A stretch of 64,000 bases of DNA from NCBI GenBank assembly GCA_028283825.1, contig JAPWJW010000001.1, positions 1,240,001-1,304,000 on the forward strand, read 5' to 3'. Position 1 is the first letter of the stretch, and every line of letters starts with the position of its first letter. Source of the stretch: Azospirillaceae bacterium. GTDB taxonomy: Bacteria; Pseudomonadota; Alphaproteobacteria; Azospirillales; Azospirillaceae. Shown one piece after another: positions 1 through 64,000 of the stretch. The position numbers and the translations under genes are program-made. The notes beneath the pieces are model-generated. The model saw nothing but the letters and a program-made list of their open reading frames with translations, was not told the origin of the DNA and made no database searches.

Positions 1-986
1 GGCACGCTTTCGCCGTTGAGGCCCTGGCGGGCCAGGTTCTGCGCGTCGGCCAGGTGGGCGTCGGCGTCGGCCTTGGCCGTCTGCGCGGTGATGAGCTGGG
101 TGTTCAGCTCCGTCAGCCGCTGGCCCATGATGCCGGTGCCGTTCTGCTGGTCATACAGACCGTACTGCCGGCGGTAATCCTCGATCGCCTTCTCCGAATC
201 CTCCACCTGGTGGCGCAGGTCGGCGATGCGGCCCTCCATATATTCTTCCACCTTGCTGGACGCGCCGATCTTCACATCGCGCTGTTCGTCCAGGTAGGCG
301 TCGGCCACCGCGTTGGCCAGCAGGGCCGAGGTATCGGGATCGCGGGTGGTGGCCTGGATCCTGAGGACGTCCGTCCGCCCCACGGTGGCGATGTCCAGCT
401 TGGACATCACGATATCGACTGTGCGGTTCTCGATCTGGGCCTGCTGGCGGGCCTGGTTTTCCGGTGCTGCCGGGGCGGTGGCCTTGGGCTTGGACAGCCA
501 GTCGGCCAAGGCGCCGGGCAGCAGGTGCGTCCAGCCGGGCTGCGCCGGTGCGGCCGTCTTGGCGTCCGGGTTGAACTCCGGATCGTCCATCAGGTGCAGC
601 TTGGCGATGACCTTCTTGGTCAGCTCTCGCGACTGGGCGACCAGCCCCTCGCTCTGCACCCGTTCGGCGTTGAGGGTGACCGAGGCCATGGTGGCGCCGA
701 TGCCCTCCAGCGCCGGCTGGGGCACCCCCACCAGCACGCGGGATTCCGCCGAATAGCGGGACGGCATGCTGTAGGCCACGACGCCGGCCAGCAAGGCCGC
801 ACCGACGGTGCAGGCCAGGACTAGGCGGCGGTGGGCCCAAATCTTGCGGTAGGTGTCCAGCATGTCGCGCGGCTGCTGTTGCGGCGGCGGCATATAGACG
901 GGGCGGGGGGCCGGCGGAGCGGCCATGAGGCGCCGTGGGAGGATGGGACCACCACCAAGGGCGCGGGGCTGTTCGGGCAAAGTCAT
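1..986 (-). CDS. Wzc/GumC-type polysaccharide chain-length protein (partial, 3' end off window)
   Basis: The N-terminal 328 codons of an inner-membrane chain-length determinant are visible; the gene runs off the left edge. A short proline-rich cytoplasmic N-terminus leads to a membrane segment near residues 57-72 (LACTVGAALLAGVVAYSM), then the periplasmic Wzz-type domain (RYSAESRVLVG) and a predicted coiled coil (EEYMEGRIADLRHQVEDSEK). The family controls chain length and export of surface polysaccharide with a Wza partner, and the Wza-type gene lies directly upstream with its TGA overlapping this ATG (ATGA). Whether a C-terminal tyrosine kinase is present cannot be seen. The assignment is firm; substrate unknown. 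Confidence 0.85.
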   Translation of the reverse strand, partial: MTLPEQPRALGGGPILPRRLMAAPPAPRPVYMPPPQQQPRDMLDTYRKIWAHRRLVLACTVGAALLAGVVAYSMPSRYSAESRVLVGVPQPALEGIGATMASVTLNAERVQSEGLVAQSRELTKKVIAKLHLMDDPEFNPDAKTAAPAQPGWTHLLPGALADWLSKPKATAPAAPENQARQQAQIENRTVDIVMSKLDIATVGRTDVLRIQATTRDPDTSALLANAVADAYLDEQRDVKIGASSKVEEYMEGRIADLRHQVEDSEKAIEDYRRQYGLYDQQNGTGIMGQRLTELNTQLITAQTAKADADAHLADAQNLARQGLNGESV

Positions 987-1645
987 CAGAAGTAACGCTC
1001 CCGGACTGTGATGACGTCGCCGGGTTGAACCGGCGTGGTGGGGTCTGCGTCGACCTGGGTCTTCTTGCCGTCCTTGCCCGTTCGGGTCAGGCGGAAGTCG
1101 TCGTCGCGGGCGCGGTAGGTGAAGCCGCCGGCCAGGGCCACGGCATTCAGGACCGACATGCCGGAAACGTAGGCGTAGCTGCCGGGGGTCTTGACCTCAC
1201 CCAGGATGTAGAAGGGGCGATAGCTCAGGACCTCGACGCTGACGCGGGGGTTCTTCAGGTAGTTGGGCGACAGGCTGGACTCCAGCGTGTGGCCCAGCTG
1301 GCCGGCGGTCAGCGACCCGGCATGCACCTGCCCTACCAGGGGGAAGGACAGGATGCCGGTGCCGTCGACGGCGTATTCGCCCGACAGGTCGGCCTGGCCG
1401 AATACCGTGATGCGCACCCGGTCGCCCGGGCCCAGCTGGTAATCGTTGGCGGCGACGCCGGGGCTGACCGCCGTGTCGTTGTTGGCGACGACAGCGCCCC
1501 CGGGGGCGCCTGCGGTGTTGGGGGCGGGCGGCGCCCCGTTGTTCTGGGCGCCGGCGGGCAGGATGGGAAGGAGGATGGCACCCGCCGCGACCGCCAGGGC
1601 GGCCAGTCGGGGCAGGGACTTAACGGGGCGGCGGGAAGGCAGCAT
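986..1645 (-). CDS. Wza-type outer-membrane polysaccharide export protein
   Basis: This 219-residue protein starts with an export signal (MLPSRRPVKSLPRLAALAV, cleaved near PAGAQ). A polysaccharide-export domain follows (YQLGPGDRVRITVFGQADLS, IDs such as FPLVGQVHAGSLT) and then a SLBB-like segment (FYILGEVKTPGSYAYVSGMS). The ATG at 1645 is preferred because AGAAGG sits about 7 bases upstream and the signal peptide then begins normally; an in-frame opening exists back to 1735. The family forms the periplasmic/outer-membrane channel for exopolysaccharide. It is translationally coupled to the chain-length gene. It is short compared with E. coli Wza (about 380) and more like compact GumB-type exporters. 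Confidence 0.88.
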   Translation of the reverse strand: MLPSRRPVKSLPRLAALAVAAGAILLPILPAGAQNNGAPPAPNTAGAPGGAVVANNDTAVSPGVAANDYQLGPGDRVRITVFGQADLSGEYAVDGTGILSFPLVGQVHAGSLTAGQLGHTLESSLSPNYLKNPRVSVEVLSYRPFYILGEVKTPGSYAYVSGMSVLNAVALAGGFTYRARDDDFRLTRTGKDGKKTQVDADPTTPVQPGDVITVRERYF

Positions 1646-1764
1646 TCCGGCACCTTCTGCTTGATCGGAGGCACGCCGGCGGGGTCGCTGCCGGGGGCTC
1701 GCTTGGGGGGTCGCGGGTGGCGGCCCGTATTGCACGGGCCCACCCTTTCGGTTTTATCAAAAGT

Positions 1765-1801
1765 GGGGGGCGGCGGTTGTGATCAAACGGGGGCCGCCCC
1801 C
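1765..1801 (-). terminator. Hairpin between the barrel gene and the export gene
   Basis: GGGGGCGGC (1766-1774) pairs with GCCGCCCCC (1793-1801) over an 18-base loop, 40 bases after the barrel stop on the minus strand and followed by ACTTTTGATAAAA. It may be a weak terminator or mRNA-stabilising hairpin that tunes export-gene expression. The loop is long, so confidence is modest. Confidence 0.4.
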
Positions 1802-1840
1802 TTATGGCCTGTGATCGTGGCAAATCAGGCCAGTATTACC

Positions 1841-3208
1841 TTACAGATGAAGGGTTAAGCCGACCAATATGTTGTGGTCGGCATAGCCGGTCCCTTCGCG
1901 ATTAGATGACCGGATTTGGTAGTTGTAGCGCACATTGATCGCCGTCATTTGGCTCATCATGTACTTTGCGCCCAGACCAACGCCATACACGTCATCTGAA
2001 CGGCCTATATTTTGAAAGTCGTCAGACTCATGGCTTAGCTGCAAGTGAAGTTGCACGTTGCGCAAAAGCTCGTGGTCCGCTGCCAGTGTTTCCTTGCTGG
2101 CGAAGTAGCCGGCGGAGCCGACGACGATGGTTTCCTGGATGTCGCGGGTGTATTCGCCCGTGACCGTGGTCAGCGCCGTGGCGTTCCAGGTGATCTTGGC
2201 GCCACCGGTGGGGGCGGAGAAGTTGCCCAGGCGCGGATCGTCATAATCCTGCGAGCGGTAGCCGGCGAAGACATCCAGCGCCGTGACGCCAGTCAGGTTG
2301 TACTTGGCGCCGACCACCATGGTGTAGCCGTTGGAATTGCGGTCATAGCCGCTCATGTCCGACGCGCTGTCGTAGTTGCGCGTGTTGTAGGCGCCCCTCA
2401 CGTACAGTTCATACAGATCCTCGATGCGATAGCCGGCGCGGACGCTGACCTCGTTCTCATCGTGGTTCTGGCGTTCCCACAGGATGGTGCGACCGTCGAA
2501 GGTGGCGGCGTTCTGGAAGTCGTAGCGGTTGTAGCTGTCGCCCAACTCCACGAACAGATTGCCGAAATCCTTGTGGCCGACCACGTTGGCGGAGGTCTGG
2601 TTGTATTCGGTGGGATCGGCCTGGCCGACGATGTTGTTGGGCGAGGTGCGCGGCAGATGCCACAGGCTGTAGTCCGCCCCGCCCGCGATCCAGGCGTCGT
2701 GGTAGATCTCCAGCCGCCCGTCGGCGCCCAGATCATAGTTGCTGTAGTTCTCGCGGCTATGGTCGGCGTACCAGTTCAGGTCGCCGCTGGCATGGAAGTT
2801 CAGCTGGTGGACGTTCCAGTTCGACTTCAGCTCCAGCTTGGGCTGCAGCACCGTGATCAGGTCGCCGGTGTCCCCACCCTGGGTCGCGTAGATGTTGCTG
2901 TCGTAGACCTCATCCAGCGTCAGGCTGGGGTAGAGGATGAAGCCGCCCACGCGGACGCCGACAGGGTCGTAGTCGGGGTGCTGGCGCGTGGCGACGGTGT
3001 CGCCGGCCGACGTTTCCGTCTGCGCGTTGGCCGGAATGGCCATACTGCCGGCCACCGTCAGGCCGGTGGCCGCCAGCATCAGCCGCTGTTTCAGACGCCC
3101 GGGTTTCGGCGCCGCGTGTAGGGGCGCGTCCGGATAAAGCCGGGCGAGGGGGCGCTCATACGCCACCCCCCCGGTGAAGAAGGGGTGACGGTGACGATTT
3201 GCAGGCAT
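1841..3208 (-). CDS. Outer-membrane beta-barrel protein of the exopolysaccharide locus
   Basis: 455 residues. After about 40 polar residues comes a signal-like segment (LMLAATGLTVAGSMAIPANA) and then a long series of alternating-polarity strands ending in aromatic/hydrophobic residues (ILVGLTLHL), typical of an outer-membrane barrel. ATG at 3208 is supported by GAGGTC about 9 bases upstream; the unusually long stretch before the signal leaves open a later start. Barrels of this kind sit beside Wza/Wzc genes in alphaproteobacterial EPS clusters and may help polymer pass the outer membrane; that role is inferred from position only. Codon use matches neighbours. Confidence 0.7.
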   Translation of the reverse strand: MPANRHRHPFFTGGVAYERPLARLYPDAPLHAAPKPGRLKQRLMLAATGLTVAGSMAIPANAQTETSAGDTVATRQHPDYDPVGVRVGGFILYPSLTLDEVYDSNIYATQGGDTGDLITVLQPKLELKSNWNVHQLNFHASGDLNWYADHSRENYSNYDLGADGRLEIYHDAWIAGGADYSLWHLPRTSPNNIVGQADPTEYNQTSANVVGHKDFGNLFVELGDSYNRYDFQNAATFDGRTILWERQNHDENEVSVRAGYRIEDLYELYVRGAYNTRNYDSASDMSGYDRNSNGYTMVVGAKYNLTGVTALDVFAGYRSQDYDDPRLGNFSAPTGGAKITWNATALTTVTGEYTRDIQETIVVGSAGYFASKETLAADHELLRNVQLHLQLSHESDDFQNIGRSDDVYGVGLGAKYMMSQMTAINVRYNYQIRSSNREGTGYADHNILVGLTLHL

Positions 3209-3331
3209 CGGATTTGACCTCGGGCTTGACGCGTTTGCCCTTGCGGGTCCGCGTCTTGGTTTAAAAACGGGTTGCCCCCCGTCCCCGCCCGTCTGGATCT
3301 CAATGGCGCTCCCTTTCCAGGTGCGCCGCGC

Positions 3332-4795
3332 TTACGCGCGGCCGTAGCTGTCGGACAGACGCACGATGTCGTCTTCGCCCAGATAGGCGCCCGATTGTAC
3401 TTCGATGAGATGCAAGGGCAGTTTGCCGGGGTTTTCCAGGCGGTGTTCCGTGCCGATGGGGATGTGAACGCTCTCGTTCTCCCGCACCAGCCGGTCTTCG
3501 CCGTCGCGCTGCACCAAGGCGGTGCCCTGCACGACGATCCAGTGTTCCGCGCGGTGGTGGTGCTTCTGCAGGCTGAGGCGCGCACCCGGCTTCACCATGA
3601 TGCGCTTGACCTGGAAGCGGTAGCCGATGTCCACCGCGCGGTAATAACCCCACGGCCGGTAGACCGTGGTGTGATGGGTCTCTTCCGACCGGTTGCGCCG
3701 GCGCAGTTGCTCGACCACCTTGCCCACATGCTTGGCATGGGCGGCATCGGCCACCAGCACGGCGTCGTCGGTGGCGACGATCACCAGATCCTCCACCCCG
3801 ATGGCGGCGACCAGGCGGCCGTCGGAATGGACGTAGGAATTCTTCACGTCCTGCAGGATGACGTCGCCCTGCTCGACATTGCCGGCCTCGTCCTTGTGGC
3901 TGACGCCCCACAGCGATTGCCAGGAACCGACGTCGCACCAGGCCATCTCCACCGGGATGACGGCGGCCTTTTCCGTGTGCTCCATCACCGCGTGGTCGAT
4001 GGACAGGGATGCGGCGGCGGAGAAGGCGGCCTCATCCAGGCGGAAGAAGCCGTTATCCTCCTTGCCGGCGGCGATGGCCTCGCGCACGGCGGTCAGCATG
4101 TCGGGCTGCAGGCGTTCCAGCTCGGCCACGTACTGCTTGGCCGACATCAGGAAGATGCCGCTGTTCCACAGGTAGTTGCCGCTGGCGACATACCGCTCCG
4201 CCGTCGCCGTGTCCGGCTTTTCGGCGAAGTGCTCGACCGCCCGCACGCCGTCGGCGGCACCCAGCGGGGCGCCGACGCGGATGTAGCCATAGCCGGTTTC
4301 CGGCTTGTCGGGGACGACGCCGAAGGTGACCAAATGGCCGGCCTGCGCCGCCGGCACGCCCTTGGCCACGGCCAGGTAGAAGTCGGGCAGGGCGCCGATC
4401 AGGTGGTCGCAAGGCTGGGCCAGCATCAGGGCGTCCGGATCGCGGTCCAGCAGCCACAGGGCCACCGCCGCGATGGCCGGCGCGGTGTTGCGGGCGGCAC
4501 TCTCCAGAATGATGCTTTGCGGTTCGATGCCGATCCCGTGCAGTTGCTCGTGAATCATGAACCGGTGTTCTTCATTGCAGATCACGATGGGGTCGGCGAA
4601 GCCGGCATCCCCCAGGGCGCGTGACGCCGTCTCCTGCAACAGGGTCCGGTCCGAGGTCAGCGCCAGGAACTGCTTGGGATAGATCGCCCGGGACAGGGGC
4701 CACAACCGGGTGCCGGCGCCGCCGGACAAGAGCACCGGATGGATTTGCGTGGTCCGCAAGGCCCGGGTGGGCACGCGCTCCGTCACGTCATGCAT
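3332..4795 (-). CDS. manC: Mannose-1-phosphate guanylyltransferase / mannose-6-phosphate isomerase
   Basis: A 487-residue bifunctional enzyme of the ManC/AlgA/XanB family making GDP-mannose precursor for surface polysaccharide. The nucleotidyltransferase half begins with the pyrophosphorylase loop LLSGGAGTRLWPLSR and contains VEHFAEKP; the C-terminal cupin isomerase half is PWGYYRAVDIG ... LSLQKHHHRAEHWIVVQG ... IPIGTEHRLENPG. Length matches the usual 470-490. ATG at 4795 is chosen; a TTG-led extension to 4834 is possible but unneeded. It lies upstream of the barrel/export genes on the same strand, 123 bases apart, consistent with one EPS locus. Confidence 0.95.
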   Translation of the reverse strand: MHDVTERVPTRALRTTQIHPVLLSGGAGTRLWPLSRAIYPKQFLALTSDRTLLQETASRALGDAGFADPIVICNEEHRFMIHEQLHGIGIEPQSIILESAARNTAPAIAAVALWLLDRDPDALMLAQPCDHLIGALPDFYLAVAKGVPAAQAGHLVTFGVVPDKPETGYGYIRVGAPLGAADGVRAVEHFAEKPDTATAERYVASGNYLWNSGIFLMSAKQYVAELERLQPDMLTAVREAIAAGKEDNGFFRLDEAAFSAAASLSIDHAVMEHTEKAAVIPVEMAWCDVGSWQSLWGVSHKDEAGNVEQGDVILQDVKNSYVHSDGRLVAAIGVEDLVIVATDDAVLVADAAHAKHVGKVVEQLRRRNRSEETHHTTVYRPWGYYRAVDIGYRFQVKRIMVKPGARLSLQKHHHRAEHWIVVQGTALVQRDGEDRLVRENESVHIPIGTEHRLENPGKLPLHLIEVQSGAYLGEDDIVRLSDSYGRA

Positions 4796-4920
4796 TTTAT
4801 GACCGCTCCGCTTCAGGGTTGGTATCCGTTGCAAAGCACGCTAAGGGGCGGGTGTCTGCGGGGCCAGTGACCAAGCCGTGTCAGGAAAGGTGTGGGGGAA
4901 CAGCGCACAAAGGGACGTAT

Positions 4921-4932
4921 GGCGCATGCGCC
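4921..4932. promoter_or_regulatory. Perfect 12-bp palindrome upstream of manC
   Basis: GGCGCATGCGCC is a perfect palindrome about 125 bases upstream of the manC start, in the 274-base gap between sulfatase and manC. It could be a protein binding site for the EPS operon; there is no other support, and short GC-rich palindromes arise by chance in this genome. Confidence 0.25.
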
Positions 4933-5001
4933 TGTACGCTCAGAAAGGGTAGGACGGGCCCTTCCCCTTTCAAGGGCGGGCAAAACGGCGGGGTTGAAAT
5001 G

Positions 5002-5032
5002 ATAAAAACCCCGGCGGGAGTGCCGCCGGGGT
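5002..5032 (-). terminator. Rho-independent terminator of the sulfatase gene
   Basis: On the minus strand, 37 bases after the sulfatase stop, a 10-bp GC-rich stem (ACCCCGGCGG at 5008-5017 pairing with 5023-5032) with loop GAGTG is followed by TTTTTAT. This is the clearest classical terminator in the window and separates sulfatase transcription from manC. Confidence 0.88.
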
Positions 5033-5069
5033 GCGCGTCTTCAGCGAGAATCCTGGGAACGAGGGGCGT

Positions 5070-7061
5070 TCAGGGAACGGGCGGCAAGTCCCGCGACTCC
5101 AGGGTCGCCAGCAGGACGGCCAACTCATCCGCCCGCGCCTGCACCTCAACACGGGTGGTCCAGATAGGCAGTCCGGCGCGCGCCGTGGGGGGCGAGGCCT
5201 GCACCTGGACCAGGTTCACCACCTCATTCGGGTCGTGGCGCAGGTCGTACATTTCCCATTCCTGCGGCACATGCTGCCCTGGATCTTCCCCCTCGCGGAC
5301 GGGGTCGCAATAGCGGGCCAGCTTGTAATGGGCGGTGCGCACGCAGCGGACATGATTGGGCTGGCGCACCGGCCCGGGTGCCAGGCGGGGCACGGGGCCC
5401 TTGCCATAGGCGCCATCACGCACGGCCGCCACCGTCGCGTCGAACACGGCGAATTGTTCCAGGGAGTTGGCTTCGTGCGGGTCGCCGATCAGGGGCAGCG
5501 GCTCCGTGATCTCATCGTCGGTGATGAACAGCACGCCCTGGCGGGGCTGGCCGTCCGGATCCCGCACGATGTCGGTTTCACCGCGGATCAGCGGGGCCAG
5601 GTCGGCGCCCGGCAGCGGCGGCACCGGCCGGCCGGTGGCCTTCAGCCGGGACTCGGCGGTGGCCTGGTCGGCCCGCGCCAGGCCCAGGATGGTGGGCAGC
5701 ATGTCGATGTGGCTGGTGACCTGGTCCAACTGCCGCAGGCCGCCCGCTACCGGGTGCGACGGCGGGAATTGAACCACCACCGGCACGTGCAGCGCCTCCT
5801 GATAGGCGGTGTGCCACTTCTCGATCATCATGCCGTGGGCGGCCGCATACTCGCCATGGTCGGCCAGGAAGACGACGATGGTGTTTTCCGCCAGGCCCGA
5901 TTCCTCCAGCGTGCGCAGGACCCGGTCGATGTGCGTATCCACCACCGCGTGCAGGTAGGCGTAAAGCTGGATGAAGTCGCGGGCCGAGGCGGCGGGATGG
6001 TCCGCCAGCTGGAACGGGATGCAGCTTTTCAGGGTGGCTTCCACGGCGGCGTCCAGGTCATGGCCGGCCGGCAGGGCGCTGCCGATGGCATGGCCGGTCT
6101 TGGACGACAGTGCCAGGCCCATCTTGTAGGCGTAATCGAACTGGCAGCTGGGCTTGGCCAGCAAATCCTCATCCAGCGTGGGCGGGTTGCGGGCGCTGTC
6201 CTGCGGAAACCCTAGGGGGTTCAGTGGGACTTGCAGGGTGCCGGCGGTGGGCGGTGGCGTGCGGTCGCCCTGCAAGGGCACGGTCAGCGGCCCGAAGACG
6301 GACTGGGTGGCGCCGGGGCCGCCGGTGTCCGAGGGCAGGGCCTTGGCGATCACCGCCGGGTAGGTCGCGATGTCATGCGGGTTGGCGAAGGAGGCGACGG
6401 CGAACCAGGGCCGTGCCTTGGAAGCATCCGGCGCCGCGCTATCGGGGATGTCCGCGCTTTTGGTGGCGGCGGCACGGTCATAGTCCAGGCCCAGGGCCTT
6501 GCGCTTCAGGAAGGTGCAGACGGAATCGGCGAAGCCGATGTCGCGGTAGGTGCCCAGGTTGTTGGCGGATGAACCGTGGGGTTCCGGATACGACTCCTCC
6601 CAATCGTCGAAGCCATAGGCCTGCAGGCTATGGTCCGGCGGATTGCTGACGTGCCATTTGCCGAAATAGTGCGTGCTGTAGCCCGATGCGCGCATCCAGC
6701 TGCCCAGCGTGGGGATGCCATCCGCCGCCAGCCAGGGGAAGTTGGCGGCGTCGCCATTCTTGAACAGCCCATCGGTCTGGGTGACGCCGGTGCGCGTGCC
6801 ATATTGGCCGGTGTAGATGGTGGTGCGGCTGGGCGTGCAGGCGCTGGCGGCGATGGTGTGGTTGCGCAGCACCACGGCGTTGCGGCGCAGGCGCAGCAGG
6901 CCGGGAAAGAAGGCGGCATAGGGGTTGGTTTCGTCCACCGCGCCCTGGAAGCCCAGGATCTGCTTCAGCGCTTCGTCGAAGCCACCCTCCGGCCCGTAGG
7001 AGAAGCGGGGGAAACGGTACTGGTCGGTGGTGATCAGCAGGATGTTGGGGGGCGTGCTCAT
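5070..7061 (-). CDS. Sulfatase (formylglycine-dependent, alkaline-phosphatase superfamily)
   Basis: 663 residues. The metal-binding start NILLITTDQ (Asp13) and the sulfatase signature C75-T-P-S-R79 (SACTPSRTTIYTGQYGTRTG) predict a cysteine converted to formylglycine; a second metal motif is FLADHGEYAAAHGM. ATG at 7061 is set by AGGAGG 8 bases upstream. No signal peptide is seen, so the protein looks cytoplasmic unless exported by another route. It should hydrolyse a sulfate ester (or possibly a phosphonate ester, as some relatives do). Its place next to EPS genes, with a sulfotransferase elsewhere in the window, suggests sulfated glycans, but the substrate is unknown. The length is above the usual 450-550, with an insert around residues 200-330. 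Confidence 0.85.
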   Translation of the reverse strand: MSTPPNILLITTDQYRFPRFSYGPEGGFDEALKQILGFQGAVDETNPYAAFFPGLLRLRRNAVVLRNHTIAASACTPSRTTIYTGQYGTRTGVTQTDGLFKNGDAANFPWLAADGIPTLGSWMRASGYSTHYFGKWHVSNPPDHSLQAYGFDDWEESYPEPHGSSANNLGTYRDIGFADSVCTFLKRKALGLDYDRAAATKSADIPDSAAPDASKARPWFAVASFANPHDIATYPAVIAKALPSDTGGPGATQSVFGPLTVPLQGDRTPPPTAGTLQVPLNPLGFPQDSARNPPTLDEDLLAKPSCQFDYAYKMGLALSSKTGHAIGSALPAGHDLDAAVEATLKSCIPFQLADHPAASARDFIQLYAYLHAVVDTHIDRVLRTLEESGLAENTIVVFLADHGEYAAAHGMMIEKWHTAYQEALHVPVVVQFPPSHPVAGGLRQLDQVTSHIDMLPTILGLARADQATAESRLKATGRPVPPLPGADLAPLIRGETDIVRDPDGQPRQGVLFITDDEITEPLPLIGDPHEANSLEQFAVFDATVAAVRDGAYGKGPVPRLAPGPVRQPNHVRCVRTAHYKLARYCDPVREGEDPGQHVPQEWEMYDLRHDPNEVVNLVQVQASPPTARAGLPIWTTRVEVQARADELAVLLATLESRDLPPVP

Positions 7062-7203
7062 GGCGGCGGTTTCCTCCTGGCCGTCGCCCATCCCCCGCGC
7101 TGTTCACGTTCACGTCGGCAGTCACTGGAAGGGGAAGGGCGGGTGCCGCCATTATAGATGCACGGGCGTGTCGCGCAATGAAATATCCCTTATAAGTTGT
7201 AAG

Positions 7204-8718
7204 TCAGTTGACGGATGGCAAAACGATGTGGACGCGCAGGCCGCCGCCGATGCGGTTGCTGGCGGCGACCGTGCCGCCCAGGGCCTCCACATTGCGTTTC
7301 ACGATCCACAGGCCCAGGCCGGCGTGGCCGGGGGCCTTTTCCGTGGCATGGCGGCGGGCATGGTCGGGTGGGCGCAGCGAGAAATAGCGGTCGAAGATGT
7401 TGTGGATTTTGTCGGCGTCGATGCCGGGACCGCTATCCTCGATATCCAGATTGATGGTCCCGTCCTCTTCCACCAGCCGCACGGTGATGGCGCCGCCGTC
7501 GCTGGAAAAGCTGACGGCGTTATCCAGGATGTTTTCCACCACGACGGCCAAGGCGACCTTGCCGGCGCGAACGTGCACGTCGGGCTGCAGATGGCGGCTG
7601 AGGCGGATTTGCCGTGCCACCACCACCTCGCGATAGCTTTTCAGGATGTCGGCCACGATCTGGGTCAGGTCCACGCTTTCGCGCGGCGATTCGATCATGT
7701 CGGCCATGGTGTTATCCAGGCATTGTGATGCCGAGATCAGGGCCTTCAGCCGGTCCAGCGACAGTTCGATCAGTTCGGCGGCGCGTTTGCCGCGGGGGTG
7801 ATCCGCCGGCACCAGGCGTTTCAGCGGTTCCAGGCAGGCCTGGATGGTGGCGACGGGCCCCTTGAAGGAATGGGCATTGTCCTCCGCCGTCTGGCGGATG
7901 ATTCCGGCCACGTGGTGCAGATCGTGCACCAGGCCGTCGAAGTCCTGCGCCACGCTGTCCAGTTCGGGAATGGCGTTGCGGCTGGCGAAGGTGTTACCGG
8001 CCACGCGGCCCTGGCGGATTTCGCGGGCGACATGGCGGAAATGGCGGATGTGGCGGCGCACGGACAGGGCCGTGAGCAGGGCCACCACCACCACCGCCAG
8101 GTACAGCATCAGCGCCAGGCGCACCTGCGGCGTTTGCCAATAGGGGCGGCCGATGGCCGTGGCCAGCAGTTCCGACGTGACGTGGGAGGAGACGAGGACC
8201 CAGCAGCCCCAGCGGCTCTGGATGGGCACGACGGAGGTCAGGATCTCCTCATGGCCCGTGGGTTGGACATAACGGATGTCCACCGGCTTGTCCCAACTGC
8301 AGCTTTCCGCCACCTGCGAGACGATGCCGTGGCTTTGAAGACTGTCCAGGGTGGCGCCCAGGTCGGCCATGCCGACCTTGGGTGCCGACGCCAAAAAGTA
8401 GAAGCCGCCGTCCTTGCCGGCGGCCCCACCCTTGGGTTGGAACATGAGTTTCAGATTGGTGCCGTCGCCATCGTACTTGGCCAACTCATCATTCAGGGTG
8501 GCCGTGGGGGGGCCACCCTCCCGGTCCAGCAGCGGCTTCAGGCCTTGCGCGATCAGCCAGCTGCTGTACCGGAGGTTCTTGGTGACAATGTCCCTTTCCT
8601 TGCGGTCCGCCGATTCGAACTGTCCGTACAGGATGAACGGCAGGACCGCGAAGATGGTAAGCAGGAACCCCAGTCTAACCGTGAGTGATCCGGATATCCG
8701 CCGTGCGGCCCAGCTCAT
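7204..8718 (-). CDS. Sensor histidine kinase partnered with the ChvI-like regulator
   Basis: 504 residues from ATG 8718. TM1 is near residues 15-32 (VRLGFLLTIFAVLPFILYG), a periplasmic domain of about 165 residues with two cysteines (140, 172) follows, TM2 is near 201-219, then a HAMP-like linker and an H-box with His283 (NAHSFKGPVATIQ, replacing the usual HELRTP). The ATPase has the N box ENILDNAVSF, DSGPGID and GLGLWIVKRNVEALGG. The start is uncertain: GGAGG abuts ATG 8718, whereas ATG 8808 has GGAG at a good distance but would overlap the regulator by 134 bases. By analogy with ChvG it may sense envelope or acid stress; the periplasmic domain was not matched to ChvG. Confidence 0.85.
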   Translation of the reverse strand: MSWAARRISGSLTVRLGFLLTIFAVLPFILYGQFESADRKERDIVTKNLRYSSWLIAQGLKPLLDREGGPPTATLNDELAKYDGDGTNLKLMFQPKGGAAGKDGGFYFLASAPKVGMADLGATLDSLQSHGIVSQVAESCSWDKPVDIRYVQPTGHEEILTSVVPIQSRWGCWVLVSSHVTSELLATAIGRPYWQTPQVRLALMLYLAVVVVALLTALSVRRHIRHFRHVAREIRQGRVAGNTFASRNAIPELDSVAQDFDGLVHDLHHVAGIIRQTAEDNAHSFKGPVATIQACLEPLKRLVPADHPRGKRAAELIELSLDRLKALISASQCLDNTMADMIESPRESVDLTQIVADILKSYREVVVARQIRLSRHLQPDVHVRAGKVALAVVVENILDNAVSFSSDGGAITVRLVEEDGTINLDIEDSGPGIDADKIHNIFDRYFSLRPPDHARRHATEKAPGHAGLGLWIVKRNVEALGGTVAASNRIGGGLRVHIVLPSVN

Positions 8719-9571
8719 CCTCCGCACCGGCAGGTGCTGCAGGGTCACGCCATCTGTAGCCGAAGGCCGCGAAATTCTCAATTTCCGCAAAGCCACGATC
8801 GACAGCATTGAATTTGCTCCGGATCCGCTTGATCGATGAGCGCACGTTGGTCCGATACCCATCCTCGCCGCTGCCGGCAACGAAACCGCTCCAATGCACG
8901 CGGTCATAGATGGCCCGGTAGGTGACGTGCTCGCCCAGATGGGTCACCATGAATTCCACGATACTAAATTCGGTGACGGTAAGCATCACGTCCCGGCCAT
9001 TCCAAAAGGCTCGGTTGACCTTGGGCTTAAGGGTAAGGCTGCCGCAAACGATCTCATCCCCGACCTGGCCTTTGGTGATGGTGGGCTGGTTCTGGGCGGT
9101 GGGCGGCTGCACGATCAGGCGGATGCGGCGGGCCAGGACGGAGATGCCGCGCGTCTTGTCGATGAAATCGACGGCACCGCGGTCCAGGGCTAGGGTTTCA
9201 TTGGCGGGCATGGACATGCCGGTCAGGAAGATGGCCGGGATGCGGCACCCGCGCCGGCGCAGGTCAGGCAGCAGGTCAATGCCCAGCGTCCGTTCCAGGC
9301 ACCAGTCGATGATCAGGATGTCGGCGGCGCCGTCATTCAGGCCGCGGCCATCGTCGTCGTCGCTGGACAGGAAGCCGAGCAGCGCCTTGGCGTCGGGGAA
9401 ACCCGTGACGGCGAAACCCTGGTCTTCCAACTCACCCATCGCCGCCTCGCGGAAGGCGTCGTCGTCGTCGACCAACGCCACGCGGATCGGTGTGGTGGGC
9501 AGGATGTCATTTGGCTTGAGCCACGGCCCGGATGTCGGCCAGGCAGTAGCGTTTGCGGTCGCCGGTGTCAT
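8675..9571 (-). CDS. ChvI-like OmpR-family response regulator
   Basis: 298 residues: a receiver (IRVALVDDDDAFREAAM; phosphoacceptor in ILIIDWCLERT; FIDKTRG) and an OmpR winged helix whose end (NVRSSIKRIRSKFNAVDRGF, EIENFAAFGYRWRD) closely resembles rhizobial ChvI. ChvI/ChvG systems control exopolysaccharide and envelope genes, which fits the adjacent EPS locus. About 30 extra residues precede the receiver, and about 20 follow the winged helix. ATG 9571 has GAGGTG about 9 bases upstream. It overlaps the lipoprotein gene by 65 bases and the kinase by 44 or more, so the three are co-translated. Confidence 0.9.
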   Translation of the reverse strand: MTPATANATAWPTSGPWLKPNDILPTTPIRVALVDDDDAFREAAMGELEDQGFAVTGFPDAKALLGFLSSDDDDGRGLNDGAADILIIDWCLERTLGIDLLPDLRRRGCRIPAIFLTGMSMPANETLALDRGAVDFIDKTRGISVLARRIRLIVQPPTAQNQPTITKGQVGDEIVCGSLTLKPKVNRAFWNGRDVMLTVTEFSIVEFMVTHLGEHVTYRAIYDRVHWSGFVAGSGEDGYRTNVRSSIKRIRSKFNAVDRGFAEIENFAAFGYRWRDPAAPAGAEDELGRTADIRITHG

Positions 9572-10055
9572 TGTCACTTGTCACCTCATAGCTTAGGACG
9601 CGGTATGCCTGCGTCTTGATGTCGGGGTACAGTGTCAGATCGACGGTGCAGGCCCCGTGCCGATACAGCCATTCCTTCCCTGGGGCCAAATCCTGCTGGG
9701 AAGACGGCGGCCCCATCAGGGCCTGAAGCTGGGATTCGTCCAAACCCACCAATTCCACGTCGGTGGGCACCGTCAGCGCCGCGTTGTTCGTTCCCACCGC
9801 CGGGGTTGGCGCGGCGGGGGAGGCGGGCACGCGGCGGGCCGCAGCGACGCGGCCGGTGGTGCCACCGGAATTGGTGGAACTGTCGCTCGCTGGAGGGGGA
9901 ACCTGGGCCTTAGCCCGGCTGGGTGCCGGACGTGCGACCGCGATCTTCTGCGGCGCGGGCTTGGCCTGCTCCCACGGGGGCAGCCAGGCGGCACATCCCG
10001 ACAGCAGCATCAGCCCAGCCAGGCCTGCCCGTTGCCAAAATTTTCCGCGCACCAC
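9507..10055 (-). CDS. Lipoprotein of unknown function upstream of the ChvI-like pair
   Basis: 182 residues starting at GTG with GGAGG six bases upstream. A lipobox (LAGLMLLSGC) predicts a lipid-anchored protein. A proline/alanine-rich linker leads to a C-terminal domain (VELVGLDESQLQALMGPP ... GKEWLYRHGACTVDLTLYPD) that resembles the small SmpA/BamE-like fold, where L-x-x-L-G-x-P is common. Being first in a lipoprotein-regulator-kinase operon, it could be an accessory sensor of envelope state, comparable to periplasmic partners of other two-component systems; this is inference. No specific family was recognised. Confidence 0.75.
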   Translation of the reverse strand: MVRGKFWQRAGLAGLMLLSGCAAWLPPWEQAKPAPQKIAVARPAPSRAKAQVPPPASDSSTNSGGTTGRVAAARRVPASPAAPTPAVGTNNAALTVPTDVELVGLDESQLQALMGPPSSQQDLAPGKEWLYRHGACTVDLTLYPDIKTQAYRVLSYEVTSDNDTGDRKRYCLADIRAVAQAK

Positions 10056-10794
10056 AGATAACCTCCATAAGGGACGACCTCCGTCGGCCCAGTCCCGGGC
10101 GGTGCCCGGGGCCGGTCTTGCACATCAATGGGGTGGTCCCTCCCGGGGAGCCTGCCTTCAAAGCCTTTGCGGTTCCCGGTGGGCTGGGGCCGCGGCCATT
10201 TTATGGTTAAGAAATCGTCCGGCCCTTATTTTCCACCCGATCATGGCATCACCATGGCGCGTGGCCCGGCCCAACGGTCCTACCCTTTTTAGATGATCAG
10301 TTTGGTTCGACTGGTGCTGCAAGTGCGAGATGGGTTGAGCAACTAACAGTTACGTACAATTTTTCATAAACGCGATTCAACGAACAAAACGATGGCGTTT
10401 GCAAGAGAGTCAACAATGCCTTGCAATGGCGCGTATCCGCCATTGGGCATTCGGCGAACACAGTTTCGTCACATGGCGCGTGCGACATATGTCGAACGCG
10501 AGGGGATATAGGGCGACAACCTGGAATGGAGTGTTCGAATAGCCGCTTGGGGCAAGAATACGGCGATCTATTTGCTGTCCGGGGTATGTCCTATGCCACA
10601 ACTTTGACAGACGTTTTGCACTTGCACAGTCATTCAGGTAGGCCAATTCTGGTGAGGGGGCGTGGGAAACCACCCCCAAATATCCCCAAAATCATCGGCC
10701 TCACGCGCCCGGGCCGGAACTTCCACGGCCTGGGAATATTCAGCCTTAGCAGGGGCAGCGGCGGGGTTCTACTGACCTTTGAGCGAGGTTAATC
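10056..10794. other. 739-base gap without a convincing gene
   Basis: The stretch lies between the divergent lipoprotein and beta-helix genes and must carry both promoters. The part from about 10290 to 10660 is more AT-rich than its surroundings. Open frames of up to 123 codons exist on both strands, but none has a recognisable domain or good ribosome binding site. No clear hairpin or repeat was seen. Confidence 0.5.
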
Positions 10795-12018
10795 ATGGAT
10801 CGCCGACATTTGATCGCGGCAGGTGCCGCGTTGCCCTTCGGCTTGTCTGCGGCGGGGGTCGGACGCGCGTCTGCCGCCGTGGCCGGGGGGGACGACCAGG
10901 TGGCGCAGGTTGCCGCCACCACCACCGCCAAGGCCACCCCCACCGTCTACGACTATGGTGCCGTGGGTGATGGCGTTACCGACGACAGCGCCGCTTTCGC
11001 CAAGGCCCTGGCCGCCGCCGCGACCAACGGCCTGCTGGTCATCGTTCCGGCCGGCACCTATGCCATCAAGAAGACCATCTCCTTCGTGTCCACAGCCGAC
11101 GTGGGCAAGCCCTGGGGGCTGCTGGCGCAAGGGGCGACCCTGGTGTCATCCATCACCAACGGCACCGACATCATGAGCCTGCAGGCGGTCAACACCGTCC
11201 GCTATTTCCGCATCCTGGGCGGGTTCAAAATCCAGGGGACGGGGACGGATGGCAACGGCCTGCGCATCATCGCCTACGGCAGTTCCTATTTCTTTTACAA
11301 CGTGACGCTGGACGGGGTCTGTATCGAAGGGGCGGGCCTGAATGGCCTGCTGTTCGAGGGCAACGTCTTTGAAAGCGTGCTGATCGGTTGCTTCTTCCAG
11401 GACTGCAAGCAGAACGGCGCCGTCTTCGCGCAGTCCCAGGGGGGGGTCTGTTCGGCCATCACCATTCTTGGCTGCTTCTTCGCCCAGAACACCAAATGCG
11501 GCATGATGGCCACCAACTTCGACGCCACCTACGGCGGCACGACCGACGTGCGCATCTATGGCGGTTATTGCCGCGACAACGGCAGTTACGGCTTCTACTA
11601 CAACAACGGCACCTCCAGCGGTGCCGCGATCGAGCAGGTGGGGTTCGAGAACAACTGCCGCGCGTTATCGCCCGGCGACACCACGGGCGCGCATGTCTAT
11701 GGCCTGGTGCAAATCCGCATGCGCAGTTGCACGGGTTATAACGAGGGCGGCGGGGCCACCTACATGCTGCGTGGATGGTTCAGCACGCTGGCCTCGATGG
11801 ACAATTGCGACCAGTCGGCCGGCGGTGCCATGGCGACGACGGGCAAGTCGCGGCTGGTGCAGGTGAACGGCAGCGCCGCCGGCCATGTGCTGATGAGCGC
11901 GTCGGGCGGTGGGCTGGACGTGGTCAGCGGTACCGGCTGCACCTGGACGGCGGAGAACTGTTCCGGCACGTCGCCGGCCGGCACCCTCAGCCTGAAAACC
12001 ACCACGACATCAAATTAG
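10795..12018 (+). CDS. Exported right-handed beta-helix protein (pectate-lyase-3 / GH28-like)
   Basis: 407 residues. The N-terminus MDRRHLIAAGAALPFGLSA with an Ala-x-Ala site near residue 27 is a secretion signal, possibly Tat (twin Arg). The segment VYDYGAVGDGVTDDSAAFAK is the hallmark opening of pectate-lyase-superfamily beta-helix proteins, followed by repeated short strands rich in Asn, Gly and Cys. Such proteins cleave or bind acidic polysaccharide, and some act in EPS trimming. Catalytic Asp/His motifs of true polygalacturonases are not obvious, so it may be a lyase or a binding scaffold. It stands alone with its own terminator. Confidence 0.78.
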   Translation: MDRRHLIAAGAALPFGLSAAGVGRASAAVAGGDDQVAQVAATTTAKATPTVYDYGAVGDGVTDDSAAFAKALAAAATNGLLVIVPAGTYAIKKTISFVSTADVGKPWGLLAQGATLVSSITNGTDIMSLQAVNTVRYFRILGGFKIQGTGTDGNGLRIIAYGSSYFFYNVTLDGVCIEGAGLNGLLFEGNVFESVLIGCFFQDCKQNGAVFAQSQGGVCSAITILGCFFAQNTKCGMMATNFDATYGGTTDVRIYGGYCRDNGSYGFYYNNGTSSGAAIEQVGFENNCRALSPGDTTGAHVYGLVQIRMRSCTGYNEGGGATYMLRGWFSTLASMDNCDQSAGGAMATTGKSRLVQVNGSAAGHVLMSASGGGLDVVSGTGCTWTAENCSGTSPAGTLSLKTTTTSN

Positions 12019-12030
12019 CTGGAAATAAGA

Positions 12031-12070
12031 TAACGGGATGCGGAGTCGCCTCCGCATCCCGTTTGACTTT
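12031..12070 (+). terminator. Strong, probably bidirectional terminator
   Basis: ACGGGATGCGGAG (12033-12045) pairs perfectly with CTCCGCATCCCGT (12050-12062) over the loop TCGC, followed by TTTGACTTT on plus and TTATCTTATTT on minus. It lies 13 bases after the beta-helix stop and 25 bases beyond the hydrolase stop on the opposite strand, so it can end both transcripts. Confidence 0.85.
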
Positions 12071-12086
12071 AAGTCGCTCGGGCTTG

Positions 12087-13135
12087 TCAGCCTTTGATGA
12101 AGGCCAGCAGGTCGGCGTTGATGACGTCGGCGTGGGTGGTGGCCATGCCGTGGGGGAAGCCCTTGTAGACCTTCAGCGTGCCGTTCTTGACCAGCTTGGC
12201 CGACAGCGGGGCGGAATCCGCGAACGGTACGATCTGGTCGTCATCGCCGTGCATGATCAGGACCGGCACGTCGATCTTCTTCAGATCCTCGGTGAAGTCG
12301 GTCTCGGAGAAGGCCTTGATGCAGTCGTAGTGGGCCTTGATGCCGCCGGCCATACCCTGCCGCCACCAATTGTCGATCACGCCCTCGGACACCTTGGCGC
12401 CCGGACGGTTGAAGCCGTAGAACGGGCCGGCCGGAATGTCGCGGTAGAACTGGGCCCGGTTGGCCGCCAGATTGGCGCGGAAGCCGTCGAACACCTCAAT
12501 GGGCAGGCCGCCGGGGTTCTTGTCGGACTTGACCATGATGGGCGGCACGGCACCGATCAGCACGGCCTTGGACACCCGGCCCTTTTCGGCACGGGCGACA
12601 TAGTGCGCCACCTCGCCGCCGCCGGTGGAATGGCCGATGTGGACGGCACCCTTCAGATCCAGGGCGGCGGCCAGCGCCACCACGTCGGCGGCATAGGTGT
12701 CCATCTCATTGCCGGTATCGGTCTGGGTGGACCGGCCGTGGCCGCGCCGGTCATGGGCGATGACGCGATAGCCATGGCCCAGGAAGAACATCATCTGGTT
12801 GTCCCAGTCGTCCGCGCTCAGCGGCCAGCCGTGATGGAAGACGATGGGCTGGGCGGACTCTTGGGGCCCCAGTCCTTGTAGAAAATCTCAACGCCGTCCT
12901 TGGTGGTGATCGTGCTCATCGTCTGATTTCCTTTGCCGGCCGGGTGGCCATGGTCATGGGGATGGGGTTCAGGGACGGCCAGGGCCGTCGTCGCGCTCAA
13001 GGGCAGGGCCGCCAGAGCGGCCAAGGCGCCGGCACCCGCCAACATTGTCCGGCGGGTGGCTTCATGTCCGGATTGGGCTGGCATCATGGTGTCCAGTGTC
13101 GGACCGGCCGTCGGCGTTGGATCGTTCTTTGTCAT
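12087..13135 (-). pseudogene. Tat-exported chloroperoxidase-like alpha/beta hydrolase, frameshifted
   Basis: Two frames together give one protein. The first (13135 to about 12866) has a twin-arginine signal (ATRRTMLAGAGALAALA ... LALA) and the family start [19 protein letters not shown]. The second (about 12866 to 12087) continues with [12 protein letters not shown], the nucleophile elbow GHSTGG, the acid HGDDDQIVP and the base PHGMATTH. Adding one C to the GGGGCCCC run at 12863-12870 restores [21 protein letters not shown], which joins the frames exactly. As read, the gene is broken after the first 105 residues; a sequencing error in the homopolymer run is a real alternative. The intact family hydrolyses esters and can form peracids with peroxide. 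Confidence 0.8.
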
Positions 13136-13164
13136 GGTCCCTGGCGTCCCCTATCAGGTCGGTG

Positions 13165-13192
13165 CGCGGGGGACCGGATCCGGCCCCCCGCG
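13165..13192. terminator. 28-base GC-rich palindrome between dps and the hydrolase gene
   Basis: CGCGGGGGACCGGA (13165-13178) pairs with TCCGGCCCCCCGCG (13179-13192) with a single A-C mismatch. It lies about 110 bases after the dps stop and 30 bases before the hydrolase start on minus. No T-run follows, so it may instead be an operator or transcript-processing hairpin. Confidence 0.4.
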
Positions 13193-13301
13193 GTTGCCCA
13201 GGGTAGGGCGGCGGGGGGCCGGCGGCTTGCAGGCTTGGGCGCGATTTGACTATTCGTGCGCCGAAATCATTCGCTGGGCGAAGTGAAATCCCGCTGATGG
13301 A

Positions 13302-13763
13302 TCAGTCTTTGGCGATGGTCTGGTTCAGGAACCAGGCGCGTTCCTCGGCCTCGTCGATCCAGTTTTCCAGCAGGCTGGCGGAGGCGACGTCGCCGGCTTC
13401 GTCACAGACCTCATGCGCCTCGCGCAGGATGGCGGCCAGGGTGACGTTGTCCTCATGCAGTTCCTTCAGCATGTCCAGCGCCTTGATGCCGTCCGCGTCG
13501 CTGTCCTTGATGCGTTGCAGCTTGGCGATCTGGCCGATGGACTTCAGCGTGGTGCCGCCCACCTTGCGCACGCGCTCGGCGATGGCGTCGGTGGTGGCGA
13601 AGATCTGCGCCGACTGCGCGTCCAGCAGCAGATGATATTCCCGGAAATGCGGGCCGGAAATGTGCCAGTGGAAGTTCTTGGTCTTGAGGTAAAGGGCGAA
13701 CATATCGGCCAGCAGGGGCGTCAACGCGCCGGGGACGCCCTGGAAGTTCGGCTTCGTGCTCAT
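13302..13763 (-). CDS. dps: Dps-family DNA-binding ferritin-like protein
   Basis: 153 residues, the usual size. The ferroxidase/dimer region is KTKNFHWHISGPHFREYHLL (His32, His34, Asp48 region), followed by AIAERVRKVGG and a helical C-terminus. ATG 13763 is supported by GGGAG about 10 bases upstream; an upstream extension to 13811 lacks support. Dps dodecamers oxidise and store iron with peroxide and protect DNA in starvation and oxidative stress. The C-terminus is not lysine-rich, so DNA binding may use the N-terminus or be weak. Its neighbours are stress-type genes (peroxidase-like hydrolase, pirin). Confidence 0.92.
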   Translation of the reverse strand: MSTKPNFQGVPGALTPLLADMFALYLKTKNFHWHISGPHFREYHLLLDAQSAQIFATTDAIAERVRKVGGTTLKSIGQIAKLQRIKDSDADGIKALDMLKELHEDNVTLAAILREAHEVCDEAGDVASASLLENWIDEAEERAWFLNQTIAKD

Positions 13764-13975
13764 TCTGTCAATTCTCCCGTCTGGTTCATGGTACTGGGGC
13801 AGGTATGCCACGCGGATGCACGCGTGGACTGGCTAGCAGCCGGCCTCGGCCCCGTCTTGTAGGGTTGCACTTAAATCGTGACGCCTGTACCCCAAGCGCC
13901 TTCAAAGATTTAGGAAGCCGAACGGCCATTCCAAGCCGGCGAAATGGCCTCATTCGAATGGCAATCCCGGGGAAT

Positions 13976-14003
13976 GGGCGCGCCCACGGGAAAAGGCGCG
14001 CCC
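13976..14003 (-). terminator. Hairpin downstream of the pirin gene
   Basis: GGGCGCGCC (13976-13984) pairs with GGCGCGCCC (13995-14003), 9 bp with a 10-base loop, 14 bases after the pirin stop on minus. There is no T-tract, so this may be a processing or rho-assisted 3' end. Confidence 0.45.
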
Positions 14004-14017
14004 AGAACGACCCCAAA

Positions 14018-14716
14018 TCAGGCGGCATCGACCAGTACGATCTCCGCATCCTCGACGCCGACCAGTTCGACCGTCGACTGTTCGGTGATGGCGGCACCAT
14101 CGCGGGCCTCGATCCGCACGCCATCGATCTCGACCACACCCTTGGCCGGCACCAGATAGGCGTGGCGGCTGGGGTCCAGGGTGAGGCTGACGCGCTCGCC
14201 CGCCTTGACCGTGGCCCCCATGACGCGGGCCTTGGCGCGGATGGGCAGGGCGCCCTCATCCCCGTCGAAGCCGCTGGCCAGGGTCACGAACTTGCCGGAG
14301 CGGTCGGCCTTGGGGAAAGGCTTGGCGCCCCAGGACGGCGTGCCGCCCCGCGTTTCCGGCTGGATCCAGATCTGGAAGATGCGGGTGGTCTCATCCTCCA
14401 GATTGTATTCGGAGTGGCGGATGCCGGAACCGGCCGACATCACCTGCACGTCGCCGGCCTCGGTCCGGCCTTCGTTGCCCTGGCTGTCCTGGTGGGTGAT
14501 GGCGCCGTCGCGGACATAGGTGATGATCTCCATGTCGGCATGCGGGTGCGGCGGGAAGCCGGACTTGGGCGCGATCTCGTCATCGTTCCAGACCCGCAGG
14601 TTGCCCCAGTGCATGCGGCTGGGGTCATAGTAGCTGGCGAACGAGAAGTGGTGCTTGGCCTTCAGCCAGCCATGGTTGGCACCACCCAGCTTGGCATAGG
14701 GACGACGTTCGATCAT
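14018..14716 (-). CDS. Pirin-family protein (YhhW-like quercetinase)
   Basis: 232 residues, equal to YhhW. The N-terminal cupin has the metal ligands HPHADMEIITY and Glu/His in GIRHSEYNLED; the opening ANHGWLKAKHHFSFASYYDP is characteristic. ATG 14716 is fixed by AAGGAG 8 bases upstream, discarding a 45-residue extension to 14851. Bacterial pirins of this type are metal-dependent cupins with quercetin 2,3-dioxygenase activity in vitro; the natural substrate is unknown. A LysR regulator is divergently encoded 154 bases away, a frequent arrangement, and is the likely regulator. Confidence 0.9.
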   Translation of the reverse strand: MIERRPYAKLGGANHGWLKAKHHFSFASYYDPSRMHWGNLRVWNDDEIAPKSGFPPHPHADMEIITYVRDGAITHQDSQGNEGRTEAGDVQVMSAGSGIRHSEYNLEDETTRIFQIWIQPETRGGTPSWGAKPFPKADRSGKFVTLASGFDGDEGALPIRAKARVMGATVKAGERVSLTLDPSRHAYLVPAKGVVEIDGVRIEARDGAAITEQSTVELVGVEDAEIVLVDAA

Positions 14717-14824
14717 GACAAAGCTCCTTGGCTCTTCGATTTCCGGGCGGCGCCGTCGGATGGTTCCGTTGGTCGCCGCCGCTGTCATGGCTAAAGATGG
14801 CCCTGGACGCGGCTGCGGAAAATA

Positions 14825-14851
14825 GAAACTATGGAACTTCATCGTTTCCAT
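14825..14851. promoter_or_regulatory. Candidate LysR operator between pirin and lysR genes
   Basis: Two interlocking inverted repeats lie just before the lysR start: ATGGAA (14831-14836) with TTCCAT (14846-14851), and GAAAC (14825-14829) with GTTTC (14844-14848). Their position between divergent genes suits a LysR-type autoregulatory site. No binding data; short arms. Confidence 0.4.
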
Positions 14852-14870
14852 TTATGTGGTCTTCATTCCC

Positions 14871-15803
14871 ATGTCCCTTCCTGATCTCGAGGCCTGGGCC
14901 ATCTTCGCCAAGGTGGCGGAAACCGGGTCCTTCGCCGGCGCTGCCCAGGAATTGAACCTGTCCAACGCCACCGTGTCCAAGGCCATGAGCCGGTTGGAGG
15001 CGCGGCTGGGTGAGCGGCTGATCCACCGCACCTCCCGCCGCTTCTCGCTGACCGAGACGGGGCGGGTGCTGGCGGTGCGCGCCGCGCAAATCCTGGCGGA
15101 GGGGGAGGCGGTGGAGGCGGAGGCCCAGGCCAAGTCCAGCCAGCCCCGGGGGCGGGTGCGGCTGGCCGCGCCGATGTCCTTCGGCGTGCGGCATGTGGCC
15201 CCGGCCATGCCGGAATTCCTGGCGGCCTACCCCGACGTGACGGTGGATTTGCAGCTGGATGACCGGCAGGTCGATCTGGTGGCGGGCGGTGTCGATGTGG
15301 CCCTGCGCATCGCCGACCTGGCGGATTCCAGCCTGATGACGCGGCGCCTGTGCCCCGTGCGCCGCTGGGTGGTGGGGGCGCCCACCTACTTCCGGCGCCA
15401 TGGCCGGCCGGCGCGGCCGCGCGACCTGAAGGATCACGCCTGCCTGGTGTACAGCTACCTCGCCACCGGCGACACCTGGCGCTTCACCCACCTGGACGGG
15501 ACGGAGGAGGCGGTGCGGGTCAAGGGTCCCTTGAGCGCGACCAACGCCGACGCGCTGCAGGACGCGCTGGAGGCCGGGCTGGGCGTGGCCTTGCAGCCCG
15601 ATTTCCTGGCGTGGGACGCCGTGCAGGCCGGCCGGCTGGAGGTGGCGTTCCTGGATTGGGCGCCGCCCGCCCTGGCCATCAACCTGATCACCCCCGCCGG
15701 CGGGCCGCGCGCCGCGCGGGTGGCGGTGCTGCTGGACTTCCTGGCCCATCGTTTTACCGCCGGGTCGGCGCCGTGGACGCGGGAACTGCCCGCCGCCGGC
15801 TGA
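14871..15803 (+). CDS. LysR-family transcriptional regulator
   Basis: 310 residues. The N-terminal winged helix-turn-helix is classical ([20 protein letters not shown] ... [21 protein letters not shown]), and the C-terminal periplasmic-binding-like effector domain starts near residue 90 ([12 protein letters not shown]). The subgroup with [14 protein letters not shown] and this effector domain includes regulators of pirins and efflux or oxidoreductase genes. ATG 14871 is chosen over a GTG at 14856. It is divergent from pirin. Effector unknown. Confidence 0.93.
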
Positions 15804-15878
15804 GAGGGTTGCGGCCGGCGGCCCATTGCTGGGATAATTTGCCACCGCTTACCCGCCATCCTCCAACCGTCTGAGCTC

Positions 15879-18785
15879 ATGCCCGACACTGCCTCCGAAG
15901 TGGTCTACCGCTTCGGCCCCTTCAGCCTCTATCCGTCCCGCCATCTGCTGACCGCCGGCCGGCCGGTTGCCCTGGGGGGCAGGGCAATGGGGCTGTTGGT
16001 GGCGCTGGTCGAGCGCGCGGGGCAGGAGGTGGGGCGGGATGAGCTGATGGCCCTGGCCTGGCCGTCCACCCATGTGGCCGATAACAATTTGCGGGTCCAG
16101 ATGACCAAGCTGCGCGACGCCCTGAACCGGGGCGACGACAGCCAGGCCTACATCGCCACCAACCCCGGCCGGGGGTATCGCTTCATCGCCCCCGTCCTGC
16201 GCGAAATGGTGGGCATCACGGCCGGAACCACCGCGTCGCCCCTGTCGCCTGCGGTTGCGGCATCCCCCGGCCGGACACCCGTCGGCCGGGCAGAGGTCAT
16301 CGTGGCGCTGGCGGCCAAGCTGGAACGCCATCGGCTGGTCAGCATCGTGGGGCCGGGCGGCATGGGCAAGACCACCGTGGCCCTGGCGGTGGCGGCGTCC
16401 GTGGCGGGCCGCTATCCCGACGGCGTCGGGCTCATTGACCTGGCGGCGGTCAGGGACGGGACCTTGGTGCCGGGGCTGGCCGCCGCCCGGCTGGCGCCGC
16501 ACATCCATGCCGACGACCCTCTGCCGGCCCTGACGGCTTTCCTCAAGACCCGGCGCATGCTGGTGGTGCTGGACAGCTGCGAACCGGTGACGATGGCCGC
16601 CGCGGGGCTGGCGGAGGCGCTGCTGGCCGGCGCACCCGGCCTGGACATCCTGGTCACCAGCCGTGAGCCGTTGCGGGCGGAGGGGGAACAGGTGCACCGC
16701 CTGGGGCCGCTGGCGGTGCCGGACCGGGCCGATGGGCTGACGGCGGCCCGCGCCCTGGAGCATGCCGCCGTCCGTCTGTTCGTGGACCGGATGGCCGCCA
16801 GCCTGGGCGGCTTTGACCTGCGCGATGAGGATGCGTCCCTGGTGGCGGAGATTTGCCGGCGCCTGGACGGCATTCCCCTGGCGTTGGAACTGGCGGCGGG
16901 GCCCGTCGAGGTCTATGGCATCGCCGGCGTGGTGGCCCGCCTGGACGATCGTTTCGCCCTGCTGGTCCGGGGACGCCGTACGGCGGCGGACCGTCACCAG
17001 ACCCTGCGCGCCGCCGTGGACTGGAGCTACAACCTGCTGTCGTCGCCCGAACGGCATGTGCTGGACCGGCTGTCGGTGTTCGACGGCGGCTTCGGCCTCA
17101 CGGCCCTGCCGGCCGTGGCGGGGATGATGGCGGAGGCCATGGTGGCCGACCTGGTGGCCAAGTCCCTGGTGGTTGCCGACCTGAACCCGGCGGGGGCGCC
17201 GGCGGGCGAGGTGCGCTATCGCCTGCTGGACACCATCCGCGCTTATGCCGGCGAGCGGCTGGCGGCGGCCGGCGGCCATGCGGCGGCGGCCCAGGCGCAT
17301 GCCCGCCATTATCTGGGATTGCTGCAAGGCGCCTTGCCGAACTGGGATGTGCAGCCGGTGCGGGACATGCTGGTCCGCTACGGCCCTGAGGTCGACAACA
17401 TCCGCCAGGCGCTGGACTGGTGCCTGGCGACCGAGGGGCAGGAGGACGCGTTTCGGGCCCTGACCTTGGCGGCGGCACCCTTGTGGATGCGGCTGTCGTT
17501 GTGGAAGGACTGCCGGCAGCGTGCGGGCCAGGCCCTGGCGCTGGCCGTCCCCTTCGCCGATGAACGCCAGCACCTGCACCTGACGGCGCTGCGGGGCATG
17601 GCCCTGACCATGACCAATGCCATCGACGACCACACGGTCGCGACCTGGGACGCCGTGCGGACGATGGCGGCGCGCCTGGGCGACCCGGGCAGCGACCTGC
17701 AAGCCCTGTTGGGACTATGGGTCATCCATTTCAACCGGGGCCATCTGCGCCATACCCTGGCCCTGGCGCATGATTTCCAGGCCGCCGCCGCCCGCAACCC
17801 CGACCGGGTGGCGCCCGCCTTGGCGGAGCGCATGATCGGTGCTTCCCTGCACATCCTGGGCGACCATGAGGGCGGGCGCATCCGTACCGAGCGGGCCCTG
17901 GAACTGGCGGAGATGGCGGCCCCGCCGGGGCAGAGCATCCGCTTCCACCTGGATCAGCGCATCCTGGCCCAGAGCACGCTGGCCGGCATTCTTTGGCTTC
18001 AGGGCGCCGTCGATCACGGCCAGGACCATCTGCGCCAGAGCTTGCAGGCCGCCGACGTCCTGGGGCATGCCGCCACCACCTGCACTGTGCTGGGCCAGTC
18101 GGCCTGTGCCATGGCGCTGCTGACCGGTGACTTGACGGCGGCACAGCGTTATTGCCGCCTGCTGCTGTCCCTGGCGGAGCGGCATGGCTTGCAGCTGTGG
18201 CACCAGTGGGGGCTGTGCTTCGACCTGATCCTGAAGGTGAAGATCGCCGGCGCCCACGCGGATACGGACGCCATGCTGCGCCGCCTGGCCGACATCCCCG
18301 ACCTGTCACATCCCCGCTACATGGCCCTGGTGCGGGAATCCGCCCTGGCCCTGGGGCGGGCTGGCGATCCCACCACCGCCCTGGGCCTGATCGACACGGC
18401 GTTCGAACGGTCACGGCGCAATGAGGAAGGCTGGTGCTTGCCGGAACTGATGCGCCTGCGGGGCGAGCTGCTGTTCCAGCGCGGCGACGGGGTGGAGCCC
18501 GAGGCGCTTTACCGCCGGGCCTTGGCCCTGGCGGCGGAGCAGGGTGCCCTGTCCTGGCAACTGCGTGCGGTGGTCAGCCTGGCGCGGCTGCAGATCAGGC
18601 TGGACCGGGTGGGTGACGCGCCGGCGCTGCTGGCCGACCTATACGCCCGCTTCAGCGAGGGGCGGGACACGTCGGACCTCAAGGCGGCGGAAACCCTGCT
18701 GCTGCATTTCAGCGGCGGCCGCGCCTCGGGCCGCGTCCTGGATGGTCCGGCCCGGTCGGCCGAGGGCGGCCTGCTGACGGCGTGA
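15879..18785 (+). CDS. OmpR-type winged helix fused to STAND ATPase and TPR-like region (paralogue 1)
   Basis: 968 residues. Residues about 8-105 form an OmpR-type winged helix (FGPFSLYPSRHLLTAG ... NNLRVQMTKLRDALN ... NPGRGYRFIAPV). A STAND/NB-ARC-like ATPase follows: P-loop IVGPGGMGKTTVAL near 155-168, Walker B RRMLVVLDSCEP near 226, VTSREPLRAEGEQV, then LELAAGPVEV and a winged segment (HQTLRAAVDWSYNLLSS). The rest is alpha-helical and TPR-like. No receiver or membrane segment is present, so it looks like a soluble one-component, ATP-gated transcription factor resembling AfsR/MalT in logic. Ligand and target are unknown. A second copy lies at 49314. Confidence 0.85.
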   Translation: MPDTASEVVYRFGPFSLYPSRHLLTAGRPVALGGRAMGLLVALVERAGQEVGRDELMALAWPSTHVADNNLRVQMTKLRDALNRGDDSQAYIATNPGRGYRFIAPVLREMVGITAGTTASPLSPAVAASPGRTPVGRAEVIVALAAKLERHRLVSIVGPGGMGKTTVALAVAASVAGRYPDGVGLIDLAAVRDGTLVPGLAAARLAPHIHADDPLPALTAFLKTRRMLVVLDSCEPVTMAAAGLAEALLAGAPGLDILVTSREPLRAEGEQVHRLGPLAVPDRADGLTAARALEHAAVRLFVDRMAASLGGFDLRDEDASLVAEICRRLDGIPLALELAAGPVEVYGIAGVVARLDDRFALLVRGRRTAADRHQTLRAAVDWSYNLLSSPERHVLDRLSVFDGGFGLTALPAVAGMMAEAMVADLVAKSLVVADLNPAGAPAGEVRYRLLDTIRAYAGERLAAAGGHAAAAQAHARHYLGLLQGALPNWDVQPVRDMLVRYGPEVDNIRQALDWCLATEGQEDAFRALTLAAAPLWMRLSLWKDCRQRAGQALALAVPFADERQHLHLTALRGMALTMTNAIDDHTVATWDAVRTMAARLGDPGSDLQALLGLWVIHFNRGHLRHTLALAHDFQAAAARNPDRVAPALAERMIGASLHILGDHEGGRIRTERALELAEMAAPPGQSIRFHLDQRILAQSTLAGILWLQGAVDHGQDHLRQSLQAADVLGHAATTCTVLGQSACAMALLTGDLTAAQRYCRLLLSLAERHGLQLWHQWGLCFDLILKVKIAGAHADTDAMLRRLADIPDLSHPRYMALVRESALALGRAGDPTTALGLIDTAFERSRRNEEGWCLPELMRLRGELLFQRGDGVEPEALYRRALALAAEQGALSWQLRAVVSLARLQIRLDRVGDAPALLADLYARFSEGRDTSDLKAAETLLLHFSGGRASGRVLDGPARSAEGGLLTA

Positions 18786-18786
18786 T

Positions 18787-18910
18787 CAGCGGCATTCATG
18801 CCGCTGTAGGCTGCGACCGCAGCCGCCGGAGATTGCCGGGGAGCCGGAGGCGGACTGGAAATCGAGGAAGCCCGAGCCAGCGGATGCTGGCGCCCGGCGC
18901 CTGAGGGGGC
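18787..18910 (+). repeat. Three-hairpin structured repeat element, copy A
   Basis: Starts 2 bases after the stop of paralogue 1. Hairpin I: CAGCGGCAT (18787-18795) with ATGCCGCTG (18798-18806). TA, then hairpin II: GGCTGC, loop GACC, GCAGCC (18809-18824), followed by GCCGGAG. After a 44-base variable segment containing GAGGAAGCC comes hairpin III: GCCAGC, loop GGAT, GCTGGC (18876-18891), then GCCCGGCGCCTGAGGGGGC. Copy B at 33685 has the same order, loops and flanks, with stem bases changed on both sides. Here it lies between convergent genes, so a 3' untranslated role is possible. No known family was recognised. Confidence 0.75.
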
Positions 18911-18942
18911 CTTTGGTCGGTTCCGATCAAAGGCCGTGCGTA

Positions 18943-19503
18943 TCAATTCACCCGTTGTTTTGCCAGCTTGCGTGCCAGGGTCCGGCGGTGCATGCCCAGG
19001 CGGCGGGCGGCTTCGGAAACGTTGAAGTCGGTATCGGCCAGTGTCTCGTGGATGCGTTCCCACTCCAGCGTCTTGATGGAGGTGGCGCGGTTGCTCAGCC
19101 CGATGTTGCTGTCGCCCTCGACCCGGCCGAAGGCGGCCTCGATGTCGTCGGTGTTGGACGGCTTGGCCAGGTAGTGGCAGGCGCCCAGCTTGATGGCCTC
19201 GACCGCGGTGGCGATGCTGGCGAAACCGGTCAGCACCACGATCTTCATTTCCGGGTTGTGGGCGTGCAGGATCTTCACGCACTCCAGGCCCGAGGCCCCG
19301 GCCAGCTTTAGATCCACCACGGCGAATTCCGGATCGGTCTGCGCCAGGATTTCCGGCAGGGCTTCTGCCCGGTCGCATTGCAGCACGTGATAGTCGCGCC
19401 GCTCGAACGACCGCTTCAGCGCCCGCCCGAAGGAGGGGTCGTCCTCCACGATCAGCAGGGTGGGGCCCCCTTCGGGGGATGCGGCGGCGTTTTCGTCAGT
19501 CAT
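18943..19503 (-). CDS. regA: RegA/ActR/PrrA-type redox response regulator
   Basis: 186 residues, the family length. Receiver with acidic pocket EDD (20-22), phosphoacceptor Asp64 (FAVVDLKLAGASGLE) and Lys (YLAKPSNTDD); a linker; and the near-invariant Fis-type helix-turn-helix (NVSEAARRLGMHRRTLARKL). RegA controls respiration, carbon/nitrogen fixation and photosynthesis genes according to redox state. Its ATG overlaps the regB stop by 8 bases. Cyo oxidase genes directly upstream are plausible targets. Confidence 0.95.
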   Translation of the reverse strand: MTDENAAASPEGGPTLLIVEDDPSFGRALKRSFERRDYHVLQCDRAEALPEILAQTDPEFAVVDLKLAGASGLECVKILHAHNPEMKIVVLTGFASIATAVEAIKLGACHYLAKPSNTDDIEAAFGRVEGDSNIGLSNRATSIKTLEWERIHETLADTDFNVSEAARRLGMHRRTLARKLAKQRVN

Positions 19504-20815
19504 CCGAATCCTCGATCACCAGCGAACTTGTCGGCAGGCGCAATTCCACGGTGGCGCCACCGGCGGGGTTGTTGACGGCAGTTACCCGCCCACCCAGTTT
19601 GCGCGCCACATTAACAACAAGGAAGAGGCCCAGGCCGCGCCCTGGCTTGTTCTTGGTGGACTGGTAAGGCTTGCCGAATCGCGCCAGGATGTCCGGCGCG
19701 AAGCCGGGCCCGCGATCCTGCACCGTGACGATCAGCAGGCCGTCATGGCAGGCGACGTCGATGCCGACCCAGCCGGGCGATGCCTCCAGCGCGTTGTCGA
19801 ACACGTTGAACAGGCTCTGCTTGATGGCGGTGTCGGAGGCGATCACCACGTCGTCGGCGATGTGGTTGGTGTAATCGATGGCGCGCTCCGCATGGGCGGA
19901 CCGCCAATCCTCCACCACGTCGTCCATGAAGGTGACCAGGGTGGTGCGCTCCGCCCCCTCGGCCCGCGCCTCGCCGGCCGTCAGCAGGACGCGGGAGACG
20001 ATCTCCTTGCAGCGGGCCAGTGCCGCCTGCATCTCATCCAACTCATCCACCATGTCGGGCGGAAAATCGGCCTTCGCACCCTTGGCGGCCATGCGGCGCC
20101 AGTCGCTGAGGATGACCGACAGGGTGGCCAAGGGCGTGCCCAGCTCGTGGGCCGCCCCCGAGGCCAGCAGGCCCATGCGGACGATGTGGTCCTCCTCCAC
20201 CGATTTCTGGCGCAGGTCGGACAGGCGGGCATCGCGCAGGCGCAGATTGCCGTTGATGCGGGTGACGAAACTAACGGCCAGAACGGCGGCCAGCAGGAAA
20301 CAGATGAAGGTGCCGGCCAGGTACAGGTCGAACACCCGGGGCCAGGCGCCGCCCGACGATGCCAGCCCCTGGGAGAACAGGGCGATGTCCCGGTGATAGG
20401 CGGTCAGGCCGACGAAGCAGGCGCAGGTCACCCCCACCAGGGTCCAGGTCAGGGGGGACCGCAGCAGGACGGCGCCCAGGATGACTTGCAACAGGAACAG
20501 CGAGATGAAGGGGTTGCTGGCCCCGCCGCTGAGGTACAGCTGAACCGTCAGTCCCGCCACGTCCAGCAGCAGGCCCAGGAACAGTTCGGTGTTGGTGATG
20601 ATCGCGCGGCTGCGGGTGCGGTACAGGCTGACCAGGTTCAGCAGCACCAGGAACAGGATGACGGTGCCCATGGGCAGCAGGGGAAGCTCGATATCGAACC
20701 AGGCGTGGGCCATGGCGATGGTGACGATCTGGCCGCCCACGGCCAGCCACCGCAGGGTGACCAGCAGCAACAGGTTCTTCTGGTTGGTGGTATCCTGGAT
20801 CGAAATGTCTTCCAT
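19496..20815 (-). CDS. regB: RegB/ActS/PrrB-type redox sensor histidine kinase
   Basis: 439 residues. Six membrane segments occupy residues about 15-185, with the ubiquinone-binding motif GGASNPF (97-103) in place. The H-box is AAHELGTPLATL with His223, and the redox-active cysteine is Cys269 in LARCKEIV, matching Cys265 of Rhodobacter RegB. ATPase motifs: NVFDNALEASP, DRGPGF, GRGLGLFLVVNVARKLGG. The kinase senses the quinone pool and is expected to phosphorylate the downstream regA product. Unusually it directly follows the cyoABCD operon, separated by two strong hairpins. Confidence 0.95.
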   Translation of the reverse strand: MEDISIQDTTNQKNLLLLVTLRWLAVGGQIVTIAMAHAWFDIELPLLPMGTVILFLVLLNLVSLYRTRSRAIITNTELFLGLLLDVAGLTVQLYLSGGASNPFISLFLLQVILGAVLLRSPLTWTLVGVTCACFVGLTAYHRDIALFSQGLASSGGAWPRVFDLYLAGTFICFLLAAVLAVSFVTRINGNLRLRDARLSDLRQKSVEEDHIVRMGLLASGAAHELGTPLATLSVILSDWRRMAAKGAKADFPPDMVDELDEMQAALARCKEIVSRVLLTAGEARAEGAERTTLVTFMDDVVEDWRSAHAERAIDYTNHIADDVVIASDTAIKQSLFNVFDNALEASPGWVGIDVACHDGLLIVTVQDRGPGFAPDILARFGKPYQSTKNKPGRGLGLFLVVNVARKLGGRVTAVNNPAGGATVELRLPTSSLVIEDSDD

Positions 20816-20893
20816 CCTGTCCCTAGCGCCTCCCTGGACGGATGTCTGTGTCAGGCAGGACTAGCGTTCGAACGTAGGCTTATCAACGACTAA

Positions 20894-20948
20894 GGCGATC
20901 ACGGGGCCACCCGCGGGACGATCCGCCGCGGATGGCCCCGTGATCGCC
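20894..20948. repeat. Long near-perfect hairpin upstream of regB
   Basis: GGCGATCACGGGGCCA (20894-20909) pairs perfectly with TGGCCCCGTGATCGCC (20933-20948), and inside it CCGCGG (20911-20916) pairs with CCGCGG (20926-20931), leaving a loop of 9. It lies about 80 bases before the regB start on the minus strand. It could be an attenuator/terminator between cyo and regBA or a folded leader; there is no T-run on either side. Confidence 0.6.
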
Positions 20949-20990
20949 CTGGTGGCCGCGTCACGGGTAATCATTAAGGGACGAAACGAT

Positions 20991-21036
20991 CCCAGGGGAA
21001 GGGGAGGGGGCTTAAAAGCCCAACCCTTCCCCTGGG
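20991..21036 (-). terminator. Terminator hairpin of the cyo operon
   Basis: CCCAGGGGAAGGG (20991-21003) pairs with CCCTTCCCCTGGG (21024-21036), and an inner GGGCTT/AAGCCC stem (21008-21021) extends it. It begins 8 bases after the cyoD stop on minus and is followed by ATCGTTTCG. Position and strength indicate the 3' end of cyoABCD. Confidence 0.7.
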
Positions 21037-21043
21037 GGGACGC

Positions 21044-21421
21044 TTACTCCATCGGCATCGCGCCGGGCATCATGTTGGCGTTCAGGTGGAGCATGACCCA
21101 CCAGGAACCCACCACCACGATGGCGACGATCAGCAGCGTGAAGATGAAGGCGGCCATGTTCCAGGACCGGCTGGAGGCCGCGTTCATGTGCAGGAAGTAG
21201 ACCAGGTGCACGACGATCTGGACGATGCCCAGGCCGAAGCAAACCGGGACGGCGGTCTCGGCCGGCAGGGCGCCGGACATGACCAGGGCGAAGGGAATGG
21301 CGGTCAGGATGACCGACAGGATGAAGCCGATGATGTACGACTTCACGCTGCCATGCGCACTGTCGCCATGATGGCCGTGATCATGCCCATGGGCAGCGGT
21401 AGCGGAATGCGAAGCGCCCAT
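21044..21421 (-). CDS. cyoD: Cytochrome o ubiquinol oxidase subunit IV
   Basis: 125 residues. A histidine-rich N-terminus (HGHDHGHHGD) leads to three membrane helices (SYIIGFILSVILTAIPFALV, IVQIVVHLVYFLHM, FIFTLLIVAIVVVGSWWVM), matching CyoD. ATG 21421 overlaps the cyoC stop (TAATG). Subunit IV aids assembly of the CuB centre in the bo3 oxidase. Confidence 0.92.
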   Translation of the reverse strand: MGASHSATAAHGHDHGHHGDSAHGSVKSYIIGFILSVILTAIPFALVMSGALPAETAVPVCFGLGIVQIVVHLVYFLHMNAASSRSWNMAAFIFTLLIVAIVVVGSWWVMLHLNANMMPGAMPME

Positions 21422-22056
21422 TATGCGGCCACTCCCGTGAGATAGACGATGGTGAACACACCGATCCACACGATGTCCAGGAAGTGCCAGAACAGGCTCA
21501 GGCACGTCAGGCGGACGATGTTGGTGTGGGTCAGGCCGCGGCGCAGCACGTGGGCCATCATGACCACCATCCAGACCATGCCGGACAGGACGTGCAGGCC
21601 GTGGGTGCCAACCAGGGTGAAGAAGGACGACAGGAAGGCCGAACGGTCGGGGCCCGCACCTTCGCCGATCAGCTCGGCGAATTCATGCAGTTCCATGAAC
21701 ATGAAGCCCAGGCCCAGCAGCAGCGTCAGGGCCAGCCACACCAGGGTGGCGGACTGCTTCTGCCGCTCGGCCATGATCATGGCCATGCCGTAGGTGAAGC
21801 TGGACACCAGCAGGCAGGCGGTTTCGCCGGCCACGTAGGGCAGGCTGAACAGCTCCTTGGCGTCCGGCCCACCGGCCGTCTGTCCGCGCAGCACCGCGAA
21901 CGCGGCGAACACCGCCGCGAACAGGATGCAGTCGCTCATCAGGTAGATCCAGAAACCAAGCGTGGTCTTGGACCCGTCGTCGTGGTGTTCCTCGTGAACA
22001 TCCACGTGGGTGAGGAGGGCCGCGTCACCGGCCAGAAGATGGGTATTGCTCGTCAT
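21421..22056 (-). CDS. cyoC: Cytochrome o ubiquinol oxidase subunit III
   Basis: 211 residues with five predicted membrane helices and the typical start of helix 1 ([20 protein letters not shown]) and the final [18 protein letters not shown]. Histidines in [16 protein letters not shown] are characteristic. It starts one base after the cyoB stop codon, indicating coupled translation. Confidence 0.95.
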
Positions 22057-22057
22057 C

Positions 22058-24037
22058 TCAGACCTGCGACGTCAGTTGCTTGAAGTACTTGCCTTCAGTA
22101 TCGGCCACCGTCTCGGAGGGGACGTAGTAGTCCCGGTTCTCGTTGAAGGTGTGCGCGATGCCGATGGCGACCGCACCGGCGAAGGCCGCGACGACCAGCC
22201 ACCAGATGTGCCAGATCAGCGCGAAGCCCAGGACGGCGATGAAGCCGCCGAGGATGGGACCCGTGCCCGTGTTGTGGGGCATGTGGATCCGGCCGTAGGC
22301 GGGCAGGGGCTGCAGGCCGGCGCCGCTGTTCTGCTTCTGCTCCCAGAAGGCATCGCGGCCGTGGACGACCGGGGTGGCCGGGAAGTTGTAGAACGCCGGC
22401 GGGGAGGACGTGGCCCACTCCAGCGTACGGCCGTTCCACGGATCGCCGGTCAGGTCGCGCAGCGACTTGCGGTTCAGCACGCTGACCAGGATCTGCAGGA
22501 CGAAGGCGCCGATGCCGCAGGCGATGACCGCCGCACCCAGCGCCGCCACCAGCAGGTAGTTGTGCCAGACGACGTTGTCGACGTGGTTCATGCGACGGGT
22601 CATGCCCATCAGGCCCAGGGCGTACAGGGGCATGAAGGCCAGGTAGAAGCCGACCAGCCAGCACCAGAACGACACCTTGCCCAGACCCTCATGCAGCTTG
22701 AAGCCGAAGGCCTTGGGGAACCAGTAGGTGAAGCCGGCCAGGTAGCCGAACAGCACGCCGCCGATGATGACGTTGTGGAAGTGGGCGATCAGGAACAGGC
22801 TGTTGTGCAGCACGAAGTCGGCCGCGGGCACCGCCATCAGAACGCCGGTCATGCCGCCGATGACGAAGGTGACCATGAAGCCCAGGGTCCACAGCACCGG
22901 AACGGTGAACTGCAGGCGGCCCCGGTACATGGTGAACAGCCAGTTGAAGATCTTGGCGCCGGTCGGGATGGAAATGATCATCGTGGTGATGCCGAAGAAG
23001 GCGTTCACGTTGGCACCCGCACCCATGGTGAAGAAGTGGTGCAGCCACACGATGAAGGACAGGATGGTGATGCAGACCGTGGCATAGACCATGGAGGTGT
23101 AGCCGAACAGCCGCTTGGACGAGAAGGTGGAGATGACTTCGGAGAAGATGCCGAAGGCCGGCAGGACCAGGATGTACACCTCAGGATGGCCCCAGGCCCA
23201 GATGAGGTTCACGTACATCATGGCGTTGCCGCCACCGTCGTTGGTGAAGAAGTGCATGCCCAGGTAACGGTCCAGGGACAGCATGGCCAGCGTCGCGGTC
23301 AGGATGGGGAAGGCCGCCACGATCAGCATGTTGGAGCACAGGGTGGTCCAGGTGAAGACCGGCAGGCGCATCATGGTCATGCCCGGCGCCCGCATCTTCA
23401 GGATGGTCGTGATCATGTTCACGCCCGCCAGAAGGGTGCCGATACCTGAGATCTGCAAGGCCCACAGATAATAGTCCACGCCGACGCCGGGGCTGTACTG
23501 CAACTCCGACAGGGGCGGGTAGGCCAGCCAGCCGGTGCGGGCGAACTCACCCACCGCCAGCGAGATGTTGATCAGCAGCGCGCCCGCGGCCGTCAGCCAG
23601 AAGCTGAGGTTGTTCAGGTAGGGGAACGCCACGTCGCGCGCGCCGATCTGCAGCGGCACGACGATGTTCATCAGGCCGACCATGAAGGGCATCGCCATGA
23701 AGAAGATCATGATGACGCCGTGGGCGGTGAACACCTGGTCGAAGTGCTCTGGCGGCAGCGGGCCGGCGGCGCCGGTCGACGCCATCGCCTGCTGGGTACG
23801 CATCATCACGGCGTCGGCGAAGCCGCGCAGCAGCATCACCAGCGCCAGGATGATGTACATGATGCCGATGTTCTTGTGGTCGACCGAGGTCAGCCACTTG
23901 GACCACAGGGGGCCCCACAGCTTGAAGAAGGTGAGGGCGGCGAAGGCCGCCACACCACCCAGGACCATCATCGCCACGGCCACCATGATGATGGGCTCGT
24001 GGTAGGGAATGGCCTCTAGAGTCAGTTTACCAAACAT
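22058..24037 (-). CDS. cyoB: Cytochrome o ubiquinol oxidase subunit I
   Basis: 659 residues (E. coli CyoB 663). This is the catalytic haem-copper subunit. CuB ligands lie in [14 protein letters not shown] (His, with the crosslinked Tyr) and WLHHFFTMG; haem ligands in [12 protein letters not shown]. The N-terminal quinol-site region ([15 protein letters not shown]) and about 15 helices are present, so it reduces oxygen with ubiquinol and pumps protons. It lies 3 bases after cyoA in a tight operon. Confidence 0.97.
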
Positions 24038-24040
24038 AAA

Positions 24041-25003
24041 TCACAACCCTCTCGGATTGGCGGGATTGCACAGCTGGACATCGCCGCCAACCGCCTCTTT
24101 CGCCATGGCGAGGCTCACGGCGGCGTCCATGCAGGTGGAACCGTCGGAGCACTTGTTCAGGATGTCGTGGTAGAGCGTCGGCTCGACCTCGGCATAGGAG
24201 CTGACCGGGTCCTTCTCGCTGGGCTTGGCCAGCTCGCGGTACGTGGCCATGGTCAGTTTCTTGTCACCGGCGCGGACGTTCTCGACCCAATGGGCGAAAT
24301 CGTCGTCGCTCATGGCGTGCGCCACGAAATGCATGTCGGAGAAGCCGCCGCCGCTGTAGTTGGCGGACAGGCCGTCATAATCACCGACGGCACTGGCCAG
24401 CAGGTTCAGCTTCGTTTCCATGCCGGGCATGGTGTAGATCTGGCTGCCCAGGCGCGGGATGAAGAAGGAGTTCATCACCGTTGCGGAGGTCAGCTTGAAG
24501 TGGACGGGCGTGTCGGCCGGGAAGGCCAGCTCGTTCACCGAGGCGATCTGCAGGTCGGGGTAGATGAACAGCCACTTCCAGTCCATGGAGACGACCTCGA
24601 CCTCAATGGTCTTCTTGTCGCTCACCAGTGCCTTGCTGGGCTCCAGCGTGTGGGACGACACCCACGTCACGTAGGCCAGGATCGCAATGATGATGCAGGG
24701 GACGCCCCACACGAACAGTTCGATCTTGGTGGAGTGTTCCCAGTCGGGCGTGAAGGTCGCCGCCTTGTTCGAGGCGCGGTAGCGCCAGGCGAAGAACAGC
24801 ACCATCGCGATGACCGGAACGATGACGATAAGCATCAGGCACGTGGCCAGGATGATGATCGACTTTTCCTCGGCACCGATGGGACCCATGGGGTCCAGCA
24901 GCGCCATGTCGCAGCCGCTGAGCAGCGGGGCCAAAGCCGCCAGCGCCGCCAGGGATTTTGTGCGGCCGCGCAGGTGCCGCAAAAGTCTTAGGGTCGGGGT
25001 CAT
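24041..25003 (-). CDS. cyoA: Cytochrome o ubiquinol oxidase subunit II (lipoprotein)
   Basis: 320 residues (E. coli 315). The signal peptide ends in a lipobox (LAPLLSGCDM), followed by two membrane helices (IIILATCLMLIVIVPVIAMV; LFVWGVPCIIIAILAYV) and the cupredoxin domain (NSFFIPRLGSQIYTMPGM) lacking CuA ligands, as expected for quinol oxidases. ATG 25003 is selected because it begins a normal lipoprotein signal; the frame stays open to 25270 without sense. Confidence 0.95.
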   Translation of the reverse strand: MTPTLRLLRHLRGRTKSLAALAALAPLLSGCDMALLDPMGPIGAEEKSIIILATCLMLIVIVPVIAMVLFFAWRYRASNKAATFTPDWEHSTKIELFVWGVPCIIIAILAYVTWVSSHTLEPSKALVSDKKTIEVEVVSMDWKWLFIYPDLQIASVNELAFPADTPVHFKLTSATVMNSFFIPRLGSQIYTMPGMETKLNLLASAVGDYDGLSANYSGGGFSDMHFVAHAMSDDDFAHWVENVRAGDKKLTMATYRELAKPSEKDPVSSYAEVEPTLYHDILNKCSDGSTCMDAAVSLAMAKEAVGGDVQLCNPANPRGL

Positions 25004-25854
25004 TCTGTCCACGCAAAGCCGTGATTGATCGTAAACGTCGTGCTTTCTAATCTTTATGGCCGGCAAGCCGGCGGCGCGTTGGGGTTGTGAGGTTCTGCCC
25101 CCAAATGGGGCCAGGGCCTGACCGCCCGCCAAGCGCCCGGGGATGAAACATCCCCGCGCATCGCTTGAGGTTTCGCACTGCACAAGAACTAGACCTCCAC
25201 CACCCCATTTATCGAGTTCATTATGCAGACGGGATTGGACAATTGGTCCAAGGGCGCTTGGCCGGAACACGTGTACGCGTGCGCGCGAGCGCCGCGCAGA
25301 CGGCCTAATTCACTGATTTGAAACGTATATTTTTGATGTGCCGAATGAACTGTCCATTTGGCTAATCTGTGACATGCATCACGCGTAGACCTGCCGCGCC
25401 CAGGGGGCAAACGCGGCTCTTGGTTAAAGGCTGCCCTTTCGGTCATCCGTGTGTCGAAACCGCCCTCCGATTCGGAATCTGCCAACACCACCAATGGTTT
25501 ATGGTTAGGGATTCGTTAACGGCCGTCCTGTCGCCCACAGGAGCGTTTCGGCAGTGCGGAATGCCTTTCCGGCCAGCATCCTTTTATAGTGTGCATGGGG
25601 TGTTGGACCCACCGTTGGGTGGTCGAGAAATTCTTGGAAGGTCGGCATTCCCGAAAAACCCAGCAGCAGCCCACTGCGGCCGCCCGTGGCCGGCAAGATA
25701 GGTAAATAATCCTGTCTTTTCAGCGGGATATTTCTATTTCTCCCGACTGCTGGCGTTGGCATACAGTGCCAGCTGCGGCATTCCGTGCCGCCCATAAGAC
25801 ATCGGGCCCGGCAGCGCATCCGGCATCCCCGATAACGAGGAGGAAAACGCCGTC
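25004..25854. other. 851-base gap upstream of cyoA
   Basis: Divergent promoter region for cyoABCD and the lipid-oxidation operon. It holds the 8-bp-stem inverted repeat at 25138-25156 and an AT-richer part around 25310-25370. Open frames up to about 110 codons have no recognisable domain. No clear FNR-type TTGAT-N4-ATCAA site was found. Confidence 0.5.
25138..25156. promoter_or_regulatory. Inverted repeat in the cyoA leader/promoter region
   Basis: CGGGGATG (25138-25145), spacer AAA, CATCCCCG (25149-25156) is a perfect dyad about 135 bases upstream of the cyoA start. It may be an operator for the oxidase operon; RegA would be a candidate because of its neighbourhood, but RegA sites are degenerate and this is not a recognised consensus. 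Confidence 0.35.
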
Positions 25855-26661
25855 ATGTCAGACACCCCGGCCGGGACCAGGACCAGCGTCCTGCACAACC
25901 TGTTCGACCTCAGCGGCCAGGTGGCCCTGATCACCGGTGGCTCACGCGGCTTGGGCCTGCAGATCGCGGAGGCGCTGGGCGAGTTCGGTGCCCATCCCGT
26001 GCTGGTGGCCCGCAAGACCGACGAACTGGATGCCGCCGTGGCCCATTTGGCGGCGCAGGGCATCGCCGCCAGTGCCATCCCCGCCGATCTCGGCCGGCAG
26101 GATGCCATGGCTCCGCTGGTGGAGCGGGTGATGGCCGCCCATGGCCGCATCGACGTGCTGGTCAACAACGCCGGCACCACCTGGGGGGCGCCGGCCCAGG
26201 ACCACACGCCCGAGCAGTGGGCCAAGGTGGTGGATCTGAACCTGAACGGCGTTTTCTTCCTGACCCAGGCGGTGGCGCGGGCCGCCATGCTGCCCCTGAA
26301 GCGCGGGCGCATCGTCAACGTGGCCTCCGTCGCCGGCCTTCAGGGTCACCATCCCAGCATGATGGGCACGGTGGCGTATGGCACCACCAAGGGCGCCGTC
26401 GTCAACCTGACCCGCGTGCTGGCGGCGGAGTGGGGACCGCACGGCATCGCCGTGAACGCCCTGGCGCCCGGCTTTTTCCCATCCAAGATGACGCGCGGCA
26501 CCCTGGCCCGGCATGAGGAGGCGCTGGTGACCGGCACGCCCCTGGGAAAACTGGGCAACGATAACGATCTGAAGGGGGCGGCCCTGCTGCTGGCGTCGGC
26601 CGCCGGCGGCCACATCACCGGCCAAATCCTGGCGGTGGACGGCGGCGCCGGAATCATCTGA
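25855..26661 (+). CDS. Short-chain dehydrogenase/reductase of a lipid-oxidation operon
   Basis: 268 residues of the classical SDR fold: cofactor loop TGGSRGLG, NNAG, catalytic Ser in VNVASVAGLQG and Y-x-x-x-K in YGTTKGAVVN. GAGGAGG precedes ATG 25855. Gluconate-5-dehydrogenase/3-hydroxyacyl-CoA-type reductases share this pattern, and the next two genes are an acyl-CoA dehydrogenase and a FadJ-like protein, so a 3-hydroxyacyl or branched hydroxy intermediate is a likely substrate. Cytoplasmic. Confidence 0.88.
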   Translation: MSDTPAGTRTSVLHNLFDLSGQVALITGGSRGLGLQIAEALGEFGAHPVLVARKTDELDAAVAHLAAQGIAASAIPADLGRQDAMAPLVERVMAAHGRIDVLVNNAGTTWGAPAQDHTPEQWAKVVDLNLNGVFFLTQAVARAAMLPLKRGRIVNVASVAGLQGHHPSMMGTVAYGTTKGAVVNLTRVLAAEWGPHGIAVNALAPGFFPSKMTRGTLARHEEALVTGTPLGKLGNDNDLKGAALLLASAAGGHITGQILAVDGGAGII

Positions 26662-26686
26662 CCCCCGAACCGGAGAGGACGTTTCC

Positions 26687-28516
26687 ATGAGCACGCCGCC
26701 GGTTCGCGCCTGTGACCTGAGTTTCCTGCTGCACGACTGGCTGGACCTGGCCGGCGTGCTGGCCTGGCCCCACTTCGCCGACCATAGTGTGGAGACGGTG
26801 GACGCGATGCTGGACGTCGCCGGCCATGTGGCGGCCGACACCTTCCTGCCCCATTACAAGGCGGCGGATCAAAGGGAACCGCAGTTGGTGGACGGCCAGG
26901 TGCGTATCCTGCCCGAGTTTCATCAGGCGCTGGCAGCCTTCGCCGAGGTCGGCATGTTCGCCGCCCCCTTCGACGCGGATGTGGGCGGCCTGCAACTGCC
27001 GCAGCTGGCCTACAGTGCCGCCATGGCCCAGTTCATGGCCGCCAACGTGGCGGCCGCGGCCTATCCCATGCTGACCGCCGGCAATGCCCGTCTGCTGGTC
27101 CACCATGCCAACGAGGCCCTGGTGCGGGCTTGCGCCCTGCCGCAGGTGGAGGGGCGTTTCTTCGGCACCATGTGCCTGTCGGAGCCGCAGGCCGGGTCGT
27201 CGCTGGCGGATGTCGCCACCCGGGCGGCACCAGACGGGGCGGATGGGCTGGGCGACCGCTATCGCCTGTTCGGCAACAAGATGTGGATATCGGGCGGCGA
27301 TCAGGACGCCAGCGCCAACATCATCCATCTGGTGCTGGCCAAGGTGCCGGGACCGGACGGCAAGCTGGTGGCCGGCACCCAGGGCATCTCCCTGTTCGCC
27401 GTGCCCAAGGTGCTGGTCGATGGGTCTGATTTCGCAGGCCAGCGCAACGACGTGGTCGTGGCCGGCCTGAACCACAAGATGGGTTATCGCGGCACCGCCA
27501 ACTGCCTGCTGAACTTCGGGGAGGGGGCCGCCCATCGGCCGGGCGGGCAGGCCGGGGCGGTGGGGTATCGTGTGGGCGGGGTGGGCCAGGGCCTGCCCAT
27601 CATGTTTCAGATGATGAATGAGGCGCGGGTGTCCGTCGGCCTGGGGGCCGCCATGTTGGGCTATCGCGGCTACCGCCTGGCGGTGGACTATGCCCGCGAC
27701 CGCCGGCAGGGTCGCCCGCCGGGGGCCCGGGGCGGCGCCCCCGTTCCCATCATCGACCATGCCGACGTGCGCCGCCTGCTGCTGGCGCAGAAGGCCTACG
27801 CCGAGGGCGCCCTGGCCCTGGTGCTCTATTGCGCTAGGCTGGTGGATGAGGAACGGCACGGGCCCGAGGCGGACCGTGCCGAAGCCGGCGGCCTGCTGGG
27901 CCTGCTGACACCCGTGGCCAAGACCTGGCCGTCGGAATGGGGCTTGGCCGCCAACGACCTGGCCATCCAGGTGCACGGTGGCTACGGCTATACCCGGGAT
28001 TTCGATGTGGAGCAGTTGTACCGCGACAACCGCCTGAACCCCATCCATGAAGGCACCACCGGCATCCAGGGACTGGACCTGATGGGCCGCAAGACCCTGC
28101 GCGACGATGGCGCCTCGCTGGCCACCCTGCGCCACCGGGTGGATGCCACGGTGCATCGGGCGCGGGAACTGCCGGCGCTGGCCGACTTCGCCCACGGCCT
28201 GGACGTGGCCTGGGCCCGCATTGGCGCCCTGGTGGACCATCTGAAGGTCGCCGGCAATGATGCCGCCAGCCTGGCGCAGGCCACCCCCTTCCTGTCCGCT
28301 TTCGGCCACGCCGTGGTGGCCTGGCTATGGCTGGATCAGGCTGTGGTGGCCGCCGGTCCAGGAGGCGAGGATGTGGATGAGCCCGCCTTCCGCGCCGGCA
28401 AGCTGGCCGCATGCCGTTTCTTCTTCGAGAATGAGGTGCCGCGCGTCGATGTCTGGCTGGACATCGTCGGCCGGCGCAGCAACCAGACCCTGACCCTCGA
28501 CACCGCCTGTTTCTGA
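26687..28516 (+). CDS. Acyl-CoA dehydrogenase (DmdC/FadE5-like, about 600 residues)
   Basis: 609 residues, typical of the long acyl-CoA dehydrogenase subfamily. FAD/substrate motifs are MCLSEPQAGSSLADV and NKMWISGG, and the C-terminal block is IQVHGGYGYTRDFDVEQLYR followed by NPIHEGTTGIQGLDLMGRK, where the Glu is the expected catalytic base. The family oxidises acyl-CoA or 3-methylmercaptopropionyl-CoA to the enoyl form. It is 25 bases after the SDR gene and followed by the hydratase/dehydrogenase, so the three encode successive beta-oxidation steps. No thiolase is in the window. Confidence 0.92.
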   Translation: MSTPPVRACDLSFLLHDWLDLAGVLAWPHFADHSVETVDAMLDVAGHVAADTFLPHYKAADQREPQLVDGQVRILPEFHQALAAFAEVGMFAAPFDADVGGLQLPQLAYSAAMAQFMAANVAAAAYPMLTAGNARLLVHHANEALVRACALPQVEGRFFGTMCLSEPQAGSSLADVATRAAPDGADGLGDRYRLFGNKMWISGGDQDASANIIHLVLAKVPGPDGKLVAGTQGISLFAVPKVLVDGSDFAGQRNDVVVAGLNHKMGYRGTANCLLNFGEGAAHRPGGQAGAVGYRVGGVGQGLPIMFQMMNEARVSVGLGAAMLGYRGYRLAVDYARDRRQGRPPGARGGAPVPIIDHADVRRLLLAQKAYAEGALALVLYCARLVDEERHGPEADRAEAGGLLGLLTPVAKTWPSEWGLAANDLAIQVHGGYGYTRDFDVEQLYRDNRLNPIHEGTTGIQGLDLMGRKTLRDDGASLATLRHRVDATVHRARELPALADFAHGLDVAWARIGALVDHLKVAGNDAASLAQATPFLSAFGHAVVAWLWLDQAVVAAGPGGEDVDEPAFRAGKLAACRFFFENEVPRVDVWLDIVGRRSNQTLTLDTACF

Positions 28517-28554
28517 CCCTTCCCCGCCCGTTTTGAACCAAAGGAGCGTTCCCG

Positions 28555-30639
28555 ATGCCGGTGCAATTCGAGCTGCGGGGTGGCGTCGCCGTCCTGACCC
28601 TGGACCGCCCGCCGGTCAACAGCTTCGATCTCGCCTTGCGCCAGGACCTGCGCGCGGCGCTGGCCCGGGCCATGGCCGATCCGGCGGTGCGGGCCGTGGT
28701 GTTGACCGGCGGCCCGCGCCATTTCTCCGCCGGCGCGGATATCGAGGAGTTCGCGTCCGCCACCCGGGGCGGCGCCATGGCGGCACCGACCTTGCCCGAC
28801 GTGATCGCCGATCTGGAGGGGGCGGCCAAGCCCGTGGTGGCCGCCATCGCCGGCACCTGCCTGGGCGGTGGGCTGGAGGTGGCGTTGGGCTGCCACCACC
28901 GTGTGGCGGCGGCCAACGCCAGCCTGGGCCTGCCCGAGGTGAAGCTGGGCATCCTGCCCGGTGCCGGCGGCACCCAGCGCTTGCCCCGCGCCATCGGGGT
29001 GAAGGCGGCACTGGACATGATCCTGTCGGGCACGCCGGTTTCGGCCGCCAAGGCCGCCCAGCTCAGCTTGGTCACCCTTGCCGCCGGCGACCTGCTGGAC
29101 GATGCCGTGGCCGTGGCGGCGCAGGCGGCCAAGGACGATGCCCGTCCCCGCCTGTCCATGCGGCATGCGGTCTTGGCGGAGGACACCAGCGCCGACTGGT
29201 TCCAGCGTCAGGCGGATGGGCTGAAGCGCCAGCTGCCGGCACCATTGGCCTGCATCGACGCGGTGCGGGCGGCGGTGGAGCGCCCCTTCGGCGAGGGCCT
29301 GCTGAAGGAATTCGCCCTGTTCCGCGAGCTGATGGCGACACCGGAGTCCAAGGCCCTGCAATACGCCTTCTTCGCGGAACGACGCGCCGCCCGCATCGAG
29401 GGCCTGGGCGCGGACGTGAAGCCGCGCGACATCCGGCGCGTGGCGGTCATCGGCGCCGGCACCATGGGCCACGGCATCGCCACCGTGGCGGCCAATGCCG
29501 GGCTGGAGGTCATCCTGCTGGACCGCGACCAGGCGGCGGTGGACAAGGGCCTGGCCGCCATCACCAAGGGTTATGACGCCGCGGTATCCAAGGGCCGCAT
29601 GGATGGGGCGGAGCGCGACCGCCGCCTGGGCCGCCTGCACACCGCCACCGACCTGGCGGCCACCGCTGCCGTGGATCTGGTGATCGAGGCGGTGTTCGAG
29701 AACATGGCCGTGAAGCAGGACATCTTCCGCACCCTGGACGATGTGTGCGAGCCGGACACCATCCTGGCCAGCAACACCTCCACCCTGGATCTGGACGCCA
29801 TTGCCGCCGTCACCCGCCGGCCGGAAAGCGTGGTGGGACTGCACTTTTTCAGCCCGGCGCCGGTGATGCGCCTGCTGGAGGTGGTGCGGGGCGCCAAGAC
29901 CGATCCGGCGGTGCTGGCCACCGCCATGGCGCTGTCCCGCCGCCTGGGCAAGGTCGGGGTGGTGGCCGGGGTCTGCAACGGTTTCATCGGCAACCGCATG
30001 ATCGAGGAGTATCTGCGCCAGGCCTATTTCCTGGTGGATGAGGGCCTGCTGCCCTGGCAGGTGGATGGCGCCCTGGAACGCTGGGGCATGGCCATGGGGC
30101 CCTTCGCCATGATGGATCTGGCGGGCAACGACATCGGCCGGGCCATCCGCGCCGGCCGGGCGGCCGCCGGCGACGCCCGGCCCTATTCCGCCTTCGCCGA
30201 CAGGATCTGCGACCTGGGCCGCTTCGGCCAGAAAACGGGCAAGGGGTTCTACCAGTATGATCCGGCAACCCGGGCGCGGGAGACCGATCCGGAGGTCGAC
30301 GAACTGGCCCGTGTCCATGCCAAGGGGATCGGCCTGCCGCCGCGCGTCATCGGCGATGACGAGGTGGTGGCCCGCTGCATCCTGGCGCTGGCCAATGAGG
30401 GCGCGGCGCTGCTGGGCGAGGGCATCGCCCAGCGCGCGTCCGACATCGATGTCGTCTATCTCAACGGCTATGGCTTCCCGGCGCACCGGGGTGGGCCGAT
30501 GTTCTACGCCGACAGCCTGGGGCTGGAGACGGCGCTGCGCCTGATGGAAGGTTTCCTGGGCGGCTACCAGGGCCAGTTCTGGACGCCTGCCCGCCTGCTG
30601 TGGGAAAAGGCCAGCGGCGGCGGCCGCCTGACGGCATGA
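28555..30639 (+). CDS. Enoyl-CoA hydratase / 3-hydroxyacyl-CoA dehydrogenase (FadJ/FadB-like)
   Basis: 694 residues, the normal size of bifunctional alpha subunits. The N-terminal crotonase half has HFSAGADIEEFA and the oxyanion/catalytic stretch LPEVKLGILPGAGGTQRLPR; the C-terminal half has the NAD loop VIGAGTMGHGIA, GLHFFSPAPVMRLLEVV and GNRMIEEYLRQAYF. AAGGAG lies about 9 bases before ATG. It hydrates enoyl-CoA and oxidises the hydroxyacyl-CoA in fatty-acid or branched-chain acid breakdown. Last gene of the operon, meeting the sulfotransferase tail to tail with a 3-base gap. Confidence 0.95.
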   Translation: MPVQFELRGGVAVLTLDRPPVNSFDLALRQDLRAALARAMADPAVRAVVLTGGPRHFSAGADIEEFASATRGGAMAAPTLPDVIADLEGAAKPVVAAIAGTCLGGGLEVALGCHHRVAAANASLGLPEVKLGILPGAGGTQRLPRAIGVKAALDMILSGTPVSAAKAAQLSLVTLAAGDLLDDAVAVAAQAAKDDARPRLSMRHAVLAEDTSADWFQRQADGLKRQLPAPLACIDAVRAAVERPFGEGLLKEFALFRELMATPESKALQYAFFAERRAARIEGLGADVKPRDIRRVAVIGAGTMGHGIATVAANAGLEVILLDRDQAAVDKGLAAITKGYDAAVSKGRMDGAERDRRLGRLHTATDLAATAAVDLVIEAVFENMAVKQDIFRTLDDVCEPDTILASNTSTLDLDAIAAVTRRPESVVGLHFFSPAPVMRLLEVVRGAKTDPAVLATAMALSRRLGKVGVVAGVCNGFIGNRMIEEYLRQAYFLVDEGLLPWQVDGALERWGMAMGPFAMMDLAGNDIGRAIRAGRAAAGDARPYSAFADRICDLGRFGQKTGKGFYQYDPATRARETDPEVDELARVHAKGIGLPPRVIGDDEVVARCILALANEGAALLGEGIAQRASDIDVVYLNGYGFPAHRGGPMFYADSLGLETALRLMEGFLGGYQGQFWTPARLLWEKASGGGRLTA

Positions 30640-30642
30640 GCA

Positions 30643-31896
30643 TCAGCCCAGCATGCGCAGGGTCAGCACGGAGAGGGCGAGGTGCACGGCCCGCCGCGCC
30701 ATGGGCCAGGATTGGAAGAAGGCGCGCAGCGGCCGGGTGATGCGCCAGGATGTGCTGTTCTCCATGGCGGCCAGCCTGGCCTTCAACCGGCGGGCGTTCA
30801 CCAGGCCCTGGCGCAACTGTGGCGTGGCGGCTGGTGCGGCACGTACCTCCGGACCGGCCGGGGCCTCGGTCAGCACGTCGTTCAGGATGCGGACCTCATG
30901 GACCAGCATCTGCGCCCGGGCGTCGATGGTCGACAGACTCTGGGTCAGGGTGGCGATCTGATGCGCCTGTTCCTCCACCTGATGGTTCAGGATGCCCAGC
31001 GCCCTGTCCATGCGGCCCATGTAGGTGAAGGCGGGGCGCAGGCGGTCGAAAGCCTGGGTCAGGCTGGCCAGGGTGGCGATGGCGGCCGGTGCTTCCGGTG
31101 AAAGCTCGTCCTGCGCCAAGCGATGCAGCAGGGTGTGGGCAACCGTCACCTCCTGCGGGACCGACCGTTCCAGCCGCAGATCCTCGGCATCGAAGGTGCT
31201 GTGGCGCAGTTCTTCCGTCAGAAAGTCGCGGGCGTAGCGTTCAGCCTCTTCCACATTCAGGGGTAGGCCCAGGCCATCGGCCAGGCGCCGCAGTTGCGGC
31301 AGCGGGTCGGCCATCAGGGTGTCGTATTCGACGATGACGCGGGCGTGGCCGGCGCTGTGGTGCAGGGCCGCCAGCATGTGGCCCTGCCACAGATAATGGC
31401 TCTTCTCCGCCGGGAAGCTGTCGCGCCGGCGCAGCGACGCCGCCACGCTGACGGGGTTGCGCACCGCGATGACATAGGCGGCGTCCAGGCACAGATGCGC
31501 GAAGACGGCCTTCCAGAAGGGCAGCAGCCGCGCCATGCGCGGATCCTTCATGGCGAAGACGCGGCCCTCCTTCAGCTTGCGTCGCAACAGAGTGGCCGCT
31601 TCCAGCATCAGGTCGGCGGTAGCCTCGCCGGTCAGTTGTTCATCGGGGATGCTGGTGATGGTGTGCCAACTATGGCCGAAGCGGGCCAGCAACTGGTCGT
31701 TCAGCGCCACCACCTCCGTATCTTCCCAGTAGCCACGCCGGTTGCCCTCGTTCGGTGGCATCAAGCTGTCGCCCAGATCCACGCCCAAGGTCAAAAGTCC
31801 GCGCGTGAGCGCGCTGGTGCCGCAGCGGTGCATGCCTAGCAGGACGACGATGCGGCGGGATTCGGAAGCGGGGATGGGGGGCTGCTGTCCGGTCAT
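30643..31896 (-). CDS. Sulfotransferase-family protein with glycan-locus C-terminal tail
   Basis: 417 residues from ATG 31896. The PAPS-binding-type loop IVVLLGMHRCGTSALTRGL and the 3'-phosphate region AYVIAVRNPVSVAASLRRR identify a sulfotransferase-like P-loop protein. The C-terminus holds a coiled-coil segment and the motif NSTSWRITRPLRAF, frequent at the end of bacterial glycosyltransferases and other glycan enzymes. A start at 31989 would add 31 residues without clear support. It may sulfate a surface glycan; the sulfatase at 5070 would act in reverse. Both roles are inferred. Confidence 0.8.
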   Translation of the reverse strand: MTGQQPPIPASESRRIVVLLGMHRCGTSALTRGLLTLGVDLGDSLMPPNEGNRRGYWEDTEVVALNDQLLARFGHSWHTITSIPDEQLTGEATADLMLEAATLLRRKLKEGRVFAMKDPRMARLLPFWKAVFAHLCLDAAYVIAVRNPVSVAASLRRRDSFPAEKSHYLWQGHMLAALHHSAGHARVIVEYDTLMADPLPQLRRLADGLGLPLNVEEAERYARDFLTEELRHSTFDAEDLRLERSVPQEVTVAHTLLHRLAQDELSPEAPAAIATLASLTQAFDRLRPAFTYMGRMDRALGILNHQVEEQAHQIATLTQSLSTIDARAQMLVHEVRILNDVLTEAPAGPEVRAAPAATPQLRQGLVNARRLKARLAAMENSTSWRITRPLRAFFQSWPMARRAVHLALSVLTLRMLG

Positions 31897-32473
31897 GAAA
31901 GGGTTCCACAGGTCTCGGGCACCACCGGACGGGCTGAAACTTTCCCGGGTGTGGGCGGGCGACGGGGTGGCAGGTGGTTGAGGTTGCATTTCAGGATGGG
32001 AAACATGGACCAGCTCAATCGCCCGTGGGACAGGCTGTATGCGTTCAGAATCCCGGTAATGCTGTTAAGAACACATTCAGGGCCGATCATGATCCCACCC
32101 TTTCCGACATATGGTGTTGGTGCCTCCTTTGATCCTACTGACACGGCGATGGAGAGTTTTTCCTGTCTCCGGCATTTGGCATAGTCTGGATTTCCGATCA
32201 TTGGCCTGGTTGGTCGGGTTGGAAACGGGCCTATATTTATGCAACCAACTCACCGTCACGTGACTGACACGTAAAGGGGATATCGGGCCTTGCGGCCGCC
32301 GTTGCCAGCGTGGCGTTTTAACGCGGTCCGGCGGTTGCCGCCTCCACCCTACGTCAAACGCCCCATACCCCGTTGTGGGGCCCGTCCTTAGCCTGAGGCC
32401 TGTAAACGCCGCCCCCGCCAAAAGGGCGGTGTCCAGGGAACAAACGGCACAATCAGACGGGAAGGGGATGGTG
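31897..32473. other. 577-base gap upstream of urtA
   Basis: Divergent control region of the sulfotransferase and urt genes. A perfect palindrome TCACGTGA lies at 32256-32263 with another TGACACGT next to it. I saw no sigma-54 type TGGCAC-N5-TTGC element, which would have been expected under NtrC control, and no gene. Confidence 0.45.
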
Positions 32474-33673
32474 ATGAGGGGGATGTACAAGCCGGCCGGC
32501 CTTGCGGCCCTGTTGCTGGCGGCGACCAGCCTGGCGCCGGTGGCGAACGCCGCCGACACCGTGAAGGTGGGCGTGCTGCAATCGCTGACCGGCACCATGG
32601 CCATCAGCGAGGTGACGGTGAAGAACGCCGAAATCCTGGCGATTGAGGAGATCAACGCCGCCGGTGGCGTGCTGGGGAAGAAGATCGAGCCGGTGGTGGA
32701 GGATGGCGCCTCCGACCCCGCGATCTTCGCGCAGAAGGCCACCAAGCTGGTGCAGGACGGCGGTGTGGTCACCGTGTTCGGCGGGTGGACGTCGGCCAGC
32801 CGCAAGGCCATGCTGCCGGTGTTCCAGAAGCTGAAAAGCCTGCTGTGGTACCCGGTCCAGTTCGAGGGCAACGAATGTTCGCCCAACATCCTGTATTCCG
32901 GCGCCCAGCCCAACCAGCAGATCCTGCCCGCCCTGCAATGGGCGGTGGAGAAGGGCTACAAAAGCTATTTCCTGATCGGTTCGGACTACGTTTTCCCACG
33001 CACCGCCAACCTGATCCTGAAGAAGCATATCGAGAACGATAAGCTGAAGGTGGCGGGTGAGGAATACGTGCCCCTGGGCGGCACCGACTTCAGCGCCGTC
33101 ATCGCCAAGGTGCAGGCTGCCAAGCCCGACATCATCTTCAGCACGCTCAATGGCGACAGCAACGTCAGCTTCTTCAAGCAGATGGCCGCCGCCGGCCTGC
33201 CCTCCGCCAAGCTGCCCGTCATGTCGTTCAGCATTGGTGAGCAGGAGGCCGTGGCCATGGGCCCCAGCCTGGTGGAAGGCAGCTTTGCGGCCTGGAACTA
33301 TTTCCAGAGCCTGGACACCCCCGCCAACAAGAAGTTCGTGGCAGCCTACCAGGCCAAGTTCGGCGTCGGTGCCGCCGTCACCGACCCCATGGTCCATGGC
33401 TATGTCGATGTCTATGCCTGGAAGGCGGCGGTGGAGAAGGCCGGCAGCTTCGACCCCGACAAGGTTCGGGCGGCGGCCGTGTCCTTGGACTATCTGGACA
33501 CCGCCATGGGCAAGGTGAAGTTCGCCGCCAACCAGAGCCTGGTGCAGACCGGCTATATCGGCCAACTGGACCCGACCGGCCAGTTCAAGATCATCTGGCA
33601 GTCCAAGGGCGACATCGCCCCCGACCCCTACGACCCCCTGGTCTTCCCGGGCAAGAAGTGTCCGGCGTCCTGA
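32474..33673 (+). CDS. urtA: Urea/short-chain amide ABC transporter, substrate-binding protein
   Basis: 399 residues: signal peptide (GLAALLLAATSLAPVANA) and a type-1 periplasmic binding protein closely matching UrtA/FmdD (VGVLQSLTGTMAISEVTVKN, FGGWTSASRKAMLPVFQ, LLWYPVQFEGNECSPN, YSGAQPNQQ). These residues form the urea pocket in the family. ATG 32474 has GGAAGGGG about 6 bases upstream; ATG 32468 and 32483 are alternatives. First gene of urtABCDE, but separated from urtB by 141 bases containing structured element B. Confidence 0.93.
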   Translation: MRGMYKPAGLAALLLAATSLAPVANAADTVKVGVLQSLTGTMAISEVTVKNAEILAIEEINAAGGVLGKKIEPVVEDGASDPAIFAQKATKLVQDGGVVTVFGGWTSASRKAMLPVFQKLKSLLWYPVQFEGNECSPNILYSGAQPNQQILPALQWAVEKGYKSYFLIGSDYVFPRTANLILKKHIENDKLKVAGEEYVPLGGTDFSAVIAKVQAAKPDIIFSTLNGDSNVSFFKQMAAAGLPSAKLPVMSFSIGEQEAVAMGPSLVEGSFAAWNYFQSLDTPANKKFVAAYQAKFGVGAAVTDPMVHGYVDVYAWKAAVEKAGSFDPDKVRAAAVSLDYLDTAMGKVKFAANQSLVQTGYIGQLDPTGQFKIIWQSKGDIAPDPYDPLVFPGKKCPAS

Positions 33674-33684
33674 TCCGGAATGCC

Positions 33685-33806
33685 AACGAGGTGAGGATCT
33701 GCCTCACCTCGTTGTAGGACGCGACCGCGTCCGCCGGAGCGAGCACCGCAGGGCGCAGTGAGGATAGCCAAGGCCACGGATGTGGCCGCCCGGCGCTTGA
33801 GGGAGC
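33685..33806 (+). repeat. Three-hairpin structured repeat element, copy B, in the urtA-urtB gap
   Basis: Hairpin I: AACGAGGTGAGG (33685-33696) with CCTCACCTCGTT (33702-33713). Hairpin II: GGACGC, loop GACC, GCGTCC (33717-33732), then GCCGGAG. A 32-base segment includes GAGGATAGCC. Hairpin III: GGCCAC, loop GGAT, GTGGCC (33772-33787), then GCCCGGCGCTTGAGGGAGC. Compared with copy A, the loops and flanks are the same and stem bases change in pairs. The last block GAGGGAGC is the ribosome binding site of urtB (ATG 33815), so folding could affect urtB translation; hairpin I may also end or protect the urtA message. Confidence 0.78.
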
Positions 33807-33814
33807 AAGACATC

Positions 33815-34723
33815 ATGAGCGAATGGCCCCTGATAGCAGGGCAGGTCTTCAACGGCTTCAGCGTCGCCTCGCTCTACGTCCTGGCGGCGATGGGCCTGGC
33901 GCTCAGCTTCGGCTTGATGCGGGTCATCAACATGGCCCATGGCGAGATGCTGATGCTGGGCGGCTATCTGGCTTACCTGACCTTGCAGGTGGTGCCGGGG
34001 CCGCTGGGCATCATCGTCGCCATGCCGGTGGCGTTCCTGGGGGCCGCCGCCGTGGGGGCGGTGCTGGAATCCACCCTGATCCGGCGGCTGTCCACGCGGC
34101 CGCTGGACACGCTGCTGGCCACCTGGGGCGTCAGCCTGATCCTGCAGCAGGCGGCGCGGAACATCTTCGGCGCCATCGGTGTGGACGTGCGGGCGCCGGA
34201 ATGGCTGAACCATGCCTGGACCGTGCCTTCCGGCCTGTTCGAAGGGCTGACCATTCCGGCCACCCGCCTGTTCATCCTGATTGTGGCCTTCGCCGTCATG
34301 GGCGCGCTCAGCCTGTTCCTGGCGCGCAGCCGCATCGGCCTGCTGGTGCGGGCGGTGAATCAGGACCGGGGCATGGCGGCGGCCACCGGCATCAATGTGC
34401 GGGCGGTGGACCTGTCGGTGTTCTGCCTGGGCACGGGCATCGCCGGCTTGGCCGGTGTGGTGCTGGCCCTGCTGGGCCCCGTCACCCCCAATGTCGGGCA
34501 AAGTTATGTGGTGCCGGCCTTCCTGGTGGTGGTGCTGGGCGGCCTGGGCAGCCTGAAGGGCACGGCCATCGCCTCGCTGATCGTGGGGCTGTTCTCCGCC
34601 CTTGTCCAAATCCTGGTGGATGTCAGCCTGGCCCAGGTGCTGCTGCTGCTGTTCGTCATCGGGTTCATCCAGTTCCGTCCCCAGGGCGTCGTGGCCGTGC
34701 GCAGCCGCGCCCTGGACAACTGA
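33815..34723 (+). CDS. urtB: Urea/amide ABC transporter permease, LivH family
   Basis: 302 residues with about eight membrane helices; conserved LivH-type motifs are MGLALSFGLMRVINMAHGEMLMLGGYLAY and RAVNQDRGMAAATGINV, the latter being UrtB-like. ATG 33815 has GGGAG 9 bases upstream, contributed by repeat element B. Usual UrtB proteins may carry a long periplasmic N-terminus; this one is the short, FmdE-like type. Confidence 0.93.
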   Translation: MSEWPLIAGQVFNGFSVASLYVLAAMGLALSFGLMRVINMAHGEMLMLGGYLAYLTLQVVPGPLGIIVAMPVAFLGAAAVGAVLESTLIRRLSTRPLDTLLATWGVSLILQQAARNIFGAIGVDVRAPEWLNHAWTVPSGLFEGLTIPATRLFILIVAFAVMGALSLFLARSRIGLLVRAVNQDRGMAAATGINVRAVDLSVFCLGTGIAGLAGVVLALLGPVTPNVGQSYVVPAFLVVVLGGLGSLKGTAIASLIVGLFSALVQILVDVSLAQVLLLLFVIGFIQFRPQGVVAVRSRALDN

Positions 34724-34748
34724 GGGTGCGGTCTTGAAGGGGGATGGG

Positions 34749-35843
34749 ATGGACATGAGTTTACGCAAGACGACGCTCTTGGCCGGCCTGACGATCAGCC
34801 GGCAGATGGTCTTGACCTTGGGCGTGATGGTGCTGGCTGCCCTGGCGCCCTGGCTGGTCTCGGCCTATGAGCTGAACCTGCTGGCCCGTTTCCTGGCCAT
34901 GGGGCTGCTGGCCATGGGCCTGGTGCTGGTGTGGGGGCAGGGCGGTATCCTCAGCCTGGGGCAGGGGGTGTTCTTTGGCCTGGGGGGCTATGCCATCGCC
35001 CTGCACATGAAGCTGGCGGCCCTGGGCGATGGCGAATTGCCGGACTTCATGGTGTGGAGCGGCCTGGACGCCCTGCCCTGGTGGTGGGTGCCCTTCCGCA
35101 ATCCCCTGGTGGCGCTGGCCGGCGTGGTGCTGGTGCCTGGTGTGGTGGCCGCGGCTTTTTCCTGGTCGGTGTTCCGTCGGCGGGTGGGCGGCGTCTATTT
35201 CGCGCTGATCACCCAGGCGCTGGCCCTGGCCTTCGCCACCCTGCTGATCAGCCAGCAGCCGTCCACCGGCGGCTTCAACGGCCTGACGGATTTCCAGACT
35301 CTGTTCGGCGTCGATCTGGGCGATGCCGCGCACGGCCTCTATTGGCTGACCCTGGCCCTGGTGGCGGGGGTGTTCCTGGCCCTGCGTGCCCTGATGGCGT
35401 CCCGCTACGGCATGCTGCTGCGCGCCATCCGGGATGGGGAGAACCGCATCCGCTTCCTGGGCTACGATCCCACGCCATTCAAGGTGGTGGCTTTCACCAT
35501 CGGTGCCGTGCTGGCGGGCCTGGCCGGCGCCTTGTTCACCCTGCATGCCGGCGTGGTGTCGCCGGCCCTGGTGGGGGTGGTGCCGTCGATCGAGATGGTG
35601 ATCTGGGTGGCGGTGGGCGGGCGCAACAGCCTGGCTGGCGCTGTCGCCGGCACCCTGCTGATCAACCTGGCCAAGGATGGGGTCAGCAGCGCCTTCCCCG
35701 ACCTGTGGCTCTATGCCCTGGGCCTGGTGTTCGTGCTGGTGGTCACGCTGCTGCCCGGCGGTTTGGCCGGGCTGGTCACTGATGCGGGCGCCAGTGTCTG
35801 GGGCCGCCGCCTGAAATCCATCATCGTTGGGGATACGAAATGA
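34749..35843 (+). CDS. urtC: Urea/amide ABC transporter permease, LivM family
   Basis: 364 residues, nine or ten helices. Family motifs: GMGLVLVWGQGGILSLGQG-like segment (MGLVLVWGQGGILSLGQGVF), GGVYFALITQALALAF, GGFNGLTDF and RAIRDGENRIRFLGYDP. ATG 34749 follows AAGGGGG. The stop overlaps urtD by 4 bases (ATGA). Pairs with urtB to form the membrane channel. Confidence 0.93.
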   Translation: MDMSLRKTTLLAGLTISRQMVLTLGVMVLAALAPWLVSAYELNLLARFLAMGLLAMGLVLVWGQGGILSLGQGVFFGLGGYAIALHMKLAALGDGELPDFMVWSGLDALPWWWVPFRNPLVALAGVVLVPGVVAAAFSWSVFRRRVGGVYFALITQALALAFATLLISQQPSTGGFNGLTDFQTLFGVDLGDAAHGLYWLTLALVAGVFLALRALMASRYGMLLRAIRDGENRIRFLGYDPTPFKVVAFTIGAVLAGLAGALFTLHAGVVSPALVGVVPSIEMVIWVAVGGRNSLAGAVAGTLLINLAKDGVSSAFPDLWLYALGLVFVLVVTLLPGGLAGLVTDAGASVWGRRLKSIIVGDTK

Positions 35844-36643
35844 CTGTGTCGGCCGCGCCGCGCATCGGCACCGTGGAGCCCGCCAGCAACCTGCTGTTGG
35901 CGGTGGATGGGGTGACGGTGGATTTCGACGGGTTCAAGGCCCTGAACGGCTTCAGCCTGACCCTGGACCGGGGAAGCTTGCGGGTGCTGATCGGCCCCAA
36001 TGGCGCGGGCAAGTCCACCCTGTGCGACACCATCATCGGCCGGGTGCGGGCCACCAGCGGCCGGGTGATCTTCAAGGGCCAGGACATCACCCATCTGCCG
36101 GAGCATGAGATCGTGCGCCGCGGCATCTGCCGCAAGTTCCAGACGCCGGGCGTGCTGTCCGGCCTGTCGGTGCTGGACAATTTGATGATCGCCGCCCGGC
36201 GCGACCGGCGCTGGTGGCGGTCGTTCCAGTCCGGCGCCGCCGCCGTTGAGAAGGCCACGGTGGCCGACATCCTGGAAACCATCGGCCTGGCCGACCGCGC
36301 CGCCGTCCCCGCCGGCCAGTTGGCGCATGGCGAGAAGCAGTGGCTGGAGATCGGCATGGTGGTGGCCACCGGCGCCGACCTGCTGTTGCTGGATGAGCCC
36401 ACCGCCGGCATGGGGCCGGCCGAAACCAGCCAGACGGCGGCCCTGATCCGCCGCCTGGTGGGACGGCATACCGTGCTGGTCATCGACCACGACATGAGTT
36501 TCCTGGAACAGCTGGACGCCCGCGTCACCGTCATGCACCAGGGCCAGTTCCTGAAGGAGGGCAGCGTGGCCGCCATCCGTGCCGACGCCGACGTGGCCGC
36601 CGTCTATCTGGGCCGCGCGAAGGAGGACACCCACCATGGCTGA
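35840..36643 (+). CDS. urtD: Urea/amide ABC transporter ATPase, LivG-type
   Basis: 267 residues. Walker A GPNGAGKS, signature LAHGEKQWLEIGM (typical UrtD form), Walker B LLLLDEPTAGM and switch His in VIDHDMSFL. KFQTPGVLSGLSVLDNLM is also UrtD-like. Provides energy with UrtE. Confidence 0.94.
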   Translation: MTVSAAPRIGTVEPASNLLLAVDGVTVDFDGFKALNGFSLTLDRGSLRVLIGPNGAGKSTLCDTIIGRVRATSGRVIFKGQDITHLPEHEIVRRGICRKFQTPGVLSGLSVLDNLMIAARRDRRWWRSFQSGAAAVEKATVADILETIGLADRAAVPAGQLAHGEKQWLEIGMVVATGADLLLLDEPTAGMGPAETSQTAALIRRLVGRHTVLVIDHDMSFLEQLDARVTVMHQGQFLKEGSVAAIRADADVAAVYLGRAKEDTHHG

Positions 36644-37364
36644 CCCCCTGCTGAAACTGGCCGGCGTCGCCACCACGTATGGGCAGAGCCAGGTGCTGTG
36701 GGACATCGACCTGGACGTCGCGGCCGGCAGTGCCGTGGCCCTGATCGGCCGCAACGGCGTGGGCAAGACCACGCTGCTGAAGACCATCATCGGCGCCCAG
36801 CGCCTGACGGCCGGCCGCATGATGTTCCAGGGCCGCGACGTCAGCGCGCTGGGTCCCCACCAGCGCGCCCGCGCCGGCATCGGCTACGTCCCCCAGGGCC
36901 GCCACATTTTCCCCCACCTGACGGTACGCGAGAATCTGGAGACCGGGCTGTCCGCCCTGGCCGGCCGCGCTGGCGGGGCCGGGGCGATCAAGGCCGGCAT
37001 CCCCAACCACATCTTCGACCTGTTCCCCAAGCTGGCGCAGATCATCAACCGCAAGGGCGGCGTGCTCAGCGGCGGCGAGCAGCAGCAACTGGCCATCGGT
37101 CGCGCCCTGGCGGGCCAGCCCAGCCTGCTGCTGCTGGATGAACCGACGGAAGGTATCCAACCGTCGGTCGTCCAGCAGATCGAGGATGCGCTACGCCGCG
37201 TCCGCACCGACCTGGGCGTCACCGTCCTGATCGTGGAGCAGTATTTGGACTTCGCCTGGTCCTTCGCCGACAGCTACCGCGTCATGCAACGCGGCCGCGT
37301 CATCCGCGCCGGCAGCACGCGGGATGAGACGGCGGCGGAGGTGGCGCACCTGGTGAATATTTGA
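36636..37364 (+). CDS. urtE: Urea/amide ABC transporter ATPase, LivF-type
   Basis: 242 residues. Walker A GRNGVGKT, signature LSGGEQQQLAIGRAL, Walker B LLLLDEPTEGIQPS (the EGIQPS form is typical of UrtE) and VLIVEQYLDFAWSFADSY. AAGGAGG lies 9 bases before ATG 36636, which overlaps the end of urtD by 8 bases. Last gene of the transporter operon; no urease genes follow within the window. Confidence 0.95.
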   Translation: MADPLLKLAGVATTYGQSQVLWDIDLDVAAGSAVALIGRNGVGKTTLLKTIIGAQRLTAGRMMFQGRDVSALGPHQRARAGIGYVPQGRHIFPHLTVRENLETGLSALAGRAGGAGAIKAGIPNHIFDLFPKLAQIINRKGGVLSGGEQQQLAIGRALAGQPSLLLLDEPTEGIQPSVVQQIEDALRRVRTDLGVTVLIVEQYLDFAWSFADSYRVMQRGRVIRAGSTRDETAAEVAHLVNI

Positions 37365-37441
37365 GGCAAAAAGGTTGCGCCATGGGTTGCCTGTTCTACC
37401 TCAGTGATCGTGTGTGATCGCTTGGTTCCAGGGAGACCCCC

Positions 37442-37858
37442 ATGCCCGACGTGCTTTATGGTACGCATCCGGTCAGCGATGCGGCGCTCCGCGATCTATT
37501 GCAGAAAATCGCAGATATCTTGAACTGCCAAGTTATCGTGACCAGCGGGGATCGCATGTCGGTTCCTAAAGGTGGGGCTAAAAACAGCCTTCACTTGATG
37601 GGCCGCGCTGCCGACATTCATGTGCAGGGCATGAGTGATTCAGAGCTTTTCTTGAAATTGAGGTCGAAGCGCGCGGAAATCTTCGGAGCCTCGTTGGGAA
37701 CGCCGATGGCATGGCAGATTTTGCTACATGGCAAATATACCAGGACTGAGGCTCCGCACTTGCACATCGGGGACCCTACGGCTCAATCAACGGCTTTCCG
37801 GGGTTTTGTTGAAGAGGGGACGGTTCCTGGTCAGGCCTATTTCGTGGTCGAACATTAG
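37442..37858 (+). CDS. M15-family (M15A-like) zinc peptidase, single domain, no signal peptide
   Basis: 138 residues with GGGAG 7 bases before ATG. The zinc site of M15 D-Ala-D-Ala peptidases is present: S-x-H-x-x-G-x-A-x-D as SLHLMGRAADIH (His51, Asp58) and a second histidine cluster APHLHIGD (His106/His108). Such domains cut peptidoglycan stem peptides and occur in phage endolysins, VanX/VanY-type enzymes and secreted effectors. No signal peptide or membrane segment is present. The coding sequence is less GC-rich than neighbours, suggesting acquisition. Its stop overlaps that of a convergent small secreted protein by 3 bases. Confidence 0.8.
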   Translation: MPDVLYGTHPVSDAALRDLLQKIADILNCQVIVTSGDRMSVPKGGAKNSLHLMGRAADIHVQGMSDSELFLKLRSKRAEIFGASLGTPMAWQILLHGKYTRTEAPHLHIGDPTAQSTAFRGFVEEGTVPGQAYFVVEH

Positions 37859-38169
37859 CCGTCACCCAGCACCGGACCCCATACCGTTATCGGTTTGCCG
37901 GTGCTATTCTTTATCTTCCAACGCGATATATTTTTGCTGGAGAAGTCATTCCATTCGAGGATGGAGGCTTGCCAGTCTTTATCCAGGCGCCAGCATTTCC
38001 CTGATGAGATCAGTTTTTGCTGATCAGCGTCCTTCTTGTTCAAGGACACGAAGTCGGCTTTGGTGCGGCAAACCAAGGGAGGGGCGCCAGCGTAGACATC
38101 AGCGTAGGCGGCCTTGAGAGACAAAAAAGCTGGGAATAAGGCCAAAATAGCGTATGGCGCGCGGCTCAT
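37855..38169 (-). CDS. Small secreted protein of unknown function, convergent with the M15 peptidase
   Basis: 104 residues: a signal peptide (YAILALFPAFLSLKAAYA, cut near residue 23) and a mature part of about 81 residues with two cysteines (34 and 59) that may form a disulfide. It is rich in Lys, Ser and Trp (CWRLDKDW, WNDFSSKNISRWKIKN). No family was recognised. AGAGG lies close to ATG 38169. Codon use and lower GC resemble the peptidase rather than the flanking genes. A periplasmic inhibitor or immunity protein for a peptidoglycan enzyme would have this size and location, but that is inference. Confidence 0.6.
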   Translation of the reverse strand: MSRAPYAILALFPAFLSLKAAYADVYAGAPPLVCRTKADFVSLNKKDADQQKLISSGKCWRLDKDWQASILEWNDFSSKNISRWKIKNSTGKPITVWGPVLGDG

Positions 38170-38188
38170 CGTCCTCTCCGCCCTGAAA

Positions 38189-38212
38189 CCTGGATCCAGG
38201 ATGGGATCCCAT
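38189..38212. promoter_or_regulatory. Two abutting perfect 12-bp palindromes
   Basis: CCTGGATCCAGG (38189-38200) is directly followed by ATGGGATCCCAT (38201-38212); each is a perfect palindrome centred on GATC, 12 bases apart. They lie 20-43 bases upstream of the small secreted protein gene on minus, where an operator or promoter would be. Two sites on adjacent helical turns suggest cooperative binding of a dimeric regulator. Confidence 0.5.
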
Positions 38213-38289
38213 CGTGAAGAGAGCTAGATCCTCTTGGGATCATATCAATGGCGCAATAAGCGTTTGTCTTTCCATCTTTGGGTAGTGGA

Positions 38290-39228
38290 TCACCCCGCCA
38301 TCACCCGCACCGCCACGGCCGCCGCCGACGCCCGGTTCTCCACGCCCAGTTTCACGAAGATCTGTTCCAGGTGTTTGTTCACCGTGCGGGGGCTGATGCC
38401 CAGGATGTCGCTGATGTCGCGATTGGATTTGCCGTGGGCGATCCAGACCAGCACCTCGGCCTCGCGCGCGGTCAGGTTCAGGGCCTGTTGCAGGGCGTGC
38501 TCATCACGGCCGGCGCCGGTTTCGCTGATGCGGAACAGGAATTCGTCGGGTTCGGTCTGGCTGAGGTAGGCGACCTCCAGCCGGCGGCTGTCGTCGCCGT
38601 TGATGATGATGGGCTGGCCGCCGTCTTGCGCCAGGCGGGCCAGGCGGTCCACCACCTCCGCCGGCAGGGCGCCGGCGTCGTTGGCGGCCAGGGGAAAGAA
38701 TTCAGCCAGCAGGCGCTGCGCCTGGGGCGTGCACCAGCGCAAAAGCCCCCGGCCGTCGGCGGCCAGCAGATAGCGGCCGGTGGTGTCCAGCGCCACCTGG
38801 GCGCCGTGGGCCACGCGGGCGTTGGCCAGGTGCACGCGGATGCGGGCCATCAGCTCGTCCACCACGATGGGCTTGGTGACGTAATCGACGCCGCCGGCCT
38901 GCAGGCCCTGCACCACGTGTTCGGTCTCGCTCAGGCCGGTCATGAAGATGACCGGCAGGTGGGCCAGGGCCTTTTCCCGCTTCAGCCGGCGACAGGTCTC
39001 AAACCCGTCCAGCCCGGGCATGACCGCGTCCATCAGCACCAGGTCGGGGGTCACCGCGCTGAGCAGGGACAGGGCGCTTTCGCCGTCCGTCGCCACCAGC
39101 ACGGTCAGGCCCGCCAGGTCCAGTGCGTCGGTCAGGAATCCTAAGGTTTCCGGGGTGTCGTCCACCACCAGCACGGTATCGCGCCGGCCGGGATTGGCGC
39201 CCGTGGAGGCCTTCGCCGCGTCAATCAT
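38290..39228 (-). CDS. Response regulator with LuxR-type helix-turn-helix, partner of the permease-kinase
   Basis: 312 residues: receiver (TVLVVDDTPETLGFLTDAL, phosphoacceptor in DLVLMDAVMPGLDG, KPIVVDEL), a central PAS-like segment (about 140-235; GRYLLAADGRGLLRWCTPQAQ), and a C-terminal LuxR helix-turn-helix (LTAREAEVLVWIAHGKSNRD ending in KLGVENRAS). ATG 39228 overlaps the kinase stop by 8 bases (ATGATTGA) with GGGGG 7 bases upstream. It is the obvious output for the permease-kinase fusion and may control urt, porin or nitrogen genes. Confidence 0.9.
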   Translation of the reverse strand: MIDAAKASTGANPGRRDTVLVVDDTPETLGFLTDALDLAGLTVLVATDGESALSLLSAVTPDLVLMDAVMPGLDGFETCRRLKREKALAHLPVIFMTGLSETEHVVQGLQAGGVDYVTKPIVVDELMARIRVHLANARVAHGAQVALDTTGRYLLAADGRGLLRWCTPQAQRLLAEFFPLAANDAGALPAEVVDRLARLAQDGGQPIIINGDDSRRLEVAYLSQTEPDEFLFRISETGAGRDEHALQQALNLTAREAEVLVWIAHGKSNRDISDILGISPRTVNKHLEQIFVKLGVENRASAAAVAVRVMAG

Positions 39229-42200
39229 CGGCGTCCCCCAGGACGGGGTTCGTGCGGGCATCGTCATGCTTCTCTCCCGTATCGGGGGGACGGTCGGCGG
39301 CAACGCGGGCGCTTTCCAGGATGGCCATGTAACGCTTCATATCGAAGGCGCGCACCAGGGTGCGCAGGTGGGCGGCGAAGGCGGCGGTGGTCGCATCCTC
39401 CCCCTCCAACTCGCGCAGCTTGGCCTCGATGCCGCGCACATGGCCGATGCGGCCCAATTGCCACAGGGCGTCCAGGTGGGGCAGGGCGGCGTCGGGCACA
39501 CTCTCCGGTGCCGCGGGGAGCGATGGTGTGGCCGGCACCTCATACACCCATTCCAGGCCCAGCAGGCCGCCGATGCGGTCCAGCAGGGCGTCCACGTCCA
39601 CCGGCTTGATGATGAAGGCGTCGTGGTCGGCCGGCACGCCCTCCTCCCCGCCGGCGGCGGCGCGGCCGGGGGTGTAGTCGTGGGCGTTGGCCGACACCAT
39701 CATGATCTTCAGGCGCGGCAGATCCAACTGGCGCAGGGCTGCCGCCGCCGCCCACCCCGTCATGTGGGGCATGGAGATGTCCAGCAGGGCCAGGTCCGGA
39801 CGGCATTCCCGGGCCAGGTCCACGCATTCCCGCCCATCGCGGGCGGTGAACAGCAGGAAGTCCAGCGGGCGCAGCAGGTTCTGGATCAGGCCAAGATGGT
39901 CGGCATCGTCATCGGCCACCAGCACGCGCTGGCGCGGGCCGGCATAGCCGTGGATGCGGCGGGCCGCCGGTGGGTCATCGGGACCCGACTGCGCCTCAGA
40001 CAGCAGCAGGCGCACGGTGAAGGTGCTGCCCTGGCCGGGCGTGCTGGCCACCGAGATCTCACCCCCCATGATGCGGGTCAGCAGCCGGGTGATGGTCAGG
40101 CCCAGGCCGGTGCCGGGCACGGCGCGGGCGCTGGCGTTATGCCCGCGCTCGAACGGTTCGAAGATGCGTTCCATATCCTCGGGCAGGATGCCGAAGCCGG
40201 TGTCCGACACCTCGAACTCCGCCACCTGGCTGCGATAGCGCACGCGCAGGGTGGCGTGGCCGGCGCTGGTGTATTTCAGGGCGTTGGACAGCAGGTTGAT
40301 CAGGATCTGGCGCAGGCGCTTCTGGTCGGTGTGGACGAAGGCCGGCAGATAAGCCGGGCGCTCGTAATGGAAGCGAATGCCCTTGGCGGCGGCCTGCAGG
40401 CGGAACATGTCCACGATCTGGTCCAGGAATTCCACCAGCCGCACCTTGTCCCGGTTCAGACGCAGCAGGCCGCTTTCGATCTTGCTGATGTCCAGCAGGC
40501 CGTCCACCAGGTTGGACAGGTGCTCCGCACTGCGGCGGATGACGCGCACGCCATCGGGGTTGCGGATGCTGGTGTCGCGTTCCAGCAACTGGGCATACCC
40601 GAAGATGGCGTTCAGCGGCGTGCGGATCTCATGGCTGATGCCGATGATATAGCGGCTTTTGGCCACGTTGGCGGCCTCCGCCACCTCCTTGGCCTTTTGC
40701 AGCGCGGCGTCGGTGCGCTCATGCGCCTCGATCTCCTCCATCAGCATGCCGGTCTGGCGGGCGGTCTCCTCTTCCGCCACCCGGCGGCTTTCCAGCGCCA
40801 GGACCAGCAGCCAGGCGGCGACGCCCGAGACGATCAGCACGGCGAAGAAAACGATCCACAGCGTGGTTTCCACCACGGCTCGCGCGTCCGGCACCGCGGC
40901 ACCGTACTGCGTGCCGATGAAGGACAGCACGCCGCCGTTCACCAGGGTGAAGATGGCCATGACACCGATGAAGCGCGCGGTGCGGGTGCGGGCGCCGCCG
41001 GCCATGCGGGCGGGCAGCAGGCGTTCCATCACGCGGGCCAACTGGTCGGTGAGGCGGCCTTGCGGCTTGCACAGGTCGTGGCAGCGGGAATCCAGGGTGC
41101 AGCACAGCGAACAGATAGGGCCGGCGTAGGCGGGGCAATGGGCCATGTCCTGCCGCTCGAACACGTTCTCGCAGATGACGCAGCGCACCTCGGCGGCGTT
41201 GGCGGGCAGGCCGGTATCGCGTCGCGCCAGGTAGAAGCGGCCCCGGGTCGCCTTGGCGATGATGGGCGCGGCCACGAAGGCGGTGGCCAGGCCGATGAAG
41301 GGCCCCATGGCCTGGGGCAGGGGGCCCAGCAGCGGCCCGAAGGCACCCAGGGAGGCGAGGGTGGAGGCCACGACCGACAGGCCCATGGCGCCCACGCCCA
41401 CCGGGTTGATGTCGTACAGATGGGCGCGCTTGAACTCGATGCCCGGCGGGCTGAGGCCCAGGGGCTTGTTGATGACCAGGTCGGCCGTCAGCGCGCCGAT
41501 CCAGCCGGCGGCGAAATTGGCGTACAGGCCCAGGATGCCGCCGATCACGCGGAAGATGCCCAGCTCCATCAGCAGCAGGGCCAGCACCACGTTGAACACC
41601 AGCCACACCACCCGGCCCGGATGGCTGTGCGTCAGGCGCGAGAAGAAGTTGGACCAGGCGATGGATCCGGCATAGGCGTTGGTGACATTGATCTTCAGCT
41701 GGCAGGTGACGACGAACAGGCCGGTCACCACCAGCGCCGTGGTGGGGGAGGACAGCATCTCCTGAAAGGCGATGTAGAACACCTCCGTCGGCTGGGTCGC
41801 CTGTTCCGAAGACAGGCCATGGCGCAAGGCCACCACCGCCAGGAAGGATCCGGCCAGCAGCTTCAGGCTACCCATGGCGACCCAGCCCGGTCCCGTGGCG
41901 ATCAGGGCCGACCACCAGGCCCAGCGCCCGGTTTTGCGCAAGGTGGGCAGGAAACGCAGGTAATCCGCCTGCTCCCCGATCTGGGGCAGCAGGGACAGCA
42001 GCATGCTGGCCGCCATGCTGAACAGCAGCGGATCGATATGACCGTCGGCATGGCCCAGCGTTCCCGGGAATTGCCGCCAGGCCGCCAGGTCGGCACGGTG
42101 GTTCAGTGCCAGGTAGGCCAGTGGTGCCAGTTGCAGCACCAGCCAGATGGGCTGGGTCAGCAACTGCATGCGGCTGATCAGGCGGATGCCGTAGACGGCG

Positions 42201-42688
42201 ATGGGGATGACCACCAGCGAACTGATGATGTGGGCCAGCCACAGCGGGATGCCCAGCGCCATTTGCAGGGCCGCGGACATGATGCTGGCCTCGATGGAGA
42301 ACAGCAGGAAGGTGAAGCTGGCGTAGATGAGCGAGGTGACGGTGGATCCCAGGTAACCGAAGCCCGCCCCCCGGGTCAGCAGGTCGATGTCCACGCCATA
42401 GCGCGCGGCGTAATAGGTGATGGGCAGGCCCACCAGGAACATCAGCAACGCCACGGCCAGGATGGCGGCGGTGGCGTTGGTGTAGCCGTAGGTCAGGGTG
42501 GCGCTGCCGCCGATGGCCTCGCACGCCAGGAAGCTGATGGCGCCGAAGGCGGTGTTGGCGACACGGAAGGATGACCAGCGCCGCGCCCGCGTGGCGGTGA
42601 AGCGCAGGGCGTAGTCCTCCAGCGTCTGGCTGGCGGCCAGCTGGTTGTATTGGCGCCGTTCCCTGACGATACGCTGCCGCGCGCTCAT
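39221..42688 (-). CDS. NCS1 permease fused to cysteine cluster, histidine kinase and receiver
   Basis: 1155 residues. Residues about 20-485 are an NCS1 (cytosine/purine/allantoin) permease with about 12 helices (SFRVANTAFGAISFLACEA, FFSRLTHSHPGRVVW, NFAAGWIGALTADLV). A cytoplasmic cluster follows with Cys503, 506, 518, 526, 529, 530, 536 and 540. Two more helices (about 572-592 and 608-630) and a coiled coil lead to the H-box with His686 (GISHEIRTPLNAI), ATPase (NLLSNALKYTS near 798-808, GTGLGLTITRLL) and a receiver with Asp970 (LALLDISMPHMTGW). The plan recalls CbrA, whose sensor is an SLC5 carrier. A urea, amide or nucleobase ligand is inferred from urtABCDE and the porin nearby. Confidence 0.88.
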   Translation of the reverse strand: MSARQRIVRERRQYNQLAASQTLEDYALRFTATRARRWSSFRVANTAFGAISFLACEAIGGSATLTYGYTNATAAILAVALLMFLVGLPITYYAARYGVDIDLLTRGAGFGYLGSTVTSLIYASFTFLLFSIEASIMSAALQMALGIPLWLAHIISSLVVIPIAVYGIRLISRMQLLTQPIWLVLQLAPLAYLALNHRADLAAWRQFPGTLGHADGHIDPLLFSMAASMLLSLLPQIGEQADYLRFLPTLRKTGRWAWWSALIATGPGWVAMGSLKLLAGSFLAVVALRHGLSSEQATQPTEVFYIAFQEMLSSPTTALVVTGLFVVTCQLKINVTNAYAGSIAWSNFFSRLTHSHPGRVVWLVFNVVLALLLMELGIFRVIGGILGLYANFAAGWIGALTADLVINKPLGLSPPGIEFKRAHLYDINPVGVGAMGLSVVASTLASLGAFGPLLGPLPQAMGPFIGLATAFVAAPIIAKATRGRFYLARRDTGLPANAAEVRCVICENVFERQDMAHCPAYAGPICSLCCTLDSRCHDLCKPQGRLTDQLARVMERLLPARMAGGARTRTARFIGVMAIFTLVNGGVLSFIGTQYGAAVPDARAVVETTLWIVFFAVLIVSGVAAWLLVLALESRRVAEEETARQTGMLMEEIEAHERTDAALQKAKEVAEAANVAKSRYIIGISHEIRTPLNAIFGYAQLLERDTSIRNPDGVRVIRRSAEHLSNLVDGLLDISKIESGLLRLNRDKVRLVEFLDQIVDMFRLQAAAKGIRFHYERPAYLPAFVHTDQKRLRQILINLLSNALKYTSAGHATLRVRYRSQVAEFEVSDTGFGILPEDMERIFEPFERGHNASARAVPGTGLGLTITRLLTRIMGGEISVASTPGQGSTFTVRLLLSEAQSGPDDPPAARRIHGYAGPRQRVLVADDDADHLGLIQNLLRPLDFLLFTARDGRECVDLARECRPDLALLDISMPHMTGWAAAAALRQLDLPRLKIMMVSANAHDYTPGRAAAGGEEGVPADHDAFIIKPVDVDALLDRIGGLLGLEWVYEVPATPSLPAAPESVPDAALPHLDALWQLGRIGHVRGIEAKLRELEGEDATTAAFAAHLRTLVRAFDMKRYMAILESARVAADRPPDTGEKHDDARTNPVLGDADD

Positions 42689-42740
42689 GCCCCCGCCCCC
42701 ACTGCCATCGCCCCCATGCCCTGTTTGTCCAAAAGGGACG

Positions 42741-42769
42741 CCCCGCGACCGACTTTAACGGTCGCGGGG
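42741..42769 (-). terminator. Hairpin between porin and permease-kinase genes
   Basis: CCCCGCGACCG (42741-42751) pairs perfectly with CGGTCGCGGGG (42759-42769) over a 7-base loop. It lies 131 bases after the porin stop and 53 before the kinase start on minus. Only a short CTTTTGG follows, so partial termination or attenuation between porin and kinase is most likely. Confidence 0.5.
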
Positions 42770-42899
42770 CCGCAAGGAAGCCCCCCGGGCATGCCCTGAT
42801 GCGGAAATGCCGGGATTGGATGGGCAAGGGTGGCCGTGGCCGCCGGCAGGATAAGGCCGGCGGGCGCGCCGCCCCATGGGGCGTTTGACGTATGGGGTG

Positions 42900-44060
42900 T
42901 CAGAACTGCAACTGCACGCCCAGGACGACGGAATTGCCATCCGGCTTGCCGGTGGTGCTGGTCATGACATAGTCGGCGCTGATGCGGGCGTTGTGGCCGT
43001 CGATGATGTAGTTCAGGCCCAGGTCGGTCTGGCTGGTGGAAATGCCGGTCAGGTCGGCGTCGAAATGCTGGTAACGGGCCACCGGCTGGAACTGGCCCCA
43101 GCCGATCTTGGCTGGAAGCAAGAAGGCGCCGCCGATTAGGTAGGCGGTACCCTGGGTCAGGCCGCCAACATTCGCGGTGGAGCCGGCGCCGCCGAAACTG
43201 GTGGGCACGTCGGCCACGCCGCCGGTATCGTACTGGTAATAGGCGCCCTCCAGGGTCACGACGCCGATGCCCTCCAGCTTTTTCTCGAACAGGCCGTCCA
43301 CGTTCCAGGCGGCATAGTCGCCATGGCGGCCGATGGTGCCCACGCCATCCGCCTGGTACTGCCCGGCGAAGGCCAGGGTCAGCACATCGACGGCGCCGTA
43401 ATAGGTGCTGCTGGTGTAGTAGGCGGGGTCGGGTTCGGGATCGAGGAAGTTATAGGCGACGCGGCCGGCGTACAGCAGGTTGTCGGACTGGTTGCTGGCG
43501 CCGCTGATGCGGTTATGTCCCTCGAACGCGCCCACGGAATAGACCAGCTTCTTGTCGAACAGCTTGCCCCACACGGTGGCGCCGTCGTCGCGGCCGTCGA
43601 ACTTGGACGGGTATTGCGAGACCGTGCCGGGATAGTTCCAAGTGTTCAGGAAATAGGGGCCGTCCAGGTTGGCGCGGTCACTGGGCGGCAGCATGCGGCC
43701 GGCCCAGACGTTGATGCCGTCTGCCGGCTCGAACTGGGCGTAGCCGTCCAGCACCTTGATGTCACCATCGCCGTCACGCTCGGTGTTGAAGGTGGCCTTG
43801 ATCGTGGGCGTCAACTGGCCGCTGATGTACAGACGCACGCTGTCCAGGTTGAAGTCGGCGGAGCGCGACTTGCCGTCCGGCGCCCCGTCCTCCGTGCTGG
43901 TGAAGCTGGCGCGCAGGCCCAGGCCGATGGTGATGGACTTGTCGCCGTCGGAAATGGTCTCGCCAGCGTGCGCCACGCCCGACAGGGCGGGCAGGGCGAT
44001 CGCCGTGGTCAGGAGGCCCGTGCGCAGGCGGCGCCGGGCCGCGGTGATGATACCCGTCAT
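42900..44060 (-). CDS. OprP/FmdC-type outer-membrane porin
   Basis: 386 residues: signal peptide (TGLLTTAIALPALSGVAHA) and a beta-barrel of the phosphate-selective porin O/P family, with RLYISGQLTPTIKATFNTER, VWAGRMLPPSDRANLDGPYF and terminal NSVVLGVQLQF ending in Phe. ATG 44060 has GGGAG 8 bases upstream. In methylotrophs a porin of this family, FmdC, serves short-chain amide/urea uptake with FmdDEF, homologues of UrtABC; that supports a matching role here, though phosphate or other anions are possible. Confidence 0.85.
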   Translation of the reverse strand: MTGIITAARRRLRTGLLTTAIALPALSGVAHAGETISDGDKSITIGLGLRASFTSTEDGAPDGKSRSADFNLDSVRLYISGQLTPTIKATFNTERDGDGDIKVLDGYAQFEPADGINVWAGRMLPPSDRANLDGPYFLNTWNYPGTVSQYPSKFDGRDDGATVWGKLFDKKLVYSVGAFEGHNRISGASNQSDNLLYAGRVAYNFLDPEPDPAYYTSSTYYGAVDVLTLAFAGQYQADGVGTIGRHGDYAAWNVDGLFEKKLEGIGVVTLEGAYYQYDTGGVADVPTSFGGAGSTANVGGLTQGTAYLIGGAFLLPAKIGWGQFQPVARYQHFDADLTGISTSQTDLGLNYIIDGHNARISADYVMTSTTGKPDGNSVVLGVQLQF

Positions 44061-44411
44061 GATGTTGCTCCCCCGTCCTTGCTGTCCCGTTGCCGTTATC
44101 GGTGCCAGGTCACATGCCCGGCGTCGGCTTCGGAGGGAGGATGGAAGCGGAGGAGCCAAATCCTAATACGTCAAACTGCGTATGTTTTGTTTGCTGGCTG
44201 GGTTGTAGAAAAGCATTCATGGATTCAGGATTATGGGCGTGGCAATAGACGATGGTGGCGCGGGCGAATCTGTGGTCATTTCTCTTTGCGCCGGGTGCCG
44301 CCGTCTTGCCGCCTCTCCCTGCTGCCAGCCTCATTGGCAGCAGGGCGGTCTTGAAAGCGCTGAATCAAAGACCACCTGCTGTCCGTCGCCAAAGTCTGTT
44401 ATGGTGGGCTC
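44061..44411. other. 351-base gap between porin and toxin-antitoxin genes
   Basis: Divergent control region. It holds a perfect 11-bp-arm inverted repeat, CCCTGCTGCCA (44317-44327) with TGGCAGCAGGG (44335-44345), directly followed by the candidate operator GGTCTT (44347-44352) / AAGACC (44368-44373). No gene was recognised. Confidence 0.45.
44347..44373. promoter_or_regulatory. Candidate autoregulatory operator of the toxin-antitoxin pair
   Basis: GGTCTT and AAGACC form an inverted repeat with a 15-base spacer, ending 38 bases before the antitoxin ATG. Type II antitoxins usually repress their own promoter through such dyads. Arms are short; the site is tentative. Confidence 0.35.
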
Positions 44412-44618
44412 ATGAGCGCTTTATCTCCCATCGTTTCGGAACATGAGTCCGAAGAGGCGGCGGTCCATTATGATCGCTGGTTCCGGGAGAAAGTGCGCGC
44501 CAGCCAGGAAGATGACCGCCCCCTTATCCCCCATGATGCTGTCATGGCGGAGATGGACGACATTATTCGGGCTGCGGAGGAACGGGCGCTCAGACGCAAT
44601 TCCACTTCGTCGAAGTGA
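44412..44618 (+). CDS. Antitoxin of a type II toxin-antitoxin pair (stability determinant-like)
   Basis: 68 residues. The segment HYDRWFREKVRASQEDDRP ... HDAVMAEMDDIIRAAEERAL matches small RelB/StbD-like antitoxins that carry the Y-D-x-W-F-R-x-K-V pattern. The acidic, helical C-terminus would neutralise the toxin encoded 9 bases downstream. Cytoplasmic; expected to bind DNA with the toxin as co-repressor. Confidence 0.78.
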   Translation: MSALSPIVSEHESEEAAVHYDRWFREKVRASQEDDRPLIPHDAVMAEMDDIIRAAEERALRRNSTSSK

Positions 44619-44627
44619 GCGTGCCAT

Positions 44628-44903
44628 ATGTTGATCATTTCCTGGCGTGATTCAGCCCGGAATGACTTGGCGCGTATTATCCAATTCATCGCTGAGCGAA
44701 ATCCCCCTGCCGCCCGTCGTATGCGGCACGTGATCGAGGGGGCCGTCCTTCCCACGGCCGAACACCCGTATTTGTTTCGTCCTGGTCGGGTTCCTGGGAC
44801 GCGCGAGGTCGTGGCCCATCCGAACTACGTCGTGGTCTATCAAGTAACGGAGACCCAAGTGGAGGTACTGGCCGTTTTGCACACGCGCCAGGATTATCCC
44901 TGA
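44628..44903 (+). CDS. ParE/RelE-family toxin
   Basis: 91 residues with the ParE/RelE fold signatures: SARNDLARIIQFIAERNPPAA near the N-terminus and GTREVVAHPNYVVVYQV followed by VEVLAVLHTRQDYP at the end. ParE members poison DNA gyrase and RelE members cut mRNA; the helical N-terminus and Asn-Pro hinge favour ParE-like, but the target cannot be decided from sequence. Nine bases separate it from the antitoxin, the normal layout. Confidence 0.85.
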   Translation: MLIISWRDSARNDLARIIQFIAERNPPAARRMRHVIEGAVLPTAEHPYLFRPGRVPGTREVVAHPNYVVVYQVTETQVEVLAVLHTRQDYP

Positions 44904-45026
44904 ACAGTGGTGGTGGAGCAGCATCTGGCCGATGCCGCCGGCGTAGAGTGTCCTTGACCGCGAACGGTTCACCCGCCATACCCATGGATCAGATTGATGC
45001 GCCTGGGGAATGGGGGCGGAAAGAAT

Positions 45027-46322
45027 ATGTCCAAAGCAGCGGTGGGCGGGCCTTCGGCGGCGCGCGTCCTGATGGCCAGCCTGGTGGGTACGGCCGTTGA
45101 GTTCTACGACTTCTACATCTATGCCACCGCCGCCTCCCTGGTGTTCGGGCCGCTGTTCTTTTCGGCGGCGTCCCCCTCGGTCCAGTTGCTGGCCGCTTAC
45201 GCCAGCTTCGGCGTCGCCTTCGTGGCGCGGCCGCTGGGGTCCATCGTCTTCGGCCATTTCGGTGACCGCATCGGGCGCAAGTCCACGCTGGTGGCGTCGC
45301 TGCTGCTGATGGGGGGATCGACGGTGGCCATCGGCTTCCTGCCCACCTACGACAGCATCGGCTGGGTGGCGCCCTTGCTGCTGTGCACGCTGCGCTTCGG
45401 CCAGGGTTTCGGCCTGGGCGGGGAATGGGGTGGTGCCGTGCTGCTGGCAGTGGAGAACGCGCCCGCCAGCCACCGTGCCCGCTACGGCATGTTCCCGCAG
45501 ATCGGCGCGCCGGTGGGCTTCATCGCCGCCAACGGCCTGTTCCTGCTGCTGGGTGAATTCCTGACACCGGCGCAGTTCCATGACTGGGGCTGGCGCCTGC
45601 CGTTCCTGGGCAGCGCCGTCCTGGTCCTGTTGGGCCTGTGGGTGCGGTTGAAGCTGACGGAGACCGCCGCCTTCGCCAAGGCGCTGGAGGAGGGGCCGCC
45701 GCCCACCGTGCCGCTGGCGGAGGTGGTGCGCGGCTTCCCGCGACAGATGCTGGGCGGCACCTTCGCCGCCATCGCCTGCTTCGCCCTGTTCTATCTGGCG
45801 ACGGCCTTCGCGCTGGGTTACGGCACCACGACGCTGGGCTACAGCCGCACCACCTTCCTGGGCGTGCAGCTGGGGGCCATCCTGTTCCTGGCCGCTGGCA
45901 TCGTCACGGCGGGTTATTGGTCGGACATGGCCTCGCCTCGCCGGGTGCTGATGGCCGGTTGCGCCCTGACGGTGGTGGTGGGCTTTGCCCTGGCGCCCAT
46001 GATGGGCAGCGGCTCGCTGGCCCTGGTCGCCCTGTTCCTGTGCCTGGCGCTGTTCGTCATGGGCTTCGTCTACGGTCCCTTGGGCGCCTGGCTGCCTGGC
46101 CTGTTCCCGGCGCGGGTGCGTTACACCGGCGCCTCCATGACCTTCAACCTGGGCGGCATCCTGGGCGGCGGCCTGACGCCGGTACTGGCGGCGGACCTGG
46201 CCCAGCGGGGCGGCCTGGCCTATGTGGGTTTCTACCTGGCCGTCGCGGCGCTGATCAGCCTGGCCGCCCTGTACCCCTTGCGGGCGCCCGTGCCGGAAGC
46301 CGTGACCGCCGGCGCGGATTGA
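45027..46322 (+). CDS. MFS transporter, metabolite:H+ symporter family
   Basis: 431 residues, 12 helices. The conserved opening GTAVEFYDFYIYATAASLVF, RPLGSIVFGHFGDRIGRKSTL and FGQGFGLGGEWGGAVLLAVE place it with the ProP/ShiA/KgtP family of proton-coupled carriers for organic acids, betaine or shikimate. ATG 45027 follows GGAAAG. It stands alone between the toxin-antitoxin pair and the convergent PEBP gene, so its substrate cannot be deduced. Confidence 0.9.
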   Translation: MSKAAVGGPSAARVLMASLVGTAVEFYDFYIYATAASLVFGPLFFSAASPSVQLLAAYASFGVAFVARPLGSIVFGHFGDRIGRKSTLVASLLLMGGSTVAIGFLPTYDSIGWVAPLLLCTLRFGQGFGLGGEWGGAVLLAVENAPASHRARYGMFPQIGAPVGFIAANGLFLLLGEFLTPAQFHDWGWRLPFLGSAVLVLLGLWVRLKLTETAAFAKALEEGPPPTVPLAEVVRGFPRQMLGGTFAAIACFALFYLATAFALGYGTTTLGYSRTTFLGVQLGAILFLAAGIVTAGYWSDMASPRRVLMAGCALTVVVGFALAPMMGSGSLALVALFLCLALFVMGFVYGPLGAWLPGLFPARVRYTGASMTFNLGGILGGGLTPVLAADLAQRGGLAYVGFYLAVAALISLAALYPLRAPVPEAVTAGAD

Positions 46323-46331
46323 CGACGCCCC

Positions 46332-46967
46332 TCACGTGCCCAGAAGGGCCGGGTTCAGGGAATAACCCGCCACCATGCTGGCCCGCTCCAGCACATGGCC
46401 CGTCATGGCCAGCAGCGTGGCGGTGGCGGTGATGGGCCCCATCAGCGGCAACCTTGGGATATCCAGGGCGTGGATGGTGAAGATGTACCGGTGGAAGATG
46501 CTGTCGTTCCACGGTGGGTTGGGGCCGTCATACCCGTAATAGTCGCCGTTGCGGGCCCAATCCTCCTGCAGCAGCACGGTGAGGTCGTTCAGGCCATGCC
46601 GCAGGCCGGCCTCCGGGGCGGCCGGTCCCGGTTTGCCCCGGTTGACGATTCCGGCGCTATGGCGGCCTTCCTTGATCTCCCGCACGCGAAGCGGAATATC
46701 CAGCAGGATCCAGTGGTGGAAGGGCACGCGGGGAAGGTCGGGTGACAGGGTCCGCCCCTCCCGGTTGGCATCCTGCCACAGGCTGGGCGCGTCCGGACTG
46801 TGCATGGTCAGCACGAAGGACCGCGTACCGGCGGGCGGATCGCTCCAGGCGATATGGGGATTGCGGTTCGGGCCCGGGCGAACCCGACCGAAAGGCGATG
46901 TCACGGCGAAGGCATGGGCGTCGGGAAGGCGGCCGCCGTCACTGAAGCTGTTGCTGCTGATCTGCAT
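46332..46967 (-). CDS. YbhB/YbcL-family (PEBP-like) protein
   Basis: 211 residues. The ligand-site motifs of bacterial phosphatidylethanolamine-binding-like proteins are seen: NPHIAWSDPPAGTRSFVLTM with Asp-Ala-Pro, FHHWILLDIP and YYGYDGPNPPWNDSIFHRYIF. AAGGAG precedes ATG. No signal peptide. Function in bacteria is poorly defined. It ends 9 bases from the MFS stop (convergent). Confidence 0.88.
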   Translation of the reverse strand: MQISSNSFSDGGRLPDAHAFAVTSPFGRVRPGPNRNPHIAWSDPPAGTRSFVLTMHSPDAPSLWQDANREGRTLSPDLPRVPFHHWILLDIPLRVREIKEGRHSAGIVNRGKPGPAAPEAGLRHGLNDLTVLLQEDWARNGDYYGYDGPNPPWNDSIFHRYIFTIHALDIPRLPLMGPITATATLLAMTGHVLERASMVAGYSLNPALLGT

Positions 46968-47309
46968 AGGGCTCCTTTTTCACACCAACATTGGTGGCGA
47001 GAAAAAGAGCAATACTCAAGTGAATTTCAATTTGATGGTCTAAGGGCTAAGGCCCGTTCGGGGTGCACCGGCGTCCAACGCACCCCTTTCGATACGCGGA
47101 GTAGCGCGCCGCGTTACGCCATGGAGTGTACACATGCGACAAATTGGCGCATGTTCTGGCACTGTCGGTATCGCGGTGGCCGCTGTTCCAGCATGCCTCA
47201 GATCCCGTTGCGGCGGGTGGGAAACGGTCGCCAATAAGCACTTCCCGATGCCATACAGAAGGGGCGGCGCCTGTCGCCGACTGTAACGGCAGCCCGGATC
47301 CAGTTCCTC
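46968..47309. other. 342-base divergent gap with a palindrome
   Basis: Control region between the PEBP gene (minus) and the GlxA-type regulator (plus). CACCAACATTGGTG (46983-46996) has 6-bp perfect arms and sits just upstream of the PEBP ribosome binding site, a good operator position. No gene was recognised in the remainder. Confidence 0.45.
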
Positions 47310-48275
47310 ATGCGCAGTATCGCCATCGTCATCTTCCCCGGTGTCCAGGCACTGGACGTGGCGGGCCCTCTGGATGTTTTTGCCGAAGCCAACGGCTTCC
47401 TGCCGCCGGAAGACCACTACGGCATCACCGTGCTGGGGACGGAGGCGGGACCCTTCCGCGCCTCCAACGGCATGCGCATGGTGCCGGACCGGGTGATCGA
47501 TCCGGCCGCCGACCGCTTCGACACGGTGTTGGTCGCCGGCGGGCCGGGCCTGCCGGCGGCGCCGATCGATGCCCGGCTGGTGGATTGGCTGCGGGATGTC
47601 ACCCCACGTTGCCGGCTTTATGGATCGATTTGCACAGGTGCTTTCGCGCTGGGGGCCGCCGGCCTGCTGGACGGGCGCCGGGTGACCACCCACTGGCAGA
47701 ACGCGCCGGCATTGGCCGAGCGTTTCCCGCAGGCCCGGGTGGAACTCGACCGCATCCACCTGCGTGACGGGGCGCTTGTCACCTCCGCCGGGGTGACGGC
47801 CGGCATCGATCTGTGCCTGGCGCTGGTGGCGCAGGATCATGGGCCGGCGCTGTCGCTGGCCACGGCCAAGCGGCTGGTGGTGGTGGCGCAGCGCCAGGGC
47901 GGCCAGTCGCAGTTCAGCCCTTATCTGGCCCTGCCGGCGGATGAGGAATCCCCCGTCGCGCGGGTTCAGGCCCACATCATGCGGGACGTGGCGGCGGACT
48001 ACACGGTGGAGGCCATGGCGCGCATCGCGGGCATGAGCGCCCGCAACTTCGCCCGCATTTTCGCCCAGACCACCAAGGTCACGCCGGCGGAATTCGTTGA
48101 GCGGGCGCGGATCGACAGCGCCCGGAATCTGCTGGAGGGTGGCGGTCTGCCGATGAAGGCCGTGGCGCACCACAGCGGTTTCGGCAGTCCCGACCGCATG
48201 CGTGTCGTGTTCGTGAGGCGGCTGGGCATGACGCCGGGCCAGTACCGGTCCAGCTTCCGGTCCGTGCCGGCCTGA
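47310..48275 (+). CDS. GlxA-family regulator (DJ-1/PfpI domain plus AraC helix-turn-helix)
   Basis: 321 residues. The N-terminal glutamine-amidotransferase-like domain starts IAIVIFPGVQALDVAGPLDV and has the cysteine elbow YGSICTGAFALGAAGLLDG; the C-terminal AraC/XylS domain has MARIAGMSARNFARIFAQTT and GFGSPDRMRVVFVRRLGMTP. Members regulate amino-acid/betaine catabolism and similar pathways with a small-molecule ligand. Target unknown. It converges on an AraC regulator, with stops 5 bases apart. Confidence 0.92.
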   Translation: MRSIAIVIFPGVQALDVAGPLDVFAEANGFLPPEDHYGITVLGTEAGPFRASNGMRMVPDRVIDPAADRFDTVLVAGGPGLPAAPIDARLVDWLRDVTPRCRLYGSICTGAFALGAAGLLDGRRVTTHWQNAPALAERFPQARVELDRIHLRDGALVTSAGVTAGIDLCLALVAQDHGPALSLATAKRLVVVAQRQGGQSQFSPYLALPADEESPVARVQAHIMRDVAADYTVEAMARIAGMSARNFARIFAQTTKVTPAEFVERARIDSARNLLEGGGLPMKAVAHHSGFGSPDRMRVVFVRRLGMTPGQYRSSFRSVPA

Positions 48276-48280
48276 ACCGT

Positions 48281-48934
48281 TCACGCCATGGCGGCTGATT
48301 CCTCGTGCCTCGGTTCTTCCCGCCACTGCCGGCGCCAGGTGCTGGGGCTGATGCCCACGATGCGGCGGAACAGCTTTGAGAAATGCGCCTGGTCGCACAG
48401 GCCGCAGGCCAGCGCGATCTGGCACAGCGGCTCCGCCGTGGTCAGCATCATGTGCTGGGCCTGCTGGATACGCCGCTGCACGACATAGGCATGTGGCGGC
48501 ACGCCGAAGCTGCTCTTGAACGCGCGGGAGAAGTAACGGGTGCTGAGGCGGGCGACGTCGGCGCAATCGTCCATGCGGATGGTGCCGCCCAGGTTGGCGT
48601 CGATGTGGCCGACCACCCGGCGCATCTGCCAGGGGGCCAGGCCGCCCCGCGCCGGGGCGGGTGGGTCCCCGGCGGCGGCGACGCCCCGTGCCGGTGCGGG
48701 GGAAATGTCGGTGGCCCGGATAACGCGGGGCCGGACGCTCCGCCCATCACGCAAACCCTCCTGGCGCAGGAAAGCCACAGCCTGGGCGATGCGGGCGCGG
48801 GCCGCATCGCGGTCGCGGTCCAGGATGTCGCCGGCATCGTCCAGCAGCTTGACGACGATCGCCGCCACCCAGCTGTTATCCATGGTTGCGGGCGGATTGG
48901 TCGCAAACTCCGCCGTCGTGAATGTCCCCGTCAT
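48281..48934 (-). CDS. AraC-family transcriptional regulator
   Basis: 217 residues. Two helix-turn-helix units fill the C-terminal half (VARLSTRYFSRAFKSSFGVP; CGLCDQAHFSKLFRRIVGIS, ending PSTWRRQWR). The N-terminal part has no recognised cupin or sensor domain. GGAGG 9 bases upstream favours ATG 48934 over 48949. Proteins with this DNA-binding pattern control oxidative-stress or secondary-metabolism genes, but no target is visible. Divergent from paralogue 2. Confidence 0.88.
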   Translation of the reverse strand: MTGTFTTAEFATNPPATMDNSWVAAIVVKLLDDAGDILDRDRDAARARIAQAVAFLRQEGLRDGRSVRPRVIRATDISPAPARGVAAAGDPPAPARGGLAPWQMRRVVGHIDANLGGTIRMDDCADVARLSTRYFSRAFKSSFGVPPHAYVVQRRIQQAQHMMLTTAEPLCQIALACGLCDQAHFSKLFRRIVGISPSTWRRQWREEPRHEESAAMA

Positions 48935-49313
48935 GCCCCAACCCTCCATCCCCCGGTTTCTGCCGCCCCCGATTGTGCAGGGGGTGTGGGGCGCAAGCGA
49001 ATTAAGTCCTGTAATTTGTTGTAAGCCGGCTGCGAAGGCTGCGAAAATGGTGTGTCATCGGATCGAAATATTGATCGGATGGGGATGGTTTAGGCGAAAA
49101 CTGCGCATTTTTTTCAAATCTGGTTGCCATGAGGTGATATCGCCTTCCTGGCCGATTGCCGGATTCTGCATCCTGGGTCAGCATCACTTTGCAGCCGTTG
49201 GCGACAGCCCGCGGCCATTGCCGATTTGATTCATATCGTTTGGGCCATACCGTTTTGGTGGGCTGTTTTGGCAGGTGTTTTTTGCAGGGGGTGGGAACCG
49301 TGGGGGGCGTGGC
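48935..49313. other. 379-base divergent gap before paralogue 2
   Basis: Lies between the AraC regulator (minus) and the winged-helix/STAND protein (plus). It is somewhat AT-richer (about 49010-49130) than its neighbours, as expected for two promoters. No gene, clear dyad or repeat seen. Confidence 0.45.
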
Positions 49314-52300
49314 ATGACCGATCAGGAAGGTTCGGGTTCCGAACGGATACTGGCGTTCGGCCCATTCCGCCTCGTCCCGTCCCGCAAGGTCTTGCTGGAG
49401 GGCGAGGCCCCCTTGCGCCTGGGCAGCAGGGCGCTGGACATCCTGGTGGTGCTGGCGGATCGCGCGGGCCAGGTGGTGGCCAAGGACGATCTGGTCGCCA
49501 ACGTCTGGCCGGACACCTTCGTCGATGACGCCAACCTGCGGGTCAATATCGCCGCCCTGCGCAAGGCCCTGGGCGAGGGGCGCGACGGCGCCCGCTACAT
49601 CACCAACGTGCCCGGCCGGGGCTATTGCTTCGTGGCCCCCGTCGTTCGGGTGGAGGGCATCCGCTTGGACGGGCAGGTGCTCGGCCCGGCGGTCCTGGGC
49701 ACCGGTGTCGATCTGGTCCCCCACGGCGTTCCAACGCACAACCTTCCGGTCCGCCTGACGCGCATCGTCGGGCGTGCCGCCGTCATCCAGGCACTGGGCG
49801 CGCAACTGCCGGCCCGCCGTTTCGTCACCGTGGTGGGGCCGGGCGGCATCGGCAAGACGACGGTGGCGCTGGCGCTGGCGGAGACGTTGGCCCCGGCTTA
49901 TGAGCATGGCGTGCGTTTCATCGACTTCGCCCCGCTGACCGACGCGGCGCTGGTGTCCAGCGCGCTGGCCGGCGCGCTGGGCGCGTCGGTGGTGTCGGAC
50001 GACCCCATTCCCGACCTGGCGGCCTTCCTGCAGGACAAGCGCCTGCTGCTGGTCCTGGACAATTGCGAACATGTGGTGGGTACCGCCGCCATTCTGGCGG
50101 AAACGGTGCTGCGCACCGCACCCGGCGTCCACATCCTGGCCACCAGCCGGGAACCGCTACGGGCCGAGGGGGAATGGGTGCAGCGCCTGGCCTCGCTGGA
50201 AATCCCGCCGGTGACGGCGGCGCTGGATGTGGCCCAGGCCCTGAGCTACTCCGCCGTCCAGCTGTTCGTGGAGCGGGCCACGGCCAGCGTCGATACCTTC
50301 AGCTTCGGTGAGGATGAGGTGCCGCTGGTCATCGAGATCTGCCGGGGCCTGGACGGCATTCCGCTGGCCATCGAACTGGCGGCGGCACGGCTTGACCTGT
50401 TCGGCTTGCGGGGGCTGGCCTGCCGCCTGAACGACCGGTTCGCGCTGTTGGTGCGGGGGCGGCGCACCGCATTGCCCCGCCATCAGACCCTGCGCGCCAT
50501 GCTGGACTGGAGTTACGAGTTGCTGCCGGCGACGGAGCGATTGGTGCTGCATCGCCTGTCCGTCTTCGCGGGCGGGTTCACGGTGGACAGTGCGGCGGTC
50601 GTGGCCGGTGACACGCAGCTGGGCCCGGGCGACGTCCTGGGGGCGCTGTCGAACCTGGTGGCGAAATCCCTTTTGTCCGCGGATGTTAGCGGTATCCACG
50701 TCCACTACAAGCTGCTGGAGATGACCAAGGCCTACGCCTTGGAGAAGCTGGTCGAAAGCGGTGAGCGCGACCGTGTGGTCCGGCGCCATGCCGAATGCCA
50801 CCGCGACCTGATGGTGCGGGCGGAGGCCGAATGGGATAGCCGTCCCACCGCCGGCTGGCTGGAGGTCCACGGGCCCCAGATCGACAATGTGCGCGTGGCG
50901 CTGGCCTGGGCCCTCGGACCCGACGGGGACGCCGACATCGGCATCGCCCTGACGGCGGCGGCCGTGCCGTTGTGGATGCAGCTGTCGCTGATGAACGAAT
51001 GCCGTGAAGGCGTGCGCCGGGCGCTGGACCAGGTGCGGCCGGGAGTGGTGCCGGAGGGGGACGCGGCCCTGGATCCCGCGGTCTCACGGGACGCGGCGCT
51101 GGTCCTGCGTCTGCAGTCGGCCTTGGGCACATCATTGATCTACACCAAGGGGCCGGGGGCGGAGGTTCATCAGGCACTGGCCCGCAGCCTGGCGCTGGCC
51201 GAACGGCTGGATGACATCGACTACCAGCTTCGTGCCCACTGGGGCCTGTTCGTCGAGGTCTTCAATGAGGCGCGTTATGCCCAGGCCCTGGCCATCACGG
51301 ACCGGCTGCGGGCACTGGCCCTGCGCTCGGCCGATCCGGTGGACCTGATGATGGCCGACCGCCTGCGGGGCTTCGCGCTGCACCTGATGGGCGACCACGC
51401 CGCCGGGCGGTCGTATATCGAGGACTGCCTGCGCCGTTATGTGCGGCCGGCGCACCGCGGCCATCTGGTCCGGTATCAGTACGACCAGCGCATCGCGGCC
51501 TTCGTGCCGCTATCGGTAATCCTCTGGATCCAGGGGTTTCCGGACCAGGCCCACGCCATGGTCGAAACGGCGGTGGCGGAAGGGCAGGCCATCAACCATG
51601 CCCTGTCGCTGGGCTATATCCTGGCCACCGCCGCCTGCCAGGTGGCCTGCTTCACGGGGGATTTGGCGACGGCCGATCGTTTCACCGCCCTGTTGCAGGA
51701 ACAGGCGGTGCAGCATGGCCTGGGGCCGTGGAGCCTGCTGGGGCAGTACTTCAAGCACCGGCTGCAGATCTGGCGGGGGGAAGTCGCCGGTGGCTTGGCC
51801 GGCATGCGCACCGCCTTGGCGCAGTTGGACGCCATGGGTTTCGCCCTGCGCGTCGTCGCCTATCACGGCGACCTGGCGGAGGCGCTGGGCCAGGCCGGCC
51901 GTTGGCAAGAAGGGCTGGAGGTCATCGACCAGGCCCTGCGCCGGGCCGAGGCCAACGGGGCGCGGTGGTGCGGCAGCGAACTTCTGCGCATCAAGGGCGA
52001 ACTCTTGTTGCAGGAGGGTGGCGCCGGCTGCCTGCAAGCGGCGGAGGCGTTTTTCTGCCAGGCGCAGGAAATGGCCGCCGGCCAGGGTGCCCTATCCTGG
52101 GAATTGCGCGCCGTCATCAGCCTGGCCCGCCTGTGGCAGTTGACCGGACGGGCGACGGATGCCCATGCCCTGCTGTCTGAAACCCTGGGCCGTTTCACCG
52201 AGGGGTTCGCGACGGCGGACCTGATGCGCGCGCAGCGGTTGCTGTCGGCGCTGGCGCCGGATGGGGCGGTACCCCTCCAGTTCCATGTGGCCGAGTGCGG

Positions 52301-52439
52301 GGCCGGGGCGGTTACGGCCGGGGGCAACCCTCAGGCGCCGTACCCCCCGTCGATCGCCAGCACGGCACCGGTGACGAAAGACGCATCGGGGCTCGCCAGG
52401 AACAAGATGCCGGCAGCCACCTCTTCCGGCCGGCCATAG
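49314..52439 (+). CDS. OmpR-type winged helix fused to STAND ATPase and TPR-like region (paralogue 2)
   Basis: 1041 residues, same architecture as the protein at 15879: winged helix (FGPFRLVPSRKVLLEGEAP ... NLRVNIAALRKALGEG ... PGRGYCFVAPV), P-loop VVGPGGIGKTTVAL near residue 172, Walker B KRLLLVLDNCEH near 242, SREPLRAEGEWV, IELAAARLDL, and HQTLRAMLDWSYELLPATER, then TPR-like helices. ATG 49314 follows GGGGGGCG. The last 36 codons run antisense through the 3' end of the SDR gene and lack a counterpart in paralogue 1. Probably a soluble, ATP-gated one-component regulator; ligand unknown. Confidence 0.85.
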   Translation: MTDQEGSGSERILAFGPFRLVPSRKVLLEGEAPLRLGSRALDILVVLADRAGQVVAKDDLVANVWPDTFVDDANLRVNIAALRKALGEGRDGARYITNVPGRGYCFVAPVVRVEGIRLDGQVLGPAVLGTGVDLVPHGVPTHNLPVRLTRIVGRAAVIQALGAQLPARRFVTVVGPGGIGKTTVALALAETLAPAYEHGVRFIDFAPLTDAALVSSALAGALGASVVSDDPIPDLAAFLQDKRLLLVLDNCEHVVGTAAILAETVLRTAPGVHILATSREPLRAEGEWVQRLASLEIPPVTAALDVAQALSYSAVQLFVERATASVDTFSFGEDEVPLVIEICRGLDGIPLAIELAAARLDLFGLRGLACRLNDRFALLVRGRRTALPRHQTLRAMLDWSYELLPATERLVLHRLSVFAGGFTVDSAAVVAGDTQLGPGDVLGALSNLVAKSLLSADVSGIHVHYKLLEMTKAYALEKLVESGERDRVVRRHAECHRDLMVRAEAEWDSRPTAGWLEVHGPQIDNVRVALAWALGPDGDADIGIALTAAAVPLWMQLSLMNECREGVRRALDQVRPGVVPEGDAALDPAVSRDAALVLRLQSALGTSLIYTKGPGAEVHQALARSLALAERLDDIDYQLRAHWGLFVEVFNEARYAQALAITDRLRALALRSADPVDLMMADRLRGFALHLMGDHAAGRSYIEDCLRRYVRPAHRGHLVRYQYDQRIAAFVPLSVILWIQGFPDQAHAMVETAVAEGQAINHALSLGYILATAACQVACFTGDLATADRFTALLQEQAVQHGLGPWSLLGQYFKHRLQIWRGEVAGGLAGMRTALAQLDAMGFALRVVAYHGDLAEALGQAGRWQEGLEVIDQALRRAEANGARWCGSELLRIKGELLLQEGGAGCLQAAEAFFCQAQEMAAGQGALSWELRAVISLARLWQLTGRATDAHALLSETLGRFTEGFATADLMRAQRLLSALAPDGAVPLQFHVAECGAGAVTAGGNPQAPYPPSIASTAPVTKDASGLARNKMPAATSSGRP

Positions 52440-53080
52440 CGGCCGAAGGCGTTGGCGGCGGCCTGCACCGGGGCGAAGGGACCGTTGGCGGGGTTCAGGT
52501 CGGTATCGATGGATCCGGGCTGCACCACGTTGACGGTGATGCCCCGCCGGGCCAGGTCACGGGCGGCACCCCGGCAATAACCGGCGACGGCGGCCTTGGC
52601 GGCGGTGTAGTCGGCCAGGCCGGGGGAGCCCGCACGGTCCACCACGCAGGCGCCCACCGTGATGATACGCCCGTCGTCGGCCAGCACGCGCGACGCCGCC
52701 CGGATGGCGGTGACGACGCCGGTGAGGTTCACGGCGTACTGGTGGGTGATCGCCTCCTCATCCAGGTCGGGGTCATCGACCTCGCCGGTGGCGAAGGTGC
52801 CGGCATTGTTGACCAGGATGTCCAACCGGCCGAACCGGGCGAAGACCGCGCGCACCAGCTTTTCAACCGCGCCCGGATCGGCCTGGTCGGCCTGGAAGGC
52901 GGCGGCCTGGGCACCCCGCGCCTGGATGTCCTGCACCACGGCGGCGGCCTGGGCGTCGGACGCCACGTAGCTGATGGCCACGGCGGCGCCGGCGTGGGCC
53001 AGGGCGCGTGCCGTCGCGGCGCCGATGCCGCGTGAGCCGCCGGTGACCAGGGCCACCTTGCCCGCCAATTTCTTCGTCAT
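52331..53080 (-). CDS. Short-chain dehydrogenase/reductase with altered catalytic serine
   Basis: 249 residues, classical SDR: VALVTGGSRGIGAATARAL, NNAGTF, PGSIDTDLNP and Y-x-x-x-K in ADYTAAKAAV. The usual catalytic Ser (pattern I-G-S) reads I-T-V-G-A-C, so Ser appears replaced by Ala with Cys next to it. It could be weakly active, use the neighbouring Cys/Thr, or have another role. It is divergent from a Gfo/Idh oxidoreductase by 273 bases and overlaps the end of paralogue 2 by 109 bases. Confidence 0.88.
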   Translation of the reverse strand: MTKKLAGKVALVTGGSRGIGAATARALAHAGAAVAISYVASDAQAAAVVQDIQARGAQAAAFQADQADPGAVEKLVRAVFARFGRLDILVNNAGTFATGEVDDPDLDEEAITHQYAVNLTGVVTAIRAASRVLADDGRIITVGACVVDRAGSPGLADYTAAKAAVAGYCRGAARDLARRGITVNVVQPGSIDTDLNPANGPFAPVQAAANAFGRYGRPEEVAAGILFLASPDASFVTGAVLAIDGGYGA

Positions 53081-53353
53081 ACTTACCCGTGTCCTGGCCC
53101 ATGTCTGGCCCGTGTCTTGGCGCCGTGTCCTGGCCCCCGTGCCCGTTCCCGTATCCGGGGCCTGTCATTGGCCGCGACGGGGCGCCGCATCGGGGCCATT
53201 TTGTCGCAAGGGTGACGCCGATCCCCCGTCATCGCTTGTATGTTTCGCGCCCATTTTGGCACCGCATGCGATATCGGGATGTGCCGGCCCTGGTTTTCGC
53301 CTTCGCACCGGTGGTAAGCAGGGCCCGATTGTTTTGGAACCGGGAGATGTGCC

Positions 53354-54277
53354 ATGCGGGTGGCGATGATCGGGCTGGGGGATATCGCCCGCAAGGCCTA
53401 CCTGCCCGTCCTTGGGGCCCGTCGCGACATCAGCCTGTGCCTGATGTCGCGGGATTCCGCCAAGGTGTCCACCATCGCCGCCGACTGGCGCATCCCCCAT
53501 GCTTATGATGACCTGGACGTCCTGCTGGCCGATGGGCTGGATGCCGCCTTCGTCCATGCCGCGACATCGGCGCATGAGGAATTGGTGGGCCGGTTGCTGA
53601 CGGCCGGCATTCCGACATATGTGGACAAGCCCTTGGCTGACTCAGGCGCCGCGTCGGAACGCCTGGTGGAACTGGCGGAGGCGCGCGGCGTCAGCCTGAT
53701 GGTGGGGTTCAACCGGCGTTACGCCCCGGCCTACGCCGCGCTGGCCGGGGTCCCGCGCGACCTGGTGCTGATGCAGAAGCACCGCGTGGATCTGGCGGAC
53801 GACCCGCGCACGGTGGTGTTCGACGATTTCATCCATGTGGTCGACACCCTGCGTTTCCTGCTGCCGGCGCCGGTGCGCGACCTGCGGGTCGATGCCCGTG
53901 TGCGCGACGGCCTGCTGCATCATGTGGTGCTGACCCTGTCCGGCGGAACGGGGGCCACCGCCTGCACCGCCATCGGCACCATGAACCGCGTGGCCGGCGT
54001 GAATGAAGAGGTGGTGGAGGTATCGGGCATGGGCCATGACGGCCAGGCCGTGCGCCACCGGGTGGTGGACATGGCCGACATCCAGGTGGCCGAGGCGGGG
54101 GTACGCACCGGCACCCGCCGGGGCGACTGGACGCCGGTGGCCGATCAGCGCGGCATCCGCCAGGCCGTGGACCATTTCCTGGGCGCGGTCAGCGCCGGCC
54201 GCGTGCTGGGCGCCCGCGACGCCCTGGAAACCCACCGCCTGTGTGAAGAGGTGGTGGCCCGGGTCGCCGTCGCTTAA
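53354..54277 (+). CDS. Gfo/Idh/MocA-family oxidoreductase
   Basis: 307 residues. N-terminal Rossmann fold (MRVAMIGLGDIARKAYLPVL) and the family E/D-K-P motif as TYVDKPLADSG, then the C-terminal alpha/beta domain starting MVGFNRRYAPAY, with FDDFIHVVDTLRFLLP supplying the catalytic His/Asp region. NAD(P)-dependent oxidation or reduction of a sugar-like substrate is likely. Its stop overlaps the convergent MFS gene by 4 bases. Confidence 0.9.
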   Translation: MRVAMIGLGDIARKAYLPVLGARRDISLCLMSRDSAKVSTIAADWRIPHAYDDLDVLLADGLDAAFVHAATSAHEELVGRLLTAGIPTYVDKPLADSGAASERLVELAEARGVSLMVGFNRRYAPAYAALAGVPRDLVLMQKHRVDLADDPRTVVFDDFIHVVDTLRFLLPAPVRDLRVDARVRDGLLHHVVLTLSGGTGATACTAIGTMNRVAGVNEEVVEVSGMGHDGQAVRHRVVDMADIQVAEAGVRTGTRRGDWTPVADQRGIRQAVDHFLGAVSAGRVLGARDALETHRLCEEVVARVAVA

Positions 54278-55677
54278 GCCGCCACCTTCACCGTCAGGCG
54301 TAGGAAACTGGCGATGCTGGCCGCGCCGGCGGACAGGGCACCCAGCCATAAGGCCAGATAGGCGCCGTGCGTCAGGTCGTGGTTGGCCAGGATGCCGAAA
54401 CAGGCGGCCGTCAGCGCCGCCCCCGTGGCCTGGCCCACCAGGCGCGCCGTGGCGACGATGCCGCTGGCCCCGCCGCTGCGGTGCAGGGGCGCGCTGCTCA
54501 TGATGGCCTTCAGGTTGGGGGACTGGAAAAAGCCGAAACCGGCGCCGCAGACGCCCAGGCGCCAGGCGAAGTCCAGGGTGCTGGGCGCCAGGGGCAGCAG
54601 CGCCAGCAGCACCATGCCCAGGCTCAGGATCGCCAGGCCCAGTCCGCCCAGGGCGCCGGCCGGATAGCGGTCCGACAGCTTGCCGGCGATGGGCGCCATG
54701 ATGGCCACGACCACCGACCAGGGCGTGATCAGGAAACCCGTCTCCACCGCCGTCCGGCCCATGACCGACTGGAACAGGAAGGGCAAGGCGACGAAGGCCA
54801 GCCCTTGCGTGATGAAGGTGCAGACCGAGGTCACCGCCGACAGGGCGAAGACCGGGTGGCGGAACAGGTCCACCGCCAGCATCGGGGCCGGATGCCCCCG
54901 CTGGCGGCGCAGCAGCAGGGCGCCGCAGAGGACGGTTCCGGCGATTTCGGCCGCCAGCTGCGGCCACCCGGCACCGTGCGCCGCCTCGCCCATCGCCAGC
55001 ACCAGCAGCGAGAACAAGCCGGCCGTCAGGGCGGCCGCCACCCAGTCGAAGCGGTGGCCCGCCGGTGCGATGGCCGGCACGAAGCGGCTGGCCAAGGCCA
55101 ACGCAGCCAGGCTGAGGGGCACGTTCACCAGGAACAGCCAATGCCAGGTCGCAACCGACAGGATGGCGGACGCTACAGTAGGCCCGGCGGCGAAGGAGAC
55201 CGCCACCGCCAGGGCGTTGCGGCCGAAGCCACGCCCCATGATGCGGGCGGGATAGACGTGGCGGATCAGGGCGATGCTGACGCTGACCGTGGCCGCCGCC
55301 CCCAGCCCCTGCACCACGCGCGCCAGCGCCAGCAGCGGCAGGGTGGGCGCCAGTCCGCAGGCCAGCGATGAGATGGCGAACAGGATCAGGCCGGCTAGGT
55401 AGACGCGCTTTTGCCCCAGGATATCGGCCAATGAGGCCAGGGGCAGCACGGTGGCCGCCACCGCCAGCTGATAGGCGTTCACCACCCAGACGGACGCCGA
55501 CGCCGTGGCGCCCAGGTCGATGGCGATGCTGGGCAGCGCGGTGTTGGCGATGGCGGTGTCCAGTGTCGCCATGGCGACACCGGTCAGGATGGCGGCCATG
55601 GCCCACAGCCGGGGCCGGTCGGGCAGGCCGTCGGTGGGGGCCGACGGCGCCGCGGCGGTGGTGATGGCGGCGGTCAT
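54274..55677 (-). CDS. MFS drug-efflux transporter, DHA2-like
   Basis: 467 residues with about 14 hydrophobic segments. Signature regions are VAMATLDTAIANTALPSIA (motif C-like start of DHA2), WVVNAYQLAVAATVLPLASL, LGQKRVYLAGL and RVVQGLGAAATVS. ATG 55677 overlaps the stop of the upstream glutathione transferase gene by 1 base, so both are co-translated. A detoxification pair (conjugation plus export) is a reasonable reading. Substrate unknown. Confidence 0.9.
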   Translation of the reverse strand: MTAAITTAAAPSAPTDGLPDRPRLWAMAAILTGVAMATLDTAIANTALPSIAIDLGATASASVWVVNAYQLAVAATVLPLASLADILGQKRVYLAGLILFAISSLACGLAPTLPLLALARVVQGLGAAATVSVSIALIRHVYPARIMGRGFGRNALAVAVSFAAGPTVASAILSVATWHWLFLVNVPLSLAALALASRFVPAIAPAGHRFDWVAAALTAGLFSLLVLAMGEAAHGAGWPQLAAEIAGTVLCGALLLRRQRGHPAPMLAVDLFRHPVFALSAVTSVCTFITQGLAFVALPFLFQSVMGRTAVETGFLITPWSVVVAIMAPIAGKLSDRYPAGALGGLGLAILSLGMVLLALLPLAPSTLDFAWRLGVCGAGFGFFQSPNLKAIMSSAPLHRSGGASGIVATARLVGQATGAALTAACFGILANHDLTHGAYLALWLGALSAGAASIASFLRLTVKVAA

Positions 55678-56303
55678 CAGGCGGGCGGGGTGAAGGGCTG
55701 GACGATGTCCCGGAAGGCGGGCAGGGCCTCGCATCGGTCGGCGTGGCTTGCCAGGGCTGGCCAGCGGACGGTGTCGAACAGGCCGGGGTGCGCCTCACGC
55801 GTGAAGCGCAGGGCGCATGCGACCATGATGTCGGCATGGCCGGGCGCGTCGCCGAACCAGAACGGTGCCGCCACCGCCGCCCGGGCGGCATCCAGCGCGT
55901 CCAGCACCCCTTCCACCTGCGTCCGGCAACGGTCGGTCCATAAGGCCGAGGTCTGATCGTGCAGGACACGTTCATAGATCAGGGCCACGGCCTTGTCGGC
56001 CAGGCCCGATCCCAGGGCGCAGATCTTGAGGTCGCGGCGGCGGCCGGGGCCACCATCGGCGATCAGGGCGCGGGCGACGCCCGCCGTCTCATCCAGATGG
56101 TCCAGGATGGCGCCGCTTTCGATCAGCACCTCGCCATCCGGCAGGACCAGGGTGGGGACGCGGCGCAGCGGGTTGTAGGCCGCCAGCCGCTCCGCATCCC
56201 CGAAGGTGGACCAAGGGCGATGCTCAAAGGCCAGGCCATAAATGGTCAGCGCGATGCCGACCCGCCGCGTGAAGGGCGAGTCATACTGGCCGATGAGGAT
56301 CAT
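55677..56303 (-). CDS. Glutathione S-transferase-like protein
   Basis: 208 residues. Thioredoxin-like N-domain with Y-D-S-P-F-T-R-R (LIGQYDSPFTRRVGIALTIY), the cis-Pro region RRVPTLVLPDGEVLIESGAI and an all-helical C-domain (FGDAPGHADIMVACALRF). The Ser in SPFTRRV would activate glutathione. First gene of a two-gene operon with the MFS exporter; lumazine synthase lies just 11 bases upstream, so co-transcription is possible. Confidence 0.9.
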   Translation of the reverse strand: MILIGQYDSPFTRRVGIALTIYGLAFEHRPWSTFGDAERLAAYNPLRRVPTLVLPDGEVLIESGAILDHLDETAGVARALIADGGPGRRRDLKICALGSGLADKAVALIYERVLHDQTSALWTDRCRTQVEGVLDALDAARAAVAAPFWFGDAPGHADIMVACALRFTREAHPGLFDTVRWPALASHADRCEALPAFRDIVQPFTPPA

Positions 56304-56314
56304 GGGGACAGGCC

Positions 56315-56752
56315 TCAGGCGATGTCGTCGTAGGGGGATTCTTCGGCGGCCAGCATCACCTGTACGGCGGCGACGGCGGCGACGGCGTGGCCCACCAGGC
56401 GCGGCTGGATCTGGGTGGGGAAGACTTCCGGCCCGATGATGCCGACACCGATGGGCTTCATGAATTCCAGCTGCATGTTGACCAGGGCGTCGCTGACTGA
56501 CTGGCCCATGACGCGGCCGTGGGCGGTTTCGCCATGCTCGATGATGCCCAGCACCACCACCGCATCCACGTCGCCGCGCAGCAGCAGGCGCTTGGTCGCC
56601 AGCGGCTTTTCATAGGAACCCGGCACGCGGACCACGGCGCGCAGTTCCATGCCGCGTTCCTTGATGGCGCCGGCGGCCGCGGCCAGCATCGTCTCGCATT
56701 CGTTCTTATGGAAGGAGCCGACGACGATGGCGACTCCGCTTTTCTTGGACAC
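56315..56752 (-). CDS. ribH: 6,7-dimethyl-8-ribityllumazine synthase
   Basis: 145 residues, start GTG with GGGAG 8 bases upstream. Family motifs: VVGSFHKNECETML, AVVRVPGSYEKPLATKRLL, VVLGIIEHGETAHGRVMGQS with the catalytic His in GETAH, and the C-terminal helix. The sequence is closer to the smaller, type-2/archaeal-like lumazine synthases than to E. coli RibH, so it may be a second, RibH2-type enzyme. It forms the riboflavin precursor from the dihydroxybutanone phosphate. No other rib genes are present. Confidence 0.88.
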   Translation of the reverse strand: MSKKSGVAIVVGSFHKNECETMLAAAAGAIKERGMELRAVVRVPGSYEKPLATKRLLLRGDVDAVVVLGIIEHGETAHGRVMGQSVSDALVNMQLEFMKPIGVGIIGPEVFPTQIQPRLVGHAVAAVAAVQVMLAAEESPYDDIA

Positions 56753-56857
56753 GGATGCAACTCCCGAAATGATTGGCCTGAAATGGCAGGCGACAGTATG
56801 GCGGAAAGGCTGGGGGCGGGTCCACGTACGCCAACGCCCGGCCGCCTTGCATCCCCG

Positions 56858-57325
56858 TTAGTTCTCCACTGGCCGGCGGAACACCACGATCTTGGCGGTG
56901 AAGACCTGTAGCACCTCGTCCCGCTGGTTCCGCGTTTCGCTGCGCATGGTGACCATGCCACGGTCGGGGCGGGAGCGTGAGGGCTTCACCTCCAGGATCT
57001 CGCAATGGACCTGCAGGGTGTCGCCTGGCCGGGTGGGGGCGGGCCAGCTGATCTCACCCCCCGCACCCACCACGCCGCCGGCGATGGGCAGGCCGTCCAC
57101 CATCAGCCGCATGGTCAGGGCCGCCGTGTGCCAGCCGCTGGCCGCCAGTCCGCCGAACAGGGTTTGCGCCGCGGCATCCTCATCCAGATGGAAGGGCTGC
57201 GGGTCGTAGGCGGCGGCGAACGCCTTTATCTGGTCGGCGTCCAGCGTGTGCGTGCCGGTGACGTGCCGCTGCCCGGGGTGCAGGTCGTCCAGGTACAGCT
57301 TCGGCGCGGGCGTGCTTTCGGGCAT
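56858..57325 (-). CDS. MaoC-family dehydratase
   Basis: 155 residues forming a single hotdog domain. The (R)-hydratase motif appears as AAAYDPQPFHLDEDAAAQT with Asp and His, then FGGLAASGWHTAALTMRLM. Such proteins hydrate enoyl-CoA in polyhydroxyalkanoate or fatty-acid pathways. It is divergent from an HxlR regulator, which may control it. Confidence 0.9.
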   Translation of the reverse strand: MPESTPAPKLYLDDLHPGQRHVTGTHTLDADQIKAFAAAYDPQPFHLDEDAAAQTLFGGLAASGWHTAALTMRLMVDGLPIAGGVVGAGGEISWPAPTRPGDTLQVHCEILEVKPSRSRPDRGMVTMRSETRNQRDEVLQVFTAKIVVFRRPVEN

Positions 57326-57354
57326 GGGTGGTTTGCTCCCTTCGCTGGTGGATT

Positions 57355-57419
57355 GTTACTTGCATAATAAAAGTTACTAGCGCTATATGGCGCCATGTGG
57401 CTTTCAATATGATAGTAAC
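57355..57419. promoter_or_regulatory. Triple repeat in the maoC-hxlR divergent promoter
   Basis: GTTACT occurs at 57355-57360 and again at 57373-57378 (18 bases apart), and its inverse AGTAAC at 57414-57419. The spacing and location between divergent genes indicate operators for the HxlR protein. The region is AT-rich (GCATAATAAAAG) compared with its surroundings, as expected for overlapping promoters. Confidence 0.55.
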
Positions 57420-57434
57420 ATGAGGGTGGCCGTC

Positions 57435-57980
57435 ATGCAGCATAAGCCTATGGACGACACGCAATGCCCCGTGGCCCGCAGCCTGGAACGGGTGGGGGAG
57501 TGGTGGAGCATCCTGATTTTGCGGGAAGCCTTCCTGGGTGCCACCCGTTTCGATCAGTTCCAGAAAAGCCTGGGCATCGCGCCCAACATGCTGACCCGCC
57601 GCCTGACCACGCTGGTGGAGGTTGGTTTGCTGGAAAGGCGGCAGTACAGCGCCCGCCCGCCGCGCCATGAGTATGTGCTGACCGCCGCCGGCCAGGATTT
57701 CCGCCCGGTGCTGTGGGCCATCATGGCCTGGGGCAACCGTCATTTCGCGCCTGAGGGGCCGGCCATCCAGATCGTCGACAGCGCCACGGGCGTGCCGGCC
57801 GATCCCGTGCTGACGGACCGGGCCAGCGGCCGTGCCGTCGTCTGGCCGGATTTCCGCGTCGTGGCGGGCCCCGCCGCCACCGCCCGCACCCGCCGCCGCT
57901 ATCCCGTCTGGCCCGCCACGGCCCCTGAGACCACCGACGAACCCGACACCCCGGCCGCCGCGAACGGCGCCGCAGCTTGA
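57435..57980 (+). CDS. HxlR-family transcriptional regulator
   Basis: 181 residues. The winged helix opens with CPVARSLERVGEWWSILILR, followed by FLGATRFDQFQKSLGIAPNM and LTRRLTTLVEVGLLERRQYS, the HxlR hallmark. About 60 extra residues at the C-terminus are low complexity. ATG 57435 has GAGGGT 9 bases upstream. Cys28 region (QCPVAR; Cys near residue 11) is where redox or aldehyde-sensing HxlR proteins carry their reactive thiol. The efflux genes downstream follow after 14 bases, so they are probably the regulated targets. Confidence 0.92.
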   Translation: MQHKPMDDTQCPVARSLERVGEWWSILILREAFLGATRFDQFQKSLGIAPNMLTRRLTTLVEVGLLERRQYSARPPRHEYVLTAAGQDFRPVLWAIMAWGNRHFAPEGPAIQIVDSATGVPADPVLTDRASGRAVVWPDFRVVAGPAATARTRRRYPVWPATAPETTDEPDTPAAANGAAA

Positions 57981-57994
57981 AGGATGCCCCGACC

Positions 57995-59104
57995 ATGACC
58001 AGTCAAGCGTATGCGCGCCAGGACGGCGAAATCCTGGGCGGTGCCGTTGCCGCCAAGCCCCGGCGCCTGGGCCGGGCCATCATCGCCCCCGCCGTGATCC
58101 TCGCCATCGGCACCGCCGCCGCCGTCTACGGCTATGACTGGTGGACCAGCGGCCGTTTCATCGAAAGCACGGACGACGCCTATGTCGGCGGCGACGTGAC
58201 GGTGATCGCACCCAAGGTCTCGGGCTTCATCGGCCAGGTGGCGGTGACCGACAACCAGGTAGTCCATGCCGGCGACCTGCTGCTGAAGCTGGACGACCGC
58301 GACTACCGCGCCGCCCTGGCCCGCGCCACCGCGGCGGTTGAGGCGCAGGAGGCCACGCTGGCCAATTTGGATGCCCAGCGCCGCTTGCAGGAGGCGGTGA
58401 TCAATCAGGCCGCCGCCGGTGTGGCCGCCGCCAAGGCGGAGACCGACCGCACCCGGTCGGACCAGGACCGCTATCGCGCCCTGTCGGCCACGGCCGCCGC
58501 CTCGGTGCAGGCGTTCGAGCGGGCCGACGCCGCCTACAAGCAGGCGGTGGCCGAGGGGGCCAAGGCCGGCGCCACGCTTCAGGCGGCCCAGCGCCAGATC
58601 GACGTCATCGACACCCAGAAGCGCCAGACGCAGGCGGCCTTGGCCGGCGCCATCGCCGACCGCGACACGGCGCAGTTGAACCTCAGCTATACGGAGCTGC
58701 GGGCCCCCATCGACGGCACCGTCGGCAACCGCAGCGCCCGGCCCGGCGCCTATGCCACCGTGGGCGCGCAACTGATCGCCATCGTGCCGGCGCAGGGGCT
58801 GTGGGTGGACGCCAACTTCAAGGAAAACCAGATCGCGGGCCTGAAGGCCGGCCAGCCGGTGACTGTGGAGGCCGACGTGCTGCCCGGCCGCACCTTCCAT
58901 GGCCGGGTGGTCAGCATGGCGCCCGCCACCGGCGCGCAGTTCAGCGTGCTGCCGCCGGAGAACGCCACCGGCAACTTCACCAAGATCGTGCAGCGCGTGC
59001 CGGTGCGGGTGATGCTGGACGGCGACGGCGCCACCCTGGGCAGCCTGCGTCCGGGCCTGTCGGTGGTCGCCTCCATTGACACCAAGGGCAAGGTGGCGCC
59101 ATGA
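57995..59104 (+). CDS. EmrA/HlyD-family membrane fusion protein
   Basis: 369 residues. One N-terminal membrane helix (IIAPAVILAIGTAAAVYGY), the EmrA motif STDDAYVGGDVTVIAPKVSG, a coiled-coil hairpin (about 95-210) and the barrel domain LSYTELRAPIDGTVGNRSAR, LWVDANFKENQIAGLKAGQP. ATG 57995 is preceded by GAAGGA. Its stop overlaps the next gene (ATGA). With the DHA2 carrier it forms an EmrAB-type multidrug exporter, which needs an outer-membrane partner not found here. Confidence 0.92.
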   Translation: MTSQAYARQDGEILGGAVAAKPRRLGRAIIAPAVILAIGTAAAVYGYDWWTSGRFIESTDDAYVGGDVTVIAPKVSGFIGQVAVTDNQVVHAGDLLLKLDDRDYRAALARATAAVEAQEATLANLDAQRRLQEAVINQAAAGVAAAKAETDRTRSDQDRYRALSATAAASVQAFERADAAYKQAVAEGAKAGATLQAAQRQIDVIDTQKRQTQAALAGAIADRDTAQLNLSYTELRAPIDGTVGNRSARPGAYATVGAQLIAIVPAQGLWVDANFKENQIAGLKAGQPVTVEADVLPGRTFHGRVVSMAPATGAQFSVLPPENATGNFTKIVQRVPVRVMLDGDGATLGSLRPGLSVVASIDTKGKVAP

Positions 59105-60699
59105 CCGCCGCCGCCCTATCGGCCGGTGCCGCCCCGACCAAGCCCCGGGAGTTGTCGCCCCGGGGCAAGATATTCGCCTTCGCCGTCATGTGCGTGGGCA
59201 TGTTCATCGCCCTGCTGGACATCCAGATCGTCTCCGCCTCGCTGCGCGATATCGGCGGCGGGCTGTCGGCCGGCACGGATGAGACGGCCTGGGTCCAGAC
59301 CAGCTATCTGATCGCGGAGATCATCGTCATCCCGCTGTCCGGCTGGCTGGCGCGGGTCATGTCCACCCGCTGGCTGTTCGCCGTGTCGGCCGCCGGCTTC
59401 ACCCTGACCAGCCTGATGTGCGGCTGGGCCTGGGACATCCAGAGCATGATCGCCTTCCGGGCGCTTCAGGGTTTCCTGGGCGGGTCCATGATCCCCATGG
59501 TCTTCACCTCCGCCTTCGCCTTCTTCGCGGGCCCGCGTGTCGTGGTGGCCGCCGCCACGGTGGGGGCGCTGTCGTCGCTGGCGCCCACCCTGGGGCCGAC
59601 CATCGGCGGCTGGATCACCGACCATTATTCCTGGCACTGGCTGTTTTTCATCAACCTGGTGCCGGGCCTGTTCGTCACCATCGTCGTGCCCATGCTGGTG
59701 CGGATTGATGAACCTGACTGGTCGCTGGTCAAGGGCGCCGATTACGCCGGCATGCTGCTGATGGCGATCTTCCTGGGCTGCCTGGAATACACGCTGGAGG
59801 AAGGGCCGCGCTGGGATTGGTTCAGCGACGACACCATCCGCCTGACCGCCTGGATCTCCGGCCTGGCCGGTGTCGCTTTCGTCTGGCGCAGCCTGACCTT
59901 CGCGCGGCCGGTGGTGGACCTGACGGCCTTGAAAAGCCGCAACTTTGCCCTGGGCTGCCTGTTCTCCTTCATCACCGGCATCGGCATCTTCGCCACCATC
60001 TACCTGACGCCCCTGTTCCTGGGGCGGGTGCGGGGCTTCAGCGCGCTGCAGATCGGGCTCAGCATCTTTTCCACCGGCCTGTTCCAGGTCAGCGCCATCC
60101 CCTTCTATACCTTCCTGGCGCGGCGGGTGGATTTGCGCTGGCTGATGATGTTCGGCATGGCCTGCTTCGCTGCCAGCATGTGGAACTTCACCCCCATCAC
60201 CCACGACTGGGGCTGGCGCGAATTGCTGGTGCCCCAGGCGTTGCGCGGTTTCGCCCAGCAGTTCGCGGTGGCGCCCACCGTGACGCTGACCTTGGGCGGC
60301 CTGGCGCCAACCCGGCTGAAGCTGGCGTCCGGCCTGTTCAATCTGATGCGCAACCTGGGTGGGGCCATCGGTATCGCCGTCTGCGGCACCATCCTGAACG
60401 ACCGCACCAATCAGCATTTCCTGCACCTGGCCGAACGCCTGACGCCCGCCAACGACGCCATGCGTGAGTTGATCCGCAAGGTCGGCGCGTCGGACGTGGC
60501 GACCTTGGGCGGCGACGTGCTGCACGGCAATGCCGCGGCGCTGAAACAGCTGTGGAGCCTGGCTTATCGTGAGGCGCAGACCATGGCCTATGCCGATGCC
60601 TTCCTGGCCATCTTCGCCTGTTTCGTCTTCGCCACCCTGATGGTGCCGGCCATGAAGAAGGTGGCCCCGCCCAAAGGGCCGTCGGCCGACGCGCACTGA
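59101..60699 (+). CDS. EmrB-type DHA2 MFS multidrug transporter
   Basis: 532 residues, 14 membrane helices. Motifs: MCVGMFIALLDIQIVSASL, ETAWVQTSYLIAEIIVIPLS, GWLARVMSTRWLF, LQGFLGGSMIPMVFTSAF and GPTIGGWITDHYSWHWLFFI. Coupled to the EmrA-like gene and downstream of HxlR, giving a regulated efflux operon of three genes. Confidence 0.94.
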   Translation: MTAAALSAGAAPTKPRELSPRGKIFAFAVMCVGMFIALLDIQIVSASLRDIGGGLSAGTDETAWVQTSYLIAEIIVIPLSGWLARVMSTRWLFAVSAAGFTLTSLMCGWAWDIQSMIAFRALQGFLGGSMIPMVFTSAFAFFAGPRVVVAAATVGALSSLAPTLGPTIGGWITDHYSWHWLFFINLVPGLFVTIVVPMLVRIDEPDWSLVKGADYAGMLLMAIFLGCLEYTLEEGPRWDWFSDDTIRLTAWISGLAGVAFVWRSLTFARPVVDLTALKSRNFALGCLFSFITGIGIFATIYLTPLFLGRVRGFSALQIGLSIFSTGLFQVSAIPFYTFLARRVDLRWLMMFGMACFAASMWNFTPITHDWGWRELLVPQALRGFAQQFAVAPTVTLTLGGLAPTRLKLASGLFNLMRNLGGAIGIAVCGTILNDRTNQHFLHLAERLTPANDAMRELIRKVGASDVATLGGDVLHGNAAALKQLWSLAYREAQTMAYADAFLAIFACFVFATLMVPAMKKVAPPKGPSADAH

Positions 60700-60704
60700 G
60701 GGTT

Positions 60705-61025
60705 TCAGCCGACCTTTTCCGCGATGCCAGGGGCTGGCAGGCCCAAGCGGGCGGCCAGCCCCGCCCCGTAGGCGGGGTCGGTGCGGCCGAAATGGTCCAC
60801 CTGGCGCTGCTGCATCGCCGGGGGCAGGCCGTGCATGGCGGCGGCGACGTTGTCCATCAGGATGGCCTGCTGCGCCGGGCTCAACAGTTGGAACAGGGCG
60901 TTCATGGCGGCCATGGTGCGCGCCTCCTCATTAACGGGCTTTGGCAGGCCGAGGCTTGCCGGGCGGCCCGGCACGGACTCGATACGGCCGCAGGTCAGGC
61001 AGAACAGGGCGGGAAAGCGGGCCAT
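60705..61025 (-). CDS. Small protein consisting mostly of a catalase C-terminal (catalase-related) domain
   Basis: 106 residues. The last 70 resemble the C-terminal end of haem catalases (NALFQLLSPAQQAILMDNVA ... MQQRQVDHFGRTDPAYGAGL ... GLPAPG), where the Asp-Pro-x-Tyr-Gly-x-G-x block is characteristic. No catalase core (His/Asn active site, Tyr haem ligand) exists upstream. GGGAG lies about 10 bases before ATG 61025, so it could be expressed; it may equally be a deletion remnant of a catalase gene. An internal ATG at 60914 would give just the domain. Confidence 0.6.
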   Translation of the reverse strand: MARFPALFCLTCGRIESVPGRPASLGLPKPVNEEARTMAAMNALFQLLSPAQQAILMDNVAAAMHGLPPAMQQRQVDHFGRTDPAYGAGLAARLGLPAPGIAEKVG

Positions 61026-61177
61026 TGGTCATGATCTCCCAAGCCGGTTCGCCGAACGCGGAACCGGCACCAGCATGATCGCCGCCGCCCGTCCTGGCTT
61101 GTACGGGCTTGCGCGCTTTTGTCCGTCTGTGTGACGGCTGTCACGCCTGTTGGGAAGATCCGCTTACAGTGACAAGG

Positions 61178-62326
61178 TCAGGGCCGGCTGCTGGCGGCGG
61201 GGACGACCCTGACCTCCTGGCCCGGGTACAGGGAATCGCCGGGGTTGGCGATCACGCGCTCATTGCCGACCAGGCCGGTCACGACCTCCACGCTGGTGCC
61301 GAAGTCGCGCCCGATGCGCACCGTCTTCAGCACCACCTTGCCGTCGTCGCCGACCACGGCGGCGGTGGGGCCGGCGGGGCGGAACAGCAGGGCGCTGACC
61401 GGCAGCTCGATGCCGGGGCCGGATGCCTTGATCGCCAGGTGCACCTGGACGAAGGCGCCGGGCAGCAGGGCGCCGTCGGCATTGTCGACGTCGCCCTCCA
61501 CCCTCAAGGTGTGGCTCACGGGGTCGATGGCGCCGGCTGTCCGCGCGACGGTGCCGGTGAAGCGGCGATCGGGATAGGCCTGGGTTTGAAGGTAGACGGC
61601 GGTGTTGCCGCCAATCGCGGGGGCGTTCTCCTCCGGCACGTCGACGAAGACGCGCAGCTTGTCCGTCTCCGCCAGGTGGAACAGGGCGTTGCCGCCATCG
61701 GCGGTGACCAGTGTGCCCACATCGACCGCCCGGGCGGTGACCAGGCCCGCGAAGGGTGCAACGATCTTCTCGAACGATTGCAACTGTCCCAGGCGGTTGG
61801 CGTTGGCCTGGGCGGAGGCCAGCATGGCCTGCTTGGCCTTCTGATCGCTGTTTTTCTGGTCGGCCGCCTGTTGCGAGACGGACTCGGAACGGACCAGTTT
61901 TTCCCACCGCGCCGCGGTCAGGTCGGCCAGGCCCGCATTGGCCTGCGCCGTGGCGGCGTCCGCCTTGGCCTGGGCCAACTGGGCGTCCACCTCCGGGGCG
62001 GCGATGGTGGCCAGCACCGCCCCGGAGGCCACGTGGCTGCCGATGTCGGCGGACCAATGGGCGACATAGCCGCTGACACGGGCATGCAGGTCGGCCTCGG
62101 CATAGGGCATCGCCTGTCCCGGCAGGACCAGATCCTGCGTGGCGGGCGCCCGGCCGGGCTGGATGACGTTGACCGCCATCGCGGTCTGCGCCTCGGCTTT
62201 GGCCTGGGCCGACGCGTGCAGGCGGGGGATGATCCCCAGCGCCAGCAGGGCGCCCGCCACCAGGGCAGGAACGATGAGAAGAAAGGGGCGGCGGGCGGGG
62301 GGCTTGTTCATGGCGGACGGGCTCAT
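61178..62326 (-). CDS. RND efflux periplasmic adaptor
   Basis: 382 residues: N-terminal anchor/signal (FLLIVPALVAGALLALGII), lipoyl half-motifs (ADLHARVSGYVAHWSADIGS; FEKIVAPFAGLVTARAVDVG), helical hairpin (about 110-165) and barrel domains ending PGQEVRVVP. The ATG overlaps the permease stop (ATGA). It links the RND pump to an outer-membrane channel. Confidence 0.92.
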   Translation of the reverse strand: MSPSAMNKPPARRPFLLIVPALVAGALLALGIIPRLHASAQAKAEAQTAMAVNVIQPGRAPATQDLVLPGQAMPYAEADLHARVSGYVAHWSADIGSHVASGAVLATIAAPEVDAQLAQAKADAATAQANAGLADLTAARWEKLVRSESVSQQAADQKNSDQKAKQAMLASAQANANRLGQLQSFEKIVAPFAGLVTARAVDVGTLVTADGGNALFHLAETDKLRVFVDVPEENAPAIGGNTAVYLQTQAYPDRRFTGTVARTAGAIDPVSHTLRVEGDVDNADGALLPGAFVQVHLAIKASGPGIELPVSALLFRPAGPTAAVVGDDGKVVLKTVRIGRDFGTSVEVVTGLVGNERVIANPGDSLYPGQEVRVVPAASSRP

Positions 62327-64000
62327 GATTGGGGGTTTTCCTGGAAGGGGGGCAGGGCATGGGTAGGGCCAGGGCGGGCGGCGCGGCGGGCCAGCCAGCC
62401 GTGCAGGGCGGCGAAGGCGACGGGCACGAAGACCAGGGTGGCGACGGTGGCCGCCGCCAGGCCGCCGATGACGGCGCGTCCCAGCGGGGCGTTCTGCTCA
62501 CCCCCATCCCCCAGCCCCAGGGCCATGGGCACCATGCCGATCAGCATGGCCAGCGCCGTCATCACCACGGGGCGGAAGCGGCCGACGCCGGCGGTCAGTG
62601 CCGCGTCCAGCGGTGCCGCCCCGTCCGCCTGGGCGTGCCGGGCGGCGTTGACCACCAGGATGCTGTTGGCGGTGGCGATGCCGATGCACAGGATGGTGCC
62701 GGTCAAGGCCGGGACGCTCAGGGTCGTCTGCGTGCTGAACAGCATCCAGGCGATGCCGGCGAACAGGGCCGGCAGGCCGCTGATGATGACCAGCGGGTCC
62801 AGCCACGACTGGAAGGTCACCACCATCAGCAGGTAGACCAGCACCATGGCCAGGACCAGGCCCGACGCCAGGCCGGTGAAGGACTGGCTCATCGCCTGCA
62901 CCTGGCCGCGCACCACCAGCGTGGACCCCGGGGCAAGGTGGGGCCGGGCGGCGGCGACCAGCTTTTCCACGTCGGCCGCCGTGGCGCCCAGGTCGCGGCC
63001 CTGGACCGAGGCGAAGATGTCGATCACCGGCTGGACGTTGTAGTGGGAGACCACGGCCTGCTGCTGTGACCGCGACAGCGACCCCAGCGTGCCTAGGCGG
63101 TTGGCCGCCGGCGGCGCGCCCGGCGCCGTGGCCGTGGTGGCGGGCGTGGTGACGGGGATGTTGGCCAGCGCCTGAAGGCTGTCCACATCGTACTGCGGCA
63201 CCTCGGCCATCAGCGGATAGCTGACGCCGTTGCGCGGGTTCAGCCAGAAATTGGGCGTGGTCTGCGAACTGCCGGACAGCGCGATCAGCAGGTTCTGGGC
63301 CACGTCGCGCTGTTGCAGGCCCGATTGCAGCGCTTTGGTCCGGTCCACGGTCACGTCGATGGATGGCAGGTCGTCGGGCTGCTGGATGCGGGCATCGACC
63401 AAGCCATGCACACCGCGCAACTGGTCCAGCAGGGTGCGCGCCACCGCGCGGTTGGCATCCAGATCCTTGCCCACGATCTGGATGTCGATGGGGGCGGGCA
63501 GGCCGAAGCTCAGGATCTGGCTGGTGATGTCGGCCGGCAGGAAGGCGAAGGTGATGGACGGGAACGCCTGGGTCAGCGCCTGGCGCAACTGCGTGACATA
63601 GCCGGCGGTGGGGTGATGATTGGCACCCAGCGTCACCAGGATGTCGGCGTCGGCGCTGCCGATGGGGGCGGCGCTGTTGTAGGTCAGGTTGATGCCGCTG
63701 ACGGGCAGGCCGATGTTGTCCAGCACGCTGGCCAGTTCGGCCGCCGGAATGGTCTGGCGGATGCGGGTCTCCACCTCATCGGCGATGCGGGCGGTCTCCT
63801 CAATCCGGGTGCCGGTGGCGGCCCGCATGTGCAGGCGGATTTCGCCGGAGTCCACCGCCGGGAAAAAGTCGCGCCCGACGAAGGCCAGCAGCACGGTGGA
63901 CGCCAGGCACAACACCAGGAAGGCGGCGATGGTCCGGCGGGGTGCGGCCAGCGCGCCTTCCAGCAGGTGGCGGTAACGGTCGCGCAGCCGTTCGAACCCG
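62323..64000 (-). CDS. RND efflux permease (partial, 5' end off window)
   Basis: At least 559 residues of the C-terminal half are visible; the coding frame stays open through the right edge. Features: RDFFPAVDSGEIRLHMRAATG, porter-domain repeats, and the helices MVLVYLLMVVTFQSWLDPLV, GTILCIGIATANSILVVNAA and FRPVVMTALAMLIGMVPMAL typical of HAE/CzcA-type RND pumps. Substrate cannot be assigned; the PAVDSGEI form is common in the CusA/HAE2-like branch. In an operon with the adaptor downstream. Confidence 0.92.
   Translation of the reverse strand, partial: GFERLRDRYRHLLEGALAAPRRTIAAFLVLCLASTVLLAFVGRDFFPAVDSGEIRLHMRAATGTRIEETARIADEVETRIRQTIPAAELASVLDNIGLPVSGINLTYNSAAPIGSADADILVTLGANHHPTAGYVTQLRQALTQAFPSITFAFLPADITSQILSFGLPAPIDIQIVGKDLDANRAVARTLLDQLRGVHGLVDARIQQPDDLPSIDVTVDRTKALQSGLQQRDVAQNLLIALSGSSQTTPNFWLNPRNGVSYPLMAEVPQYDVDSLQALANIPVTTPATTATAPGAPPAANRLGTLGSLSRSQQQAVVSHYNVQPVIDIFASVQGRDLGATAADVEKLVAAARPHLAPGSTLVVRGQVQAMSQSFTGLASGLVLAMVLVYLLMVVTFQSWLDPLVIISGLPALFAGIAWMLFSTQTTLSVPALTGTILCIGIATANSILVVNAARHAQADGAAPLDAALTAGVGRFRPVVMTALAMLIGMVPMALGLGDGGEQNAPLGRAVIGGLAAATVATLVFVPVAFAALHGWLARRAARPGPTHALPPFQENPQS

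Follow-up and report, generated by a model that had tools for sequence, protein, structure and literature searches.

A GC-rich intergenic repeat family with a covarying multi-helix core, probably a non-autonomous mobile element, in a Nitrospirillum-like genome and other Alphaproteobacteria

The locus and its two element copies

The window, which is the whole 64,000-nucleotide stretch analysed here, contains two copies of a structured intergenic element (Table 1). Copy 1 lies between convergent genes, the stop codons of both forming its flanks, and copy 2 has urtA and urtB as its neighbours, as originally described. Both copies were found at the positions first given for them (18787-18910 and 33685-33806), and their borders have been reset to 18786-18942 and 33684-33803. 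The order of parts given in the original prediction is also correct, i.e., hairpin I, TAGG with stem II and loop GACC, GCCGGAG, a variable part with GAGGA, stem III with loop GGAT, and GCCCGGCGCYTGAGGG. The changes between the copies are compensated, as had been claimed, in stem II (GGCTGC/GCAGCC vs. GGACGC/GCGTCC) and in stem III (GCCAGC/GCTGGC vs. GGCCAC/GTGGCC). The tail of copy 2 is probably the Shine-Dalgarno sequence of urtB. With model R1, the cores of copy 1 (18805-18908) and copy 2 (33713-33804) score 103.3 and 88.2 bits, respectively; with model R2, a 78-position core built without this genus, they still score 51.8 and 66.0 bits, and both are detected.

Table 1. Positions of the two element copies, their parts and the adjoining codons in the window
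Feature	Position	Strand	Remark
TGA, stop of upstream regulator gene (15879-18785)	18783..18785	+	Left flank of copy 1
Copy 1, complete form	18786..18942	+	Hairpins I, II, A, III, IV and right terminal motif GCGTA
Copy 1 hairpin I	18787..18806	+	CAGCGGCAT/ATGCCGCTG
Copy 1 stem II	18809..18824	+	Loop GACC
Copy 1 linker GCCGGAG	18825..18831	+	Conserved
Copy 1 domain A	18832..18862	+	Long subtype
Copy 1 linker CGAGGA	18863..18868	+	Conserved
Copy 1 helix B	18870..18898	+	GCC (18870-18872) with GGC (18896-18898); encloses hairpin III; CG to GC covariation in other copies
Copy 1 hairpin III	18876..18891	+	Loop GGAT
Copy 1 hairpin IV	18908..18935	+	GGCCTTTGGTCGG/CCGATCAAAGGCC
TCA on +, TGA stop of convergent response-regulator gene (18943-19503, -)	18943..18945	-	Right flank of copy 1
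urtA stop codon TGA	33671..33673	+	Matching codon in relative G005 borders inverted element
Copy 2 (urtA-urtB gap)	33684..33803	+	Short domain-A subtype, without hairpin IV
Copy 2 hairpin I	33684..33714	+	
Copy 2 stem II	33717..33732	+	Loop GACC
Copy 2 GCCGGAG	33733..33739	+	
Copy 2 helix B	33767..33794	+	GCC (33767-33769) with GGC (33792-33794); encloses hairpin III (33772-33787, loop GGAT)
Copy 2 tail GAGGGA	33799..33804	+	10 nt before urtB ATG (33815)

Copy number and distribution

The two copies belong to a large family. A covariance model finds at least 150 matches of at least 98 bits in this 7.16-Mb Nitrospirillum-like genome, and a pattern search gives 182 matches against 8 for the reversed pattern, with 62 copies in one 400-kb block. 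Each of six same-genus genomes holds at least 98-100 copies, so that the prospect of finding no further copies, which would have spoken against the original prediction, is contradicted by both genome and genus. Beyond the genus, the R2 core model has matches in 37 of 387 genomes of the class (its own included), distributed over 18 families; the family is present in about one tenth of the alphaproteobacterial genomes sampled. A near-identical family occurs in G034, where 4 of 11 cores are identical. The search of a plasmid collection returned one weak match, in Niveispirillum, and that of a phage collection none, in both cases with short GC-rich queries that may be under-reported.

No Rfam 15 family reaches its gathering score in the window, and permissive scans of the two window copies give only sub-threshold matches, to animal families. 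Rfam 15 scans of 11 and 14 relative loci show no match to the element, the sole match being a tRNA; a tRNA origin of 76-nt matches was rejected, as ARAGORN calls no tRNA there. The literature search recognised no publication describing this repeat family, including the accessible parts of PMC3733652, PMC2229807 and PMC10969869. The family is thus abundant in its genus and found in 18 sampled families, yet without an Rfam match in what was scanned.

The folded core

The fold has more than three hairpins, being composed of stem II, domain A, helix B and stem III together with the outer hairpins I and IV. In most aligned copies a domain-A stem separates GCCGGAG from GAGGA, and helix B, GCC/GGC or in some copies GGC/GCC, surrounds hairpin III. 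A closing helix GCCGG..CCGGC, favoured by single-sequence folding, was set aside because it misfits copies with 3′ CCGCC and because its 3′ side varies with helix B, which itself covaries.

Among 78 distinct copies, chosen by motif and model score in a way that favours intact ones, 98.0% of stem cells are paired, and changes on both sides of a stem number 274, against 68 ± 6 in shuffled sets. This excess supports the selection on folded structure that had been proposed, and in stems II and III, where unpaired changes would have told against it, nearly every change is paired. Similar copies in G034 have 3 of 5 stem changes unpaired. Across the class, the loops GAC[CT] and GGA and the motifs AGCCAA and TGAGG are conserved, with free stems. 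G.T pairs outnumber A.C pairs in the core stems (36 vs. 5, or 15 vs. 5 without a single pair that contributes 21 of the 36), with the same tendency whether a copy is sense or antisense, although these numbers are small. A folding-energy comparison of the two strands is uninformative, since a shift of like direction is seen in shuffled controls (-4.2 against -5.2 kcal/mol). The seven genomes compared at urtA-urtB have copies of differing sequence, yet of the 105 cells in stems II, B and III, 102 are still Watson-Crick pairs and two more are G.T. Such conservation exceeds what is expected of a dead insertion and counts against reading the family as a mobile element.

Element ends and target sites

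Complete elements measure 146-173 bp and have inverted ends of the TACCA/TGGTA type, seen in several genera, with a 3-bp TNA duplication; a TA duplication, considered at first, was given up in favour of TNA on the evidence of complete copies. Of 17 complete elements, 15 carry the same TNA on both sides (P = 7e-8, with a chance of 25% for each), a value that is optimistic because the right-end motifs for this set were picked after viewing copies. Without two copies whose right-end variants were added in that way, the triplets are identical in 13 of 15 (P = 9e-7), and another rule applied to an overlapping set gives 7 of 11 (P = 0.008). Triplets are not identical in 2 of the 17 and, by the other rule, in 11 of 18, some of which look like misplaced right ends. 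In the window, copy 1 has degenerate termini and flanks, TGA and TCA, that are not identical; copy 2 has no recognisable termini, and a duplication is seen at neither copy.

An open frame (at least 80 codons, GC3 above 0.7) has the TNA as its stop in 9 of the 17 complete elements; for comparison, one G000 block has 2501 TNA sites that are intergenic or stops, and 283 of these are stops. A text search of PMC9330008 for TNA found nothing.

Gene context and occupancy in relatives

Divergent gaps hold few copies (2 of 79 in a selected set, 2 of 61 in an unselected block) and convergent gaps hold 35 of 79 and 27 of 61, respectively. Between tandem genes, sense and antisense orientations of the structured strand are equally frequent, 21 to 21 in the selected set of 79 and 16 to 16 among the 61 of the unselected block. 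The urtA-urtB gap is occupied in all seven genus genomes; in one of them, G005, the element is inverted and bordered by TGA at either end, with the urtA stop as the left TGA. A primary role as a transcript-processing signal, which the original prediction had also considered, finds no support in these equal orientations and this inversion.

The site of copy 1 is empty in 5 of 6 relatives and carries an element in opposite orientation in the sixth. A collinear 400-kb block contains 21 copies, 11 of which can be anchored in G006: eight sites lack the element, one has it inverted and of a different subtype, one holds a possible remnant, and one, that of window copy 1, is in a rearranged place. One empty site is clean, with CTGTTA|TATGCG...CTGGTA|TTAGCC in G000 against CGGTTAGCC in G006. 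The folP-like/glmM-like gap is occupied in two related genomes, by three tandem copies and by one copy.

Comparison with known systems and search for a transposase

Pneumococcal BOX elements (boxA-B-C) are modular and structured, with a swappable middle part, and in this they are like the present family; they come from an unrelated taxon and are not known to have a terminal duplication. The IS1031 group of the IS5 family makes a 3-bp TNA target duplication, which is common to both. None of 15 IS5-type (PF13340) loci from four genomes has TACCA-type ends nearby, and an IS5/DUF4096 parent was dropped for want of matching ends; one of these loci has GAG.CTGTTT inverted ends. More generally, the search with PF01797 and PF13340 found no transposase with matching ends.

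Bacterial MITEs such as RUP, Correia/NEMIS and ERIC, as described in the part of PMC2229807 available to us, are A+T-rich elements with a TA target. The family resembles them in being shorter than 200 bp, dispersed and able to fold as RNA, with inverted ends and a target duplication. In contrast, it is GC-rich, duplicates TNA, often on stop codons, and its internal core of several helices has near-invariant loops and extends across the class, with no parent transposon found. CIR, the CerM-associated intergenic repeat of Caulobacter and Brucella, is likewise an alphaproteobacterial intergenic repeat with a conserved RNA fold, of two arms (same portion of PMC2229807), but it carries a conserved GANTC, present here in only 1 of 78 cores. 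REPs, which are grouped in the GTAG and CGTC superfamilies, each consist of a palindrome of 20-40 bp and an unpaired tag, and alphaproteobacterial CGTC REPs also lack a dedicated transposase, according to the accessible sections of PMC3733652. Like REPs and BIMEs, as those sections present them, the family consists of extragenic palindromes of high copy number with covarying stems; unlike them, it is built of five to six helices and bears terminal repeats and duplications, and its genus gives no Y1 match. Rather than the single 20-40 bp palindrome of a GTAG REP, it has a multi-helix core of 78 to 102 positions within the unit of 146-173 bp.

A mobile-element model and its alternatives

We consider that both copies are probably members of a non-autonomous inverted-repeat mobile family of MITE/REP-like type with an unusually conserved folded core. 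High copy number, class-wide matches and gene context bear out the dispersed REP-like element that had been suggested. The complete element would comprise hairpin I, a core (stem II, domain A, helix B around hairpin III, and the tail TGAGG), hairpin IV and the TACCA.../...TGGTA-type ends, with the core proposed to fold as a single strand. Insertion would occur at TNA with a 3-bp duplication; TAA and TGA stops on either strand match TNA, so that insertion there would duplicate the stop and leave the gene intact, which would explain the copies at gene ends. Movement would presumably be driven by some enzyme supplied in trans. In operon gaps and 3′ UTRs, settled copies would form strong hairpins and would probably influence mRNA 3′ ends, e.g., at urtA-urtB. 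The TNA/stop-codon rule would offer a simple, testable reason for small mobile repeats gathering harmlessly at gene ends. A covarying multi-helix core within a mobile element is unusual and raises the question of what binds or reads it; the fold may be selected through its recognition during transposition, through protein binding or as part of an RNA that the element encodes.

The conservation at urtA-urtB, where the structure is kept in seven of seven genus genomes despite differing stems I, II and III and domain A, could instead reflect a host-beneficial cis-acting RNA, an mRNA 3′-end stabiliser or processing site selected site by site, with spread minor. The occupied folP-like/glmM-like gap in two related genomes and the copies directly after operon stop codons and between convergent genes also fit this explanation. 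Yet it would call for a sense orientation, and tandem pairs have no orientation bias; the same gap is inversely occupied in three places, 8 of 11 anchored sites are empty in G006, and the wobble asymmetry is independent of host transcription direction (few cells). We regard it as unlikely. A REP/BIME family mobilised by a RAYT, in which a Y1 tyrosine transposase cuts single-strand hairpins, would account for the folded single-strand core, the tandem arrays and the extragenic 3′ placement, and in this genome 55 of the 78 copies have GTAG immediately before stem II. However, GTAG is found at the same columns in 0 of 14 diverse copies from other genera (alignment A6), PF01797 matches in none of the seven genus genomes and in 4 of 17 overall without tracking copy number, and the terminal inverted repeats and 3-bp duplications present here are not expected of Y1 transposition, which makes this origin highly improbable.

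Hardly more probable is that the core is a trans-acting, guide-like structured RNA gene of a mobile system, travelling inside the DNA element. The class-wide conservation of loops and motifs with free stems and the strand-specific wobble tolerance speak for it; against it, no transposase-like gene was recognised by eye among the open frames around three arrays, and the derivative L375 retains the ends and TCA flanks without an intact core. A bolder form of the mobile-element interpretation, in which class-wide transposon derivatives carry a structured RNA module (loops GACY and GGA; AGCCAA; TGAGG) that assists the transposition machinery and stop codons serve as safe landing sites, is quite doubtful; if true, it would represent RNA- or fold-assisted transposition of a kind not described.

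As a separate observation, six-frame translation of one G034 copy gives two frames that are open from end to end.

Copies in the window and in the genus

The original prediction of a three-hairpin element in two copies holds for both: the first comes straight after the stop codon (TGA) of a winged-helix regulator gene (Trans_reg_C match), and the second occupies the gap between urtA and urtB, for which curated models score above cut-off as it had supposed. Rfam has no family for either copy. The GAGGGA tail of copy 2 would provide the urtB ribosome-binding site. Among the named relatives that the urtB comparison found, Nitrospirillum amazonense BR 11622 is the closest (95% identical; its locus, L031, is an exact repeat of a stretch of genus genome G004 and was not counted as a further genome). 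The regulator stretch directly upstream of copy 1 has a diverged paralogue on the same strand, linked to it by direct repeats D1, D3, D4 and D13, spaced almost uniformly by about 33.5 kb; in relatives, other sequence adjoins the response-regulator gene in its place.

Coordinates of the elements and of neighbouring features
Feature	Location	Remark
Copy 1	window 18786-18942	
Copy 2	window 33684-33803	
Regulator gene	window 15879-18785	+ strand
Paralogous regulator stretch	window about 49766-52133	+ strand
urtA	window, end 33673	
urtB	window, ATG 33815	
Four-copy array in G551	L319 8280-8920	136-137-nt spacing
Short-core element L285	G000:C1:213546	own genome
Short-core element L354	G000:C5:391733	own genome
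Internally deleted derivative L375		own genome

In the own genome (G000) the stem II pattern matches exactly at 43 places, 30 of which were taken as loci; 29 copies were aligned (A2) once repeat entries for a copy, one cut copy and L021, which is not an element, had been set aside. The covariance-model search proposed with the prediction, run with a model built from this alignment (R1), returned at least 150 own-genome matches, all of at least 98 bits. Copy 2 scores 88, below the matches listed, so more copies exist than these 150. A looser pattern gave 182 matches, and its reversed control 8. Two 400-kb blocks of G000, scanned in full, contain 21 and 62 copies (the second gave 63 rows, one copy being split into halves at a joint), where the pattern detects 12 and 14. 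R1 still overlooks some copies, as one G000 element absent from its matches shows, and a genome total of several hundred copies is a fair extrapolation rather than a count. The six other genus genomes give at least 98-100 matches each. A second subfamily of the own genome has a short core and TACCAA ends; one of its derivatives, internally deleted, retains TCA on both sides.

Pairing and strand of the folded core

The covariation seen between the two window copies extends to the family. Among 78 distinct own-genome copies, 98.0% of stem cells are paired and 17 of 23 pairs show changes on both sides, with 274 such cells against 68 ± 6 after shuffling; pairing drops to 25-55% when the structure is slid. 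At the middle pair of helix B, which surrounds hairpin III, 64 copies have CG and 10 have GC. Cores from other genera are shorter, comprising stem II (loop mostly GAC[CT]), a plain stem A, AGCCAA, hairpin III with GGA in its loop, CCGGC and TGAGG, and covariation is seen again in alignments A5 and A6. R2, a model whose 14 source copies all come from other genera, matches both copy 2 (66.0 bits) and copy 1 (51.8 bits).

On the folded strand, core stems hold 36 G.T against 5 A.C; a single pair contributes 21 of the G.T, and without it the ratio is 15 to 5. The direction is alike in sense and antisense copies, on few cells. The outer hairpins are nearly symmetric (G.T 13 and A.C 8 in hairpin I, 4 and 4 in hairpin IV), and a comparison of folding energies distinguished no strand.

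Copies remain paired at a median identity of 79%, in a sampling that favours intact copies, which weakens the view that they are pure fossils. The seven urtA-urtB copies, not selected for pairing, differ in sequence, and yet of their 105 cells in stems II, B and III 102 are Watson-Crick and 2 are G.T; for the 96 cells of hairpin I the figures are 92 and 2. Such copies could have arisen by compensation in place, by exchange for another member of the family or by new insertion.

Ends, target triplets and occupied sites

Complete elements have inverted ends of the TACCA.../...TGGTA type and are often flanked by TNA triplets. Under a first end rule, 18 copies had both ends, 11 of them TNA-flanked on both sides, 7 with identical triplets. 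A second rule, applied to an overlapping copy set, demanded TNA at both flanks, whether or not the two triplets agreed, counted identical inner stretches once, and used right-end motifs picked after viewing copies; it gave identical triplets in 15 of 17 copies (P 7e-8), or 13 of 15 (P 9e-7) without L179 and L196, whose end variants were added late. One clean empty site has TTA once in G006, where G000 has an element with TTA on both sides.

The copy-1 site is empty in five of six relatives, G001 having an element in the opposite orientation. The urtA-urtB gap is filled in all seven genus genomes; the G005 element is inverted, has hairpin IV and lies between two TGA triplets, of which the left is the urtA stop. 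For 11 of the 21 G000 copies in the C1 block, the site could be anchored in G006: 8 sites are empty, one holds an opposite-orientation element of another subtype, one a possible remnant, and one is rearranged. Conversely, 4 of 5 G006 copies were anchored in G000, where one site has a same-orientation and one an opposite element, one is empty, and one lies in a longer stretch seen in part.

G034 elements hardly differ from one another: 4 of 11 cores match the consensus throughout, and the 11 changes fall 6 in loops and 5 in stems, 3 of the latter breaking pairs. The right-end motif has 24 matches there at up to one mismatch, two within one palindrome. Contigs C7, C31, C44, C50 and C55 start no more than about 150 bases from an element end, so the elements probably break the assembly. 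Solo palindromes at L370 (about 42 nt) and L378 consist of the end repeat alone and may have arisen by deletion or represent a distinct REP-like stage. PF13340 loci of G000, including L397, are IS5-type transposase genes, one with GAG.CTGTTT inverted ends adjoining a TTA.

Stop codons and gene context

In 9 of 17 complete copies the TNA serves as stop codon for an open frame at least 80 codons long with GC3 above 0.7. Stops make up 283 of 2501 stop-or-intergenic TNA sites in the C1 block, a background against which this is unlikely (P 3e-5), the copies coming from several genomes and the background from one G000 block. A selected set of 79 copies with called neighbours (81 minus 2 at locus edges) comprises 35 convergent, 21 sense, 21 antisense and 2 divergent; the unselected C3 block gives 27, 16, 16 and 2 among 61, a split copy being left out. 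Against the C3 gaps of at least 100 nt (35 convergent, 114 tandem, 49 divergent), copies are too few in divergent gaps (P 7e-5) and too many in convergent ones (P 6e-5). In 20 of 21 sense copies, 22-55 nt separate the upstream stop from the core, about the room of hairpin I.

Mechanism and classification

The family is dispersed and often sits at stop codons, its complete copies have inverted ends and identical TNA triplets, and its single-strand fold covaries. An enzyme supplied in trans would move the elements, landing on stop codons would be tolerated since the duplicated triplet supplies the stop again, and the hairpins could modulate mRNA ends. In its behaviour the family resembles both MITEs and REPs. 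It shares two of the defining features of MITEs, inverted ends and target duplication; by the Y1 test and by size it falls outside the RAYT REPs, and by GANTC outside CIR.

Spread beyond the genus and arrays

R2 matches (E ≤ 1e-4) occur in 37 of 387 class genomes, own included, from 18 families; 14 have at least 12 matches each and five rest on one. In a phylum draw, 15 of 397 genomes match, own included, all of the same class, to the extent that the draw covered other classes. Searches of the phage collection gave no match, and those of the plasmid collection one weak match on a Niveispirillum replicon.

With genes named by eye from translations, the gap between folP-like and glmM-like genes contains three tandem copies, spaced 114-115 nt apart, in G281 and one in G406, and the G551 array directly follows a phage-capsid-like gene; this position suggests that the family may travel with prophages. 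The two related genomes with three and one copies in the same gap share a conserved ftsH-folP-glmM-like gene row (L317, L318), in a later gap of which the numbers are one and two; slippage or a rolling process is possible for these differences.
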